Shown here: positions 1 through 64,000 of the stretch, one piece after another | How positions within the stretch are numbered: position 1 is the stretch's first letter | How the letters are laid out: every line of letters begins with the position of its first letter | From: Tomocerus qinae | Lineage: Eukaryota > Arthropoda > Collembola > Entomobryomorpha > Tomoceridae | Direction of reading: 5' to 3' | DNA length: 64,000 bases | NCBI GenBank assembly: GCA_020055645.1 | Contig: CM034546.1 | Location: 41,416,001 to 41,480,000, forward strand | Position numbers and translations under genes: made by a program | Notes under the pieces: model-generated | What the model was told of the DNA's origin: nothing | Database searches by the model: none | Seen by the model: only the letters and a program-made list of their open reading frames with translations

Positions 1-479
1 ATCAAATATGCTAACCAGAAATTTAGAAATAATTAATAGTAGTCACGTACTACTTTGCTAAAATGCGCAATATTATATTCTGCAGTTTGCTTAGATACCA
101 AATAGTATTTAAATCCCTTTAAAACTGTAAGAATATAAAATGACATGAAACGAATAGTTACTATTAACGATTACTTTTATTTTGCATGTAAAAAATACCA
201 ATTGCCATGAAAAGCTAGTATAATAATATTACTGTACTATTCCATTATAAACCAGGGTTTACTCAATAGGATAAATTGCCCCCCTGGTATAAGTAACGAA
301 ATGGAAAGTACGTGTTTCCCATAGAAAAATAATAAATTCCGTATTTTTTAACCAAATCTTGCCTTAGAAAATGTCTTAGAAAGAAATTGAATTAATCTGT
401 ATGATAATGAATTATAATTACGTAATCCAACCAGAAATATGCGTGTGGGTATAATAATTAATGCCAGTATATTATGCCG

Positions 480-1110
480 GGGCAACCGAAACCCTGTCCC
501 TACACAGACACGTATACACTACACATTCCCCAAAATGATCAAAATTTTGCCCGAAAAATATTCATTTCATATCCCAAAATATGCCAAAACGTAGCTAAGA
601 CCTCAGTTATCACTGGAAAATTATCCCCCGATGTCCCAAAATTATTCTAGAGTACCAAATAAATAAATACTGTGCGCGAGTCAATTCTCATCACGCACCG
701 TGCACAAAATATCAAAATGTTTCCCCAAAAATGTATTTTTGATGCCTCAAATTATATCCCCTACTTAGTAAATAGGTTATTCATCTTAGAAAAATGATCC
801 CCAAAGTTTGCAAAATTAATTTATGCCCTTAAATAATTAATTTCGTGCGCAGTAGTCAACCTTCCTGCATCGTCCGTCTCTCAAATGAACAAAAAATACT
901 TTTTTGATCAATATTTTCACCCCAAGGTACTTGAATATGATATTTTAACGACAATTAAATTAGAAAAGAGCCCATTCGAAAATCAAAATTGCCCCAAATA
1001 CCCGAAAAATAAAAATTAAACTCATACGGACGACCTGAGTGACTACTACGGCACACTCCCCAAAATTACTCCCAAAAATAGTTTTTTAATCCAATTATGC
1101 CTTTGTCCCC
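480..1110. repeat. CCCAAAA-rich, AT-rich low-complexity stretch
   Basis: Runs of CCC(C)AAAA and its variants recur every 20-60 bases with no consistent period and no open frame. It may be a degenerate repeat or transposon interior. No gene is seen. The 480 bases before it are also featureless AT-rich sequence. Confidence 0.3.
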
Positions 1111-1324
1111 ATAATCGATGTATATATTTTAATTTTGTACTGGACTTACACTGAAAGAATGGCGATCCCTAGTCCAACGAAGTCCCACGTCGATATCCGC
1201 CCGTTCCGTCCTCCAAAAAAATTTTGCTCCGAATCTTGTGAAATAACACCGAGACTGGGGGTTGTAGATCGTCGGTAAAGCATAGGTACGGTTATTCAGA
1301 GGTGAACGGGTGAACCGGGTATCT

Positions 1325-1607
1325 ACTGACCTAGCGTTGGATGCCAATAAAGTGACGAGAACCACCAGCGATTGTCCAGAATACAACCATTACTTTATTG
1401 TCAGCTCATCTTCTCAGCCCCATCACCCAGAGCTCTCGCCGAACACTGAATACATTCTAGAACTTAACCCTCCATAATATTCTCTAACTCGCGGTCGTCG
1501 CATGGCACACAACGAAGCAAGGAGAATTGTGGCGTTCCATCCTACAATTCTCATTGGCTCGCCGGTTCTGGCACGACCTTTGAGTATTTGAATATTATGC
1601 ATAGACA
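1325..1607 (-). mobile_element. Possible LTR plus primer-binding-site remnant of a Ty3/Gypsy-like element
   Basis: Read on the minus strand, the stretch begins TGTCTATGCATA, contains an AATAAAG polyadenylation-like signal, and about 250 bases later runs into TTGGCATCCAACGCTAGG (around 1328-1346). That last string resembles the TGGCGCCCAACG-type primer-binding sites found just inside many Ty3/Gypsy 5' LTRs. The downstream leader extends towards 1130. No gag or pol frame and no second LTR was found, so only a fragment could be present. The assignment rests on the primer-site resemblance alone. Confidence 0.33.
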
Positions 1608-2534
1608 TAATATTCTATACTATACTATAAATTCTACTAATATGTCACAGTATGGTTGCATTATATGACCCGTAAACTCTTTTAGAGGTCATTATTAGCC
1701 AAAATAATGGCTTTAGCGACATCAGGGTCCTTGTTAGCTTTCGATTGATACCTCAGACGGTGAAATTCTTCACAATACCAAGTTTTGACCTTTGACACCG
1801 GGCGGGGGTCATTGACAGTGAAATACTTGATATACCCTCAATGTGTAGTTTGATAATCTCTTTAATTTGAACCGAGCAGATGTTCGAAAAAACTTTTTAT
1901 TTCTGGTAAAAACCCGAAAAAACCCACTTTTTTAAACTCTGCCGGGTCTTTTGAAATCGAAAAACTGGAACGTTATTGCTCTTTCAAAATACCTCTGGAG
2001 ATATACTTATGGCGGTTCTCCATACCAAGTTTCATCAAAATCAGTCCAGGGATTCAAAAGTTATTTTGCTTTCCTTTTTAAGAGGTTTTTTTCATATAAC
2101 TACTGACAGGGTCAAAAATGATTTTTTTCCTGAAAGTTGTTTGTTGCCATTGACATTCCCCACATGTAGAGACAGGAAAATGGTATTTTGGAAGCCATCG
2201 GGAAAAACATTTACCTATATCAAATAAAATCTGTCAAATGTTTGTAAGGATATTCTTCATCATGGATTTGTTCAAGTGCTTTTCAAATCCTTTTTAACAA
2301 AAACGAGCTCGTCAATATACCCAAGCCGTCACTATACTCAGGCCTTAATAAAAATGCGAATAAATTCGCACGAAAGGATTCTAGAAGGATTTGGCTGGAA
2401 ATAAATTGGGTACAATAGAACCAACACACCAACAACCTTACTTTCTCACACCCAAATCCAGGGAACATAACCCATGTCCGGTTTATTAACTTTTAGAGCA
2501 TTTAACATTAATTAGGCCGTGTATATTTGACCAA
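1608..2534. other. Non-coding stretch with a dispersed-repeat motif
   Basis: No gene seen. The part around 2005-2070 carries a CCATACCAAGTTTCATCAAAATC-type phrase of a kind common in arthropod interspersed repeats. Its family could not be assigned. Confidence 0.3.
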
Positions 2535-2542
2535 CAATTAGG

Positions 2543-2938
2543 CAGGGTTGGGTCGTGGTTAAAACCGTTTTGACCACTTTCGGTCAAAACGGCCCGGTCA
2601 AAACATACCCAAAAAGCGGTCAAAATGGACGAAATACCCGTTTGGGGTATATGGAGACCCCAAGGTAGCTATTACTGCAACAGTAAACAACAAATATAAC
2701 TTTCTAAAGATTGCAGTTAAAAATGATTAGAGTGTGCCATTTTGTATTTGTATGTTAGTAGATTAGTGTTTCATTGGTTTTAGTTAATATTTCATTCTCT
2801 AAATATTTTAAATATGCTTTGCTAGCCTAAGTAACTGTATACTGATATTTTGACCGTTTTGACCATTTTATCCGTTTTGACCGTTTTGACCACCCGGCCC
2901 GGTCAAAATGCAAAAAAGTGGTCAATTTCCCAACACTG
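2543..2938. mobile_element. hAT-type non-autonomous element (MITE), 396 bp
   Basis: The termini are CAGGGTTGGG and CCCAACACTG, imperfect terminal inverted repeats of the CAGNGTTGGG kind. The element is flanked on both sides by the same 8 bases, CAATTAGG (2535-2542 and 2939-2946). An 8-bp duplication with a CAGNG terminus is the hAT signature. Just inside the ends are repeated TTTTGACC / GGTCAAAA motifs in both orientations, which may be transposase-binding repeats. There is no coding sequence, so it would need a transposase supplied in trans. Confidence 0.85.
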
Positions 2939-3290
2939 CAATTAGGCCATATATATTTGACCAAGAAACAATAGCAGTGTCCATATTTGAGTTCGTCATA
3001 TCTTTTACACCGCTTAGAGTACTCAGGATGTCAAGCTATCACCTGCCTTATAATTCGCGCCCAGAAATTCTTATGTGGCTACCCACGACACGAGACAAAC
3101 CTTCTTATGGGGTTAGAGAGAGTTAATTGCATTTGTTAGAGATTTCCCTCTTCGACTAGGTACTTACACTGTTCCTTGACTTCAACTTTCGTAGCAACCT
3201 TTTTCTTTCGAATTTTTCACTCAAACGGCTTTCCTTTTGTGAACAATTAATTCATGTGTCTTTTTAGATTTGTAATATTTGAGAGCTGCA

Positions 3291-3601
3291 GGGACCGATT
3301 CCTACGAGGGAATCACTCCTAAAAGACTTTACTCCTAGAGGATTCCTAAAAAGTATAATCTTCCTCCAATGCAATATATTAACTGATTGTTTTTATTATT
3401 TTAGGGTTGCCCTTTATACCACATCTAATCGTGACTATTCTATTGGTTTACAAATCAGTTTAATTTTCAGTATCTTTAATGTTAATTAACTGTTAAGCTG
3501 TTATTACATGATGAAGCTGCACTGGACATAGTATTAGGTGGCTTTAGGAGTTCTTTAGGAGTAAAGTCTTTTAGGAGTGATTCCCTCGTAGGAGTCGTTC
3601 C
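3291..3601. mobile_element. MITE with ~45-bp terminal inverted repeats
   Basis: The left end (GGGACCGATTCCTACGAGGG, continuing for ~25 more bases) is repeated inverted at the right end with about three mismatches. The interior is AT-rich and non-coding. Near-identical ~14-base strings lie outside each end (TGTAATATTTGAGA near 3271 and TGTAATCATTTGAGA near 3603). They could be a degenerate long target duplication, but a short duplication or chance is equally possible. Family not assigned. Confidence 0.65.
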
Positions 3602-5785
3602 ATGTAATCATTTGAGAAAGGGCGATTGCAAGAGAACTGCAGGAACATTTTCTTGGTGTTTTGTGCAATAAAATTAGTTTTTAACTCTATTTCAACGGAC
3701 TTAGATGACAAAATTGCATCATGTAACGACTTTTATGAGTATTCTTTTCTGTGCATACTGAAAATTATATGGTAGTCATCACGCTTTCATCTCTTTCACT
3801 GCCCATGTTTTCTTTCAAAACAGTTATTTTTACATTACATACTCTAAATTTGTTTCATGGCACTGTATGTGTGTACACAGTTTAAGCTAGTTGTACATAT
3901 AATTTGTCATCATTTGGCATATAGCAGTTAACTTAAACCGAACACAGACATACAGGAATAAAAGATGTTTTAAATAATTTAGAAGCATCAACTGCGTCAC
4001 AGCTTTTGTTTTGCATGATAACTTAACGAACATTTAGCCTTCATTTGTTAGAAACATAACCAAATCAGAAACTGACATTAGCAGAATATCGTTATAATAT
4101 TGCGTTGAATTTAATACTACATGGCATGGACATCCTGCGTGTGCTAAACTTCCAAGCATAAGTATGCCATATTAAACACAAAAGCAAGGAAAATGACTGA
4201 TAGAGTAGTAAGAAAATTTTACCAGTGAAACTTATAAGTAGAATAGAAGCTATCGAATGGGCATAGGCATACAACATACCGGACATGCCCAGAGAATTGA
4301 AAAGTATTTGCATTCAATAAAGCAGACCAACTCTTCTGAACATAAGCCTGTAGCTGCAGGGATAATTTACAATTATGTAAATACATCGATATGCATTTAT
4401 TATTTCTTGACTTTTGCCCCACTTACTTCCTATAATGTACATCACATAAAGCAAGCAAAACCAGAGGCGACTATAATGTATGAGGTTGCATATTATTATC
4501 GATGGCTACAAAAATAAAGTTCTCAGTATGCTGTACTAAATAAAACTGTAAGATATGAGAACGAAGAGGAATTTACTCCTGAATATGGTTTGAAACAACT
4601 CACTCAAGCAAACAAGGAAAAGTACATTTGTTTATAGTTTCAAATTATATTTACACTAAAATTCAATAAAAACCTTAAAGTATGGTCTGGACAATACAGT
4701 AAGCATCAATTTTTGAGAGAATTCAAGAGAGGTGGTAGTAATAATAGTTTCGATTGTTAAGAAACAAAACTTTCCACAGATTGTAAAACGTATATTGCAA
4801 ATTCAAAAAATACGCTGATGTGATTGTTTCATTGGCTGATAAAGCGGCAGTCTCAGATTTCATCGAACAAGAAATTATTAATTAGTCCTTTATGTCAACA
4901 TTGATAATTTCAATACTTTTATCTCCCTTTATGGGTCTTTACATATATTCAGTACTGTTTGTCCCTGAAATAAAATAAAATGTTAACTGTGTAATGATGC
5001 TGCCTGCATACCATAATACAATTTAACACCTATATAATATTATGGCTATACTATCTACAAATGTATAATAATATTCTGCTAATATTTTTGTTCCTTTTGT
5101 ATGATTTGCTTCACACTAAGCTAGGACGCATTATATTATATTTTGTAGAACACGATTGGCGTCAGCAAAGTTCTTTATTATTCAGGAACAGGAATATAAC
5201 CTGCCGGTTTAAACAAACAAGTATGCTAATATGAATATTTGATGATAACCCTGATACTTCTGTCAGAAGCACTGTCTATAGAATTTGTTCCAGTAATAAT
5301 AAGGAAGGTCTATTGATGAATAAATGGAAAGTATTATTAAATGTGTCAGAATATTATTTACTGTAGTGGATGTTAGATCAAAATTACTGGAGAATAAGGA
5401 TTTTTGTTTGATGTGGTAATATAATTGTTTCCAAGCCTTTCCCAATTACTGAAGAAATGCATATTATATTCATATTAAATAAAAGTACGGGTGGTTTACA
5501 GTCTTATTTCGGCAAGAGCAAGTCCCTGAGCCATAAATCCTGTCATTAATTCAAAGACTTTGAAATAAAGGTCGAAACAGCTATGAAATTGCACTTGGAG
5601 ATAATCGGTTTTGGGCTTGAGTCGTGTGCGTTTGCCTGACGGAACAATAAAAAGGGGATTTGGAACTAGACTTCGGGGTTTTCGTGTCTCATTGGCATCC
5701 AACATTCGGGCATTCCAGGTTCGGTCGACTCTGACAACGTACGAGCATACCGTTTGAGGCGCATTCCCTTAGAACCACACTTCAC
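3602..5785. other. No supported gene; short open frames only
   Basis: Minus-strand open frames overlap at 4092-4422 and include hydrophobic stretches (for example around the GKIFLLLYQSFSLLLC segment). Another 70-residue minus-strand frame sits at 5496-5705. Neither shows a motif, partner exon or homology I can name. They could be exons of broken genes. Nothing else was seen. Confidence 0.3.
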
Positions 5786-5866
5786 CATGAAGGAGGCTAA
5801 GTTTATATAAAAGTGGTGTCGCTTACCTTACTATTTATTAACCATTGCAAATTATTTATTATGCAT
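5786..5866. repeat. Left part of duplication unit 0 spacer, cut by the palindrome
   Basis: From about 5786 the sequence matches the conserved spacers of the other units (around 45470-45545 and 61555-61630), including the TTTATATAAAAGTGG and CTATTTATTAACCATTGCAA phrases. The match stops at ATGCAT (5861-5866) and resumes at 19811 after the palindromic insertion. Upstream of ~5786 the match to the other units is lost, so the rest of this unit has been replaced or deleted. Confidence 0.75.
5861..5866. repeat. Target-site duplication, left copy (ATGCAT)
   Basis: ATGCAT occurs once in the empty versions of this site (around 45537 and 61627, TTATTATGCATCAAGGG) and twice here, flanking the palindrome. 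Because ATGCAT is itself palindromic, the true duplication could be GC (2 bp), TGCA (4 bp) or ATGCAT (6 bp). Confidence 0.7.
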
Positions 5867-5874
5867 AGTAGTAA

Positions 5875-6290
5875 GGGGACCAGTAAGCCACAACCATACG
5901 CCATCTTGGATTCTAAAAAAGGCTCGAACAGCCACAAGCATAGCCTACGGCTTTCATCAAGCACATACACTAACCTTACTCTCGGATAGTAGTCCTCACC
6001 CTCACTATGCTTGGATAGCCACAACCATAGCCAACGGCACTCCTACACTATCCTAAATCTTATGCTTGGATAGTCACAACCATACCCCGAGGCGGTAACC
6101 GAAATACACTATGCTTGAATAGCCACAACCATAGCCTGCGGCAGTATTTGTAGTACAGACAATAACGTAACTCTTACGCTCGAACACTCACAACCATAGT
6201 ACAATGCATTCATGGCAGTACAGGTACTAACCTATCTATTACACTTGGATAGTAGCAACCATACCCAATGGCAATTTAATATCATTCACA
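5875..6290. repeat. Subterminal tandem repeats, left arm
   Basis: About seven or eight copies of a ~60-70 bp degenerate unit, each with a core close to GATAGCCACAACCATAGCC followed by a variable GC-rich bit such as AACGGC. The cores point the same way. Arrays like this next to transposon ends commonly act as transposase-binding sites. That role is inferred. Confidence 0.75.
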
Positions 6291-8431
6291 ATTTAATGCT
6301 TACATATAATTAACGTGATACAATATAGGTATATCATATTTGCCTATTCATATATGCCTATCTATAAGGGTGATTAATATCTAATTACTATAAAATATAA
6401 TAAATGACAATGCAAATTGGATCTCTTTGAATACTCAATGATAATGATGAAGGCCAATGTGTGTAGACACCACCTTATAATAATATTAATTTTATAATTG
6501 TAATTAAATAAGTACAAAGTGTACACATGATAGTATAAACCAAATTATATTAATTAATTACTATTGATTGTCAATTATTGGTTATTAAGTGTTAAGACGA
6601 ACAACCTATTTTAAAATTTCGCAAGGATTTTGCTAAGAATAAAGTACTGCTCAAGTATAAAACTTTTGTTTGATTAAAGAGACCAATGGTCTGGATTATA
6701 ATTAGTCGGTGGTCAGGCGTTAATTGAAGTCCTTGGCATGCAATAAATTATATTAAATGTTCAAATATTTTACAAACCGCAACAGCAACCGCAACAACCG
6801 CACTATCAACCGCAGAAATGTCATCAAAAACTGTATCAAATACTGTATCAACAGTGTTATTTACAGAATAAACACTTGTTATTTTATTGGGGTTATGTGC
6901 ATTTAGCATAATAATTTTAAAAGTGCACTCAAAAACAAAGTTCTATATACCTGAGACTACATGTGTTTAGGTAATGTACACTGCAATGTTTGGATAGTCA
7001 GAATAGTAGCCCGTGACAATTTATTAATACATCATTGAATGTTTAAATGTATTTTCAAAGTTTGTGTCCGATTATTAGTATATCGCATACCCATCTATAA
7101 GTATTGAATGTCAGTAACGATAACATATAATGAAACGATAAGCTAAACTATGTCGTCCCTGTGAGTACTTGTATTTGATGAACATAATGGTGTGTATCAC
7201 AAAAACATTGTAAACATCTATGTTTATGACTTTACATGTGAGGATAAGTGTAAGTAATGAAGGGACGTGGAAAGGGGTTGAACACAATGGTATGTAGTGG
7301 ACAAGAAGGTACCTGTAAAGATACATTACTACATTTTACAGACATACACGTCGTTTCAGTACTTTAAAATATCCAGGCAATGGAAATAAGTTATTTCCCA
7401 AACTGGAGTACATTTGGAACAAAAGAGTTGCTATTACCTTTAGTCATAAAATCCTTTCTCAGAAAGGGATTTACGTAAAAGCTTTTTCTTATAGGTAATT
7501 TCAACTTACGCACCTTATATTTTAATTCTACGAAGGTCTTTACTAAGAATATATTTGTTATTAACCATATGTGATAATAATTTATTCTCTGAGATAGTAA
7601 TACAAGTGCAGGTCAGCAATTAAACTTGTATGGTTGTACAAAGTCGGTTCTTAGTAAGTTCACACTGTAAGTCTATTCTTAGCTAATTATAAAGATGTGT
7701 GTCAGTTATTAGCTTAATTCTTGTACTTAAATAGGAATTATTATACCGCAATGGGAAATTTTTTATTTTATTTTTTTCCCAATATGTTGCAAATTTATTA
7801 TTGAATACTCGGAAATTTGTAAAAACAGTCGACAGACATGAATAAACACAGACAATTACATAATCTTGTATACAAAAATACTAGACCAACTTCACTAACC
7901 GCACAACTAACCGCAGTAATAGCGTTAGTAAACGTAGTCAAGACGGCGAAAACCACAACATAAATATATGTATAATATTTCAACAGGTTCATTGTCGAAT
8001 AGTACTGAATCTGAGACTGAGTTTGTTCTTATACATAGTAAAACTTACAATTAATAAGGCTACTATGGAAGGGGGTTTAAGACTTGTATACAGCATCAAT
8101 ACAATTCAAAATGTTATTTTCAATACAATAATAAGGATAATCCTTTCCTGAAGAGCTACTTACATATCGTACGTACATTCTAACTTATATTATTTAAAAA
8201 ATTGCGTCAGACGGAGGGTAATCTTTTACCGAAAATACATGATACATTTTATATATGTTCCTACTTATATAGTTTATTTATATTATCGAATGAAGTGGGG
8301 TACTAAGATGTGTAAAATATTTCACTTAAATAGGGGTACTTTGTAAAAATCATCACATTATAACTGGGAAAGTTATCATTACCATCCAGCTTCAAAAGTC
8401 TTCTGGTATAGCTGCCACTATAATTCTCAAT
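6291..8431. other. Left-arm stretch without a recognised gene
   Basis: AT-rich palindrome-arm DNA upstream of the zinc-finger gene. It holds two small clusters of the AACCGC motif (about 6776-6815 and 7898-7918) and short hairpins such as the one near 7450-7475. A short minus-strand open frame crossing one AACCGC cluster (7798-7992) is not supported as a gene. The mirror of this stretch is 17247-19390. Confidence 0.5.
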
Positions 8432-10378
8432 ATGGAAAATTGTCCAATCTGTGGTGTGTATTTAACTAGTAATTTTGAGCAACATTTTAAGGAAACTCAT
8501 CAGTGCCCAACATATTTGAAGCTTAAAGAACCTGGTCGCGGTTCTGGTAAGTGTTTAAACAATATTTCATATATTTTACAAATTTATATCAACTTTGAAA
8601 ACGTGAAAATTATAGGATGTATAACCTAATAAAATTCACCGGATTATATGTTTTCAGGATGTCCTAATAACGATTGTACCAAATGTTTCGAAACAGAAAA
8701 TGATATGAAAGACTGTGTCTACGATGTCAGAGACAGCAGGGATACCATAGAGCTAAATCAGGAAAAGGATGACGATAACAATGAAAACGAAGAGATCCAA
8801 GAATTTAAACAGGAAGTAAAGGAAGGTAGTGACAGACAAGTTCAGGAAATCGAGGTGTTCGACCAGGAAGAAGATCGCACTGACCCAGAAAGCCAAGAAG
8901 GAGATTACTGACCGAGAAAACCGGGAAATTGATGAGATCAACCAGGAAGAAACAGACGATAACGATGAAAATCTTCAGGATGAGGACGATGATTGGGTTA
9001 GTGTTTATAATGGAAATCATGATCAGCAGGTAGATTCAGAGGAAGAATTTGAAGACGACGGATTTGACGAACAATTTGGAAGTGCATACGAGTATGATTT
9101 AGAGGACGGAGATTGGGGAACAGAATTTTGCACAACATTTACAGAAAATATTGACAGTCTAATTTGTATACCACTGCCACAGCTAGGAAATTTAGTTATT
9201 TCTGTTGTCACTTATAGCCTTTATACTGAAGATTTCAATCTTAAAATGACAAGATACAATATTCAAACAATATTTCATATATTTTACAAATTTATATTAA
9301 CTTTGAAAACGTGAAAATTATAGTATGTATAACATAATAAAATACACCGGATTATATATTTTCAGGATGTCATAATAACGATTGTATCAAATGTTTTGAA
9401 ACAGAAAATGATATGAATGGTTGTGTCTACGATGTCAGAGACAGCAGGGATACAATACAGCTAAATCAGGAAAAAGATTACGAAAACAATGGAAACGAAG
9501 AGATCCAAGAATCTAAACAGGAAGTAAGTGAAGGTAGTGACAGACAAATCGAGGTGTTTGACCAGAAAGAAGATCACGCGGACCCAGAAAGCCAGGAAGG
9601 AGATGACACTGTATGTGAAAACCAGGAAATTGATGAGATCAACCAGGAAGAAACAGACGATGACGATGAAAATCTTCAGGATGAGGACGACGAATGGGTT
9701 GGTATCAATAATGAATATCATGATCAGCAGGTCGATTCAGAGGAAGAATTTGAAGACGATGGATTTGACGAACAATTTGAAAGCGCATACGAGTATGATT
9801 TAGAGGATAGAGATTGGGGAACAGAATTTTCGACAACAGTTACAGAATACATTGGCAGTCCAATATGTGTACCACCGCCACAGCTAGGAAATTTAGTTAT
9901 TTCAGTAGTCACTATTAGTCTTTATCCAGAACATTTCGATATTAACATGACAAGGTACAATATTCAAGGTGAGAAACATGAATAATTGGAGTTTACTTGT
10001 AATCCAAATTCAATTTTTTGCATTATTACAGCGATTGACAAATGTAATAACGTAACAGTGCCAGATATTTTTCCATCTGTTGATATTATAATGTTGGATA
10101 TATTTTCAAATTATTCCCATTATTGCGACTTATATCTTCGATATATTAGACATAATCGAACAAATGAATTGCTTGGGATTAGATTATATGTACCTGAGTT
10201 AACAGATGAGAAACCAAGTCTATATATTCTTTCTAACGAATTTGCAGCAGTTATTATTAAGTTAGAATTTGCAGCAGTTAAGTTAGAATTATTTCGAGTG
10301 TATCTTGAGAAAGTTTATTCTCAATCATTTCGTAGATATTCTGCGGATCGCAATCTCGAAAAATGTCCTAATGACTGA
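8432..10378 (+). CDS. Unrecognised spliced gene: C2H2 finger plus acidic region (left arm copy)
   Basis: The best model has three exons, 8432-8546, 9366-9968 and 10032-10378, with GT-AG introns in phase 1, giving 354 residues. Exon 1 encodes a C2H2-type finger (CPIC, then HFKETH; spacing C-x2-C-x10-H-x4-H). Exon 2 adds Cys pairs (CHNNDCIKC) and a strongly acidic Glu/Asp/Gln-rich tract. Exon 3 encodes a hydrophobic/basic C-terminal part. A second, older exon 2 (from 8658) lies upstream. It has an intact acceptor but is frameshifted near 8910 and lacks a donor, so it looks like a dying tandem copy made when part of intron 1 plus exon 2 was duplicated. The finger and acidic tract suggest nucleic-acid or protein binding. 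I know no family with this layout and see no catalytic motif. It reads toward the palindrome centre. Confidence 0.65.
8658..9317 (+). pseudogene. Duplicated, frameshifted exon 2a of the zinc-finger/acidic gene (left arm)
   Basis: The acceptor TTTTCAG precedes it, and it encodes the same Cys-rich then acidic sequence as exon 2b (9366-9968). A small deletion near 8910 shifts the frame. Its 3' end runs straight into a copy of intron 1 lacking the GTAAGT donor, which marks the duplication breakpoint at about 9265-9270. It may be skipped, or used as a truncated terminal exon. Confidence 0.65.
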
Positions 10379-12290
10379 TGGAGCAAACGTTTCTATATCA
10401 TCTTTGTGTCTAGAGTATTGTGATTGCAGACTTTAAAAAGAGTAATGTTGCATGCATATACATTACAGACTACAAATGTGTTAAAACTGTCCAACGCTAA
10501 GAAAGATAATTGTATTGTGTAAATTGTACACAAATTACACAAAATTTTTTAAAATTAATCCAATAACATGTACCAAATAAAAGTATTTCATTTTTTAAAT
10601 GCGGTTATTACTGAGTTTATTTGTACTAAGCCAGAATTCTGCTGTTCTCATAGAAAAGCAGCTGACATATAAAACTTTTCTATGTTCATATTAAAGTAAA
10701 TACTTTTAAAGCTTATCGCCGAGTTTGTTAATTAATTTTACTAGTTAATAAGCCTAACATAACCTATTAACATAAGTAAGTTTAATTTAAAAATATAAAA
10801 CACTCAAATGAATGGTCAAATGTGAGTTAGTGTAATTTATTGTCCGTTTTTGTGCTGAATATAATATAATATGCAGAATTGCAATTAAATATAGTCTGGT
10901 ATCGAATAAAAATATTGATAGAAAGTTTATAAAGTTTTAAATTGATTGTATAATTATGGAAGCTTTAAGTAATAGTATTTTATTTTTTAAATATAAATGA
11001 ATTACTTTTATTTACATAAAATACTCTAAAAACAAGAACAGTTTTAGAACTGCTGAAGACATAGTTCGTCAAAAACCTGGTATTTTAACAGTAGAAGCCT
11101 AATTAACAAAACTAAATCAAAATAATTGTCGGTTTAGCATTTTGAAAATTGTATTAGAAATCCCTCAAGTGACATACTTTTTTCACATCTACTCAAATCG
11201 AACCAACAAGAGGACATTTCATTCCAATGCAAGTGACAGCTTGCTAAACCGACAATTATTATCAATACATAGTAAAAAAGTTGTAGACATAATAATATTA
11301 CTTACTTGATGAACAGAATGTTTATGATGACTGTCAAAAGTACGAAAACGATTTCTTTGATGTCTGATTACAACCAAATGATGTAGGTTTAGGAAAATAT
11401 CACAATGTAATGAACAAAAACGATTAGGGTACTTTGCTGTTATTATTGAATTTGCTTGTATTAAGCCAAAGTCGTATTGTTGTCCCAGCAGAAAAACAGC
11501 TGATATTTATAATAACACAGAAGAAAACACAGGAGAATAACACAGGTACAAAGAAAAGATTGAAAGGAGCTAGTTGAACTGCGGTTAAAACGATATAGTT
11601 TTTGATCATTTCGTGGATGCAATGTGTCCAGACAATTTTTTGAATGTTCAAACATTTGATTGATTAAAAGTAGAAAAAAGGCTATAAATGGCTCAGGTGT
11701 TGAAAGATGATGGGATTATTACTCTAACATTTGGTCATAAAGACATAAAGTTGTATGAAGAAAACTTCAAAAGAATTGATTTTGTATAATGTCATATTTG
11801 ATGTAAAAACTTGTAAACTTTGAATGCCCGCCAATTTGCTGCATACTTTATTGATTTGTTTTACTAGTTATGTAACATAACCTAATGTAACTTAATTTAG
11901 GTTAATTTAAATGCTGAAAAATGAAAATGAATTAACATTATAAGTTAAAGTAATCCATCGTTCTCTAATGTAATTTAATGCATTGAAATTGTATTCTGAA
12001 TATAAATTATGATGGTGAATGAAAATAAAATTAACATTTTTCTATATAAATCTGTTTCGTATGCATATATTTATTTTAAACTAAGAAAAACTACTTTCAT
12101 TTACAAATAAAAAGATTTTGAAGCGCTAAAAAGTTTGCAAAATTTTACAAATAATCAAGCTGCTAAGCACAGAAAAACTGCGGTTTTCAAACTATCAACA
12201 TTATTAGACATATAAATATCCACTTAAAGCCATTGACTCAGTGTTATCTTAGTTACATATTGCATAAATAACGGAATAAATCATTCATAT
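10379..12290. other. Left-arm non-coding stretch with internal duplication
   Basis: No gene. The segments around 10600-10900 and 11430-12010 are diverged copies of each other. Both carry a TACTAAGCCAGAATT / TATTAAGCCAAAGTC phrase, an AAAGCAGCTGA / AAACAGCTGA phrase, then TTTTACTAGTTA and CATAACCTA blocks in the same order. A small MITE lies between them (11121-11260). The mirror is 13412-15299. Confidence 0.5.
11121..11260. mobile_element. Nested 140-bp MITE (left arm)
   Basis: Perfect 19-bp terminal inverted repeats, AATAATTGTCGGTTTAGCA and its inverse. ATCAA lies just outside both ends and may be the target duplication. The identical insertion is in the right arm (14443-14582). It therefore predates the palindrome duplication or was copied by gene conversion. 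Confidence 0.7.
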
Positions 12291-12348
12291 CATGCTTAAA
12301 TTTTGGGAAATTAAAATAAAATTCACACTTTTACATATACACACGGAC

Positions 12349-12553
12349 CGCAGTATCAACCGCAGTAACCGCAGTATCAGCCGCAGTAACCGCAGTAACC
12401 GCAGTATCAACCGCAATAACCGCAGCATCAACCGCACTAACCGCAGTATCAACCGCACTAACCGCAGTATCAACCGCACTAACCGCAGTATCAACCGCAC
12501 TAACCGCAGTATAAACCGCAATAACAATCGCGTCAACCGCAGAATTAACCGCA
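12349..12553. repeat. AACCGC tandem array (21-bp unit), left arm
   Basis: Tandem repeats built from AACCGCAGTATC and AACCGCACT, giving a 21-bp unit TATCAACCGCACTAACCGCAG with variants. Both strands stay open in several frames because the unit is a multiple of three and stop-poor, so the Asn/Arg/Ser and Ala/Val/Asp open frames here are almost certainly not genes. The right arm has the same array two units shorter (13190-13353). Confidence 0.85.
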
Positions 12554-12823
12554 ATGTTATTATTCATTATTTCGCAATCTTATTATATATTTAACGTATG
12601 TATCTCAACAATCATTTACGTAAAACTTACTGATGGAATGATCTCTATGAAAAATTTATCCTCTTAACAAACTTAATGATTCAATAGATCAGGCTCGCAA
12701 TTTCTAACGTAAGACCTTAATAACGTAATTCCTATCGTGCGACTTCACTTACGCAGTATTATACATACTTAATCTATAAACCACATTAATCTTTGAAAGA
12801 TTTTAAATCTGCCGTTGTTACAC

Positions 12824-12921
12824 CGTTGACGCAGATGACAAGAGAGCTAACAGAAAATGTCGGAGACGTTTCTCCGAAATTTTCTGTGTCTCACAAGCTC
12901 TCTTGGTCATCTGTCTCAAAA
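12824..12921. repeat. Palindrome centre: cruciform-forming spacer
   Basis: Between the last perfectly paired bases of the arms (12823 and 12922) is a 98-bp spacer that is itself an imperfect palindrome: GCAGATGACAAGAGAGCT on the left pairs with AGCTCTCTTGGTCATCTG on the right. The innermost stem is CGGAGA / TCTCCG with loop CGTT (12861-12876). The arms therefore fold with almost no loop. Confidence 0.85.
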
Positions 12922-13189
12922 GTGTAACAACGGCAGATTTAAAATCTTTCAAAGATTAATGTGGTTTATAGATTAAGTATGTATAATACTGCGTAAGTGA
13001 AGTCGCACGATAGGAATTACGTTATTAAGGTCTTACGTTAGAAATTGCGAGCCAGATCTATTGAATCATTAAGTTTGTTAAGAGGATAAATTTTTCATAG
13101 AGATCATTCCATCAGTAAGTTTTACGTAAATGATTGTTGAGATACATACGTTAAATATATAATAAGATTGCGAAATAATGAATAATAAC

Positions 13190-13353
13190 ATTGCGGTTAA
13201 TTCTGCGGTTGACGCGATTGTTATTGCGGTTTATACTGCGGTTAGTGCGGTTGATACTGCGGTTAGTGCGGTTGACGCTGCGGTTATTGCGGTTGATACT
13301 GCGGTTACTGCGGTTACTGCGGCTGATACTGCGGTTACTGCGGTTGATACTGC
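13190..13353. repeat. AACCGC tandem array (21-bp unit), right arm
   Basis: Inverse copy of the left array, read here as GCGGTT repeats, shorter by 42 bp (two units). This is the largest length difference between the arms and is the kind expected from replication slippage. Confidence 0.85.
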
Positions 13354-14442
13354 GGTCCGTGTGTATATGTAAAAGTGTGAATTTTATTTTAATTTCCCAA
13401 AATTTAAGCATGATATGAATGATTTATTCCGTTATTTATGCAATATGTAACTAAGATAACACTGAGTCAATGGCTTTAAGTGGATATTTATATGTCTAAT
13501 AATGTTGATAGTTTGAAAACCGCAGTTTTTCTGTGCTTAGCAGCTTGATTATTTGTAAAATTTTGCAAACTTTTTTAGCGCTTCAAAATCTTTTATTTGT
13601 AAATGAAAGTAGTTTTTCTTAGTTTAAAATAAATATATGCATACGAAACAGATTTATATAGAAAAATGTTAATTTTATTTTCATTCACCATCATAATTTA
13701 TATTCAGAATACAATTTCAATGCATTAAATTACATTAGAGAACGATGGATTACTTTAACTTATAATGTTAATTCATTTTCATTTTTCAGCATTTAAATTA
13801 ACCTAAATTAAGTTACATTAGGTTATGTTACATAACTAGTAAAACAAATCAATAAAGTATGCAGCAAATTGGCGGGCATTCAAAGTTTACAAGTTTTTAC
13901 ATCAAATATGACATTATACAAAATCAATTCTTTTGAAGTTTTCTTCATACAACTTTATGTCTTTATGACCAAATGTTAGAGTAATAATCCCATCATCTTT
14001 CAACACCTGAGCCATTTATAGCCTTTTTTCTACTTTTAATCAATCAAATGTTTGAACATTCAAAAAATTGTCTGGACACATTGCATCCACGAAATGATCA
14101 AAAACTATATCGTTTTAACCGCAGTTCAACTAGCTCCTTTCAATCTTTTCTTTGTACCTGTGTTATTCTCCTGTGTTTTCTTCTGTGTTATTATAAATAT
14201 CAGCTGTTTTTCTGCTGGGACAACAATACGACTTTGGCTTAATACAAGCAAATTCAATAATAACAGCAAAGTACCCTAATCGTTTTTGTTCATTACATTG
14301 TGATATTTTCCTAAACCTACATCATTTGGTTGTAATCAGACATCAAAGAAATCGTTTTCGTACTTTTGACAGTCATCATAAACATTCTGTTCATCAAGTA
14401 AGTAATATTATTATGTCTACAACTTTTTTACTATGTATTGAT

Positions 14443-14582
14443 AATAATTGTCGGTTTAGCAAGCTGTCACTTGCATTGGAATGAAATGTCCTCTTGTTGG
14501 TTCGATTTGAGTAGATGTGAAAAAAGTATGTCACTTGAGGGATTTCTAATACAATTTTCAAAATGCTAAACCGACAATTATT
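14443..14582. mobile_element. Nested 140-bp MITE (right arm)
   Basis: Mirror of the left-arm MITE, with the same 19-bp terminal repeats and ATCAA-type flanks. Confidence 0.7.
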
Positions 14583-15299
14583 TTGATTTAGTTTTGTTAA
14601 TTAGGCTTCTACTGTTAAAATACCAGGTTTTAGACGAACTATGTCTTCAGCAGTTCTAAAACTGTTCTTGTTCAAATTCATTTATATTTAAAAAATAAAA
14701 TACTATTACTTAAAGCTTCCATAATTATACAATCAATTTAAAACTTTATAAACTTTCTATCAATATTTTTATTCGATACCAGACTATATTTAATTGCAAT
14801 TCTGCATATTATATTATATTCAGCACAAAAACGGACAATAAATTACACTAACTCACATTTGACCATTCATTTGAGTGTTTTATATTTTTAAATTAAACTT
14901 ACTTATGTTAATAGGTTATGTTAGGCTTATTAACTAGTAAAATTAATTAACAAACTCGGCGATAAGCTTTAAAAGTATTTACTTTAATATGAACATAGAA
15001 AAGTTTTATATGTCAGCTGCTTTTCTATGAGAACAGCAGAATTCTGGCTTAGTACAAATAAACTCAGTAATAACCGCATTTAAAAAATGAAATACTTTTA
15101 TTTGGTACATGTTATTGGATTAATTTTAAAAAATTTTGTGTAATTTGTGTACAATTTACACAATACAATTATCTTTCTTAGCGTTGGACAGTTTTAACAC
15201 ATTTGTAGTCTGTAATGTATATGCATGCAACATTACTCTTTTTAAAGTCTGCAATCACAATACTCTAGACACAAAGATGATATAGAAACGTTTGCTCCA

Positions 15300-17246
15300 T
15301 CAGTCATTAGGACATTTTTCGAGATTGCGATCCGCAGAATATCTACGAAATGATTGAGAATAAACTTTCTCAAGATACACTCGAAATAATTCTAACTTAA
15401 CTGCTGCAAATTCTAACTTAATAATAACTGCTGCAAATTCGTTAGAAAGAATATATAGACTTGGTTTCTCATCTGTTAACTCAGGTACATATAATCTAAT
15501 CCCAAGCAATTCATTTGTTCGATTACGTCTAATATATCGAAGATATAAGTCGCAATAATGGGAATAATTTGAAAATATATCCAACATTATAATATCAACA
15601 GATGGAAAAATATCTGGCACTGTTACGTTATTACATTTGTCAATCGCTGTAATAATGCAAAAAATTGAATTTGGATTACAAGTAAACTCCAATTATTCAT
15701 GTTTCTCACCTTGAATATTGTACCTTGTCATGTTAATATCGAAATGTTCTGGATAAAGACTAATAGTGACTACTGAAATAACTAAATTTCCTAGCTGTGG
15801 CGGTGGTACACATATTGGACTGCCAATGTATTCTGTAACTGTTGTCGAAAATTCTGTTCCCCAATCTCTATCCTCTAAATCATACTCGTATGCGCTTTCA
15901 AATTGTTCGTCAAATCCATCGTCTTCAAATTCTTCCTCTGAATCGACCTGCTGATCATGATATTCATTATTGATACCAACCCATTCGTCGTCCTCATCCT
16001 GAAGATTTTCATCGTCATCGTCTGTTTCTTCCTGGTTGATCTCATCAATTTCCTGGTTTTCACATACAGTGTCATCTCCTTCCTGGCTTTCTGGGTCCGC
16101 GTGATCTTCTTTCTGGTCAAACACCTCGATTTGTCTGTCACTACCTTCACTTACTTCCTGTTTAGATTCTTGGATCTCTTCGTTTCCATTGTTTTCGTAA
16201 TCTTTTTCCTGATTTAGCTGTATTGTATCCCTGCTGTCTCTGACATCGTAGACACAACCATTCATATCATTTTCTGTTTCAAAACATTTGATACAATCGT
16301 TATTATGACATCCTGAAAATATATAATCCGGTGTATTTTATTATGTTATACATACTATAATTTTCACGTTTTCAAAGTTAATATAAATTTGTAAAATATA
16401 TGAAATATTGTTTGAATATTGTATCTTGTCATTTTAAGATTGAAATCTTCAGTATAAAGGCTATAAGTGACAACAGAAATAACTAAATTTCCTAGCTGTG
16501 GCAGTGGTATACAAATTAGACTGTCAATATTTTCTGTAAATGTTGTGCAAAATTCTGTTCCCCAATCTCCGTCCTCTAAATCATACTCGTATGCACTTCC
16601 AAATTGTTCGTCAAATCCGTCGTCTTCAAATTCTTCCTCTGAATCTACCTGCTGATCATGATTTCCATTATAAACACTAACCCAATCATCGTCCTCATCC
16701 TGAAGATTTTCATCGTTATCGTCTGTTTCTTCCTGGTTGATCTCATCAATTTCCCGGTTTTCTCGGTCAGTAATCTCCTTCTTGGCTTTCTGGGTCAGTG
16801 CGATCTTCTTCCTGGTCGAACACCTCGATTTCCTGAACTTGTCTGTCACTACCTTCCTTTACTTCCTGTTTAAATTCTTGGATCTCTTCGTTTTCATTGT
16901 TATCGTCATCCTTTTCCTGATTTAGCTCTATGGTATCCCTGCTGTCTCTGACATCGTAGACACAGTCTTTCATATCATTTTCTGTTTCGAAACATTTGGT
17001 ACAATCGTTATTAGGACATCCTGAAAACATATAATCCGGTGAATTTTATTAGGTTATACATCCTATAATTTTCACGTTTTCAAAGTTGATATAAATTTGT
17101 AAAATATATGAAATATTGTTTAAACACTTACCAGAACCGCGACCAGGTTCTTTAAGCTTCAAATATGTTGGGCACTGATGAGTTTCCTTAAAATGTTGCT
17201 CAAAATTACTAGTTAAATACACACCACAGATTGGACAATTTTCCAT
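15300..17246 (-). CDS. Unrecognised spliced gene: C2H2 finger plus acidic region (right arm copy)
   Basis: Mirror of the left-arm gene. Exons by reflection are 17132-17246, 15710-16312 and 15300-15646 on the minus strand, with the same splice sites and a 354-residue product. By eye it differs from the left copy by one residue (His to Arg in exon 3, codon at about 15525-15527). The frameshifted spare exon 2a is also duplicated (about 16361-17020). The two copies converge on the palindrome centre, so read-through transcripts from either side would be self-complementary. Near-identity of coding and non-coding parts alike points to recent duplication or arm-to-arm gene conversion, not to selection on the protein. 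Confidence 0.65.
16361..17020 (-). pseudogene. Duplicated, frameshifted exon 2a (right arm)
   Basis: Mirror of the left-arm spare exon, with the same frameshift and the same missing donor. The exon duplication and its decay therefore happened before the arms became identical. Confidence 0.6.
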
Positions 17247-19389
17247 ATTGAGAATTATAGTGGCAGCTATACCAGAAGACTTTTGAAGCTGGATGGTAAT
17301 GATAACTTTCCCAGTTATAATGTGATGATTTTTACAAAGTACCCCTATTTAAGTGAAATATTTTACACATCTTAGTACCCCACTTCATTCGATAATATAA
17401 ATAAACTATATAAGTAGGAACATATATAAAATGTATCATGTATTTTCGGTAAAAGATTACCCTCCGTCTGACGCAATTTTTTAAATAATATAAGTTAGAA
17501 TGTACGTACGATATGTAAGTAGCTCTTCAGAAAAGGATTATCCTTATTATTGTATTGAAAATAACATTTTGAATTGTATTGATGCTGTATACAAGTCTTA
17601 AACCCCTTCCATAGTAGCCTTATTAATTGTAAGTTTTACTATGTATAAGAACAAACTCAGTCTCAGATTCAGTACTATTCGACAATGAACCTGTTGAAAT
17701 ATTATACATATATTTATGTTGTGGTTTTCGCCGTCTTGACTACGTTTACTAACGCTATTACTGCGGTTAGTTGTGCGGTTAGTGAAGTTGGTCTAGTATT
17801 TTTGTATACAAGATTATGTAATTGTCTGTGTTTATTCATGTCTGTCGACTGTTTTTACAAATTTCCGAGTATTCAATAATAAATTTGCAACATATTGGGA
17901 AAAAAATAAAATAAAAAATTTCCCATTGCGGTATAATAATTCCTATTTAAGTACAAGAATTAAGCTAATAACTGACACACATCTTTATAATTAGCTAAGA
18001 ATAGACTTACAGTGTGAACTTACTAAGAACCGACTTTGTACAACCATACAAGTTTAATTGCTGACCTGCACTTGTATTACTATCTCAGAGAATAAATTAT
18101 TATCACATATGGTTAATAACAAATATATTCTTAGTAAAGACCTTCGTAGAATTAAAATATAAGGTGCGTAAGTTGAAATTACCTATAAGAAAAAGCTTTT
18201 ACGTAAATCCCTTTCTGAGAAAGGATTTTATGACTAAAGGTAATAGCAACTCTTTTGTTCCAAATGTACTCCAGTTTGGGAAATAACTTATTTCCATTGC
18301 CTGGATATTTTAAAGTACTGAAACGACGTGTATGTCTGTAAAATGTAGTAATGTATCTTTACAGGTACCTTCTTGTCCACTACATACCATTGTGTTCAAC
18401 CCCTTTCCACGTCCCTTCATTACTTACACTTATCCTCACATGTAAAGTCATAAACATAGATGTTTACAATGTTTTTGTGATACACACCATTATGTTCATC
18501 AAATACAAGTACTCACAGGGACGACATAGTTTAGCTTATCGTTTCATTATATGTTATCGTTACTGACATTCAATACTTATAGATGGGTATGCGATATACT
18601 AATAATCGGACACAAACTTTGAAAATACATTTAAACATTCAATGATGTATTAATAAATTGTCACGGGCTACTATTCTGACTATCCAAACATTGCAGTGTA
18701 CATTACCTAAACACATGTAGTCTCAGGTATATAGAACTTTGTTTTTGAGTGCACTTTTAAAATTATTATGCTAAATGCACATAACCCCAATAAAATAACA
18801 AGTGTTTATTCTGTAAATAACACTGTTGATACAGTATTTGATACAGTTTTTGATGACATTTCTGCGGTTGATAGTGCGGTTGTTGCGGTTGCTGTTGCGG
18901 TTTGTAAAATATTTGAACATTTAATATAATTTATTGCATGCCAAGGACTTCAATTAACGCCTGACCACCGACTAATTATAATCCAGACCATTGGTCTCTT
19001 TAATCAAACAAAAGTTTTATACTTGAGCAGTACTTTATTCTTAGCAAAATCCTTGCGAAATTTTAAAATAGGTTGTTCGTCTTAACACTTAATAACCAAT
19101 AATTGACAATCAATAGTAATTAATTAATATAATTTGGTTTATACTATCATGTGTACACTTTGTACTTATTTAATTACAATTATAAAATTAATATTATTAT
19201 AAGGTGGTGTCTACACACATTGGCCTTCATCATTATCATTGAGTATTCAAAGAGATCCAATTTGCATTGTCATTTATTATATTTTATAGTAATTAGATAT
19301 TAATCACCCTTATAGATAGGCATATATGAATAGGCAAATATGATATACCTATATTGTATCACGTTAATTATATGTAAGCATTAAATTGT
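17247..19389. other. Right-arm stretch without a recognised gene
   Basis: Reverse complement of 6291-8431. It carries the GCGGTT clusters at about 17760-17780 and 18863-18902. The small open frame 17685-17879 starts with a hydrophobic stretch but runs through the GCGGTT motif, and I do not support it as a gene. Confidence 0.5.
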
Positions 19390-19802
19390 GAATGATATTA
19401 AATTGCCATTGGGTATGGTTGCTACTATCCAAGTGTAATAGATAGGTTAGTACCTGTACTGCCATGAATGCATTGTACTATGGTTGTGAGTGTTCGAGCG
19501 TAAGAGTTACGTTATTGTCTGTACTACAAATACTGCCGCAGGCTATGGTTGTGGCTATTCAAGCATAGTGTATTTCGGTTACCGCCTCGGGGTATGGTTG
19601 TGACTATCCAAGCATAAGATTTAGGATAGTGTAGGAGTGCCGTTGGCTATGGTTGTGGCTATCCAAGCATAGTGAGGGTGAGGACTACTATCCGAGAGTA
19701 AGGTTAGTGTATGTGCTTGATGAAAGCCGTAGGCTATGGTTGTGGCTGTTCGAGCCTTTTTTAGAATCCAAGATGGCGTATGGTTGTGGCTTACTGGTCC
19801 CC
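19390..19802. repeat. Subterminal tandem repeats, right arm
   Basis: Inverse of the left subterminal array. Cores read GGCTATGGTTGTGGCTATC at ~60-70 bp spacing up to the GGTCCCCTTACTACT terminus. Confidence 0.75.
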
Positions 19803-19810
19803 TTACTACT

Positions 19811-19816
19811 ATGCAT
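19811..19816. repeat. Target-site duplication, right copy (ATGCAT)
   Basis: Second copy of the ATGCAT that flanks the palindromic element. The host sequence continues CAAGGGAATTCCAG exactly as in the empty sites. Confidence 0.7.
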
Positions 19817-20112
19817 CAAGGGAATTCCAGTGAATTCCTAGCAGGTAGTAGGTACTACAGAAACTGGCAAATTCAGATTGCATGCAGTATTAGTTGCATA
19901 AACGACGCGAGCGGCCCCTAAATAAGAGAAAGAGAAGATTTTCGACCTAAAACTGCAAATTTTCATTATTGACATTATTTTTGGTTGTGCCCCCTTATCC
20001 TTCAGGATACGTGCCTGGTGTAGAATGTAGAATTTTATGGAAGAGTCAAACAAAATGTTGGCAGTCCACTTGCAAATCATGAAGTTTTAATGACTACGTG
20101 TGGCAAACCAAT
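19817..20112. repeat. Right part of unit 0 spacer, fused to unit 1
   Basis: It matches the sequence upstream of the IR gene in unit 2 (about 45547-46005), minus an internal block (the stretch equivalent to 45657-45810 is missing). It continues as far as GTGGCAA and then switches without a gap into SIAH-gene intron 4 sequence (ATTGCCAATCATTC, as at 40713). The unit 0 IR gene and the first four exons of the unit 1 SIAH gene are therefore gone in a single junction near 20106-20112. Confidence 0.75.
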
Positions 20113-20734
20113 TTCTTCATTGCCAATCATTCATTTTTTGATTTCAATACAATTTTAATAAATGGATATTCCTTCTAGATGAACGTGTATACTCTGTAAA
20201 AGGAGACAGATAGACTAGAAAAGTAGTCCAACATTTTGACTCTTAAAGTCTTGAACTGACATTTAATCTCGGAAAAGAATTTGAATACGAGCATTATCTT
20301 CAAAAAAGACGGGTAAAGTAAAATATTTTTTAAGATAAATATTTTATGAAAAATGCCACTATCAAAAAACTAAAACTTCTACTATTAACCACAATTTCTT
20401 GAAACTAATATCATTTTTATATGGTTTATTAGTTATATTAATAATTCCAACTTGTCTTAATTTTCTGCATACCTACTGATTGTATTTCAACTGAGCACTA
20501 AACGGAAAGTTTATCGTAATTTCAAAATGCATAATTTCTTACTTTTTTGTATTTCAGGTGACAATACATATTGCAGGGAACATGCTCATCGTTAAAGTAA
20601 ATATTTTCACAATGTCTGGCTGTCTGATTGGCGAAGGGATTCTAGTTGAAGAATTCAGAGCAAATGAAATGGTTCAGACGTGGATGTATCAAGGAAAGAT
20701 CACCGTGTTGAAATACAGGAAAGTAGATTTATAA
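20113..20734 (+). pseudogene. SIAH-like gene remnant (unit 1), last two exons only
   Basis: It matches the 3' part of the unit 2 SIAH-like gene: the tail of intron 4, exon 5 (20179-20312, donor GTAAAG) and exon 6 (20558-20734, acceptor ATTTCAG). Exon 5 has an in-frame stop (in GGAGACAGATAG) and exon 6 ends early (KVDL then stop). The RING, zinc finger and TRAF-like exons were removed by the deletion joining units 0 and 1. Exon 5 here lacks the hAT insertion and so shows the pre-insertion sequence of the unit 2 gene. Confidence 0.8.
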
Positions 20735-21960
20735 TTAATTCAATTACTACCATAGCCTCACATAAATAACCTTTCAAAGCACATATAATAAGTTGTAATA
20801 CAAAATTAGAAATTTTTACGTGCATTTACATAAATAGTTAAGAATAGTTAGTAATAGATAACATAGATGAAGTATATACTTTTATCCCGTTTTATCATCC
20901 ACTTTATCATCTGTACCTCTTTTGAAATGCCCCTATTTACTTCAAATTTCTTAACTGATATAACGAATTATAATTGATTGGGTAATTGTTTTGTTCAATG
21001 TTGTTTGGACATTTAGTCTCCTTTTATTGCCAAGAATATTGTTGAAAATAATTTTTTACAGAATCTTAAAAAGTTAGTATATTGTTAGGTGATAGTACAG
21101 CTGGCTTGGCCATATGCAGGTGGGCACGAATATTAATATATGTGGAACCTTGACATCTAATCTGTTTCAACTTGCAACGTTGTAATGGGAATGAGCCACA
21201 TGACTTTTATACTACATTGTTGTTCTATCTAAGAACGTAGTTGGTATCCAAAGGAGATTGATTCAGAAAATAGACAGGAAGGACAAATAAACATTGCATA
21301 TTTAGCGTTATTCTATAGTTATTCTATTAACCAAATTACAAAACATTTATTATTCATCAAGGGAAATTCCTAGCGTCCACAAAATATTATTCATAGGTAC
21401 TTCAGAAACAAGGGAAGCTCATAGTTGCTGGTAGTAGTTGCTTAAACAAACTCGAGCGGAAAATGTATGTCACATCAGACCTATGGCGATACTTGTCGAA
21501 TGCCAAACATTTATATTAATAAATACATCAATGTTTTAAAACCTCTCTCTTCGTGATAAATAAGTTACCTATATAGAGTATTATGGAGGAGCCCAAAATG
21601 TTCACAGCTCACTTGTTCGTAGAATTTTACAGTTGTGCTAAAACACAAACGGAAGTCAAAATATAGATTTAAGGAATTATCCTAAATCCTTCCCAGAATG
21701 AAACAATTTTTGAAACTTTGGTATTGAGTCGTAGTCCGTAACTCGTAAAGGCAGTGTACATACCATTGTTTTACTCCTTGTTGTGTCATTTTTGAAATCA
21801 CTCATGGCAAGAAATCATCAGCGCAAGAAGACATTCACCCGACCAAAACTCAATAAGGTGGAATATCTATTCCCAGCAAGTATTAGCCCACAGAATAATA
21901 CCAATTTAGGCGGGTTGTAAATATTTATTAAAAACCGAATTTTTGGATTAAATTGTGAAC
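20735..21960. repeat. Conserved intergenic spacer of unit 1
   Basis: Non-coding. Blocks match, in the same order, unit 2 (about 42697-42835 and 44985-45770) and unit 3 (59820-60180 and 61278-62220): the TTTTATCATCCACTTTATCATCTG phrase, TTGTTGAAAATAA, the TTAATATNTGGAA stretch, and the TTCATCAAGGGAAATTCCTAGC form of the empty palindrome site. It lies between the SIAH 3' end and the IR gene and presumably holds the IR promoter. Confidence 0.75.
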
Positions 21961-21968
21961 ATTCGGAT

Positions 21969-23074
21969 CAGTGTACAAAATTTACCACTTTTTAGGCTTT
22001 TTTACCCTCACAGTGGTAAAAATACACTTAATGGTAAAAATGCATTTAATGGTAAAAATGGTAAATATTAGCGATTGATTAGACAGATTAGTACAAATAC
22101 ACTAGCCATCCTAAAATATACGTTTTGTTTTAAAACTTTATTCTCAGTAGTAGTAGTATGTGTTTATTGATTGTTTGGCAAGCAGTCACAATCATATCAA
22201 ATTACAAGGCATTTCATTGACAGAATTACTGTACTTAATAATATAACGCCTATAATTGCAACTAAATTTTATATGTTTTGGAAACTAGCTATAAGAACAC
22301 GAAACTTTATATCTACCTATTAATTAAGATTAGAAATATTAATATTATTTAGTAAACACTTAAATTCAATTCTGTCAATGAAATGCCTTGTAATTTGATA
22401 TGATTGTGACTGCTTGCCAAACAATCAATAAACACATACTACTACTACTACTAAAACTTTATTCTCAATGAAACATTTCCAATGAGCCCAATAATTAATC
22501 AAATTAATCTTATTCATTTGATTGTACACCGAATGTTAACCAAGATTTCATTTGGTTTCACCCATTTAAAATTGAGATTAACGTGTCAATTTAATTGCAA
22601 TTAATTTCTCAATCGGCAAGGGTTGTTAGTGCTCCCCTTGGTTGAATCCAATTCTGAATGCTAAGCACCTAATATTACATAGCGCCTTAATCAACTAAAT
22701 TAATCATATTTATTTGATTGCACCCCAAAAGTTATAAAAAATGAAGAAGTATTTGGTATCACCCATTTAAAATTGATGCTAATTGAATTGTAATTAATAT
22801 CTCAATCGGCAAGGGTTGTTGTGCATTGGTTGAATCCTACTCGGTTTAATGAACACTTACCAATTTGTGACAACAATGATCATCTGCTAAGCCATTTCAT
22901 ACTTTGGCACCAAATTTTATTCAAAATCGAAACACGAAATTTAAATGAAACTATTTTTACCATTTATACCATTAAAAACCACTTACCACTACATTTAAGG
23001 TAGTGGTATTTAACGTTAAATACCATTAAAAACCACTTACCACTGGTAAGTGGTAATTGGTATTTTGTACACTG
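21969..23074. mobile_element. hAT-type non-autonomous element, 1.1 kb, with nested LINE piece
   Basis: Termini CAGTGTACAAAA and TTTTGTACACTG are perfect inverted repeats, flanked by ATTCGGAT on both sides (21961-21968 and 23075-23082). Unit 3 has the matching uninterrupted stretch near 62255. Inside are repeated TGGTAAAAATG / ACCACTTACCACT motifs near both ends, two diverged copies of a CTCAATCGGCAAGGGTTGTT segment, and a nested LINE-derived insertion at 22147. No coding sequence. Confidence 0.88.
22147..22452. mobile_element. Hairpin of two LINE 3' ends, 15-bp target duplication
   Basis: It begins GTAGTAGTAGTATGTG and ends ACATACTACTACTAC. About 90 bp at each end (TTTATTGATTGTTTGGCAAG and onward) are inverted copies, with a ~120-bp non-repeated middle. 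The 15-base AAAACTTTATTCTCA precedes (22132-22146) and follows (22453-22467) it. The inverted ends match the 3' end seen again at 51195, so this looks like one retrotransposition event yielding a tail-out inverted dimer. Confidence 0.8.
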
Positions 23075-23082
23075 ATTCGGAT

Positions 23083-23641
23083 CTCTCAACGTCGTACCAT
23101 GTGTAGAGCTAAATTTACATCGATTTTTAGTATTTGAACCTAGCCCACACAGACCACGGCAGGAGATGTGTCTGATTTTGCCTACTTTCCTATTCACACT
23201 TACTATTATGCAAAGCAAGTTTAAACTCATTATCTGAGTCCGTTCTTAAATTAGTTAATCAACGGACAGACCTATTGAACATTGCTATAAATCAGCTCCG
23301 CTACTAATAAATAAATATTTTATGTAATAAATATCGATAATATTGTATTGGACCTCCAATCATACATTGATATCATTTTAAGAAAAGTTTGGATTGTGTC
23401 TTGCAGATCATGGTATCATGAAATTTTAATCACCACTTGCGGCAATCCATAAATGTATATATTATTTACACCAAGGAGGAAATACGGGTGCAATACATAA
23501 ATAGAGAAGCAAAATGGGCACTTTTGAAGTCAGTGTTTACTCTTCTCCTGTTGCTCCAATGTAGTATTCCTGAGAGGCTAATAAACAAAAGAGTTGCACA
23601 GACACGTAAAATTTATAATAATTCAAAACGAAAAATCAGAC
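23083..23641. promoter_or_regulatory. Upstream region of the unit 1 IR gene
   Basis: Non-coding and conserved with 45880-46211 and 62250-62902. It includes the ACACCAAGG(A/G)GGAAATACG phrase and repeated short open stretches that are frameshifted between units, so they are not coding. Promoter elements could not be pinpointed. Confidence 0.4.
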
Positions 23642-26065
23642 ATGGCTTACATATCTCTGGGAGTAATTTTAATTATTATTCAACCATGTTGGGGTTGGAC
23701 ATTAAAAGAAGTTGTTCATCTTGAAAAAGAGTGCTATATCAATTTTATTTTCCAACCAAAACCATTTTATAAAGTTTTGGAAGAACCGTTGTATAATGAA
23801 TTACAGCAACTGGATATTCCATTTGCATTTACAAAACTGAAATTTGATGGAGAAGACAAAGAGTGCAATTTAAAACATTTTGTACTGACTGTTCTCCCAA
23901 ACGAATTCGATCCTAATCGGACAAAGCATCTGCCATTTTATTCAAAATGCAGCAAGACATTTGGTAAAGGAAATGATACATTCAGACTATCAACTCCCAA
24001 TTTAATCAGCCGTTTTATCTGTTATGTAAATATCGCATTTAATTTCAATCCCACAAATCCACATGATACACATTTTATTCATCATTTGAGCGAAGCCTTT
24101 TCTGACGAAGTTGACCTAACTAGAAAAATTACTGAATACGAAGATTATGAAGTCAAAAAGCGTCTTTATAACCTAGTGGAATATTCCTGCATTTACATGT
24201 TAGTCGACAAAGAAAACCTTAAGTTGACAAAATCGCATTCGGATATAGTTGCCCACAACAATTACTGGTTAAAGTTCTGGTTTGTATTATCCTTGGCAGA
24301 TGAAGATGAGAGAATTATATATTTAATTTTGCCTGATTTTAATGGCATAAATTATTTGTTTACTATGTTACCAATAATTTGTTTCGATGTACTTTTTCGT
24401 GGGACTTTGCTAAACAACGTAATTGAAAGAAACGAAGAAAAATTCGTGATGATTTATCAAGAAAAGGATTATGCAGTGGAAAAGTTAAAAAACTTCAGAG
24501 ATTATTGCGGACCACCGTTGAAGGATGTATATTTTACAAACTATGCTTTGGACGGCCGTAAAAGTTTGATTCTTTCTATAGTTTCTATCCTTTTCGAAAA
24601 ATCACCAAATTTTACTATAGCCATTGATGATAGAGTTGGAATTTGTACAAAGAGGAGCGCAAACTCGGTTGATTTTCATTTCCACAATTTTCAAAATGAT
24701 CCAGATAGCTTTGCCTATTTTGGAAATCCCTACGTGACGCTTATTCAAACGAATGAAGAATCCTTTAATTTCATTTCCTGTGTAGTCTTAGAAGACGAGA
24801 GTCTCTCTTTCTATGCCTACATTCGACCATTTAAACTTTATGCGTGGATAGGGATCTTAGGTTCACTTCTCCCTGTACTTGCTTTTGTCCATGGAGTATT
24901 ATATTTCAAAAGGGAAGCCAGTATTCCATTTCTTATGATTTCCTATGCATATATATTGGAGGTCAGTTATTCTTTGCCAAAAAAGGTGAATACTACTCTC
25001 TGGATCAAGTTGGTCATCGGTCCACTACTGCTCATGTTGATTGTGTTAACCAACGGGTACAAGGGAATTGTCATCACAGATCTATTGCAACCCCGTCCAG
25101 TCAAACAAATCGAATCCATTGAACAATTGGTAAACCTTACAGATATTACTGCTCTTGGAGAAATCAGAGCTGCTAGTGAATTGAATCCGTTTGAAATTGG
25201 TTTAGAAGAACAAGGCAACATACTAACTTGTTACTATTACGATTTTAAAGCTCTTTCTCCGTACCCTAATAATTCATCTTATTTCCAAGAGAAATGGGAC
25301 CAACATTATTTCGTATTTGCAAACGAAAACAAGACGATTATCGAAAATGCAGTTCAGTACTACAACACAATCAATACACCGGGCTTACCGGAAGGATATT
25401 ACCTTGATAGGACATTTACCTTTCGTAAATTAATATATTCAATTTTAGAAGACACTCAAGATACTTTTAAATATTATAAAGTGATGGAAAAGATCAGGAA
25501 CATCATTCGATATCCTCCTGGAATTCCTTACACGAACACTCCTCAGCAATGGCTAGCAAAATGTAATAACTCTGTGCTAATTTTGTCCAGTTCTAGTCTC
25601 CATCGACTTCTTAATGACTCCCACTGGAATCCTGAAAGCGGGGGAGTAAAACCAATTCACAAATTATATCGTGGATCAGAAGAAAACAAATTTTTATCCA
25701 TTGCAACCTATACTGGATTTAAGTCGGATAGATTTCCAATACTTACTCCCTTTCTACGACGAAATTTGTTTGTTTTAAGTCACTCAGGACTTATTAATTT
25801 ATGGTTGGAACATTACAAAGCATGGAACTACACCGAGTGCAAAACATGCTGGGTAAGAACTCCCGCAAGACCTGTGACATTTTACAATTCCAATATTGCT
25901 ACTTTGTTTTATTTATTTTTATCGTCCGGCCCAGCATACATGGCGGCGTTTCTCTGGGAAAATCGAGTATTTCTTAAACAAATATTTGATGCTGGGCTTT
26001 ATTACATTTACAGACATTATATCTTTATAATCGCCTTGGTAAATAACAAATTGGGTGCCAATTAA
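23642..26065 (+). CDS. Divergent ionotropic receptor-like protein, unit 1 (807 aa)
   Basis: Single-exon gene. The ATG was chosen because it starts a signal peptide (ISLGVILIIIQPCWG) and is conserved in units 2 and 3; the frame is open a further 16 codons upstream without an ATG. About 370 extracellular residues follow, then a membrane segment near 401-423 (AWIGILGSLLPVLAFVHGVLYF), a short pore-like hydrophobic piece near 432-448, a second segment near 458-478 (LVIGPLLLMLIVL) running into NGYKGIVITDLLQPRP, a second ligand-binding-like lobe, and a last membrane segment near 757-777. This is the iGluR/IR topology, and the sequence after the second segment resembles the YxAxLxSxLTxP stretch of IRs. 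The classical glutamate-binding Arg was not found, as is usual in divergent IRs. Likely a chemosensory ligand-gated channel; the ligand is unknown. Confidence 0.8.
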   Translation: MAYISLGVILIIIQPCWGWTLKEVVHLEKECYINFIFQPKPFYKVLEEPLYNELQQLDIPFAFTKLKFDGEDKECNLKHFVLTVLPNEFDPNRTKHLPFYSKCSKTFGKGNDTFRLSTPNLISRFICYVNIAFNFNPTNPHDTHFIHHLSEAFSDEVDLTRKITEYEDYEVKKRLYNLVEYSCIYMLVDKENLKLTKSHSDIVAHNNYWLKFWFVLSLADEDERIIYLILPDFNGINYLFTMLPIICFDVLFRGTLLNNVIERNEEKFVMIYQEKDYAVEKLKNFRDYCGPPLKDVYFTNYALDGRKSLILSIVSILFEKSPNFTIAIDDRVGICTKRSANSVDFHFHNFQNDPDSFAYFGNPYVTLIQTNEESFNFISCVVLEDESLSFYAYIRPFKLYAWIGILGSLLPVLAFVHGVLYFKREASIPFLMISYAYILEVSYSLPKKVNTTLWIKLVIGPLLLMLIVLTNGYKGIVITDLLQPRPVKQIESIEQLVNLTDITALGEIRAASELNPFEIGLEEQGNILTCYYYDFKALSPYPNNSSYFQEKWDQHYFVFANENKTIIENAVQYYNTINTPGLPEGYYLDRTFTFRKLIYSILEDTQDTFKYYKVMEKIRNIIRYPPGIPYTNTPQQWLAKCNNSVLILSSSSLHRLLNDSHWNPESGGVKPIHKLYRGSEENKFLSIATYTGFKSDRFPILTPFLRRNLFVLSHSGLINLWLEHYKAWNYTECKTCWVRTPARPVTFYNSNIATLFYLFLSSGPAYMAAFLWENRVFLKQIFDAGLYYIYRHYIFIIALVNNKLGAN

Positions 26066-26559
26066 TTTGTATGGGACACCGGGGACACGCAAGACTTTAG
26101 TGTGGGGGATTTTTTGACATTTTAGTTTGACTTTTTATGTTATGTTGCGACTTACCTAATGAATTTGTATGGCAACAATGACTATGTATGGTGATAGTTT
26201 TTTATAAACATGCATAGTATACTAACTAGTAATAGGCCCGTTTTCCGAACGGGAAATGGGTAACACCTTAATGGGGACGGTAGATCATGTCATGAGTATG
26301 CATTTGCATTGTACATTTAAAAAAGTATGAAAATTAACAGATTAAAATGTTTAAAAAATGGCTAGCTGCATTGCTACAACATCCTACGGGCGGGGAACAA
26401 ATACAATGCTTATCGAATCAACATAATAATAGTGAACCAAATTCAACATCATTTAACTAAACATCGAAATTAAAGTAAATGTTGATCTTCATTATATTAT
26501 CATTATTAATATTATATGGACATAATATATAATTTTAAATCATCCCGTCATTTTACAAC
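26066..26559. other. Intergenic stretch after the unit 1 IR gene
   Basis: No gene seen. A CGTTTTCCGAACGGG-type near-palindrome occurs near 26238. The match to unit 2 is lost shortly after the IR stop codon. Confidence 0.35.
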
Positions 26560-27010
26560 ACCCCAAGTCATTTTCAATTACACCTACATTGTAAATAGGC
26601 GAATAATCATTTTAAATAACCATGTAATTTTAAATAAGCCCATCGTGTTAAATAACCACATCGTGTTAAATAACCCCGTCATTTTAAATAAACCCGTCGT
26701 TTTAAATAACCCCTTCATTTTAAATATATGTCATTGTGAAGAAAAGAAAGACATTTTTGCCTTAAAACACAAAATTTTCTTATTGTCACTGATAATTTGT
26801 CGACCCCCAAATACTTTTCTAACTAAGGTCCTGGTAAATGACACCGCCATTTTAAATAGACGTCATTGTAAATGACCCCGTTTAAATAAACGTCATTGTA
26901 AATGACCCCAAATTTTAAATAGACGTCATTGTAAATGACCCCAAATTTTAAATAGACATCATTGTAAATGACCCCGTCATTTTAAATAGAATTAGTTGTA
27001 AATGATCCCA
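26560..27010. repeat. Degenerate tandem repeat (ATTTTAAATAACCCCGTC-like)
   Basis: Short units of ~17-24 bases carrying TTTTAAATAA and CCCCGTC or GACCCC, turning into a longer unit with GTCATTGTAAATGACCCC in the second half. An open frame of ~120 codons across it (26516-26875) is a by-product of the repeat and is not supported as a gene. Confidence 0.75.
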
Positions 27011-27175
27011 TTTTAATCGTCCTCGTTATTTATATTTTCTACCTACCCCGTTACATTTATTAACCAATCCTATGTTAAGTCCTATTCAATCGATACTAAC
27101 TATATAAACGTTGCCTTGCTATTAATAGTTTGACTCCGCTGCGGTCGCCCCGTTCGAAGCGAAAGGGACACTAAT

Positions 27176-27736
27176 CAGTGTACAAAATACCATTTACCAC
27201 TTACCAATGGTTAGTGGTTTTTAATGGCACTTAATGCTATTTACCACTAGCTAAAAATTGGTGGTAAATGGTATAATTGGTAAAAAATAGTAAAAAAACA
27301 GTTTTATTTAAATTTCATACAGAATTTTGAATAAAATTCGCCGCTAATACTTAAATAACCTTTTCGGCTGACGATTGTTGTTACAAATTGACTCCACAAC
27401 TTAATGTATGTTAATTAACTCAAGAACGACTCAACTAATTGGGACATTTCGTCCATATTCACTTATTGAGTAATGAATTAAATGGGCATTTTTTCTTTTT
27501 GAATGAAAGTTGGAAGTATCAAGCGAATAAATTTCGTTTAAATGATTGTCTCCACTACCGTCAGTGAACATTCAAATATAAGTCTTAATTTGAAATATTT
27601 TAGAGAAAATAGAGCATGAAAACTTTTTAATGTGTCTTTTGTTTGTCTATGCTAATTATTCACTATAAACTATAATTTACCATTAAATGCATTTTTACCA
27701 TTAGTGCATTTTTACCACTGTGATGGTAAAAAAGTG
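27176..27736. mobile_element. Deleted relative of the 21969 hAT element
   Basis: It starts CAGTGTACAAAATACCATTT and carries the same ACCACTTACC and TTTTTACCATTA motifs as the 1.1-kb hAT element. The right end stops at AAAAAGTG, inside the usual terminal sequence. Flanks are ACACTAAT and TCACTAAT, seven of eight matching, compatible with an 8-bp duplication and a mutated or internally truncated right end. Confidence 0.65.
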
Positions 27737-27744
27737 TCACTAAT

Positions 27745-30049
27745 CCCTTTACATGGCGGAGGCCTGCCTGCTTAAAGAGTAGGACTTTGTAAAATTATTG
27801 AAATTCACTGGTAAAATATTTTCTACTAAAAAATAAAAAACTGGAGTGGCTACCGTCTTCTTTATTAAGTTGAGTAGGTCAGGAAGAAGCTTGGTAAAGA
27901 TCGGATGAAAACTGTAGGAGGAGTTTCTGGACAAAGCGTGACAGATCGGAGCATTTCTTCAATGTTAAAATTCGAAATTCAAAAAATCATAAAAAGATTT
28001 CTATGAAAGATATCGATTGCAGAAGTTGTGGTGTAAATGTCCCCGCCGAAGCCGAATAGAACACAGCCGACACCGTAGTGGAAAATAGCCGAAGTGGAAT
28101 TTAGCCGAAGTGGAATTTAGCCGAAGCGAATTCTACGCTAACAAATTATTGGCTTAATGGCACTGGAAATTTATGTAATTTTCAGATAAATTTCGTGTAT
28201 TAGCTCAGTTTAAAGTTAATTGAAATATAAAGGAGGTAATCTACCACAACTTGGGTTTATGGCTTCAAATTTTGTCCTTTATTTGCACACATATTTAGTA
28301 ATTCTGTATTCCTATGTTAGTAGTAATAACAATATAATAATATCGGTGCAATAATCTGCACTAAAAATTGGTCCTCGACGATTTAAGTGTTACAGTTAAG
28401 TTACAGTAATCAAAAATCTTTGTTGAGCCCAAGGAGCTTTAACTGGTTTAGGTTTCCCTTGGTTTCTCTTTGGCTGTTTTTTCATAAGGAGGGTTCAGTT
28501 AGGCACTTTGCGTGAATATCTATAAGGGACGTTTTTCGTCCCTTATCCGATTGTTGCCAATGACAACTGGTAGGATTTGTCCCTTATAGATATTCACGCA
28601 AAGTGCCTAGCTGAACCCTCCTGTTGAAACTGTTGACACTCCTTGGTTGAGCCTTTAAACTACATGCATGCAACCAAATTCCTGCTTTCTCCAGCCTTTT
28701 GTTACTTTTCATTAACTTACGGCAAATAATAATTGGAAATTAAAGATAACGTTGATGGAGTACAGAACGTCTCATATTAGACTCCTGTGAGATTGTGTAA
28801 CATCTTACCAACACATCCTTCTGATTTGTGATATGTTTACACTTTTGCGTAATTACGTTGTTGATTCATCAATTCATGACTCATTCATATTAACTCAGTC
28901 ATCAGGCGTCACCTCATCCGGTCGGTTACTACACCACAGAACACATTTCATTCATAGTACATAATTAATATTTAAACTTGTGTTACCACGAAGCATATCT
29001 TCGTATAGTAAAATTTAGTTATACATGAAGGTATGCGTTGTGTGTGGTACATAAGATACCTAAGCGACAATGTTAATTGCATATTTAGCTTGTAAGATTT
29101 ACATCGTATGTATGTTCAGCAGCAACGTTGTATATGTATGCACAGGTAAGAGATAAGATGATGTAATTTTAATACGTAATTTCATTGGTATATATTTTGC
29201 CGTTACTGGAAATGAATGGCGGTTCTCCGAATCTAGTCCGTAAGTCCGTAAACATTACATCGTAACCCTGTAACTCATTCAAATATGGAATGCCCTTTTT
29301 GACAAAAGCTATTTAAAAAACTCCGTAACAATTGGGTTTTCATTAGAATTTATTCAAGTTCGTGGTGGTTACTACGGGTAATTAAAATGGTCACGAATAA
29401 AAAAACCGACAACTCAGTAAGTCCGTAACACAAAATACAAAGTTACGAGATTTTCTGTCAAGTAGACAACTTTTCAAATTGAAAATGGCTTACTAATTCA
29501 TTTACGAAGTTACTCGTTGGATAGGTGCGTCTATCTCCGTAAGTTGGTAAGCATCAAGAAGCATGTGTAAGTCCTGATTACTTGCCATGGTTACAAGTGG
29601 ATAAGCTTGTATAAACTAAGAAGGCGACGATTTGATTTCGGTAGTAGGATGTAGGAACAAGATGAGGGGATTGGGACAGGGGATGAATCAAGCACAAATC
29701 TTCAATCAGAAATGGGGTTACCGTTGTGATAATTTCATTAGTATTACGCATCCTACCATTTCATGACTATCATGACCCCTTTGAATGGACAAGTTACGAA
29801 CTTACGAACAAGTTACAAAGAAAATCACGTGATTTTGCAAAAAGTTACAGACTTACGGAGTTACCGCAGTTACGGACTTACGGCATTGAGATTCGGATAA
29901 CCCCCAATGATTAAGCTATATAGAAAACGACTTGTCGTAACTTTTCATTAGAGTACAACGCCCTATAAATACAATTACCCTTAAGTATTTGTTTGTTAAC
30001 AGTATTTGTAATCAGTTGATAAAAAACTGATAAACCTACCACATCGCAT
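27745..30049. other. Non-coding region with small repeats
   Basis: No gene. A GCCGAAGTGGAATTTA-type short tandem repeat lies at about 28045-28130 and a perfect-stem hairpin element at 28497-28622. From 29220 to 29890 a GTAAGTCCGTAAC / TTACGGACTTAC phrase recurs in both orientations, suggesting another decayed inverted-repeat element. Confidence 0.4.
28497..28622. mobile_element. Hairpin element with 43-bp stem
   Basis: AGGAGGGTTCAG followed by ~31 more bases is repeated inverted at the right end with one mismatch. The ~40-base loop contains a second small inverted pair (AAGGGACG / CGTCCCTT). It is probably a MITE or a folded transposon end. No clear target duplication was seen. Confidence 0.6.
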
Positions 30050-30275
30050 AATGGTATGGTATGGCATGGTTTATTGACAAGTTTGAATAACTGTTACAAT
30101 TGAATATCACAACATGTTTTCTGCCATCATTGTCACTACTCGCTACTATTAGTTAAACACGGTTGTTGTATTAAATTAATTAAATTATATTTACTTACGA
30201 TTATCTTAAACTGGTCATTATCATTTATGTCAATTATTTACTTAAATCATACTCCTAGTCATATCAATTTTCGAG

Positions 30276-31613
30276 TTAAAGGTTATAGTAATTAGGTTTT
30301 GTAGACATCCGATTTTTAACTATGTGTTGTCTCACTGCTTTATCAAATACATTAAAGTTATCACTGTTTTGTATACAATTAGGTAACAAATTCCACATTT
30401 GAGCGCTTCGGTAACAAAATGCCTTTCTTCCGAATTCTGTTTTAAAATCGGGGACCACTAGGTTGAGGCAACTTCTCAAAGCTCGCAATGGTTCCTGTTT
30501 TTTGTAGTCGCTTTCAATTTCGTGTCGCAGAAAAGGTTGTTCTCGAATAACATGTATGTATATAAATTGCAAAGTACTAAGATTACACTTTTCTTTAACA
30601 GTCATTAAATTGGATATTTCTAAGGCATCATATGTTTGCTTGGTGTTACATAATTTGGTTTTACCAGAGATGTTTTTAGCTATGTTAAAAATTATTGCAT
30701 CAAGTTTGTTAATTTTTGTAGCGCATATTTTTCCCCATATTGGCAAGCAGTAGTCTAATATCGATGTTACTAGTGAGTTAATGAACATTTTCGTTTGATG
30801 TTTTGTAAAAAACTTTTTATATTTAAATATTAACTTGGTTCTTGCCTTCATTTTGGCTATTACATTGTCAGTATGTGTATTCCAATTTAATTTTTCGTCT
30901 AATATAATACCTAAATATATAAAGGTACTAACTTGTTCAATTATGTTATCACCAACTATTAGGATTATTGGACTAGGTTTCTTAACATAGGTAGGACAAA
31001 ATATCATAAATTTAGTTTTGCTAGCATTTAATTCTAGTCCGTTTATTTTACCCCACTGTATTATTGCGTTTAAATCAATCTGCACAAAAGCTTCCGCTTC
31101 CTTGATATTTTTTGATGAGAAGTACAGGGCCACGTCATCAGCGTAAAGTGTACATTTACAGAAGATTGGCACATTGGGCAGATCGTTAATATATATACTA
31201 AATAAAAGGCCTGAGAGGCAACTTCCTTGGGGTGTCCCCCTTGGTAGGGTTTGGCTCTCAGAAAATGTTTCAGAAAATTTATCTTCTAATTTCACTTTGA
31301 TGCTTCTGTCAGTCAGGTATGATAAAATCACTTTTTGCAAGTTCCCGCCTATTCCAACACTTTCTAATTTCTCTCCAAAGTTATGTTTAAAAATCGAATC
31401 GAATGCACGCTTATAATCCAGAAATACAACTACCGTGCACTGTCGCTTTTCTCCAGCCTTGAAGATGTCATTTGTTACACGGGCTATTGCAGAGAAAGTT
31501 GAAAATCCTCTACGGAAACCGTGCTGGAAACGCGAGAGTGTATCTGCACTTTGAATGCTCCTTTTTAAATGGCTGTATATGACTCTTTCAATTATTTTTG
31601 ACACTGAGCACAA
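30276..31613 (-). pseudogene. LINE reverse transcriptase segment (445 codons)
   Basis: It holds the RT palm motifs: FLDYKRAFDSI (residues 64-74), LPRGTPQGS (123-131) and the catalytic YADD (157-160), followed by the thumb and a C-terminal tail common to Jockey/CR1-type elements. The start is not a real initiation site; the frame continues from the endonuclease segment after a frame shift near 31614-31775. The core catalytic residues are intact, so the break is fairly recent. Confidence 0.85.
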
Positions 31614-31774
31614 TATGGAAATTGGCCTGTAGTTGTTGGCATCAGATTTTTCCCCTTTTCCTTTATAAAGTGGTAGTACTATTGCTTCTTTGTATATTTT
31701 GGGGAACGCGTTTTCTTTTATTATACGATTTATTAATACGGTCAGTATAGGTGAAATTTCTTCAGCAATAAGTT

Positions 31775-32635
31775 TTAAAAAATCGAAGGTATTCCATCAC
31801 TTCCTGCGGGTTTATTACATGGGTTGTAGTTAATGACATCTAAAACAGTTTTCACATTAACATCTATGGTGGTGATACATGGCGTTGGTTTATGAAAAAT
31901 GTCTTCCTTATTAGCTTCGCCTTTTTTAAAAATATCATTATCTGGTACAATGAATTTAGAGCAGAGAGTGTCACAGATTTCTTTTGTTGTCGTTATTTTT
32001 TCATCATTATTAACCAAAAATGGAATTTTGATTTTTGTCTTACTGTGTCTCCCGGTTTCTTGATTAAATTGGTTCCATCCTGCTTTACTTTGGTTATCAC
32101 TTTCGTCTGTTTCTTTAGCATAGTGTTGAGCTTTCAGCTTATTTTTAAGTCGGTTTATTTTGTTTCTTAGCTTTTTATACTCGGGACATCCTTTCCGAAG
32201 TTTATTTTTTGCTGTGCATAATGTTAGATATTCGTTAGTTAACCACTTGAGTCTAGTAGATTTCACTTTCACTGATTTGCTAGGAATGGCCAGATTGTGT
32301 ATAAAGGTGATTATGTAGTTGAACATGTAGAATGCCTGATCTATGTTCGTGCACATACTAAGAATCCACCATGGTGCGGATTGGACTAGATTCTTTAATT
32401 TTTTCTTATCTGCTTTCCCATATAGCCATATAGTTTTCATAATTTCACTGTTTTGATTTCGGGCTTTCTTTCGTACTAGGTATATTAATTCATGGTCTGC
32501 AATTGCCACCGAAATCACTCCACTGTTTGCAACTTTTCCAGTTTGGGTGCACATAATAATATCTATTAATGTCTTCGTATTTTCAGTAATACGTGTTGGT
32601 TTTTTGACAATTTGGCTAATATTATGTTGAGACAT
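31775..32635 (-). pseudogene. LINE endonuclease C-terminus and linker
   Basis: It includes the TLIDIIM and ISDHELIYL-like (here VAIADHELIYL) end of an APE-type endonuclease, where the SDH motif is partly altered to ADH, then a Lys-rich linker leading to the reverse transcriptase. It is separated by frame shifts from both neighbours. Confidence 0.75.
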
Positions 32636-32724
32636 AACAGATTGTAAATGTTTTAAATCGTTGCTGTATTTCAGAAAATTTATGTTTAGATCTCCTATTA
32701 TATAAAGTTCACTGTCCGCAGCTT

Positions 32725-34074
32725 TTATGATTTCACTCTCCAGTTGGTTAAAAAAGATACTTGGGAGCTAGGTCGGTATAGGATGATAAATGAGATGGGT
32801 TTCATGTGTTTATTTGTGATGGAAAATTTAATACTTTCAACTGGGAAGGATATTAAGGATTCGCATACTTCTACAACCCACTTTTCTTTAACGTATACTA
32901 GAATTCCTCCACCACCTTCCTTTCCTCGACCATTTCTATCTTTTCGAATCATTTGATATCCAGGTACGTCAAATTCTGCATTACAGTGATCATTGTTTAG
33001 CCAGGTTTCTGTAATGGCGAGAACATCGAAGTCGTATATTGCAAGTAAAGCTTTCAGATCGTCCTTTTTATTTTTAGAATCAATGTCACGAACGTTAATA
33101 TGTGCTATTTTGATTCCTTTCCCGAGTTGTATCTTTTGATTTTGTTCTTGGGTTTGCGCATTCAGAGTATCATCAATGTTACAGTTTTTGCATATTTCGA
33201 TATCTTTGTTGATAATCCAATTTTCTTTTTTCGCGCAAGCTCTGTGAAATTTCTTTTTGCATTTGTTACATGTTAAAATGATCCATCTTTTTTTGGCAGT
33301 TTGGCATATTTCGCATTTTATGGGTGTATTTTGTTCGCACCCATTTAGATTACAGTTCCACTTTTCGGCATTAGATATTGTTTTGAATTGCGAATATGTC
33401 ATATTAAGGCAAGTTCTGTGGTAAGTTTGCTCGCATCTTTCGCATGTTATTTTTAGTTGGTTTTTACGTACTTTTCCATCTTGGGAACATAATGCACATA
33501 AGTTTCCAGGTCCAGGGTTCATTGCATTCACTCCACTGATAAGAAGCGTAATTAGTAGAAGCCTCCTTGGCTTTGGTATATTCCTTATGCAGATGCATAT
33601 CAGAACAGATATTATCAGTATAGTCTTTTTTGTGTTTGAGAATCGTGTAAATGTCGTGAGCAGTAGGGTATGCGAAGGTAGGGAAAGGGAGTTTAGGATA
33701 TTAGGTTTAAAAATTACAATAACATACAGCAATGTTAACAGTGTGTGTGTGTATTCTTTATCAGCAATTTGTTCACTATTTAAATCAGCTATACCATACT
33801 TCTGTATACAAACATTATTAGAGATTTGTATATAATCGTTTTTACTACTGATGTTCACTTTGCCAGTCAATTGGCAAATAAAAGTCAATTTTTCAGTGAC
33901 CTCAAAGCACGAGTCACTGAATTGTATATCAGAAATTTCCAAATTTTTCACTGCACATTTTGTACTAATTTTAAACTCACTGCACTCAGTTTTGCGGATA
34001 CAAAGTCCAAATATCACGGAGCCAAACAACAGCACTACCACACCTCTCGCCATAACCTTAACCAATTTAATCAT
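32725..34074 (-). pseudogene. LINE N-terminal segment: hydrophobic leader, 2A-like site, PHD fingers, endonuclease
   Basis: The 449-codon frame starts with a signal-like hydrophobic stretch (residues 10-24) and further hydrophobic segments near 111-122, 151-163 and 172-180. Next comes GVNAMNPGP (residues 181-189), whose NPGP core matches 2A ribosome-skipping peptides known from some CR1-like LINEs. Two PHD-type Cys/His fingers follow (C193, C196, C211, C214, H219, C222; then C254, C257, C269, C272, H277, C280, C295, C298), then the endonuclease start (AHINVRD, ITETWL with E356). The frame breaks at about 32725. Confidence 0.8.
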
Positions 34075-34140
34075 CAGGGTTTTACCTGAACTACACGAAC
34101 TAGATCAATCACTATACAGTTAATACGTAAGTAGAAACCC

Positions 34141-34224
34141 TACGTAGCAGTGGTCCACGCTAAATTGTATAGAGAAATAATTTCAAAGAATCCCTTCATT
34201 ATTTACCACAGGTATCACACCGTA
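34141..34224. other. Short leader before the oxygenase-like gene
   Basis: Non-coding sequence between the LINE 5' side and the proposed first ATG. It probably holds the 5' UTR. Nothing recognisable. Confidence 0.25.
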
Positions 34225-35445
34225 ATGGACATCTTCAAGCGATTATTGGATCGAATGGTAACAAGAAATATTAATTAAACATATCAATTAAATTATTACC
34301 TAATTATTTTATGGGCAAAATATGTATAAACATTAAACTTTTCTGTAATCATTCAAGTGGAACCAAATATTTCATGAAAAGGTGGAAAGGGTATAATTCT
34401 TAATTAATATCTGAACTATATTAATTAGTTAATATTGGCGGATTTTTTTACTACATTTTAGGTACCTTCATCTTCTAAGACAAAAGAACTAGATTCAATG
34501 GAAACTGAACATGTAAAGGACAGTGAAATAACTTGTTCCTCAGCCATGGACATAGTCAGCGCATTGGATCCAAATTTCAACAAAAGTCAAATCTGCAAAA
34601 AACAATTAAGTTTGAAGACAATTGGACAGGAGAAAAAATTAGCTTTTGTATTGAATAACGTATTCAGTGTCCAAGAGTGTAAAGATCTTATTAAAATTTC
34701 GGAGTCTAAGGGCTACACCGCAGCACTTCTAAATATCGGCGGAGGACGGGAAATTTATGCTCCTGGGGATCGTGACAGTCTTCGATGCATCATTGACAAC
34801 AAGGAGTTTGTCCGTATTTTACTAGAGAGGGTTTCTGAATTCATTCCGCAAACGTTTTTGGGAAAAGAGTTGGTGGAAATCATGATCATCATCATCAAGA
34901 GACTCCGATTTTTAAGATACGACCCTGGAAATCAATTCAAGATGCACCGAGATGGCGCTTATGAGAAACCCGATGGCTCTGCTAGAAGTTTAATCACTTT
35001 GCAAATATACCTAAACGAAGGTTTTGAAGGAGGAGAGACGACATTTTTTCAAGACAGATTTGACACCAACAAAAATACTCCACCTGTGGTACCTAAAACT
35101 GGAATGGCCCACTTCGAGACTCCATATACTCGGAGAGACGGAGACTATCTCGCCAGTTGGTCGGGAACTCTCGTCGTCAGTCAGTCAGCGTCGGGTTTAG
35201 GCAGGGAACTTAGAGTAAATCGGATCGTGTCACCTTTTCGTTGTAATAAACTTATACTATTGCCTGTGTCCAAATTCGGTCGTTCTCTATTTTGTGCAGA
35301 CATTTCACTCATCCCGATCATAAGTTCTGGCAGTTTTAGGTGCATTGAGTCGAACCAGAGTCAGGGATACAGGGAAACGGGCATCTTTCAGTCTAACCCG
35401 GATCTACCTCCTGATAAATTATCCACACAGGGTATACAAGTGTAA
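34225..35445 (+). CDS. 2-oxoglutarate/Fe(II) oxygenase-like (prolyl 4-hydroxylase type), C-terminally disrupted
   Basis: The proposed exon 1 is 34225-34257 (MDIFKRLLDRM, donor GTAACA) and exon 2 starts at 34462 after CATTTTAG, in phase 0. Numbering from the internal Met at 34498, the core runs from a CKDLI helix (61-65) through YDPGNQFKMHRDG (141-153), containing the iron-binding H150-x-D152, to LITLQIYLNEGFEGGET (165-181). This is the P4H-type double-stranded beta-helix. After PKTGMA (199-204) the family would continue to a distal His and an Arg/Lys that binds 2-oxoglutarate. Instead an unrelated Ser/Arg-rich tail of ~110 residues follows. Without the distal His the enzyme should be inactive, so this is probably a truncated gene or pseudogene, possibly joined to foreign DNA at about 35110. 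Confidence 0.7.
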
Positions 35446-36486
35446 ATGGATTCCTTGCCAGTGCAAAAAACTATGGATTATGTTTACATAAAGAAGATAA
35501 GGAAGATTAGATGAAGCCTTAGAAATATTTCTGATGTTGAATGAAACACTGGATTGGGAACCTACTGAAAATTGGTTTGGTGTCAGTCTGGATCTCTCGA
35601 AGAAAGTAGACAAATTTCAAACGTATTTATGGGGAATTAGTCTGCTTAGACGACTAGGGAAGGTTACCAAATTTTTGGAATTGCTGAAAGAGCTGGCATA
35701 TAAATCTGACGTTTGGGGTTATTTATTTGTCATAACTCGGTATATCGAACCTATTGATTTGTATATGTTAAAGGATATTAGACGCCTGCAACTATTTAGA
35801 ACACAGGTGACTGTAGAGGAGTATTCTGTAAAAACGCTTCCTGAATCCTGAAGATGGAGTTGTCAAAGATGTGCTTGGGTTTTATGGAGTTGCTTTTGTA
35901 GATAGTGAAGGTACACTTCTAGAAAGCATAAATTTCACTCAACTTCATTACGCCAACAGCAGATATCTAGATATTTCACGTAAGATCGATTACCTTGAGC
36001 TTCCTCCATTAGAGATGAATGTCATTAAACCATCTAATATTTATATTGACATTTCAAAGCTAGAGGAAACAACAACATTTGTTGCTCTATCTGATGTACA
36101 CTTCGTTTGTACCGAAGCAAATTCGTACATACAAGCTTTACATTTGTTAGGTTAAAATAATCTCCACCATGAATGCTTCGTCAAATTGACAAATTTAAAA
36201 CAATTATGGATTTCTTACAGTTTCTGGAATTTTTCTACGATTTATTTAAATTACCTTCATCACATTAATGACATTGATTTTACTGCAGCGTATTTAGTAT
36301 TATCAATTGAAACAAAGAGTACTTTTTGAGATAATCATGTTGCTGGCGATACTTCAATTACTTTCTTGACACTTATAAACTGTGCTTTTATATACTGCGA
36401 TAATACTACAATTGGCCATCTCAATTTTGAGGATTTAAGCATTACAAATGTGAAAAAATTACAAATCATGATTGACTATGTCCGCA
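35446..36486 (+). pseudogene. Broken leucine-rich-repeat-like gene
   Basis: Several open pieces follow one another with frame shifts: 35446-35512, 35500-35851, 35850-36155, about 36157-36255 (KLTNLKQLWIS) and 36332-36486 (LTLINCAF ... LSITNVKKLQIMIDY). The repeated Leu/Ile spacing resembles F-box/LRR proteins, but no F-box was recognised. The last piece ends in a canonical donor (A|GTAAGCAG), and its intron start is identical to that of every copy in the following exon array. The array therefore arose from the 3' exons of this gene. Function unknown. Confidence 0.5.
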
Positions 36487-38385
36487 GTAAGCAGTTTCAA
36501 CTTTTAATTATATAAACTACTACGTATTTTCAAAATAAATTTGTCACTTTTTCATTGGTTTTTTGATACTTTTTGCTTGCGGCTTTAATTTAATACTTAA
36601 TCTAAAACCACTGACCACAAATTTATTAGTTGACGTTCTGAGGAATATGCAACTTACCTAAATGGAAGAATTTTGTGCATGTATATCATTGTCAAAAATC
36701 AAATTTATAGGAAACGTTTTTCATTATTCGTAATTTTAGGTATGGGTTATTACTATGAACCACGTTAGTTTAGGAAGACACGTTATGCTTTGTATTTAAA
36801 GAACAGGATCTTACTTGCCAAAGGTAAGCAGTTTCAACTTTTAACTATTTCAAATACTTGGTATGTTTGAAATAAATTTGTCGATTTTTAATTTGTTATT
36901 TCAAGTTGTTTGATAGTCTGTGCTTCCGGCTCTAGTTTAATAATTAATCGAAAACCACTGACTACGAATTTATAACTTGACGTTCCGAGAAATGTGCAAG
37001 TTACCTAAATGGAAGATTTTTGTGCATGTATGTCATTATCAAAAATCTAATTTATAGGAAACGTTTTCATTAATCGTAATTTTAAGTATGGGTTATTACT
37101 ATAAACCACGTTCGTTTAAGAAGACACGTTATGCTTTGTATTTAAAGCACAGTATCTTACTTGCCAAAGGTAAGCAGTTTCAACTTTTAACTATTTCAAA
37201 TACTTGGTATGTTTGAAATAAATTTGTCGATTTTTTATTTGTTATTTCAAGTTGTTTGATAGTCTGTGCTTCCGGCTCTAGTTTAATAATTAATCGAAAA
37301 CCACTGACTACGAATTTATAACTTGACGTTCCGAGGAATATGCAAGTTACCTAAATGGAAGAATTTTGTGCATGTATATCATTGTCAAAAATCAAATTTA
37401 TAGGAAACGTTTTTCATTATTCGTAATTTTAAATATGGGTTATTACTATAAACCACGTTCGTTTAAGAAGACACGTTATGCTTTATATTTGAAGCACAGT
37501 ATCTTACTTGCCAAAAGTAAGCAAACTTTTATTTATATAAACTACTAAGTATTTTCAAAATAAATTTGTCACTTTTTCATTCGTTATTTTATATTTTGTA
37601 CTTCCGGCTTTGGTTTAATACTTAATCATAAACCACTGACCACGAATTGATAATTTGACGTTCTGAGGAATATGCAACTTACCTAAATGGAAGAATTTTG
37701 TGCATGTATATCATTATCAAAAATCTAATTTATAAGCAACGTTTTCATTAATCGGAAACGTTTTTCATTATTCGTAATTTTAGGTATGGGTTATTACTAT
37801 AAACCACGTTCGTTTAAGAAGACACGTTATGCTTTATATGTGAAGCACAGTTTCTTACTTGCCAAAAGTAAGCAGTTTCAACATTGAATTATTTAAACTA
37901 CTAAGTATTTTCAAAATAAATTTGTCACTTTTTCATTCGTTATTTTATATTTTGTACTTCCGGCTTTAATTTAATACTTAATCATAAACCACTGACCACG
38001 AATTTATAATTTGACGTTCAGAGGAATGTGCAAGTTACCTAAATGGAAGAATGTTGTGCATGTATATCATTATCAAAAATCTAATTTATAGGAAACGTTT
38101 TTCATTATTCGTAATTTTAGGTATGGGTTATTACTATAAACCACGTTAGTTTAGGAAGACACGTTATGCTTTGTATTTAAAGCACAGCATCTTACTTGCC
38201 AAAGGTAAGCAGTTTCAAATTTTAACTTAAGCAGTTTCAACTTTTAATTATATAAACTACTACGTATTTTCAAAATAAATTAGTCAATGTTTCATTCGTT
38301 ATTTTATATTTTGTACTTCCGGCTTTAGTTTAATACCTAATCGAAAACCACGGACCACGAATTTATAACTTGACGTTCCGAATTG
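36487..38385 (+). repeat. Tandem array (~345-bp period) of an 84-nt exon-like module
   Basis: Five copies of a unit, each with intron sequence, an acceptor region (GTAATTTTAG), an 84-nt open block and a donor (GTAAGC). Blocks: 36740-36823, 37086-37169, 37433-37516, 37784-37867, 38121-38204. All are 84 nt, phase 1 to phase 1, so any copy could be included without shifting frame. The open version encodes MGYYYKPRSFKKTRYALYLK and seven more residues. Copies 1 and 5 have a TAG, copies 2 and 3 have lost the AG acceptor, and copy 4 keeps the frame and both sites. Partial units flank both ends. Confidence 0.8.
37784..37867 (+). other. Best-preserved 84-nt exon module (copy 4)
   Basis: Acceptor TTTTAG, open frame in phase 1, donor A|GTAAGC. 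It would follow the last LRR-like piece in frame (36486 ends with one base of a split codon). The encoded 28 residues are basic and Tyr-rich, with no known domain. Confidence 0.5.
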
Positions 38386-39244
38386 TTGCAACTATTAGGC
38401 AAATGTTCACTTTTGCTAATTACTTGTTAATGCAACGCAAATTAATTAGTTAATTAGCAATTGCTCATGATAAATGCCACTATTTATAATTTAGTATTTT
38501 TTGTGAATATGGATCCCGTTCCGTCTGATTATTTACTATTCCTTTTTGTTTGATTACTTGCGCCTAAATATAAACTTACGATGAACTTGAAGGAACGTTT
38601 TTAGCCGATTAGTTTGGCTAATTTGCTATTTTAAACTAGTACCGCGAAACATTCAATAAACCCCGGGTGGGGGTTTGTTTGTGTTGAACGCCTGAAAGAA
38701 ATCCTTCCATCGCATTGGACAAGTGCACATTGCACATATTATTTTTAATAAAAACTAATATCACTTAACATGGCCCATTTAAGACAACAAGTTTATAATT
38801 TTATTTATTTCAAACATTATTTAATAATTTTTTTGTTTAAAAAATTTTTTTGTTTAAAAAAATTTTTTTATTATATTTTTATTTTTAAAGACTTTGTTTT
38901 ATATGTTTGAACTATCTGTTATTCCTTTTTGATACTTTTATTTATTACGACCTTATTTTATTTATTTTAGTTATCTTTGGTTAACTGCTACTAATTGGCT
39001 TTTATTTGCATTTAATGAGCAAAGGTTAAAGTAGAGCCAATATTAGCCAAATTCTGTATGGTCCCAATAGACCCAAAAGTAAAGAATTCTTAAAGAATTC
39101 TCTAAAACTTCTCACTGGTTGTACCTTGCATCAAAAGCCAATACAAAAACTAGTAGCGCTATTTTCAAACATTGCCCACGCTAGACTTTTCTGTGTTAGC
39201 AGCGCAACGACTGACGGCTGGAAACAAGCTGAACAAGATACTTA
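38386..39244. other. Non-coding stretch before the unit 2 SIAH gene
   Basis: No gene. It contains a T-rich/A-rich near-palindrome (about 38825-38880, TTTTTTTGTTTAAAAAA repeated) and a CCCCGGGTGGGGG stretch near 38662. Homology with unit 3 begins around 39205 (GACTGACGGCTGG against GGCTGACGGTAG at 58228), marking the 5' edge of the duplication unit. Confidence 0.4.
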
Positions 39245-42200
39245 TTGGATTGGAAAATGACATCCTTCGATCCTAAAATGATGGAAGCTTTGAAAGACCT
39301 ACAGATGACGGAGTGCCCTGTTTGTATGGAAATAATTCATCCCCCGGTATATCAGTGTCATAATGGGCATTTTGTTTGTTCCACCTGTTTGGATCAAGTT
39401 TCACTGTGTCCGACTTGCAGAAGCAAAATGCCTTTACCACGTGTTCGAAATCTTCTGGTGGAAAGCTTTGTCACTCAGAAATGCCCAAATGCGGAATCTG
39501 GGTGTCTCGAAAGATTGACATCGAATAAAGAAGAGCACGTTTTAAACTGTCAATTCCGGTAATTTCTATGTAATTTAAAAAAATAGTTTGAAAAAGGTCC
39601 GAAATTCTATTTTATATTTGTCACTTGTAGGCTAATTTTGTAAAGTATTCTCGTAATTAACTGCTGATTGCAGCTAATAGACGTCTCACATGTTGATTTA
39701 ACTTTATTTAAATGTATTTACTAGATCTATAGCCCTTTGCGATCGACTTGGATTAGCAAATGTTGGAATAAAATGCAACAAAGTGATCAGAAAATGTGAA
39801 ATTTCAGCCCATATGAAAAATGAACACAACTTCACTGTTATCGAGTCAAATAAAGCTATAATTTTTCAAGAAATTGAGCTTGGACTAGAAAAAACGAATA
39901 GAAAATGGTTACCAATTATATTTTCTGCCTTCGACAATCATTTCTTTTTAAGCACGGAATTAATTGTGGACGAAAACGGATCCGGAGCTACCGTTTACTG
40001 GAAATGTATTTCTGCTGGATCAATTGATATTGCAAATGGATATTCCGTGGCACTGAAATTATTTAAAGGTCAAGATGTACGTAGTGTTTTAGTTATTTTT
40101 ACCCATTTATAAACTTGGTTTACAAGTTATAATTAAAACTCTGTGATATACATATATACATAATCTATATTTCTATATTGTTTTAGACACGTTTGTTAAA
40201 ATGGCAAGGCTCTGTCGCAAGTGTTGATAATATCAATGAAAATCCATTGAGTGTTCTTTCAATACCTTTGTCTATGATTAACCCGTTCAATCAAAGTGTA
40301 AATGGACATGAATGGACTACAAAAGTTCTTATTAAACAAAACCCCAGTGACAATTTCAATCAGTTGACACTGAATAATGCCGGCGCGTTGAAAACCGTAG
40401 CAGTTGCATCACTGAATCAGTCTTCATCGAATTTATCCACAAGTGAAGCCGAATACAAACATGCGTACAAACATATTTTAGGTCGGTTAAGAATTTTTAC
40501 TTTATTTATTTAATGATGGTGCTGTTATTGAATCACATACATCATTGGGAATCACAGTCTATGAAATGTTGATATCCGAAATGTTGATATTTAAGTGTTA
40601 TTCAGTCATAAACAATTGTTAATAATGTAATAATTGTATTTTTGTATCTAGGGAAATATAAACTTTGGCAGAGGAAAGAGAATGACATATGGGCTTGGGG
40701 TAACCTCTTCAATGCCAATCATTCATTTTTTGATTTCAATACAATTTTAATACATGGTGATTTCTTCTAGACGAACGTATATACTCTGTAAGCAGAGGCG
40801 GCTTTCCCAATGGGCAGACTGGGCAGTTGCCCAGGGCCTCGCGCTTTTGGGGCCTCGCGCAGAGCTTTGACAAAGAAGGAATATCAACTTGGCTAAGTTG
40901 ATTTCACTTCAGAAATACTGGTTTTGCATTTTGGTTTAAGTTATACGTTTTGTTACAGCTTTATTACAGAACCATTTTTAGAATTCAAGGAAGAAAAGTA
41001 TACTGAAAGTAGACATCGCGCAATCTAGTAAAAACTTACTATGGTGACACGAAAGCAGCATCTCCCACAATTATTGTAGAATTACTATAATATGCATTTC
41101 AATCCACAAATTTGTAGCATTTTGCGATACCAAAACTGCGTAATTGCAGTAGATGTAGACAATTATGTTTCCACTAAATTTTAAAAGAAATAAATAAATT
41201 TTTAAAAAAATGAATAAAATATTCAAATTCTAAAAAGCCGCATAGCGCCTACATAGTATTTAACAGAATTTTAGGGTCTTATTTTGAATAAAGGACGTTT
41301 TGAGGTGGAAAACCTTATAGGCTGAAGCCAAACCCCAAATTCCAAGAAAAAAGATATTTTTTCTCAAAATAGCAAAAAAAATTGATTATTTGCCATTTTT
41401 AGACCAGTTTTGACTAATTTTTGTTAAAAATTGATAAAGTTTTCCGCGCTGCGCGCGAATATATGTAATTGGGATATAAGTATCACATAATATAGTCCCT
41501 CCCGAAACTCACTTCTGTACACGTACTTGTTTTGTTTTCAATAACATTCAATTATAAATTCAATTCATTTAAAAACGGAAAAAATTCGTAGATTTGAATT
41601 AATATAAAAAATTTGCATGTTTGTGAATTATTATTATGGGGCCTCGCGCGAACATTTTGCCCAGGGCCTCGCAAATTCTAGAGCCGCCACTGTCTGTAAG
41701 TGGAGACAGATGGACTAGAAAAGTAGTACGTCATTTTGACTCTAAAAGTCTTGAACTGACATTTAATCTCGGAAAAGAATTTGAATACGAGCATTATCAT
41801 CAAAAAAGACGGGTAAAGTAAAATATTTTTAAGATAAATAATTTTTGAACAAAGCCATTATCAAAATATCAAATCTTCTACCGTTTATTAAGTAGCGGCA
41901 GCTGCTTTATAGGAATGCCCAATCTGTCTGTCTGTCTATCTGTCCGTCCGTCTGTCTGTTAGCACGATAACTTTCGAACGGAATGAGATAATTCGTTCAA
42001 ACTTTTTTTATACATCATAGGGGTCAAAAGACAGATCAAGTTCGTAAATGGGCAAAATCGGCCACACCCCCTGACCAGGGGTGGGGTTCGAAAATTAAAA
42101 ATTGATGTAACTTTCGTTCTGTGCATCGTAGAAAGTCATGTAATACCTCGGTCGAAATTAGAAAGATTCAAAGGACATTATTAAGTAGGTTACAATCATC

Positions 42201-42695
42201 CCCAAACAGGGGAAGTGGGTGAAAACTTAAAAGCAACCAAAAATTGACGTAAATTCCGTTATACTCGTCCTAAAAAATCATTTAATACCTCGTTCGATAT
42301 CAGAATGATTTAAGGGACATTATTAAACTAAAACTAGACACTGTTTTACTCTATTGTCGCTTTTTTTTACATCCATTTGTACATGGTTTATCATAGTTAT
42401 TAATAATTCCACCTTGCCTTAATTTTCTGCATACTGATTGTTCAACTGAGTACTAAACAGACAGTATAGTGTAATTTCAAAATCAATAATTTCTTCATTT
42501 TTTGTATTGCAGGTGACAATAACTATTGCAGGGAACATGCTCATCGGTAAGGTAAATATTCTCACAATGTCTGGCTGTCAGATTGGCGAAGGGATTCTAG
42601 TTGAAGAATTCAGAGCAAATGAAATGGTTCAGACGTGGATGTATCAAGAAATCATCACGGTGTCAAAATACAGGAAAGTAGATGGACAAAACTAA
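39245..42695 (+). CDS. SIAH/SINA-like RING E3 ubiquitin ligase (unit 2), exon 5 interrupted by hAT
   Basis: Six-exon model: 39245-39558, 39725-40076, 40187-40481, 40652-40699, 40771-40792 plus 41701-41812 (split by the insertion), and 42513-42695. All introns are GT-AG with matching phases. Without the insertion the product would be ~441 residues, longer than the ~280 of typical SIAH. The RING is complete (C24, C27, C38, H42, C45, C48, C55, C58). Exons 1-2 continue into a SIAH-type Cys/His zinc finger (HVLNC to HMKNEH), and exons 2-3 encode the TRAF-like substrate-binding fold (FFLSTELIVDENGSG). Exons 4-6 form a C-terminal extension shared with the other units. The hAT element splits exon 5, and translation would enter it and stop after ~36 codons. 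The unit may be transcribed but should give a truncated ligase. An alternative start at Met5 matches unit 3. Confidence 0.75.
40793..41692. mobile_element. hAT-type non-autonomous element (900 bp) inside SIAH exon 5
   Basis: Termini CAGAGGCGGCT and AGCCGCCACTG form the CAGNGGCGGCT hAT terminal repeat, with a perfect 8-bp duplication TCTGTAAG (40785-40792 and 41693-41700). The site in unit 1 (20190-20205, ACTCTGTAAAAGGAG) is empty. Inside, a GGGCCTCGCGC motif occurs near both ends in the same orientation, and a block near 41280-41470 is related in inverse to 50940-51110. No transposase frame. Confidence 0.9.
41885..42345. repeat. Dispersed repeat in SIAH intron 5 with GTCT microsatellite
   Basis: A (GTCT)n / (GTCC)n run at about 41926-41960 is followed by an ACGATAACTTTCGAACGG phrase and two diverged direct copies of a segment with CATTTAATACCTCG / CATGTAATACCTCG. 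Units 1 and 3 lack it in the matching intron, so it is an insertion. Family not identified. Confidence 0.55.
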
Positions 42696-42835
42696 TTAAA
42701 TTGCGACCAGTCTCACATGAAAGACATTTCAAAGCACAGCGAGTTGTAATACAAGGTTAGAACAAGAATTTATATAGTTAAAAAATGATAATGGTATAGA
42801 TGAAGAATACTTTTATCACGTTTTATCATCCACTT

Positions 42836-44977
42836 AGTCGGTCTCGCGCCTCCGTGCGTGACGGACATCAACAGAATGTCCAGACCGACTCAACAATTTT
42901 TATATTATATAATTGATAAAATTAACTGCATTTCCTCAACGGGATATGCAGATCAATTGATTGATACACATGTCCTCGACCGCTGTGTCTGCATATACAT
43001 ATGCATATCTGCATACGACATTAACCACTCCAACACAAGAACTGCACACAAATCTCTGCTTTATAGCATGATGTGTGGCGGCTGACATATTGCTTTTCTC
43101 CAGGTAAGTACTGTAACGAGTGTAAAGCGTGGTAAGCACACCTCATTCACTACATCAGAGCTCGAGACAAGACATTCTTCTTTTAAACTCTCCTCACCAG
43201 TGATAGAAATATGAAGTAAGTTTTATTTATTCTTTTTATATACTTATTACTTCATTCATACCCTATGAATCATTGAATAAGAAAATAAAAAGCAATATAC
43301 TAATTGCTTTTTTATAGATATACTAATTAATATAATGATAAACGTGCCAACGTACGACAAATATTTTTCATATGCCGTAAAAGACCAGGGTACTGAAGCA
43401 AAAGTTGCAATAGTTTTTGCTAACTAAATTTTTCGCAATAGTTGCATAAATATTCAATGAATATACAACGATCACAACTCTGAAATCTAACCAATTAAGA
43501 ATTTTTTTTATCTATTAATTACTTTTATCCGAGACATACCTAATAATTATAATGCGTTGTACTTGTTTATAATATAATTATCTTCTTAGGCCCCCTGCTG
43601 GGAAAATCCTAAGGAATCCAGAAGGCTTTGGATCGCTCTGGTCAGAAGAGGTCGAAGCCAACGAAGATGAATTTCTAAAGGACGACGATGAAATTGAAGT
43701 CCTACGCTCTCCTGGCCTGGTACGCTCCCCAGGTCTGTCAGACCAATTTGAAAGGAGCAAAATCGAAGATCCGCCCGTGACAGTAGCGGATCCCGATCGC
43801 TTTGAAGGAAACTTTGATTTCTCATAGTAGCAACGAGTGGCAGTTGGTGAACAGGAATAAACAAAGTAAGCCGCAGAAGCAGAAAAATTCGACGCCTAAG
43901 GGGGATAAAGGCCTAATGCCTCCTCCTTCTGCTACGAAGAGATCTGGTTCTAGATCTAGAAAAAGACCAATTTCCTCATCGCCCCAAGACAGACCACCAA
44001 ACAAAAAGGTTCCAAGGCCGGGTTGCACCAATGTCACTGTCACATTTAGAGCTGACAGCCTGGCCGAGATCCCACAAACTTTGGCTGAGTCTGTCAGGGT
44101 ATATCTTGATATCAAAATCGGGAGGTATCAAACCTCCCCTTTGCCATACAAATTGAAACGCGCAAGATTCTTGGAGGCCACATTATCTATGTTTGTGCTA
44201 ATCTTGACACTGCAAACTGGATTATAGCCAAAATAGATGAATTTTTTCCTACAGTTGATTGTACTGAGCTTCTCCAGCAGCCCTTACAGGGGTGGCTGGA
44301 TGAAAACTTCAAACAATCTGTCGTATCTATCCAAATTTTTAATAAAAGCTTGCCTAATTATGTTGAATTCTTTTCCCAGATTTCTAAGCAAAATCCGGGA
44401 TTTGACGAAGCATGGAAATGGGTGTCAATTCGCTCTATTCCAGTGCCTAAAGATGAACCGGCCTTCTACATCAGTTACTTTCGGGTTGAGGAGAAGTGCG
44501 TACTTTACCTAAGGGCAAACAACTGGACATTGTTTCATCTCTCTGGCTCACTGACAGTGAGAGAACAATAGTCCATTGTCCAGCCATACTCAATTTATTA
44601 TGTCATTTATTAGAAATAAATAACACCATGAATCCTTATAGTAATTGTGTACATCATGTTCTTTCGATATATACAAGTTCATTCAATTACCTTAGAATTA
44701 CGTATTATTAGCATAAATGTAGCTATGTCTTCTGGCGTATGCATAATAACATACCCCTCCTGCTACGCAGGAGTACTAATTCACAATGTCTAGGATTGGT
44801 GACCAGATATACCTTCGTTGTAATTAATATGTTTTACATATTTATGATTGCATTGACGTATATCTGGTCGGGTATTAAAAGTGTCACGGGAGTCACTGCA
44901 AGTAAGCCCTAGAGGCTTGAGCGGTAGTGCAGCTTACTCTTCAATAGTAAGTTTGCACTCTCCCACTAACAAACAAC
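42836..44977 (+). mobile_element. 2.1-kb retroposon-like insertion with gag-like ORF and splice signals
   Basis: Flanked by an 11-bp duplication ATCATCCACTT (42825-42835 and 44978-44988) in spacer that is continuous in units 1 and 3. It begins AGTCGGTCTCGCGCC and ends ACTAACAAACAAC. There are possible introns (CAG|GTAAGTACT near 43102; GTAAGTTT near 43214 to TTCTTAG at ~43590). From about 43591 a reading frame, broken by two or more frame shifts, encodes an acidic then a Ser/Lys-rich stretch (43802-44100) and a conserved-looking part ending near 44571. The latter reads like the gag-like proteins that accompany arthropod retroelements, possibly DUF4780-type; that name is a tentative recollection. 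No RT. Confidence 0.6.
43591..44571 (+). pseudogene. Frameshifted gag-like protein of the 42836 insertion
   Basis: Piece 1 (about 43591-43827) is acidic with two RSPGL repeats. Piece 2 (43802-44150) is Lys/Ser/Pro-rich, a likely nucleic-acid-binding tract. Piece 3 (about 44155-44571) holds Trp-rich motifs such as TANWI, GWLDENFKQ and DEAWKWVSI. Shifts lie near 43825 and 44150-44170. No catalytic motif. The product is best seen as a retroelement structural protein, with low certainty on family. Confidence 0.5.
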
Positions 44978-44988
44978 ATCATCCACTT

Positions 44989-46211
44989 TATCATCTGTAC
45001 TTTGAAGTGCCATTAATAATAATCATGCTGACAGTTAAAAATTACTGAATTGCTTAACTGTCTATAACGAATAATTATAATTGATTGAGTAATTGTTTTG
45101 TTCATTGCTGTTTATTGCCAAAAATATTGTTGAAAATAAATTATTACAGTATCTTAAAAAGTTAGTATATTATTTCATATTATTAAGTTATAGTACAGCG
45201 GCCTTGCCCATGTAGATAGGTACCAATATTAATATTTGGAAATTGCCTTCTTATCTATTTCAACCTGTAACCTCGCATAATGGGAATGAGCCACATGACA
45301 TTTTTCACACTGTTGTTCTATCTAGGAATTTGGTTAGATTACATGCTAGATCCAACGCAAATTGAACCAGCAAATAGACAGGAAATAAAAAAAATATTGC
45401 ATATTTAGCGATATACTTTATCACCTGCATAGTTAATCTTAACTTATCATTTACACATACCTATGAAGTAGGCTAAGTTGATATAAAAGTGGCGTCGCTT
45501 GCCCAACTATTTATTAACCATTGCAAAACATTTATTATGCATCAAGGGAATTCCAGGGAATTCCTAGCGGCCACAAAATATGTAGTAGGTACTACAGAAA
45601 CTGGGAAGTTCAGATTGCATGCAGTATTAATAGTTTCATAAACGACGCGAGCGGAAGATGAATGTCAGACATCAGACTTATGGCGATACTTCTCGAATGC
45701 CAAACATTTATATTAATAAATACATTAATCTTTTAAAACCTCTTCGTTATTGTGATATATATAACAACCACGTATCCAGTAGGGGGCGGGGGGGACGGCA
45801 GCGCCCCCCTAAATAAGAAAAAGAGAAGATTGTCCCCAAAAATGACTTAAAAATACAAAATATTTTTATTTTTGACATTATTTTTGGTTGCGCTCCCCTT
45901 AACCAAATTTCTGGATACCTGCCTGGTATAGAATTTTATGGAAAAGTAAAAATGTTGGCAGTCCACTGCAAATCTTGAAATTTTAATGACCACATGTGGC
46001 AATCCATAAATGTATTCATTATTTACACCAAGGGGAAATACGTGTGCAATGCAAACATTAGCAAAATTGGCGCTTTTGAAGTTAGCGTTTACTCTTCTAC
46101 TGTTGCGTCAATGCAATGTAGTATTTCTGAGAGGCTAATAAACAAAAAATTGCACAAATACGTAAAATTTCATAGAAATAGAAATCTCCAATTCTACACG
46201 AAAAATTAGAT
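44989..46211. repeat. Conserved intergenic spacer and IR upstream region of unit 2
   Basis: Non-coding. It aligns with the unit 1 and unit 3 spacers. It holds the uninterrupted palindrome target (TTATTATGCATCAAGGG at about 45531-45548), GTAGGGGGCGGGG / CCCCCCTAAATAAG near 45780-45815 (absent from unit 0), and the ACACCAAGGGGAAATACG stretch ~185 bases before the IR start codon. Confidence 0.75.
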
Positions 46212-48632
46212 ATGGCTTACATATCTCTGGGAGTAATTTTAATTATTATTCAACTATGTTGGTGTTGGAAATTAAAAGAAGTTGTTCTTCTTGAAAAAGA
46301 TTGCTATATCAATTTTATTTTCCAACAAAAACCATTTTATGCGGTTTTGGAAGAACCGTTGTATAATGAATTACAGCAACTGGATATTCCATTTGCATTT
46401 ACAAAACTGAAATTTGATGGAGAAGACAAAGAGTGTAATTTGAAACATTTTGTACTGACTGTGCTCCCAGAAGAATTCGATCCTAATCGTACAATGCATC
46501 TGCCATTTTACTCGAAATGCGACAAGGCATTTGGTAAAGGAAATGATACATTCAGACTATCAACTCCCAATTTACTCAGCCGTTTTATCTGTTATGTAAA
46601 TATCGCATTTAATTTCAATCCCACAAATCCACATGATACACATTTTATTCATCATTTGAGTGAAGCCTTTTCTGACGAAGTTGACCTAACCAAAAAAATT
46701 ACTGGATATGAAGATTATAACGTCAAACGGCGTCTTTATAACTTGGTGGAATATTCCTGCGTTTACATGTTAGTTGACAAAGAAAACTTTGAGTTGACAA
46801 AATCGCATTCGGATATAGTTGCCCACAACAATTACTGGTTACAGTTCTGGTTTGTATTATCGTTGGCACATGAAGATAAGAGAATTATATATTTAATTTG
46901 GCCTGAAATTAATGGCATAAATTATATTTTTACTATGTTGCCATTTATTCGTTTCGATCATCCATCTCGTGGGTCTTGGTTAAAGAACGTAATTGAGAGA
47001 AACGAAGAAAAATTCGTGACTATTTGGTACGAAAAGGATTATGTAGTAGAAATGTTAAAGAACTTTAGAGATTATTGTGGACCACCGCTGAAAGATGTAT
47101 ATTTTACAAACTATGCTTTAGAAGACCGAAAAAGTCTGATTATTTCTATAGTTTCTATCCTTTTCGAAAAATCACCAAATGTTACTATAGCCATTGATGA
47201 TAGAGCTAGAATTTGTACTCAGAGGAGTGCAAACTCAGTTGATTTTCATTTCCACAAAGTTCAAAATGGTCCAGATGGCTTTGCCTATTTTGGAAATCCA
47301 TACTTGACGCTTATTCAAACGAATGAAGAATCCTTTAATTTCATTTCCTGTGTAGTTTTAGAAGACGAGAGTCTCACTTTCTATGGCTACATTCGACCAT
47401 TTCAATTTCATGCGTGGATAGGGATCTTAAGTTCAATTCTCCCTGTCATTGCTTTTGTCCATGGAGTATTATATTTCAAAACAGAAGCTAGCATTCCGTT
47501 TCTTATGATATTTTATGCATATATATTGGAGGTCAGCTATTCTTTGCCAAAAAAGGTAACTAATACTATATGGATCAAGTTGGTCATTGGTCCACTGCTA
47601 CTCATGTTGATTGTGTTAACCAACGGGTACAAGGGAATTGTCATCACAGATCTATTGCAACCCCGTCCAGTTAAACAAATCGAATCCATTGAACAGTTGG
47701 CAAATCTTTCAGATATTACTGCTCTTGGAGAAATCAGAGATACTAGTGAATTGAATCCGTTCAAAATTGGTTTAACTGAACAAGGCAACATATTAAGTTG
47801 TTACTACGATTTTAAAGCTCTTTCTCCGCACCCTAATAACTCATCTTATTTCCAAGAGAAATGGGAGAAACATTATTTCGTATTTGCAAACGAAAACAAG
47901 ACAATTATCGAAGATGCAGTTCAGTACTACAATACACGCAATAAACCGGGCTCTGAAGGATATTACCTTGATAAATCATTTACATTTCGTAATTTAATAT
48001 ATTCAATTTTAGAAGACACTCAATATACTTTTAAATATTATAAAGTGATGGAAAAGATTAAGAACATCATTCGATATCCTCCTGGAACTCCTTACACGAA
48101 CACTCCTCAGCAATGGCTAGCAAAATGTAATAATTCTGTGCTAATTTTGCCCAGTTCTAGTCTCCATCGACTTCTTAATGACTCCCACTGGAATCCTGAA
48201 AGCGGGGGAGTGAAACCAATTCATAAATTATATCGTGGATCAGAAGAATATAAATTTTTATCCATTGCAACTTTTACTGGATTTAATTCGGATAGATTTC
48301 CAATCCTTACTCCCCTTCTACGGCAAAATTTGTTTGTCTTAAGTCACTCAGGACTTATTAATATATGGTTAGAGTATTACAAAGCGTGGAACTACACCGA
48401 GTGCAAAACATGCTGGGCAAGAACTCCCGCAAGACCTTTGACATTTTACAATTCCAATATTGCTACATTGTTTTATTTATTTTTGTCATCTGGCCCAGCA
48501 TACATTGCGGCGTTTCTCTGGGAAAATCGAGTATTTCTTAAACAAATTTGTGTTGCTGGAATTTATTACATTCACAGACATTATATCTTTATAATCGCTT
48601 GGGTAAATAACAAAATAAATTCTGTTTTATAA
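46212..48632 (+). CDS. Divergent ionotropic receptor-like protein, unit 2 (806 aa)
   Basis: Single exon and full length. Signal peptide at residues 1-19 (ISLGVILIIIQLCWCW). Membrane segments near 400-423 (HAWIGILSSILPVIAFVHG), a pore-like stretch near 432-448 (FLMIFYAYILEVSYSL), a segment near 457-477 (LVIGPLLLMLIVL) leading into NGYKGIVITDLLQPRP, and a final one near 756-776 (IATLFYLFLSSGPAY). The LLQPRPVKQIESIEQL stretch resembles the start of the second ligand-binding lobe in IRs. Many N-x-S/T sites and Cys residues in the outer part are shared with unit 1. The two proteins align end to end with scattered substitutions and one or two codon indels, so both look under constraint. Expected role: chemosensory cation channel; ligand unknown. 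Confidence 0.8.
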   Translation: MAYISLGVILIIIQLCWCWKLKEVVLLEKDCYINFIFQQKPFYAVLEEPLYNELQQLDIPFAFTKLKFDGEDKECNLKHFVLTVLPEEFDPNRTMHLPFYSKCDKAFGKGNDTFRLSTPNLLSRFICYVNIAFNFNPTNPHDTHFIHHLSEAFSDEVDLTKKITGYEDYNVKRRLYNLVEYSCVYMLVDKENFELTKSHSDIVAHNNYWLQFWFVLSLAHEDKRIIYLIWPEINGINYIFTMLPFIRFDHPSRGSWLKNVIERNEEKFVTIWYEKDYVVEMLKNFRDYCGPPLKDVYFTNYALEDRKSLIISIVSILFEKSPNVTIAIDDRARICTQRSANSVDFHFHKVQNGPDGFAYFGNPYLTLIQTNEESFNFISCVVLEDESLTFYGYIRPFQFHAWIGILSSILPVIAFVHGVLYFKTEASIPFLMIFYAYILEVSYSLPKKVTNTIWIKLVIGPLLLMLIVLTNGYKGIVITDLLQPRPVKQIESIEQLANLSDITALGEIRDTSELNPFKIGLTEQGNILSCYYDFKALSPHPNNSSYFQEKWEKHYFVFANENKTIIEDAVQYYNTRNKPGSEGYYLDKSFTFRNLIYSILEDTQYTFKYYKVMEKIKNIIRYPPGTPYTNTPQQWLAKCNNSVLILPSSSLHRLLNDSHWNPESGGVKPIHKLYRGSEEYKFLSIATFTGFNSDRFPILTPLLRQNLFVLSHSGLINIWLEYYKAWNYTECKTCWARTPARPLTFYNSNIATLFYLFLSSGPAYIAAFLWENRVFLKQICVAGIYYIHRHYIFIIAWVNNKINSVL

Positions 48633-51600
48633 AAACAAACTGCGTTTTCATACTTAAAAGTTTGGTTATTTAATCAGTTATTCAACCAAACCATTTTGCA
48701 ATCCATTGTCGAATATTTTTCCAATCTGTTCCAATTACAATAAATTTATAATGATTTTAATGTTTTATTATAACTTTGTATGTATTTACTCATTTTCAAC
48801 ACTGAGCATAATAAAACTCATTTAATATCCAACTCAAACAAGAATACCTACAAATTGTTTTAAATATTTAACAGTTTATTACTTAGCATCTTTATTATTG
48901 TGTCTACTAGGTTACTAATAAAGCAGCCTAATTGCAGAAAACACTGTAGCCATTGTAGCTCAAGCCGTTTGACGGTTAGTGCGGACGGGAACAGACCGAC
49001 AGACAACTGAACGTTTATATATGAGGCCATTTAAGGTAAATACTATTTATCGGCACCCAAAAGTCACCTTGAACGACATCCGACAAGTCGTCATTAAAGC
49101 ATAATATAATATAGTCTATCTTGTTAAGATAGAGCCTTGCAAATTCTATGAGGTTTGCTGAAATAGATTGCAGCAATAATAAAATAAATAATAAAATTGT
49201 AATACGGCCCTGCTTCATTTTTATCAAAATTATCAGGTCGTCAAGGACTTAAGACATTTTTGCAAAATTACATTTCAAAATTAAATACATGTAAACGACT
49301 ATTTCCAAGGGTCTATTTAGAAAGATAGACTATATTATAAGCTTTCAAATTACAATTTAAAGATATAATTTATAAATTGTGTAAGAATCTATAGCAAACC
49401 CCTAAGGGGTAATCAAATACCGTAATAATGAATATAATTCCCCGGATGGAGAAGTATATCGATTTTTCCCAGTAAATAGCACGCTTTGAAACTATAATAC
49501 CTAGTGACGAAATAATTCCACGGTCAAAACTAAGGGCATTTGGTACGTGTGCATTTACAATAAGTACATTTGTACTAAAAGAAAAAGGAAACAAGAACAT
49601 TATCATTGAAATGTAGAATATCTCTAGCAATCTACAGTAAATCTGAAATGGCAGAAGGAGGAGAACGATACATTTGATCCCAGAAAGATATAGTGCATAT
49701 CGTCCTTAAAGGAAGGAAAATTCCAATATCCATTTTTTGTTTGGTACAGGAAAAAGCGGGGAAATATAGGAAACTCCACTAAAAAGAGAGGCTCCTGAAA
49801 CAATCTAGAAGTAGATGGAGGCTTTTTCCATCCTTAAGGGACGATATGTATCTCGTAATTTAGCTGTTAAACTGAAAGCTATGAAACAAAGTGAGGAAAC
49901 CTGCATTACCAGCGCCAGTAAATTCTTACAAGTTGACCAAAAAAGCATGGCATATGGTGCCCTAATTTGTTTTGGCATCAATTGCGCTTCAGACTGGCTA
50001 CCATTTAATTTTAAGACCTCGAAAGTAAATGAACAAACGGTTCGAGGCAATTGTTTGTGACTTTTTTCTTGAGACTTACACCGTGAATTGCTACAGAATC
50101 TAACTACAGTATCTACCTGTGCTATATATAGTAGTCACTTCAGGCTATAGTATACCTCTTTATTTCTGAGGAGTACTAACCTGCCGAGCAAACACACACA
50201 AGTATAGTGATATGAGATACTTCTGTCACAAACATTGTTTATAGAATTTGTTCACAATAATATAGAACAGTTATTGGGCAAGGAGAGGAATAGTGTCAAG
50301 ACGTACATATTGTATATAATGAACAGTTTAGATCCTAATTACTGAAAAAGACTAATTTAACTGCGATCTGATAATTTAATTGGTCATAAGCTTTCTCCCT
50401 TTATTGGAAATGAATATTCATATTATTTAACTCATTTTACACCATTCATCTGATGGTTTTATGTGAATGATAATAATGGCCACACACTGAACTATAGAAC
50501 TAAGTGTACACAGCCTTTTATGTCGTGACTATTCGTGTCTGAATTTATTGTTCCATAGTTTTATAATGTCTGCCCTAGTTAGAGGCCATGTAGTAGTTCA
50601 GGACTTTTGCTGAGACAATAATACCGTGAATGTCAAAATTAACCTGCACTCTGGTTTTGTTACTTTTAAATCTACCAGTTTACCAGTTAACACTTCCACA
50701 TCCAGGGGTGGTACAATGGTACCACAGTACAGTACAGTTGGATACTATACTACCATATAAGCTAGAAAAAAGGTAAATAGTTTATACTCAGTTATACATT
50801 ATAACAGTTTTAGTTTCAGAAAATCAAAAAACATAGTTTTAATATTTCCATTTCAACCGTTTTATGCTGACAATTCCAGTAATCGCTACAAGCACGTATG
50901 CAGAACTGAATTTCGGAGGGGGCTAGATCTCCAATAAAAATTTTAAGCATTTTTTGAAGGAAATGAGTAAAAAACTGCCTAGAAATGGCTAATAATGGCG
51001 CGGAGCGCGAAATATTTTGCTATTTTGAGAAAAAAATTCCTTTTTCCTTGGATTTCGGGGAGGGGGCTTCAGCCCGTAAAGCCCATCCCTAAATACGTCC
51101 TTGAATCGCTCCTAATTAACGTAACATGATACTGGTAGACGTTAAATGTTATGATTAGTTGTGTTAACATTGTATGGTTATGCTAGGTTATGCAAATCGG
51201 AGTAGTAGTAGTAGTAGTAGTAGTGCCTTATTGATTGTTTGGCACACAACACGCAATCATAGCTTGTTTTTACATAAGTATTTATCAATAATGGTATAAA
51301 CAATGCTAAATTTCAAAATTAATATTCTAATATGAAATTCCTTATCTTAATAGCCCGTTTAAAGTACATATTTAGAAGGCTGCAATTCGGAGTATTAGGG
51401 ATTGTCGAATGGAACATTCAATGCCTAAAGTCACCCAGCCGCCGAATATACAGTTCTGTGCCGAAGAGACGGCAATTAAGACAAAGCTTTTAAGTCCTGC
51501 CTAGCTTAAGGCTACCTCTGCTACTAATTTTCAGTTACTTCACGTAGTGTTAGCTCTAAATGATGAAACCTGTCGACTAGCAAGCGCAAGTAATGGAGTA

Positions 51601-53415
51601 GGATATGCAGTTAGTTTTATTCCTTATTGTAAGGTAATGGTAAAGGTTTATGGGGCTGTAGAAAAAGTCATTTTGTCATAGTTCAAGGTGGTGTAAATGA
51701 AGTCTTAGGGGCAGTACCAAAAAAGTACAAAAGGCAGCCCATGGGATTGACATCATATGAAAATGAAATCTTGTTTTTTCAAAATTTGTAATTAAATATT
51801 TCTGTTTTGTAAAAGCAAAATAATTTCTAGTGTGTTTTCGAAATATTTGAGGGCTGCTTAAGCACGCCTTAATACATCATTGGCAGGGTTTCATTTTTTG
51901 AAATTTTAATAGTTAACGATTTTTAAAACGTCCGGGCCCTAAACTTTGATCAATTTTCCGATTTTCAATAGTGAAAATTTGAAAAAACGAAGCCTTGCAC
52001 GCCCTCGGTACTTAAATTAAGTTAAGAATCGAGGACTGAAATCCAATCCAAATCTGGCTGTCCTTTATATGTAGCAATATATTGCAATTATAGCAATTGT
52101 CATATGTAACTTTGAAGTGAACCCAGAAATTGCAAGCGCTAGCGCTAGCTGAGGCAGCGTTAAGCGTGTTTACTTACGCTTTTCGGGCTCCTTTCAAAAG
52201 ATGTTCTAGTTGAGCTTTCAAGCGTCAGTTTTTGGCACAAATACTGAGGCTTCGTAAAAGCTACATCAGCGATAATTTCTTTCCTCTATTTTATAAGATC
52301 ATTTTTGACTTTCTATGGCACGTGGTTTCTGTACCCTATTTTAAAATGTGGAGTTCAAATACGTTGCTATTCATTTACAGGAAATGAAAAAAGCCAAACA
52401 GCTAAAATCTAATGCGCCGAGAATCTGTCAAACAGAATCCATTATTGTTTATAAAACCAGAGTAATCCAAACAAATCCATCCCTGGATATAAAATCATTC
52501 TGCATTTCAATTTCAGCCAATTTATCTCATTTATCTCATCTCAGATAAAACCCAAAAATGCTAACCAATGATGAATTGTAACAGAAAATGTCATTTTGTT
52601 GTTATTTAATGGATGTACAGCTTTAAATTAATTAATATTGTCATTTTTTAATGCACGATATCCATCCAACTATGTTCCACTTTTATTTTACTTTTTAAAA
52701 GCATACATTTAAGATTACAATAATGTAGCGTGCTAATATCATGTTTATAGAAATCGTTACAAATATGGTGTGTCGTTATGCAGGATTACTGTCTGGACTG
52801 ATAATACTAATAATCTGTGAACTGAAGGGAAAATAAAATGTTGACATCTAACCAATTTAGATCTTGAAGTAATGGAAACATTAACAAAATTCTAACAAAG
52901 CGTAAATGTGCTGTTGGAAACTGAAGTTTATGATTAGAACAAGAATTGTTGAATTCCCTTCACTACATTTTTTATTTAAAGGCACCAACAATTTGGATCA
53001 TGAATGTACTAAAACTAATAAATACCTACTACTAAGGCAGAGAGACAACTTTTGGGTCCATGTTCTAAAACTTTTTCTCTGCATTGCATAAATCCTTTAA
53101 AACTTCAAACCACAAATTATGCTTATAAGAAGAGTCGCCTATGTATAATAGGGAAGCCGATTAATGCTAATAATTGCAAGAACTATTTCGAATTTCATGG
53201 TATATGGTTTATAAGGATATTCAGCTGAAACTGACAGTAGTTGGTTGCTGTTTTGCTTCTAACTGCCATAGTCTTGACGACCTCTTTTGTGCCTCACTGG
53301 CTACGTAAACAACATTTACTGCGACGTTATTTAAAACTGAACAATCTTTCTCTTATTACTTTGGATCATTCAATGGCGAAGACATAAATGACAACTGAGC
53401 AAAATTCATTTTAAA
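48633..53415. other. Long non-coding region with repeat fragments
   Basis: No convincing gene in 4.8 kb. Visible pieces: AT-rich 3' flank of the IR gene; a degenerate repeat at about 50930-51115 related in inverse to the hAT element in SIAH exon 5; a LINE 3' end at 51195; and an AGCGCTAGCGCTAGCT palindrome near 52137-52150. Short open frames at 49015-50060 and 52348-53091 show no motif, and overlapping frames on both strands argue against coding. Confidence 0.4.
51195..51300 (-). mobile_element. LINE 3'-end fragment with (TAC)n tail
   Basis: Reading on the minus strand it ends CAATCAATAAGGCACTAC followed by a run of CTA repeats. The TTGATTGTTTGGCA block matches the arms of the 22147 hairpin insertion, so both come from one LINE family whose 3' end terminates in a trinucleotide repeat. 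Confidence 0.6.
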
Positions 53416-55355
53416 ATGCATTTCATGTGCCTAATTGTACCGTTTTTAATTTCTATAATTATAAACAACACCAACTGCTTTTCAAATTTGTCGTTCTATA
53501 GTAATTGTGATTTTAACATGATTACTTTCCATCAATCCGAATGGCAGACAGATTTTATCCTGTCTAACCAAAATGGCCAACCATGGACCTTGGCAACATC
53601 CAAATATAATAAAACTCTTTTCGGTCGTCATGAAGATAATCCATGGGATCTCTCTAGAAGTTTCTGCACTGTAAATATTCTAACGGAGCCACATCCTGAC
53701 TTAAAAACTCTTATCATCCCTTTTGGTAAAGAAATAAATCGTCACCATTCGAGATTCATAATCGTCATCAAAGATGAATTGAAATGGATGAATCTAGAGT
53801 GGCAGTCAAACCTCATTCGACTTTTATAAGTCCCTCTCTTTATATTTGCAATGAGAGTTGGAAATGAATATTCGATTTACGCGATGATTCTCTACTCTCC
53901 GAACAATGAGCCGTTATCTCTTCATCCAATTAAAACAGAAGACTCCGAAGAGGAATGGGAAAGAGTTTGGAATACTTTAAACAGGAATCTTCATGGCATT
54001 CAAATTGGTGGATTAGACGGCCACTTTTCTTTCGAAATGCCAGAGTGTAAAATGAAGCTGTATTCAGTAGTAAAAGTTAGCCGATTAAATCCAAATTGTC
54101 GGAATTCAGTGAGAGCTGTTGAATTGATGGCTGAAAGATTGAACTTCACTGCCATATATGCAAGGAGATATAACGATCTAAAAGAAGAACATTGTCGATG
54201 TGGAGCCATTACGTTGTTAACAGTGTACATAGAAAAGTATAATCCACAATTCGATGAAACTCTTTTCATTGAATATTTAGTGGAGTACATTCCATATTAC
54301 TGCGAAGCCAACCCTCGATTGGTGGACATCCCTTTGACAGTTCTGATTCAAAATACATTTGATGATTATTGCTGGTGGCTGATATTTTCGCTATTCCCGA
54401 TTTCATTTTATGCTTTAGGCTTTAGAATTTCTACTTTCTACAAGAAATTAGAGTTTATTTTTGTATCCACAATAGCCGTCCTTTTAAATCAGGATGTTTC
54501 CAATAAAAGGAGAAACATTTTGTATTTGGTAATTGTGTCCATGGGATTTGTAATTGCTACTCAATATGAAATGTGGATAACAAGCGAGATTATTGCTCCG
54601 CCAGATAGAAAACAATTTGTAGACTTTAAAGATCTCGTTGAAAATGGATATAAGTTGTTGTTGCAGAAAGATATATTGATGAATTTTGAAGACAAAAATG
54701 AGAAATCGAATTTTTCGAAAAATATAAAATTATGGACAAGATGAATTCAAGTGTGTTTAGGGTTAATTGGCAATCCGATTTAACTTTTGATTACGACAGA
54801 AAGGAACCCGGGATGATCACTAGGAAAATATCAACCAACTACTCAAAAAAAAATATTTTATGTATGTAATAAGGAGAGAAGTCAATATTATGTACCTTTA
54901 CTACCATCTAAAGTATCTTCTGACGGAATTTGTATGACTGTAAAGGAAACAGATCTTAGTCACCCCACGTTTTATAAATTCAGTAATTGCTACCGTTGTA
55001 AATTCAAATCATTTTTTCAAGTCATGCAAGAGAGAGGTTTTCTAAAATATTTCAAGCAACAATGGGATTTTGGGTATTATTTGAAAGACATAATATCCCA
55101 TTCAAAACTGAAGCATATAATAAAGAATCTCAGACATTGCCTATTAGTCTGTCCATGAAAATCCATACAATTTTCTTCGTTTGTGGATACTTTCTACTTG
55201 GATCATTCCTCACTCTTCTTCTGGAATGGTTGTGGCACTCTAGATTGATGCTGAAAATGAAAGTTTTCAACCTTCTAAACATACTAATAACCGCCGCCAA
55301 AAACGTTCGAAATCGAAGAAGGAATCGTGTGTTTCCTATCCGGCGGATGACGTAA
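53416..55355 (+). pseudogene. Divergent ionotropic receptor-like pseudogene
   Basis: Starts with a signal peptide (LIVPFLISIIINNTNC). It has one in-frame TAA at 53827-53829, continues in the same frame to 54744 (TGA), then needs shifts near 54735, 54870 and 55070 to reach the end near 55355. The protein pieces give an extracellular lobe, membrane segments WWLIFSLFPISFYALGF (about 54370-54420) and ILYLVIVSMGFVIATQY (about 54520-54570) followed by EMWITSEIIAPP, and a final segment IFFVCGYFLLGSFLTLLLEW (about 55170-55230). This is the IR topology. It belongs to a different subfamily from the unit 1-3 genes, with little visible identity. At least four breaks make it non-functional. Confidence 0.75.
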
Positions 55356-58277
55356 ACGTCGACTTGAATAAGACAATATTTATTTAAGCAAATTCTTCTT
55401 AGTTCTATTATTTGGGCAATTTTCTACTAGGTATTAGTTACCTATGAGATCAAATTCGAAAATATGAGAATAGCAAGCAAACTGTTGCTATAATATGAGC
55501 ATTCATATTCATTTCATGCTGGCTAATAGCTGTCTAGCTTTATGAATAATTTACTAATTGTTAAGGTTAGGGATATTTCTACCTGTTCCATTAGGAGAAA
55601 AAGTTAAAAAGGGAAGGTGTTTTATGGCCACCCTGTACATCAACCTATATGCTAGCCACTATTCACTATACTATGATGCCTAAAATATTTTTTATTTTAT
55701 CGATTCAGAATTTGGATTTGGTATGCAAGTATACAATGTAATAAATGATACAGATTGTATATTTTATATAGATAAATCCGAAATGCAGTCATCATGATGG
55801 AGAACAATTTGCTGATTTCATGTCTGCTTCCCCTTGTTTATTTAAATTGCATTAATATGATTATATATTACTAGTGAACCCAGCTAAGGGGCGCAATCAC
55901 AGTAATAAAAACAATCCCGAAAAAATCATCGGTATTTCCCTTAGGTTATTAAATTAAATTTGAAAATACAATAATTTAAATATAGTTTTAGTTTCTACAG
56001 TGGTTGGAAAAATTAACTGCAGTTCCAACTTCCTGATAAAAAGGATTTTACTAAACTGCAACAATAACTGTAGATCGTAGCATCGAATACAGGGGACAAT
56101 GAAAGACTCCATTTTTTAATAAACAGCTCAAAAAGTTACCAAAAAGCTCCCAATTAAAATCAGAAAAATAAGATCCCCCTGGGATTTTGGAAAAACGTAC
56201 AAATCCCATGAGTGCAACTAAATATTTAATTAATTTAATATTTAATAAACTACAAAATTAATATTTTTGAAGGATAAATAGTGGCCCCCAGTGCTGTTAT
56301 TTAATTCTACAAAAAGGTGTGCAACCTGGCACAAAGGAATCAAGGGGGTAAAAAGTAAAACCAACTATACTAAAAATGCTAAATAAGTTTATAGATTTAA
56401 CAGAACCAATTTGGATTGAAGTTTTTGTTTTTGGAGTTTTGAAATGCTAATTAATACGCACATTACGATCAAAATGTTCCCTTTCGCCAATCATTTCCAT
56501 CACACAATAATCATCTTATGTAAATTTCTATTTTTGTTTTGATGTTATAATAATATTATAGGCACTCAGTATCATTGCTGAATTTCAAAATGATTATGGA
56601 TATTTATCATTGTCTAATTTCGAAATAAGCTAATGTTAACCCATATTGGACTTCCTTGTCTTATGAAACATGCATTGTATACGCGCATGTGCATTGCAAA
56701 AAAAAAGCCGCATCGTCCATGGCATAGATAGATACATAGATACCTGCGACATAGGAATAAATAATTTTATTATATAGAGATGTTGCACAATTTGCACAGA
56801 TCTACAAATATGTAATATTCAGGAATGACATAAAAATGTGTGTTTATTAAACGATACTATTAATTAGTAAATAAATAATAATCGTATGTTACTTATACAT
56901 GTCAGTAATGAATGATTTATTTCAAAAAATGAGACTGGAGAAATTTTTACTGAATTTTTCGATACATTTGCTGAAAACGTTTGAATATGTGAAAAACATT
57001 TAATTCGCGTGATACGGTATGAAAATGGGATGCAATAAATTAAAATTCTTTGTTTTCAGAATAATGAATAATAATTTAAAATTGCTAACTTACAAGTATT
57101 TGAATAAATGGCCGTACTTCTCGTATAAAGACTAGAGTCGTGCAAATTTTCTGTAGTAATATTTTACCAGTTTGAGAAAGATTATTCGAGTTTTCTACTA
57201 AATGATAAATTATGCCTGAATTTTCAAAAATAGAAAATAAACATAAATAGAGCAGTGGATATTTTCCCTCTATTATGTATTATCCAACATATGAAGAAAA
57301 AACATAAACAATTGTAATCACCAAACTGATAATTATATTAACGAGTACGTAGATGCTGTGGGTACACTGAAATTCGTCAATCATTGTCAATGTCTCATAA
57401 TAAGACTGCATGGCATTTATGAATTTCCTTTCAAACAAATCTTCAAAATTGTCACCAACCATTTTCTGAGATATTTTAAATACTTTTTCCATCACAATGT
57501 TCTCAAAATTTTGCTGTACCAATAAATCTTGCTGTTTCTGAAATTTTAATCTCTTTCTTAATCAAGGGAGTGTCAAAACAAGCAGAATAATCATCCACAT
57601 ATTGGGAAATTGATTTTAAAATGGATTTGTATATTTTAATAAAATAAACAGTCCATCCAAACTGCTGTGCATGGCTGCAAACCTTGTGTTATGACTTTAA
57701 TACTAAGGTAAGGAATGGTAGATTTGTTATACGAAAAAGGTTATCAAACTTTTGTTGATTTTCACCTGCGGGCAGTAAACCAGTAGATAAATAAGCCATT
57801 GCTGTAAAAATTAACAACTCAGTAGATGAAGTGGTTTCTACAGAAAATGATACTTCATAACAATAACAGTAGCGTAAATTGAAGAAATAGAGAAATATTA
57901 ATATTCAATACAATATTAACCAAACTACCAAAGCTAGACATTTTTGACAAATAAATTCTTAAAATCAGGTTTATTAATGGGAAATGTGATGTAAATATTG
58001 TAACTATTAGAATGTCAGTCAGTAATTAAATGTTCTATTTACTTTATTGTGTACCAACCCAAAGAATTAACCTGCCGTGTATAAACGTATTAGACCATTC
58101 CTCTAATTAGTTTTCACATTGCTATAATTGAATTTAATATTAGTTATTTCATATTTATGGAGTTACATGGACTATGGACATTCTTGGATAGCTAACTGAC
58201 AAAAAACTAAACTGCTAATAAATTGTACGGCTGACGGTAGCAGACAAGCAGAAACAAGATAACGGTTGGATTGAAAA
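55356..58277. other. Non-coding region; one weak minus-strand open frame
   Basis: No supported gene. A minus-strand frame at 57280-57535 encodes ~80 residues ending in a hydrophobic segment (IYVLVNIIISLVITIVYVF), preceded by an AATTTCAG acceptor-like string. It could be a terminal exon, but no partner exon was found. The rest is AT-rich. Confidence 0.35.
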
Positions 58278-59822
58278 ATGACATCCTTCGATCCTAAAAT
58301 GACGGAAGCTTTGAAAGATCTACAAATGACGGAGTGTCCTGTTTGTATGGAAATAATTCATCCCCCGGTATATCAGTGTCATAATGGGCATTTTGTTTGT
58401 TCAACCTTTCAGAACACTGTGTGCGACTTGCAGAAGCAAAATACCTTTACCGCGTGTTCGAAATCTTCTGGTGGAAAGCTTTGTCACTGAAGAAATGCTC
58501 AAATGCGGAATCTGGGTGTCTCGAAAGATTGACATCGAATAAAGAAGAGCACGTTTTAAACTGTCAATTCCGGTAATTTCTATGTAATTTAAAAAATAAT
58601 TTAAGAAGGGGCCGAAATTCTATTTTGTACTTGTCAATTGTAGGCTAATTTTGTAAAATATTCTCATTATTAACTGCTGATTGCAGATAATAGATTTCTT
58701 ACACGTTGATTTAACTTTATTTAAATGTTTTAGCCTTTTGCAAACGACTTGGATTAGAAAATGTTGGAATAAAATGCAACAAAGTGACCAGAAAATGTGA
58801 CATTTCATCACATGAAAAATGAACACAACTTCACTGTTATTGAGTCAAATAAAGCTATAATTTCTCAAGAAATAGAGCTTGGACTAGAAAATACGAATAC
58901 AAAATGGCCACTAATTTCTTTTTATGCAATTTCACACCACTTTTACATTTATTTGGACATGGTTTATTAATTATTAATAATGCCACATTGTCTTAATTTT
59001 CTGCATAGGGTGGCTTCCCCCTTTTGCTGCGATGAGAACAGGTCACAGGGTCAACTTATAGCTTTGAAACAATTATATTCTGAAAGTTCCAGTTTTTTCC
59101 TAGGGCACCTGAAGGCCGGAATTTTGAAAAAAAAATTTTAAGTATTTTTAATCTTTTTTTGAAAATAAAAAAAGTGAGTACGAATTTACATTGAGCTGCG
59201 AAATATGGTGTCTTTTTTCCTATTTCTAATTTTAAATCGGAAAAAAGGGCTGTCAAGTGCCCTAGTACTTTTTGCGGTCTTTCGAATAAGCTACTACACG
59301 CTTCTGTACGCTTATCCAAAACGCTTATCTCATCGCAGGGAGATTTCCCTACTCATAATGCATTGCCGAGAAAGTTGAGGGTTCATTCATAAGTAACAAT
59401 CATCAGCTCATATTATCTCATATCTCCTTGCCCCAAAACCACCAAATTCTCATTCCTGGTTAATCCCGCATTACATCCTAAATACGCCAACCTTGCGTTG
59501 CAGCGGCTTCGTTCATAGATTGACCAACTATGTGAACGGCCCGTTGCGAAGCTGTGTTCAAAGGGTTAAGAGGGAAGTAGTCCTTAACGGATAGTTTAGT
59601 GTAATTTCAAAATGCATAATTTGTTTTGTATTTTAGGTGACAATAAATATTGCAGGAAACATCCTCATCGGTAAATAAGTCAATATTTTCACTATGTCTG
59701 GCTGTCTGATTGGCGAAGGGGCTCTAGTTGAAGAATTCAGAGCAAATGAAATGGTTCAGACGTGGATTGATCAAGAAAGTATCACCGTGTTGAAATACAG
59801 GAAAGTGGATGGACGAAACTAA
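58278..59822 (+). pseudogene. SIAH-like gene, unit 3 (broken copy)
   Basis: Exon 1 begins MTSFDPKMTEALKDLQMTECPVC as in unit 2, but a deletion after FVCST removes the second half of the RING and shifts the frame. More small indels follow near 58490. Part of exon 2 remains (58735-58910). Exons 3-5 are missing, because the sequence passes directly from exon 2 into intron 5 near 58925. An unrelated insertion sits in intron 5 (about 59009-59588). Exon 6 (59637-59822) has an in-frame TAA after the LIGK position. It cannot encode a ligase. Confidence 0.85.
59009..59588. mobile_element. Unclassified insertion in unit 3 SIAH intron 5
   Basis: The intron 5 sequence shared with units 1 and 2 is interrupted after TTTTCTGCATA and resumes near ATAGTTTAGTGTAATTTC. 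The inserted DNA carries a TGCGATGAGA / TCTCATCGCA inverted pair (about 59028 and 59326) and no coding sequence. Boundaries are approximate and no target duplication was identified. Confidence 0.45.
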
Positions 59823-60173
59823 TTTAATTAAGACCAATCTCAAATGAAAAAAAATTTCAAAACACAGCGAGTTGTAATAAAGATTAGAAATTTTTACAAG
59901 CATTTATATCGTTAAGAAATGTTAGGCTAATGGATGATATAGATGAAGTATACTTTTACCACGTTTTATCATCAACTTTATCATCTGTACTTTGAAATGC
60001 CCGTAATAATAATTACTTCAAATTTCTTAACTATTTATAACGAATAATTATAATTAATTGATTTATTGTTTTCGTCAATATTTTTTAGACATTTTTTCTC
60101 CTTTAATTGCCAAGAAGATTGTTGAAAATAAATTTTTATAGTATCTTAAAAGGTTAGTATATTATTAAGTGAT
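59823..60173. repeat. Unit 3 spacer, first part
   Basis: Non-coding and collinear with 20735-21100 and 42697-42835 plus 44985-45190, up to the hAT insertion at 60182. Confidence 0.7.
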
Positions 60174-60181
60174 AGTGCAAC

Positions 60182-61269
60182 TAGGGCATCCAGTCTCGGG
60201 TAGTTTTGGCCAGTCCCGGGAAATGAGACTTCCCGGGAAATGAGACTTCCCGGGAATTTCCCGGGAAATTCTCGAGACTGAAGGATACCTACCTATATCA
60301 CTAAAAATTTCCAAATTTTTATTTAAAAGGGATGAATATTTATTTTTTTAATACCAGCAGAAAAACTTGGATTAAAACACATATTCCAATATTAAAATAT
60401 TATAATATAACGTGCCCTAACTGCAATGAATTTCAATTTATACCTTCGAATTTATTGCGAAAATAAAAAAAGGAGTATCACTTATCAAGCTGGTTCTGAT
60501 GGCGTGTTGTATATTTAAATTGAGATAAGAACCATGACTAGGCGCATCCTAAATACGCTACAACCGACGGCGACTAACTTATACTAATCGCCGGGTGTTA
60601 GATGTTTATTAGTTAGGTTAGTTATGTCGTGTGGATAGGATAAGCCCCATGATTACTGGTTGAAATGAAATGCCAATAATGTAATGTTTCTGCTCTTCTA
60701 AAGCTAATTGTTAAATAAATATTTAAAATAATAGCGATAGAGAAGAGAGTGATCATTCCTTTTGCTTTTAAGAAGTCTATTCTTATAATCGTAGATTTGC
60801 TGATTTCAACTAAGATTTCATTGGCTGGGATGGCCTACGCGATTTCAAAGAAATGGGATATTTGGGAGTCCATTTTAAACTTTACAGTGCTTTTGAGTCT
60901 ATTTAGGTTGCTAAAATTAAGATTGCCTGTAAGATTTGAAATTGACTGGATAGGTAAATCTATAATTTGATGGAATGGTAAAGCTCTCTCGTAAATAAAC
61001 TTATATGGAGAAATGTGTTAAGACGTAATTAAATATTTCAATAAAGGTTTGAGAAATATTAAATTAAAATAATATTGGTGGTAGAAACAAGAGTTATTAA
61101 TAATATCTTTCGCGCTCACATACAAATAATTTATAACGTAAACATTTTCAAACCAAATTTTTATAAAAAATATTGCTCCATGAAATTCGAGAATTTCCCG
61201 AGACTGGTACAGCCAGTCTCGGGAAATAAGTCTCGAGACTCCCGGGAATTCCCGGGACTGGATGCCCTA
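60182..61269. mobile_element. hAT-type non-autonomous element, 1.09 kb, CCCGGGA-rich ends
   Basis: Termini TAGGGCATCCAGTC and GACTGGATGCCCTA are perfect inverted repeats, with the 8-bp duplication AGTGCAAC at 60174-60181 and 61270-61277. Each end has a GC-rich cluster of TTCCCGGGAA and TCTCGAGAC motifs (about 60220-60285 and 61185-61260) in otherwise AT-rich DNA. Short frames inside (60749-60970, 61075-61293) show no transposase motif. Units 1 and 2 are empty at this position. Confidence 0.9.
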
Positions 61270-61277
61270 AGTGCAAC

Positions 61278-62902
61278 AGCCTTGGCCATATGAATGTGGG
61301 CAGGGCACGAAACCAATATTAATATTTGGAACCTTGACTTCTAATCTATTTTAACCTGTAACCTCGAAATGGGAATGAGCCAGATGACATTTTCTACACT
61401 ATTGTTCTATCTAGGAATGTCGTTAGATTACATACTAAATCCAAGGCAGATTGAACCATAAAATAAACAGGAAATATAAAAAACCTTACGTATTTAGCCT
61501 AATACTTTATCACCTGCATAGTTAATCTTAATGAATCATTTTTACGCATCAGTTTGAAGGAGGCCAAGTTTATATAAAAGTAGTGGCGCCTGTCAAACTA
61601 TTTATTAACCATTGCAAAACACTTATTATGCATCAAGGGAATTCCAGTAAATTCCTAGCGACCACAAAATATTCATGTTGTAGGTATTGTAGAAAGTGAG
61701 GAAGCTCAGGTATAGAGCTTGCAATATAGTAATAGTTGTATAAACAAACTTGAGCGGAAAATGAATGCCACATCAGACTTATGGCGACACTTCTCGAATG
61801 CCAAGCATTTGTGTTATATTAAATACATCAATATTTTAAAACCTGTTCGTGATAAATAAGTTACCTATATAGAGTATTATGGAAGAACCAAAAATGTTCA
61901 CAGCTCAGTTGTTTGTAGACTTTTACAGTTGTGTTAAAAAAACAAACGGAAGTCGAAATATAGATTTAAGGAATTATAGTAAAAGAAATCCTTTCCAGAA
62001 TGAAACAATTTTTGAAATTTTGGTATTCAGTCGTAATCCATAACTTGTAAAGGCAGTGTACATACTATCGTCTCACTCCTCTTGTTATGTCTTTTATCAA
62101 ATCGCCCGCTGGCCAAGAAGAAATTTACCCGACCACAACTCATTCAAGTGGATATATTTACACTTGAATCTACGCTCAACAACTATTAACCCATCGACAA
62201 TACCCATTTAGGTGGATAGTATAAACTTAATAAAAAATTTTGGATTAAATTGTGAACATTAGGATCTCTTAACGTCGTACGATGCGTGTAGACCTAATTT
62301 TACATCGACTTTTACTATTTGAACCTAGCCCACATAATCCACGGCAGGAGGTGTGTCTGATTTTGCCTACTTTCATATTCCAACTCACTACATTATGCAA
62401 AGGAAGTTTAAACTAATTATTTCAATCCGTTCTTGAATTAGTTAACAAACCGACAGACCGATTGAACATTACAATAAATCAGCTCCGCTACTAATAATAA
62501 ACATTTTATGAAATAAATATCGATGATATTATATTAGGCCTCCCACCATACAATATATTAATGTGGCAATTTTAAGGAAAATTTCCTTTATTTTAAGATA
62601 AATTCCTTAATGAACGTTAAGGTCATTTCTACACGATGGTTTGGATTGTTTCTTGCAGACCACGATATCATGAAATTTTAATGACCACTTCTGTCAATCA
62701 CTAAATGTATGTATTATTTACACCAAGGGGGAAATACGTGTGCAAAAAAAAGCACAACGGGCTCTTTTGAAGTCAGCGTTTACTCTTCTCCTGTTGAGCG
62801 TTGCGCCAATGTAGTATTCCTGAGATAATAAACAGAAGAATTACACAAATACCTAAAATTTCATAGAATTAGAAATCTCAAATTCTATACGAAAAACTAG
62901 AT
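61278..62902. repeat. Unit 3 spacer and IR upstream region
   Basis: Collinear with units 1 and 2. It contains an uninterrupted palindrome target (TTATTATGCATCAAGGG at about 61621-61638), an uninterrupted counterpart of the 21969 hAT target (near 62255), and the ACACCAAGGGGGAAATACG phrase ~170 bases before the IR start. A ~50-bp extra piece near 62580-62632 carries a TTTAAGGAAAATTTCC / TAAATTCCTTAA stretch. Confidence 0.7.
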
Positions 62903-64000
62903 ATGGCTTACATATCTCTGGGAGTAATTTTAATTATTATTCAACTATGTTGGTGTTGGAAATTAAAAGAAGTTGTTCTTCTTGAAAAAGATTGCTATAT
63001 CAATTTTATTTTCCAACCAAAACCATTTTATGTGGTTTTGGAAGAACCGTTGTATAATGAATTACAGCAACTGGATATTCCATTTGCATTTACAAAACTA
63101 AAATTTGACGCAGAAGACAAAGAGTGCAATTTGAAACATTTTGTACTAACTGTTCTCCCAAACGAATTCGATCCTAATCGGAAAAGGCATCTGCCATTTT
63201 ATTCAAAATGCGACAAGGCATTTGGCGAAGGAAATGATACATTCAGACTATCAACTCCCAGTCTACTCAGCCGTTTTATCTGCTATGTGAATATCGTATT
63301 TAATTTCAATCCCACAAATCCGCATGATACACATTTTATTCATCATATCAGCGAAGCCTTTTCTGACGAAGTTGACCTAACTAGAAAAATACTTGGATAT
63401 GAAGATTATGACGTCAAACGGCGTTTTTATAACTTGGTGGAATATTCTTGTGTTTACATGTTGGTCGACAAAAAAAACTTTGAGTTGACAAAATCGCATT
63501 CGGATTTAGTTGCCCACAACAATTACTGGGCAAAGTTCTGGTTTGTATTATCCTTGGCAGATGAAGATGAGAGAATTGTGTATTTAATTTGGCCTGAAAT
63601 TAATGGCATAAATTATTTGTTTACTATGTTGCCATACATTCGTTTCGATCATCCATCTCGTGGGTCTTGGTTAAAGAGCGTCATTGGGAGAAACGAAGAA
63701 AAATTCGTGACGATTTGGCACGAAAAGGATTATGCAGTGGAAATGTTAAAAAACTTTAGAGATTATTGTGGACCACCGTTAAAGAATGTATATTTTACAA
63801 ACTATGCTTTGGACGACCATAAAAGTCTGATTCTTTCCATCGTGTCTATCATTTTCGAAAAGTCACCAAATTTTACTATAGCCATTGATGATAAACTTAG
63901 CTATTGTATAAAGATCGGAAATTCGGTTGATTTTCATTTCCACAAAGTTCAAAATGGTCCAGATGGCTTTGCATATTTTGGAAATCCATACTTGACGCTT
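62903..64000 (+). CDS. Divergent ionotropic receptor-like protein, unit 3 (partial, runs off window)
   Basis: Open from ATG to the window end, 366 codons. It has the same signal peptide and the same outer domain as units 1 and 2, including the CYINFIF, DEVDLT and HFHKVQNGPDGFAYFGNPY stretches. It shares residues with unit 2 at many positions where unit 1 differs (WPEINGINY, FDHPSRGSWLK), so units 2 and 3 look like the closer pair. No stop or frame shift is visible in this part. The membrane domain lies beyond the window. Confidence 0.8.
   Translation, partial: MAYISLGVILIIIQLCWCWKLKEVVLLEKDCYINFIFQPKPFYVVLEEPLYNELQQLDIPFAFTKLKFDAEDKECNLKHFVLTVLPNEFDPNRKRHLPFYSKCDKAFGEGNDTFRLSTPSLLSRFICYVNIVFNFNPTNPHDTHFIHHISEAFSDEVDLTRKILGYEDYDVKRRFYNLVEYSCVYMLVDKKNFELTKSHSDLVAHNNYWAKFWFVLSLADEDERIVYLIWPEINGINYLFTMLPYIRFDHPSRGSWLKSVIGRNEEKFVTIWHEKDYAVEMLKNFRDYCGPPLKNVYFTNYALDDHKSLILSIVSIIFEKSPNFTIAIDDKLSYCIKIGNSVDFHFHKVQNGPDGFAYFGNPYLTL

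Follow-up and report, generated by a model that had tools for sequence, protein, structure and literature searches.

Polintons (Mavericks, polintoviruses) typically duplicate 6 bp of their target, and their terminus starts with 5'-AG. Protein-primed replicons can give inverted dimers of one end, as in the symmetric defective genomes of adenoviruses with their panhandle intermediate. Imperfect-hairpin inverted dimers, or linear DNA with one hairpin end, are represented by parvovirus dimer junctions, self-complementary AAV, poxvirus concatemer junctions and Fusarium clothespin plasmids. Long near-perfect palindromes are normally unstable, imperfect centres being expected to be stabler than perfect ones, and the arms of Y-chromosome palindromes are kept alike by gene conversion. 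Among Foldback elements, a Galileo copy of 9,021 bp with terminal inverted repeats (TIRs) of 4.2-4.7 kb is known, and gap repair has been proposed as the route of TIR extension in Galileo (PMC4168063); Galileo copy 112, Tetris and Tm1 show 7-10 bp duplications and affinity to P or Mutator (PMC4168063, PMC4079207, PMC3169594).

We analysed a 64,000-nucleotide stretch of the Tomocerus qinae genome (the window; GCA_020055645.1, contig CM034546.1), in which positions 5867-19810 form a palindrome of 13,944 bp with its mirror point at 12868/12869 (Table 1). Comparison of the window with itself (5861-13356 against 19816-12389) gives 98.4% identity across 7,508 columns. With the central ~70 columns left out, 8 substitutions separate the arms over 6,871 aligned columns, together with five indels of 1, 25, 1, 1 and 42 bp (70 gap columns), which comes close to the few substitutions and three indels first estimated by eye. 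The palindrome is flanked by ATGCAT on both sides, and the empty site, TTATTATGCATCAAGGGAATTCC, is present without the insert in paralogous spacers near 45,540 and 61,630. The original reading of the locus as a mobile palindrome, bordered by a target duplication and inserted where two paralogous spacers lack it, is borne out. As ATGCAT is itself palindromic, a duplication of 6, 4 or 2 bp would be compatible with the window locus alone; the unrelated 6-bp duplications of nine other palindromes (ATTTTA, ATGAAT, TATGTG, CATTAT, AAGAAC, CTAAAT, GGTAAG, CTTGGA and ATTGTG) set its length at 6 bp and the terminus as AGTAGT.

Table 1. Features of the palindromic element and its flanks (window positions).
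Feature	Position	Strand	Remark
Left target-site duplication ATGCAT	5861..5866	.	6-bp length fixed by other copies
Left arm	5867..12868	+	terminus AGTAGTAAGGGGACC up to mirror point
Seven subterminal repeats, left end	5882..6263	+	GRWYAGYCACAACCATA, <=2 mismatches
Arm gene exon 1, C2H2-like finger, left arm	8432..8546	+	predicted from splice signals
Extra tandem copy, intron and exon 2, frame-broken	8554..9266	+	
Arm gene exon 2, acidic, left arm	9366..9968	+	predicted
Arm gene exon 3 with stop, left arm	10032..10378	+	predicted
Relic of Polinton PolB 3' part, left arm	11322..11899	+	71% to E6 9606-8988
AACCGC-type 21-bp repeat array, left arm	12347..12553	+	partly 78% to E6 6589-6714
Central imperfect hairpin	12807..12938	.	
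Conserved asymmetric 63-bp core, on axis	12841..12903	.	
Right arm	12869..19810	-	
AACCGC-type repeat array, right arm	13192..13356	-	
Arm gene exon 3, right arm	15300..15646	-	offsets from left arm and genome matches
Arm gene exon 2, right arm	15710..16312	-	offsets from left arm and genome matches
Arm gene exon 1, right arm	17132..17246	-	offsets from left arm and genome matches
Seven subterminal repeats, right end	19414..19795	-	
Right target-site duplication ATGCAT	19811..19816	.	

A genome-wide search with the terminus, in which all 15 listed inverted pairs were read, the window element included, yielded 12 palindromes and three Polintons with short TIRs (E3, E6 and E7). Further genomic copies with the window terminus, which had been proposed as a test, are found as inverted pairs across the genome, and so are palindromes with short duplications at other loci: an exact 6-bp duplication borders 10 of the 12 palindromes, i.e. 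the window element and nine others. The flanks of E2 and E10 are inverted and without target duplication; as regards assembly these two palindromes, both on small contigs, are the most doubtful. The three Polintons have TIRs of ~170-250 bp, PolB as well as integrase- and ATPase-like ORFs, and target duplications of 6 bp (E3 and E6) or 5 bp (E7). In E6 the Pfam match to DNA_pol_B_2 (1.2e-12) is above the cut-off, and those to rve (2.1e-7) and Pox_A32 (1.1e-4) are both slightly under it; among protease, capsid and ATPase only the ATPase-like ORF has a Pfam match, protease and capsid being judged by eye. The window element carries the Polinton terminus on its inverted repeats, its first 45 bp differing from those of E3 at one position (AGTAGTAAGG and AGTAGTAGGG, respectively). 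The origin of the arms from the PolB end is shown by a match to that end of E6 in 10/10 palindromes compared singly. Long PolB frames are present in E11 and E12. Elements at six loci have 9.8-13.9 kb in common and constitute the window lineage, and in all six the two arms of one element are sisters. The arms of E8 and E14 share little with the window element past ~0.9 kb.

The centre of the window palindrome folds as single-stranded DNA into an imperfect hairpin of -51.2 kcal/mol, whereas 200 shuffled versions average -13.8 (z -14.3). This hairpin is common to 11 of the 12 palindromes and is precisely axial, in register on both sides, in nine of these 11. Its 63-bp core shows a mean identity of 92.2% between elements (n=11) versus 51-64% in flanking bins, with 42/63 columns invariant across the 11 elements and with identical mismatches and bulge retained from element to element. 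These alignments show that an asymmetric hairpin core is conserved at the palindrome centres. Matches to the core occur at 30 places in the genome, 22 of which were read, and 17 of these are palindromes; the Polintons E3, E6 and E7 gave no match to it. Deviations are seen in E2, a palindrome lacking the core, whose centre is 2.1 kb of non-palindromic DNA, in E9, where the core lies ~42 bp off axis together with a partial inverted second copy, and in E10, where symmetry beside the core extends merely ~59 bp. Three single-arm copies end just beyond the hairpin tip, with no clear 6-bp duplication at their ends.

In every palindrome with the core the arms agree while the centres differ. The outer arms of E14, for example, show 0 mismatches in 2,818 (6 gap columns), and its central 70 columns show 7 in 63 (7 gaps). 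Arm differences are larger in some copies (E5 211/5439, E12 240/6521, E13 88/5885, E8 48/3031) and are concentrated in one arm in E5, E12 and E13. These one-arm changes may well be sequencing errors. Arm divergence was abandoned as an insertion clock.

All 14 subterminal repeats in the window lie inside the two ends of the element (chance expectation 0.09). The three exons of the arm gene together predict a product of 354 amino acids; the genes of both arms point inward, toward the central core, and differ by a single residue. A genome search with exon 1 gave single-place matches in the Polintons E6 and E7. The exon 2 duplicates differ at 19/199 first, 16/200 second and 29/201 third codon positions, and at 6/104 positions of the intron. 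Comparison of the arm gene with that of E1 (150 codons) gives a dN/dS of 0.39-0.42, and with that of E13 (264-267 codons) 0.64-0.65; the alignments have large or frame-breaking gaps, and these values are only weak evidence of selection. The 354-aa protein gave nothing above the cut-off in PDB and Pfam and no relative in the protein database; the latter also missed an ordinary window gene, so this null result carries little weight. No relative was found in viral contigs or phage records, and no Rfam family matched within the window. A six-frame Pfam search of the left arm gave nothing above the cut-off, including integrase, packaging ATPase, cysteine protease and capsid among the Polinton genes, and of the protein-primed PolB gene the window copy has relics only. 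No P or Mutator transposase, Rep nickase, resolvase or reverse transcriptase was recognised in the window arm; the earlier statement that no transposase is recognised holds for this copy.

Because the window element agrees with the PolB end of Polintons from the same genome in terminus, 6-bp duplication and arm sequence, it is a non-autonomous derivative of a Polinton in palindromic form, the lack of a recognised integrase arguing against an autonomous member. The initial guess of an inverted dimer made from a Polinton-sized element was right in kind, as these three features agree with it; a new superfamily is unsupported. Family members are head-to-head inverted dimers of a ~3-8 kb unit that consists of the Polinton terminus, PolB-end sequence and half of the conserved imperfect hairpin, in this order. 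The units of the window lineage contain PolB relics and a partly captured 354-aa gene, those of E11 and E12 long PolB frames. The palindromes have spread to many loci with 6-bp duplications, and on the sequence evidence Polinton ancestry together with spread as a palindrome is close to certain.

The explanation that probably accounts best for the data is a palindromic, non-autonomous Polinton family whose inverted dimers are copied via a self-complementary hairpin with Polinton enzymes. PolB would begin protein-primed synthesis from the AGTAGT end and displace a strand whose self-complementarity would let it snap into a hairpin, an all-stem counterpart of the adenovirus panhandle, and copying across the central hairpin would regenerate the inverted dimer. 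Repair or self-templated extension within the stem may keep the arms alike, the imperfect core may persist because it acts in cis as a signal for turn-around or for the hairpin end, and integrase from intact Polintons could insert the dimer via its two identical ends. For the hairpin step taken by itself, which we deduce from integrated copies, the balance is even. A more far-reaching version, which we put forward tentatively, is that these are Polinton-derived linear replicons with one end protein-primed and the other hairpin-closed. The 14-kb palindrome would then be the integrated inverted-dimer form, the core would serve as hairpin telomere or as turn-around signal, the arms would be made identical anew in each cycle, and elements of the E11/E12 type would be minimal self-copying palindromes or their descendants, borrowing integration only.

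Alike arms with differing centres would also result if Polinton-derived palindromes were equalised by gene conversion in the chromosome, with a centre that escapes and keeps old mismatches. The core is not merely unconverted, however, given 92% identity between elements compared to 51-64% in the flanks, and conversion alone leaves unexplained why E8 and E14, with their different arms, have the same core at their centres; we consider this reading unlikely, though a serious competitor. Similarly doubtful is conservation of the core for a reason other than replication, i.e. because it ends transcription from both sides, forms an RNA hairpin or helps the host to tolerate the palindrome. The inward orientation of the arm genes from either side and the expected stability of imperfect centres fit this reading, but stability alone would not preserve identical letters and bulge across 11 elements, and the window has no Rfam match.

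Ordinary Polintons might also have inserted and then turned palindromic in place, by gap repair copying one end twice, the palindromes themselves being immobile. The target duplication would persist, the TIR extension proposed for Galileo (PMC4168063) is a precedent, and E2, with Polinton-like arms and no core, may be an instance. However, independent events of this kind would not give the same centre at 30 places or 9.8-13.9 kb shared at six loci, which makes such an origin very improbable for the family. The giant foldback element first envisaged, taken as a member of a cut-and-paste superfamily (P/Galileo or Mutator), fits the shape, with long, internally repetitive arms and the 9,021-bp Galileo copy as precedent (PMC4168063). 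Duplication length (6 bp versus 7-10 bp) and ancestry disagree, the relatives with the same terminus encoding PolB, and we give this idea hardly any credence; it was dropped once the genome-wide terminus search had given inverted pairs. Equally remote is an assembly artefact. False palindromes can arise from fold-back reads, and the bias of apparent errors towards one arm points to noisy reads, but palindrome boundaries meet duplications in 10/12 cases, paralogues show the insertion site unoccupied, and many loci carry the same asymmetric core.

With 17 verified long palindromes sharing a central core in one genome, and lineage members that have spread, the family is a natural collection for studying genomic tolerance of long palindromes; caution is needed as such elements are prone to mis-assembly or mis-sequencing. 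Should copying through a hairpin be true, Polintons would be joined to hairpin-ended replicons, and the replication mode would become testable using genome data and simple gels.

Compared with known systems, the window element resembles Polintons in its terminus, 6-bp duplication and PolB-end sequence, but is entirely an inverted dimer of that end with a conserved hairpin at its centre, and its arms are ~7 kb long, unlike the ~170-250 bp TIRs of E3, E6 and E7. With the Foldback elements Galileo copy 112, Tetris and Tm1 it shares very long inverted arms, internal repeats and non-autonomy, whereas its duplication is 6 bp, no P or Mutator transposase was recognised and its relatives are Polintons. 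The symmetric defective adenovirus genomes are likewise inverted dimers of one end; in contrast to the window family, they are not known to form a lineage that is inherited in integrated form and keeps a conserved centre. The hairpin-ended replicons share a conserved imperfect palindrome at the dimer junction, found here with the exception of E2 and, by position, E9 and E10; the difference is that the other end of the window element is a Polinton terminus, in a family known here from integrated copies alone.

The palindrome at positions 5867-19810 of the window (W) belongs to a family best filed as palindromic, hairpin-centred, non-autonomous Polinton derivatives, which is real and mobile. Aligning W to its own reverse complement shows five indels between the arms (1, 25, 1, 1 and 42 bp) and, over 6,871 aligned outer columns, 8 substitutions. 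The original prediction of a near-perfect palindrome whose arms differ by few substitutions stands, and its by-eye count of three indels is close. The duplicated ATGCAT and the site empty in two paralogous spacers, claimed with it, are also seen: the hexamer borders both edges, and the site is uninterrupted in both spacers. Each W end carries seven subterminal repeats, and AACCGCA, a possible protein-binding site, occurs 48 times in the palindrome versus once elsewhere in the window.

Features of the window
Feature	Position	Strand	Observation
Inverted repeat, left arm	5861-13356		self-alignment of the window
Inverted repeat, right arm	12389-19816		self-alignment of the window
Mirror point of W	12868/12869		
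Core of the W hairpin	12841-12903		63 bp
Arm gene, exon 1			C2H2-like finger
Arm gene, exon 2			acidic; preceded by a frame-broken tandem copy
Arm gene, exon 3			last of three predicted exons
Tandem duplication, intron and exon 2	8554-9967		88.7% identical, one copy frame-broken
MITE-like stretch within W arm	11121-11260		140 bp, perfect 19-bp inverted ends
MITE-like inverted repeat	22146-22449		82 bp, perfect, 140-bp spacer between
Array of ~820-aa intronless ORFs	23594-26065, 46212-48632, 62655-64000		its spacers hold the empty sites
Retroelement-like ORFs	30276-34074	-	reverse transcriptase (RVT_1 2.5e-27), PHD finger (1.4e-8)
315-aa ORF	34498-35445	+	2OG-Fe(II) oxygenase match just below cut-off
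Tandem repeats	36486-38381		~340 bp

The ~820-aa ORFs, which by eye we take to be ionotropic-receptor-like, gave no Pfam match above cut-off. Chemoreceptor arrays without introns have been described (PMC6175461).

A search of the host genome, 334 Mb in 115 contigs, for the first 300 bp of W, the check proposed with the original prediction, returned at least 65 matches with this terminus, many as inverted pairs ~6-17 kb apart. Besides W, 14 inverted pairs were listed (E1-E14) and all were read, as were the unpaired matches in part. Eleven pairs are palindromes, making 12 with W, and E3, E6 and E7 are Polintons with TIRs of ~170-250 bp. Copies lie at many loci, with exact 6-bp duplications, no two alike, at 10 of the 12 palindromes, which bears out the claim of a mobile element; E2 and E10 have inverted flanks in place of a duplication. 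The centre of E2 holds 2.1 kb of non-palindromic sequence, and E8 has ~1.6 kb extra in one arm only. W, E1, E4, E5, E9 and E10 have 9.8-13.9 kb in common pairwise. A tree built from their twelve arms pairs the arms of every element as sisters (6/6, support 0.98-1.0), while arm identity between elements is 85-99%; the palindrome therefore spread as such.

The palindromes descend from Polintons. ORFs were read in E3 and E6, E7 being 97% identical to E6 along its length. In E6, DNA_pol_B_2 (1.2e-12) exceeds the Pfam cut-off, with rve (2.1e-7) and Pox_A32 (1.1e-4) falling slightly short of it; the capsid and protease of E6 were assigned by eye. One-by-one comparison of ten palindromes (W, E1, E2, E4, E8, E9, E11-E14) with E6 (matches >100 or >150 columns) showed that all ten match the end carrying PolB, running from terminus to PolB, and that none matches the other end past the terminal ~316 bp. 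Several also match the AACCGC array of E6 (~6560-6714). Most of the PolB region is present in E11 and E12 (~88%), and in the W lineage it is reduced to relics. One arm of E11 has frames of 1203 and 254 aa, interrupted by an insert, and its other arm has frames of 1150 and 182 aa. In E12 the frames of one arm are 437, 659 and 254 aa long; in L029, which covers nearly the whole of the other arm, no frame reaches 150 aa.

A gene on each arm and the lack of a recognised transposase had also been predicted, and both hold: splice signals predict one 354-aa gene per W arm, the two proteins differing by one residue, and Pfam scans in all six frames of the left arm found no match above cut-off. The gene has 107 matches in the host genome, those to exon 1 falling at a single place each in E6 and E7 and as inverted pairs at many loci. 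Other ORFs are weakly similar to exons 2-3 (28-34% identity); the three read (L035, L036, L037; 359 to >490 aa) are distant kin from a multi-copy family, and no Pfam family above cut-off was found in them. We infer that the arm gene combines a PolB-end first exon with captured exons.

The centre is conserved and asymmetric. The same imperfect mid-element hairpin is present in 11 of the 12 palindromes, the exception being E2. Mean identity among the 11 is 92.2% in the 63-bp core versus 51-64% in flanking bins, 42 of the 63 columns are invariant, and a one-sided 7-nt bulge and mismatches recur. The 2,818 outer columns of E14 contain no mismatch (6 gap columns), versus 7 in 63 (7 gaps) at its centre. 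Flanks are symmetric in register up to the core in 9/11; the symmetry beside it extends only ~59 bp in E10, and in E9 (L023 and L024) the axis is displaced from the core by ~42 bp and a second core copy, partial and inverted, is present, as if copying had continued past the hairpin tip. No core was found in E2, E3, E6 or E7, barring half-core matches with 7 errors (E2, E6, E7).

With the central 161 bp of W as query, 40 matches were obtained, counted as 30 places. The surroundings of 22 were read: 17 are palindromic (11 elements, the stretches L038-L042 and L046), L047 is an old, degraded copy, and L043, L044, L045 and, by eye, L051 have a one-sided arm only. Seven of the remaining eight sit between inverted arm-gene matches. 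In L043-L045 homology ends, by eye, ~11-16 nt beyond the hairpin tip, followed by AGGT in all three and TTAGG, the telomere repeat of insects, in two; a clear 6-bp duplication was looked for in these three and not seen. We attribute these copies to breakage or opening at the hairpin; they are no proof of a hairpin-ended form.

The edges of W fall exactly at a target duplication, which one would not expect of a fold-back produced in assembly. Sequencing error may bear on arm divergence. Own-arm mismatches are 0-17 in all for W, E1, E4, E9, E11 and E14, and reach 211/5439 in E5, 240/6521 in E12, 88/5885 in E13 and 48/3031 in E8. When another element is used to polarise them, the changes split left/right as 18/186 (E5), 207/19 (E12), 63/20 (E13) and 283/32 (E8, arms not colinear). 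The worse arms of E5 (right, L017 and L018), E12 (left, L029) and E13 (left, L031) have many 1-bp deletions and an excess of substitutions, C>T on one strand, without CpG preference. This one-arm excess resembles the base-calling errors that nanopore sequencing makes in inverted repeats, but could be biology; arm divergence was therefore not used as a clock.

Long-TIR Foldback elements are already known (PMC4168063, PMC3688188, PMC4079207, PMC3169594), the longest D. willistoni Galileo copy being 9,021 bp (PMC4168063), and Ginger elements are described in PMC2836005. Among the open-licence literature matches listed, no title or abstract opening describes a palindromic Polinton or Maverick. Bidnaviruses, whose PolB and TIRs are argued to come from a Polinton, form no parvovirus-type hairpins (PMC4061559).

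As described in PMC6431247, the PolB that Polintons encode is protein-primed and their integrase is of the DDE type. A palindrome with identical Polinton ends could be used by both. The displaced strand would fold as a single long stem, and copying of the folded strand would restore the dimer; the sequences themselves show the ancestry, the mobility, the pairing of the arms and the conserved asymmetric centre, and from these we infer that a hairpin form exists free, what the core does and in what way the arms stay equal. The closest working parallel is provided by the dimer junctions of parvoviruses, which have an asymmetric bubble.
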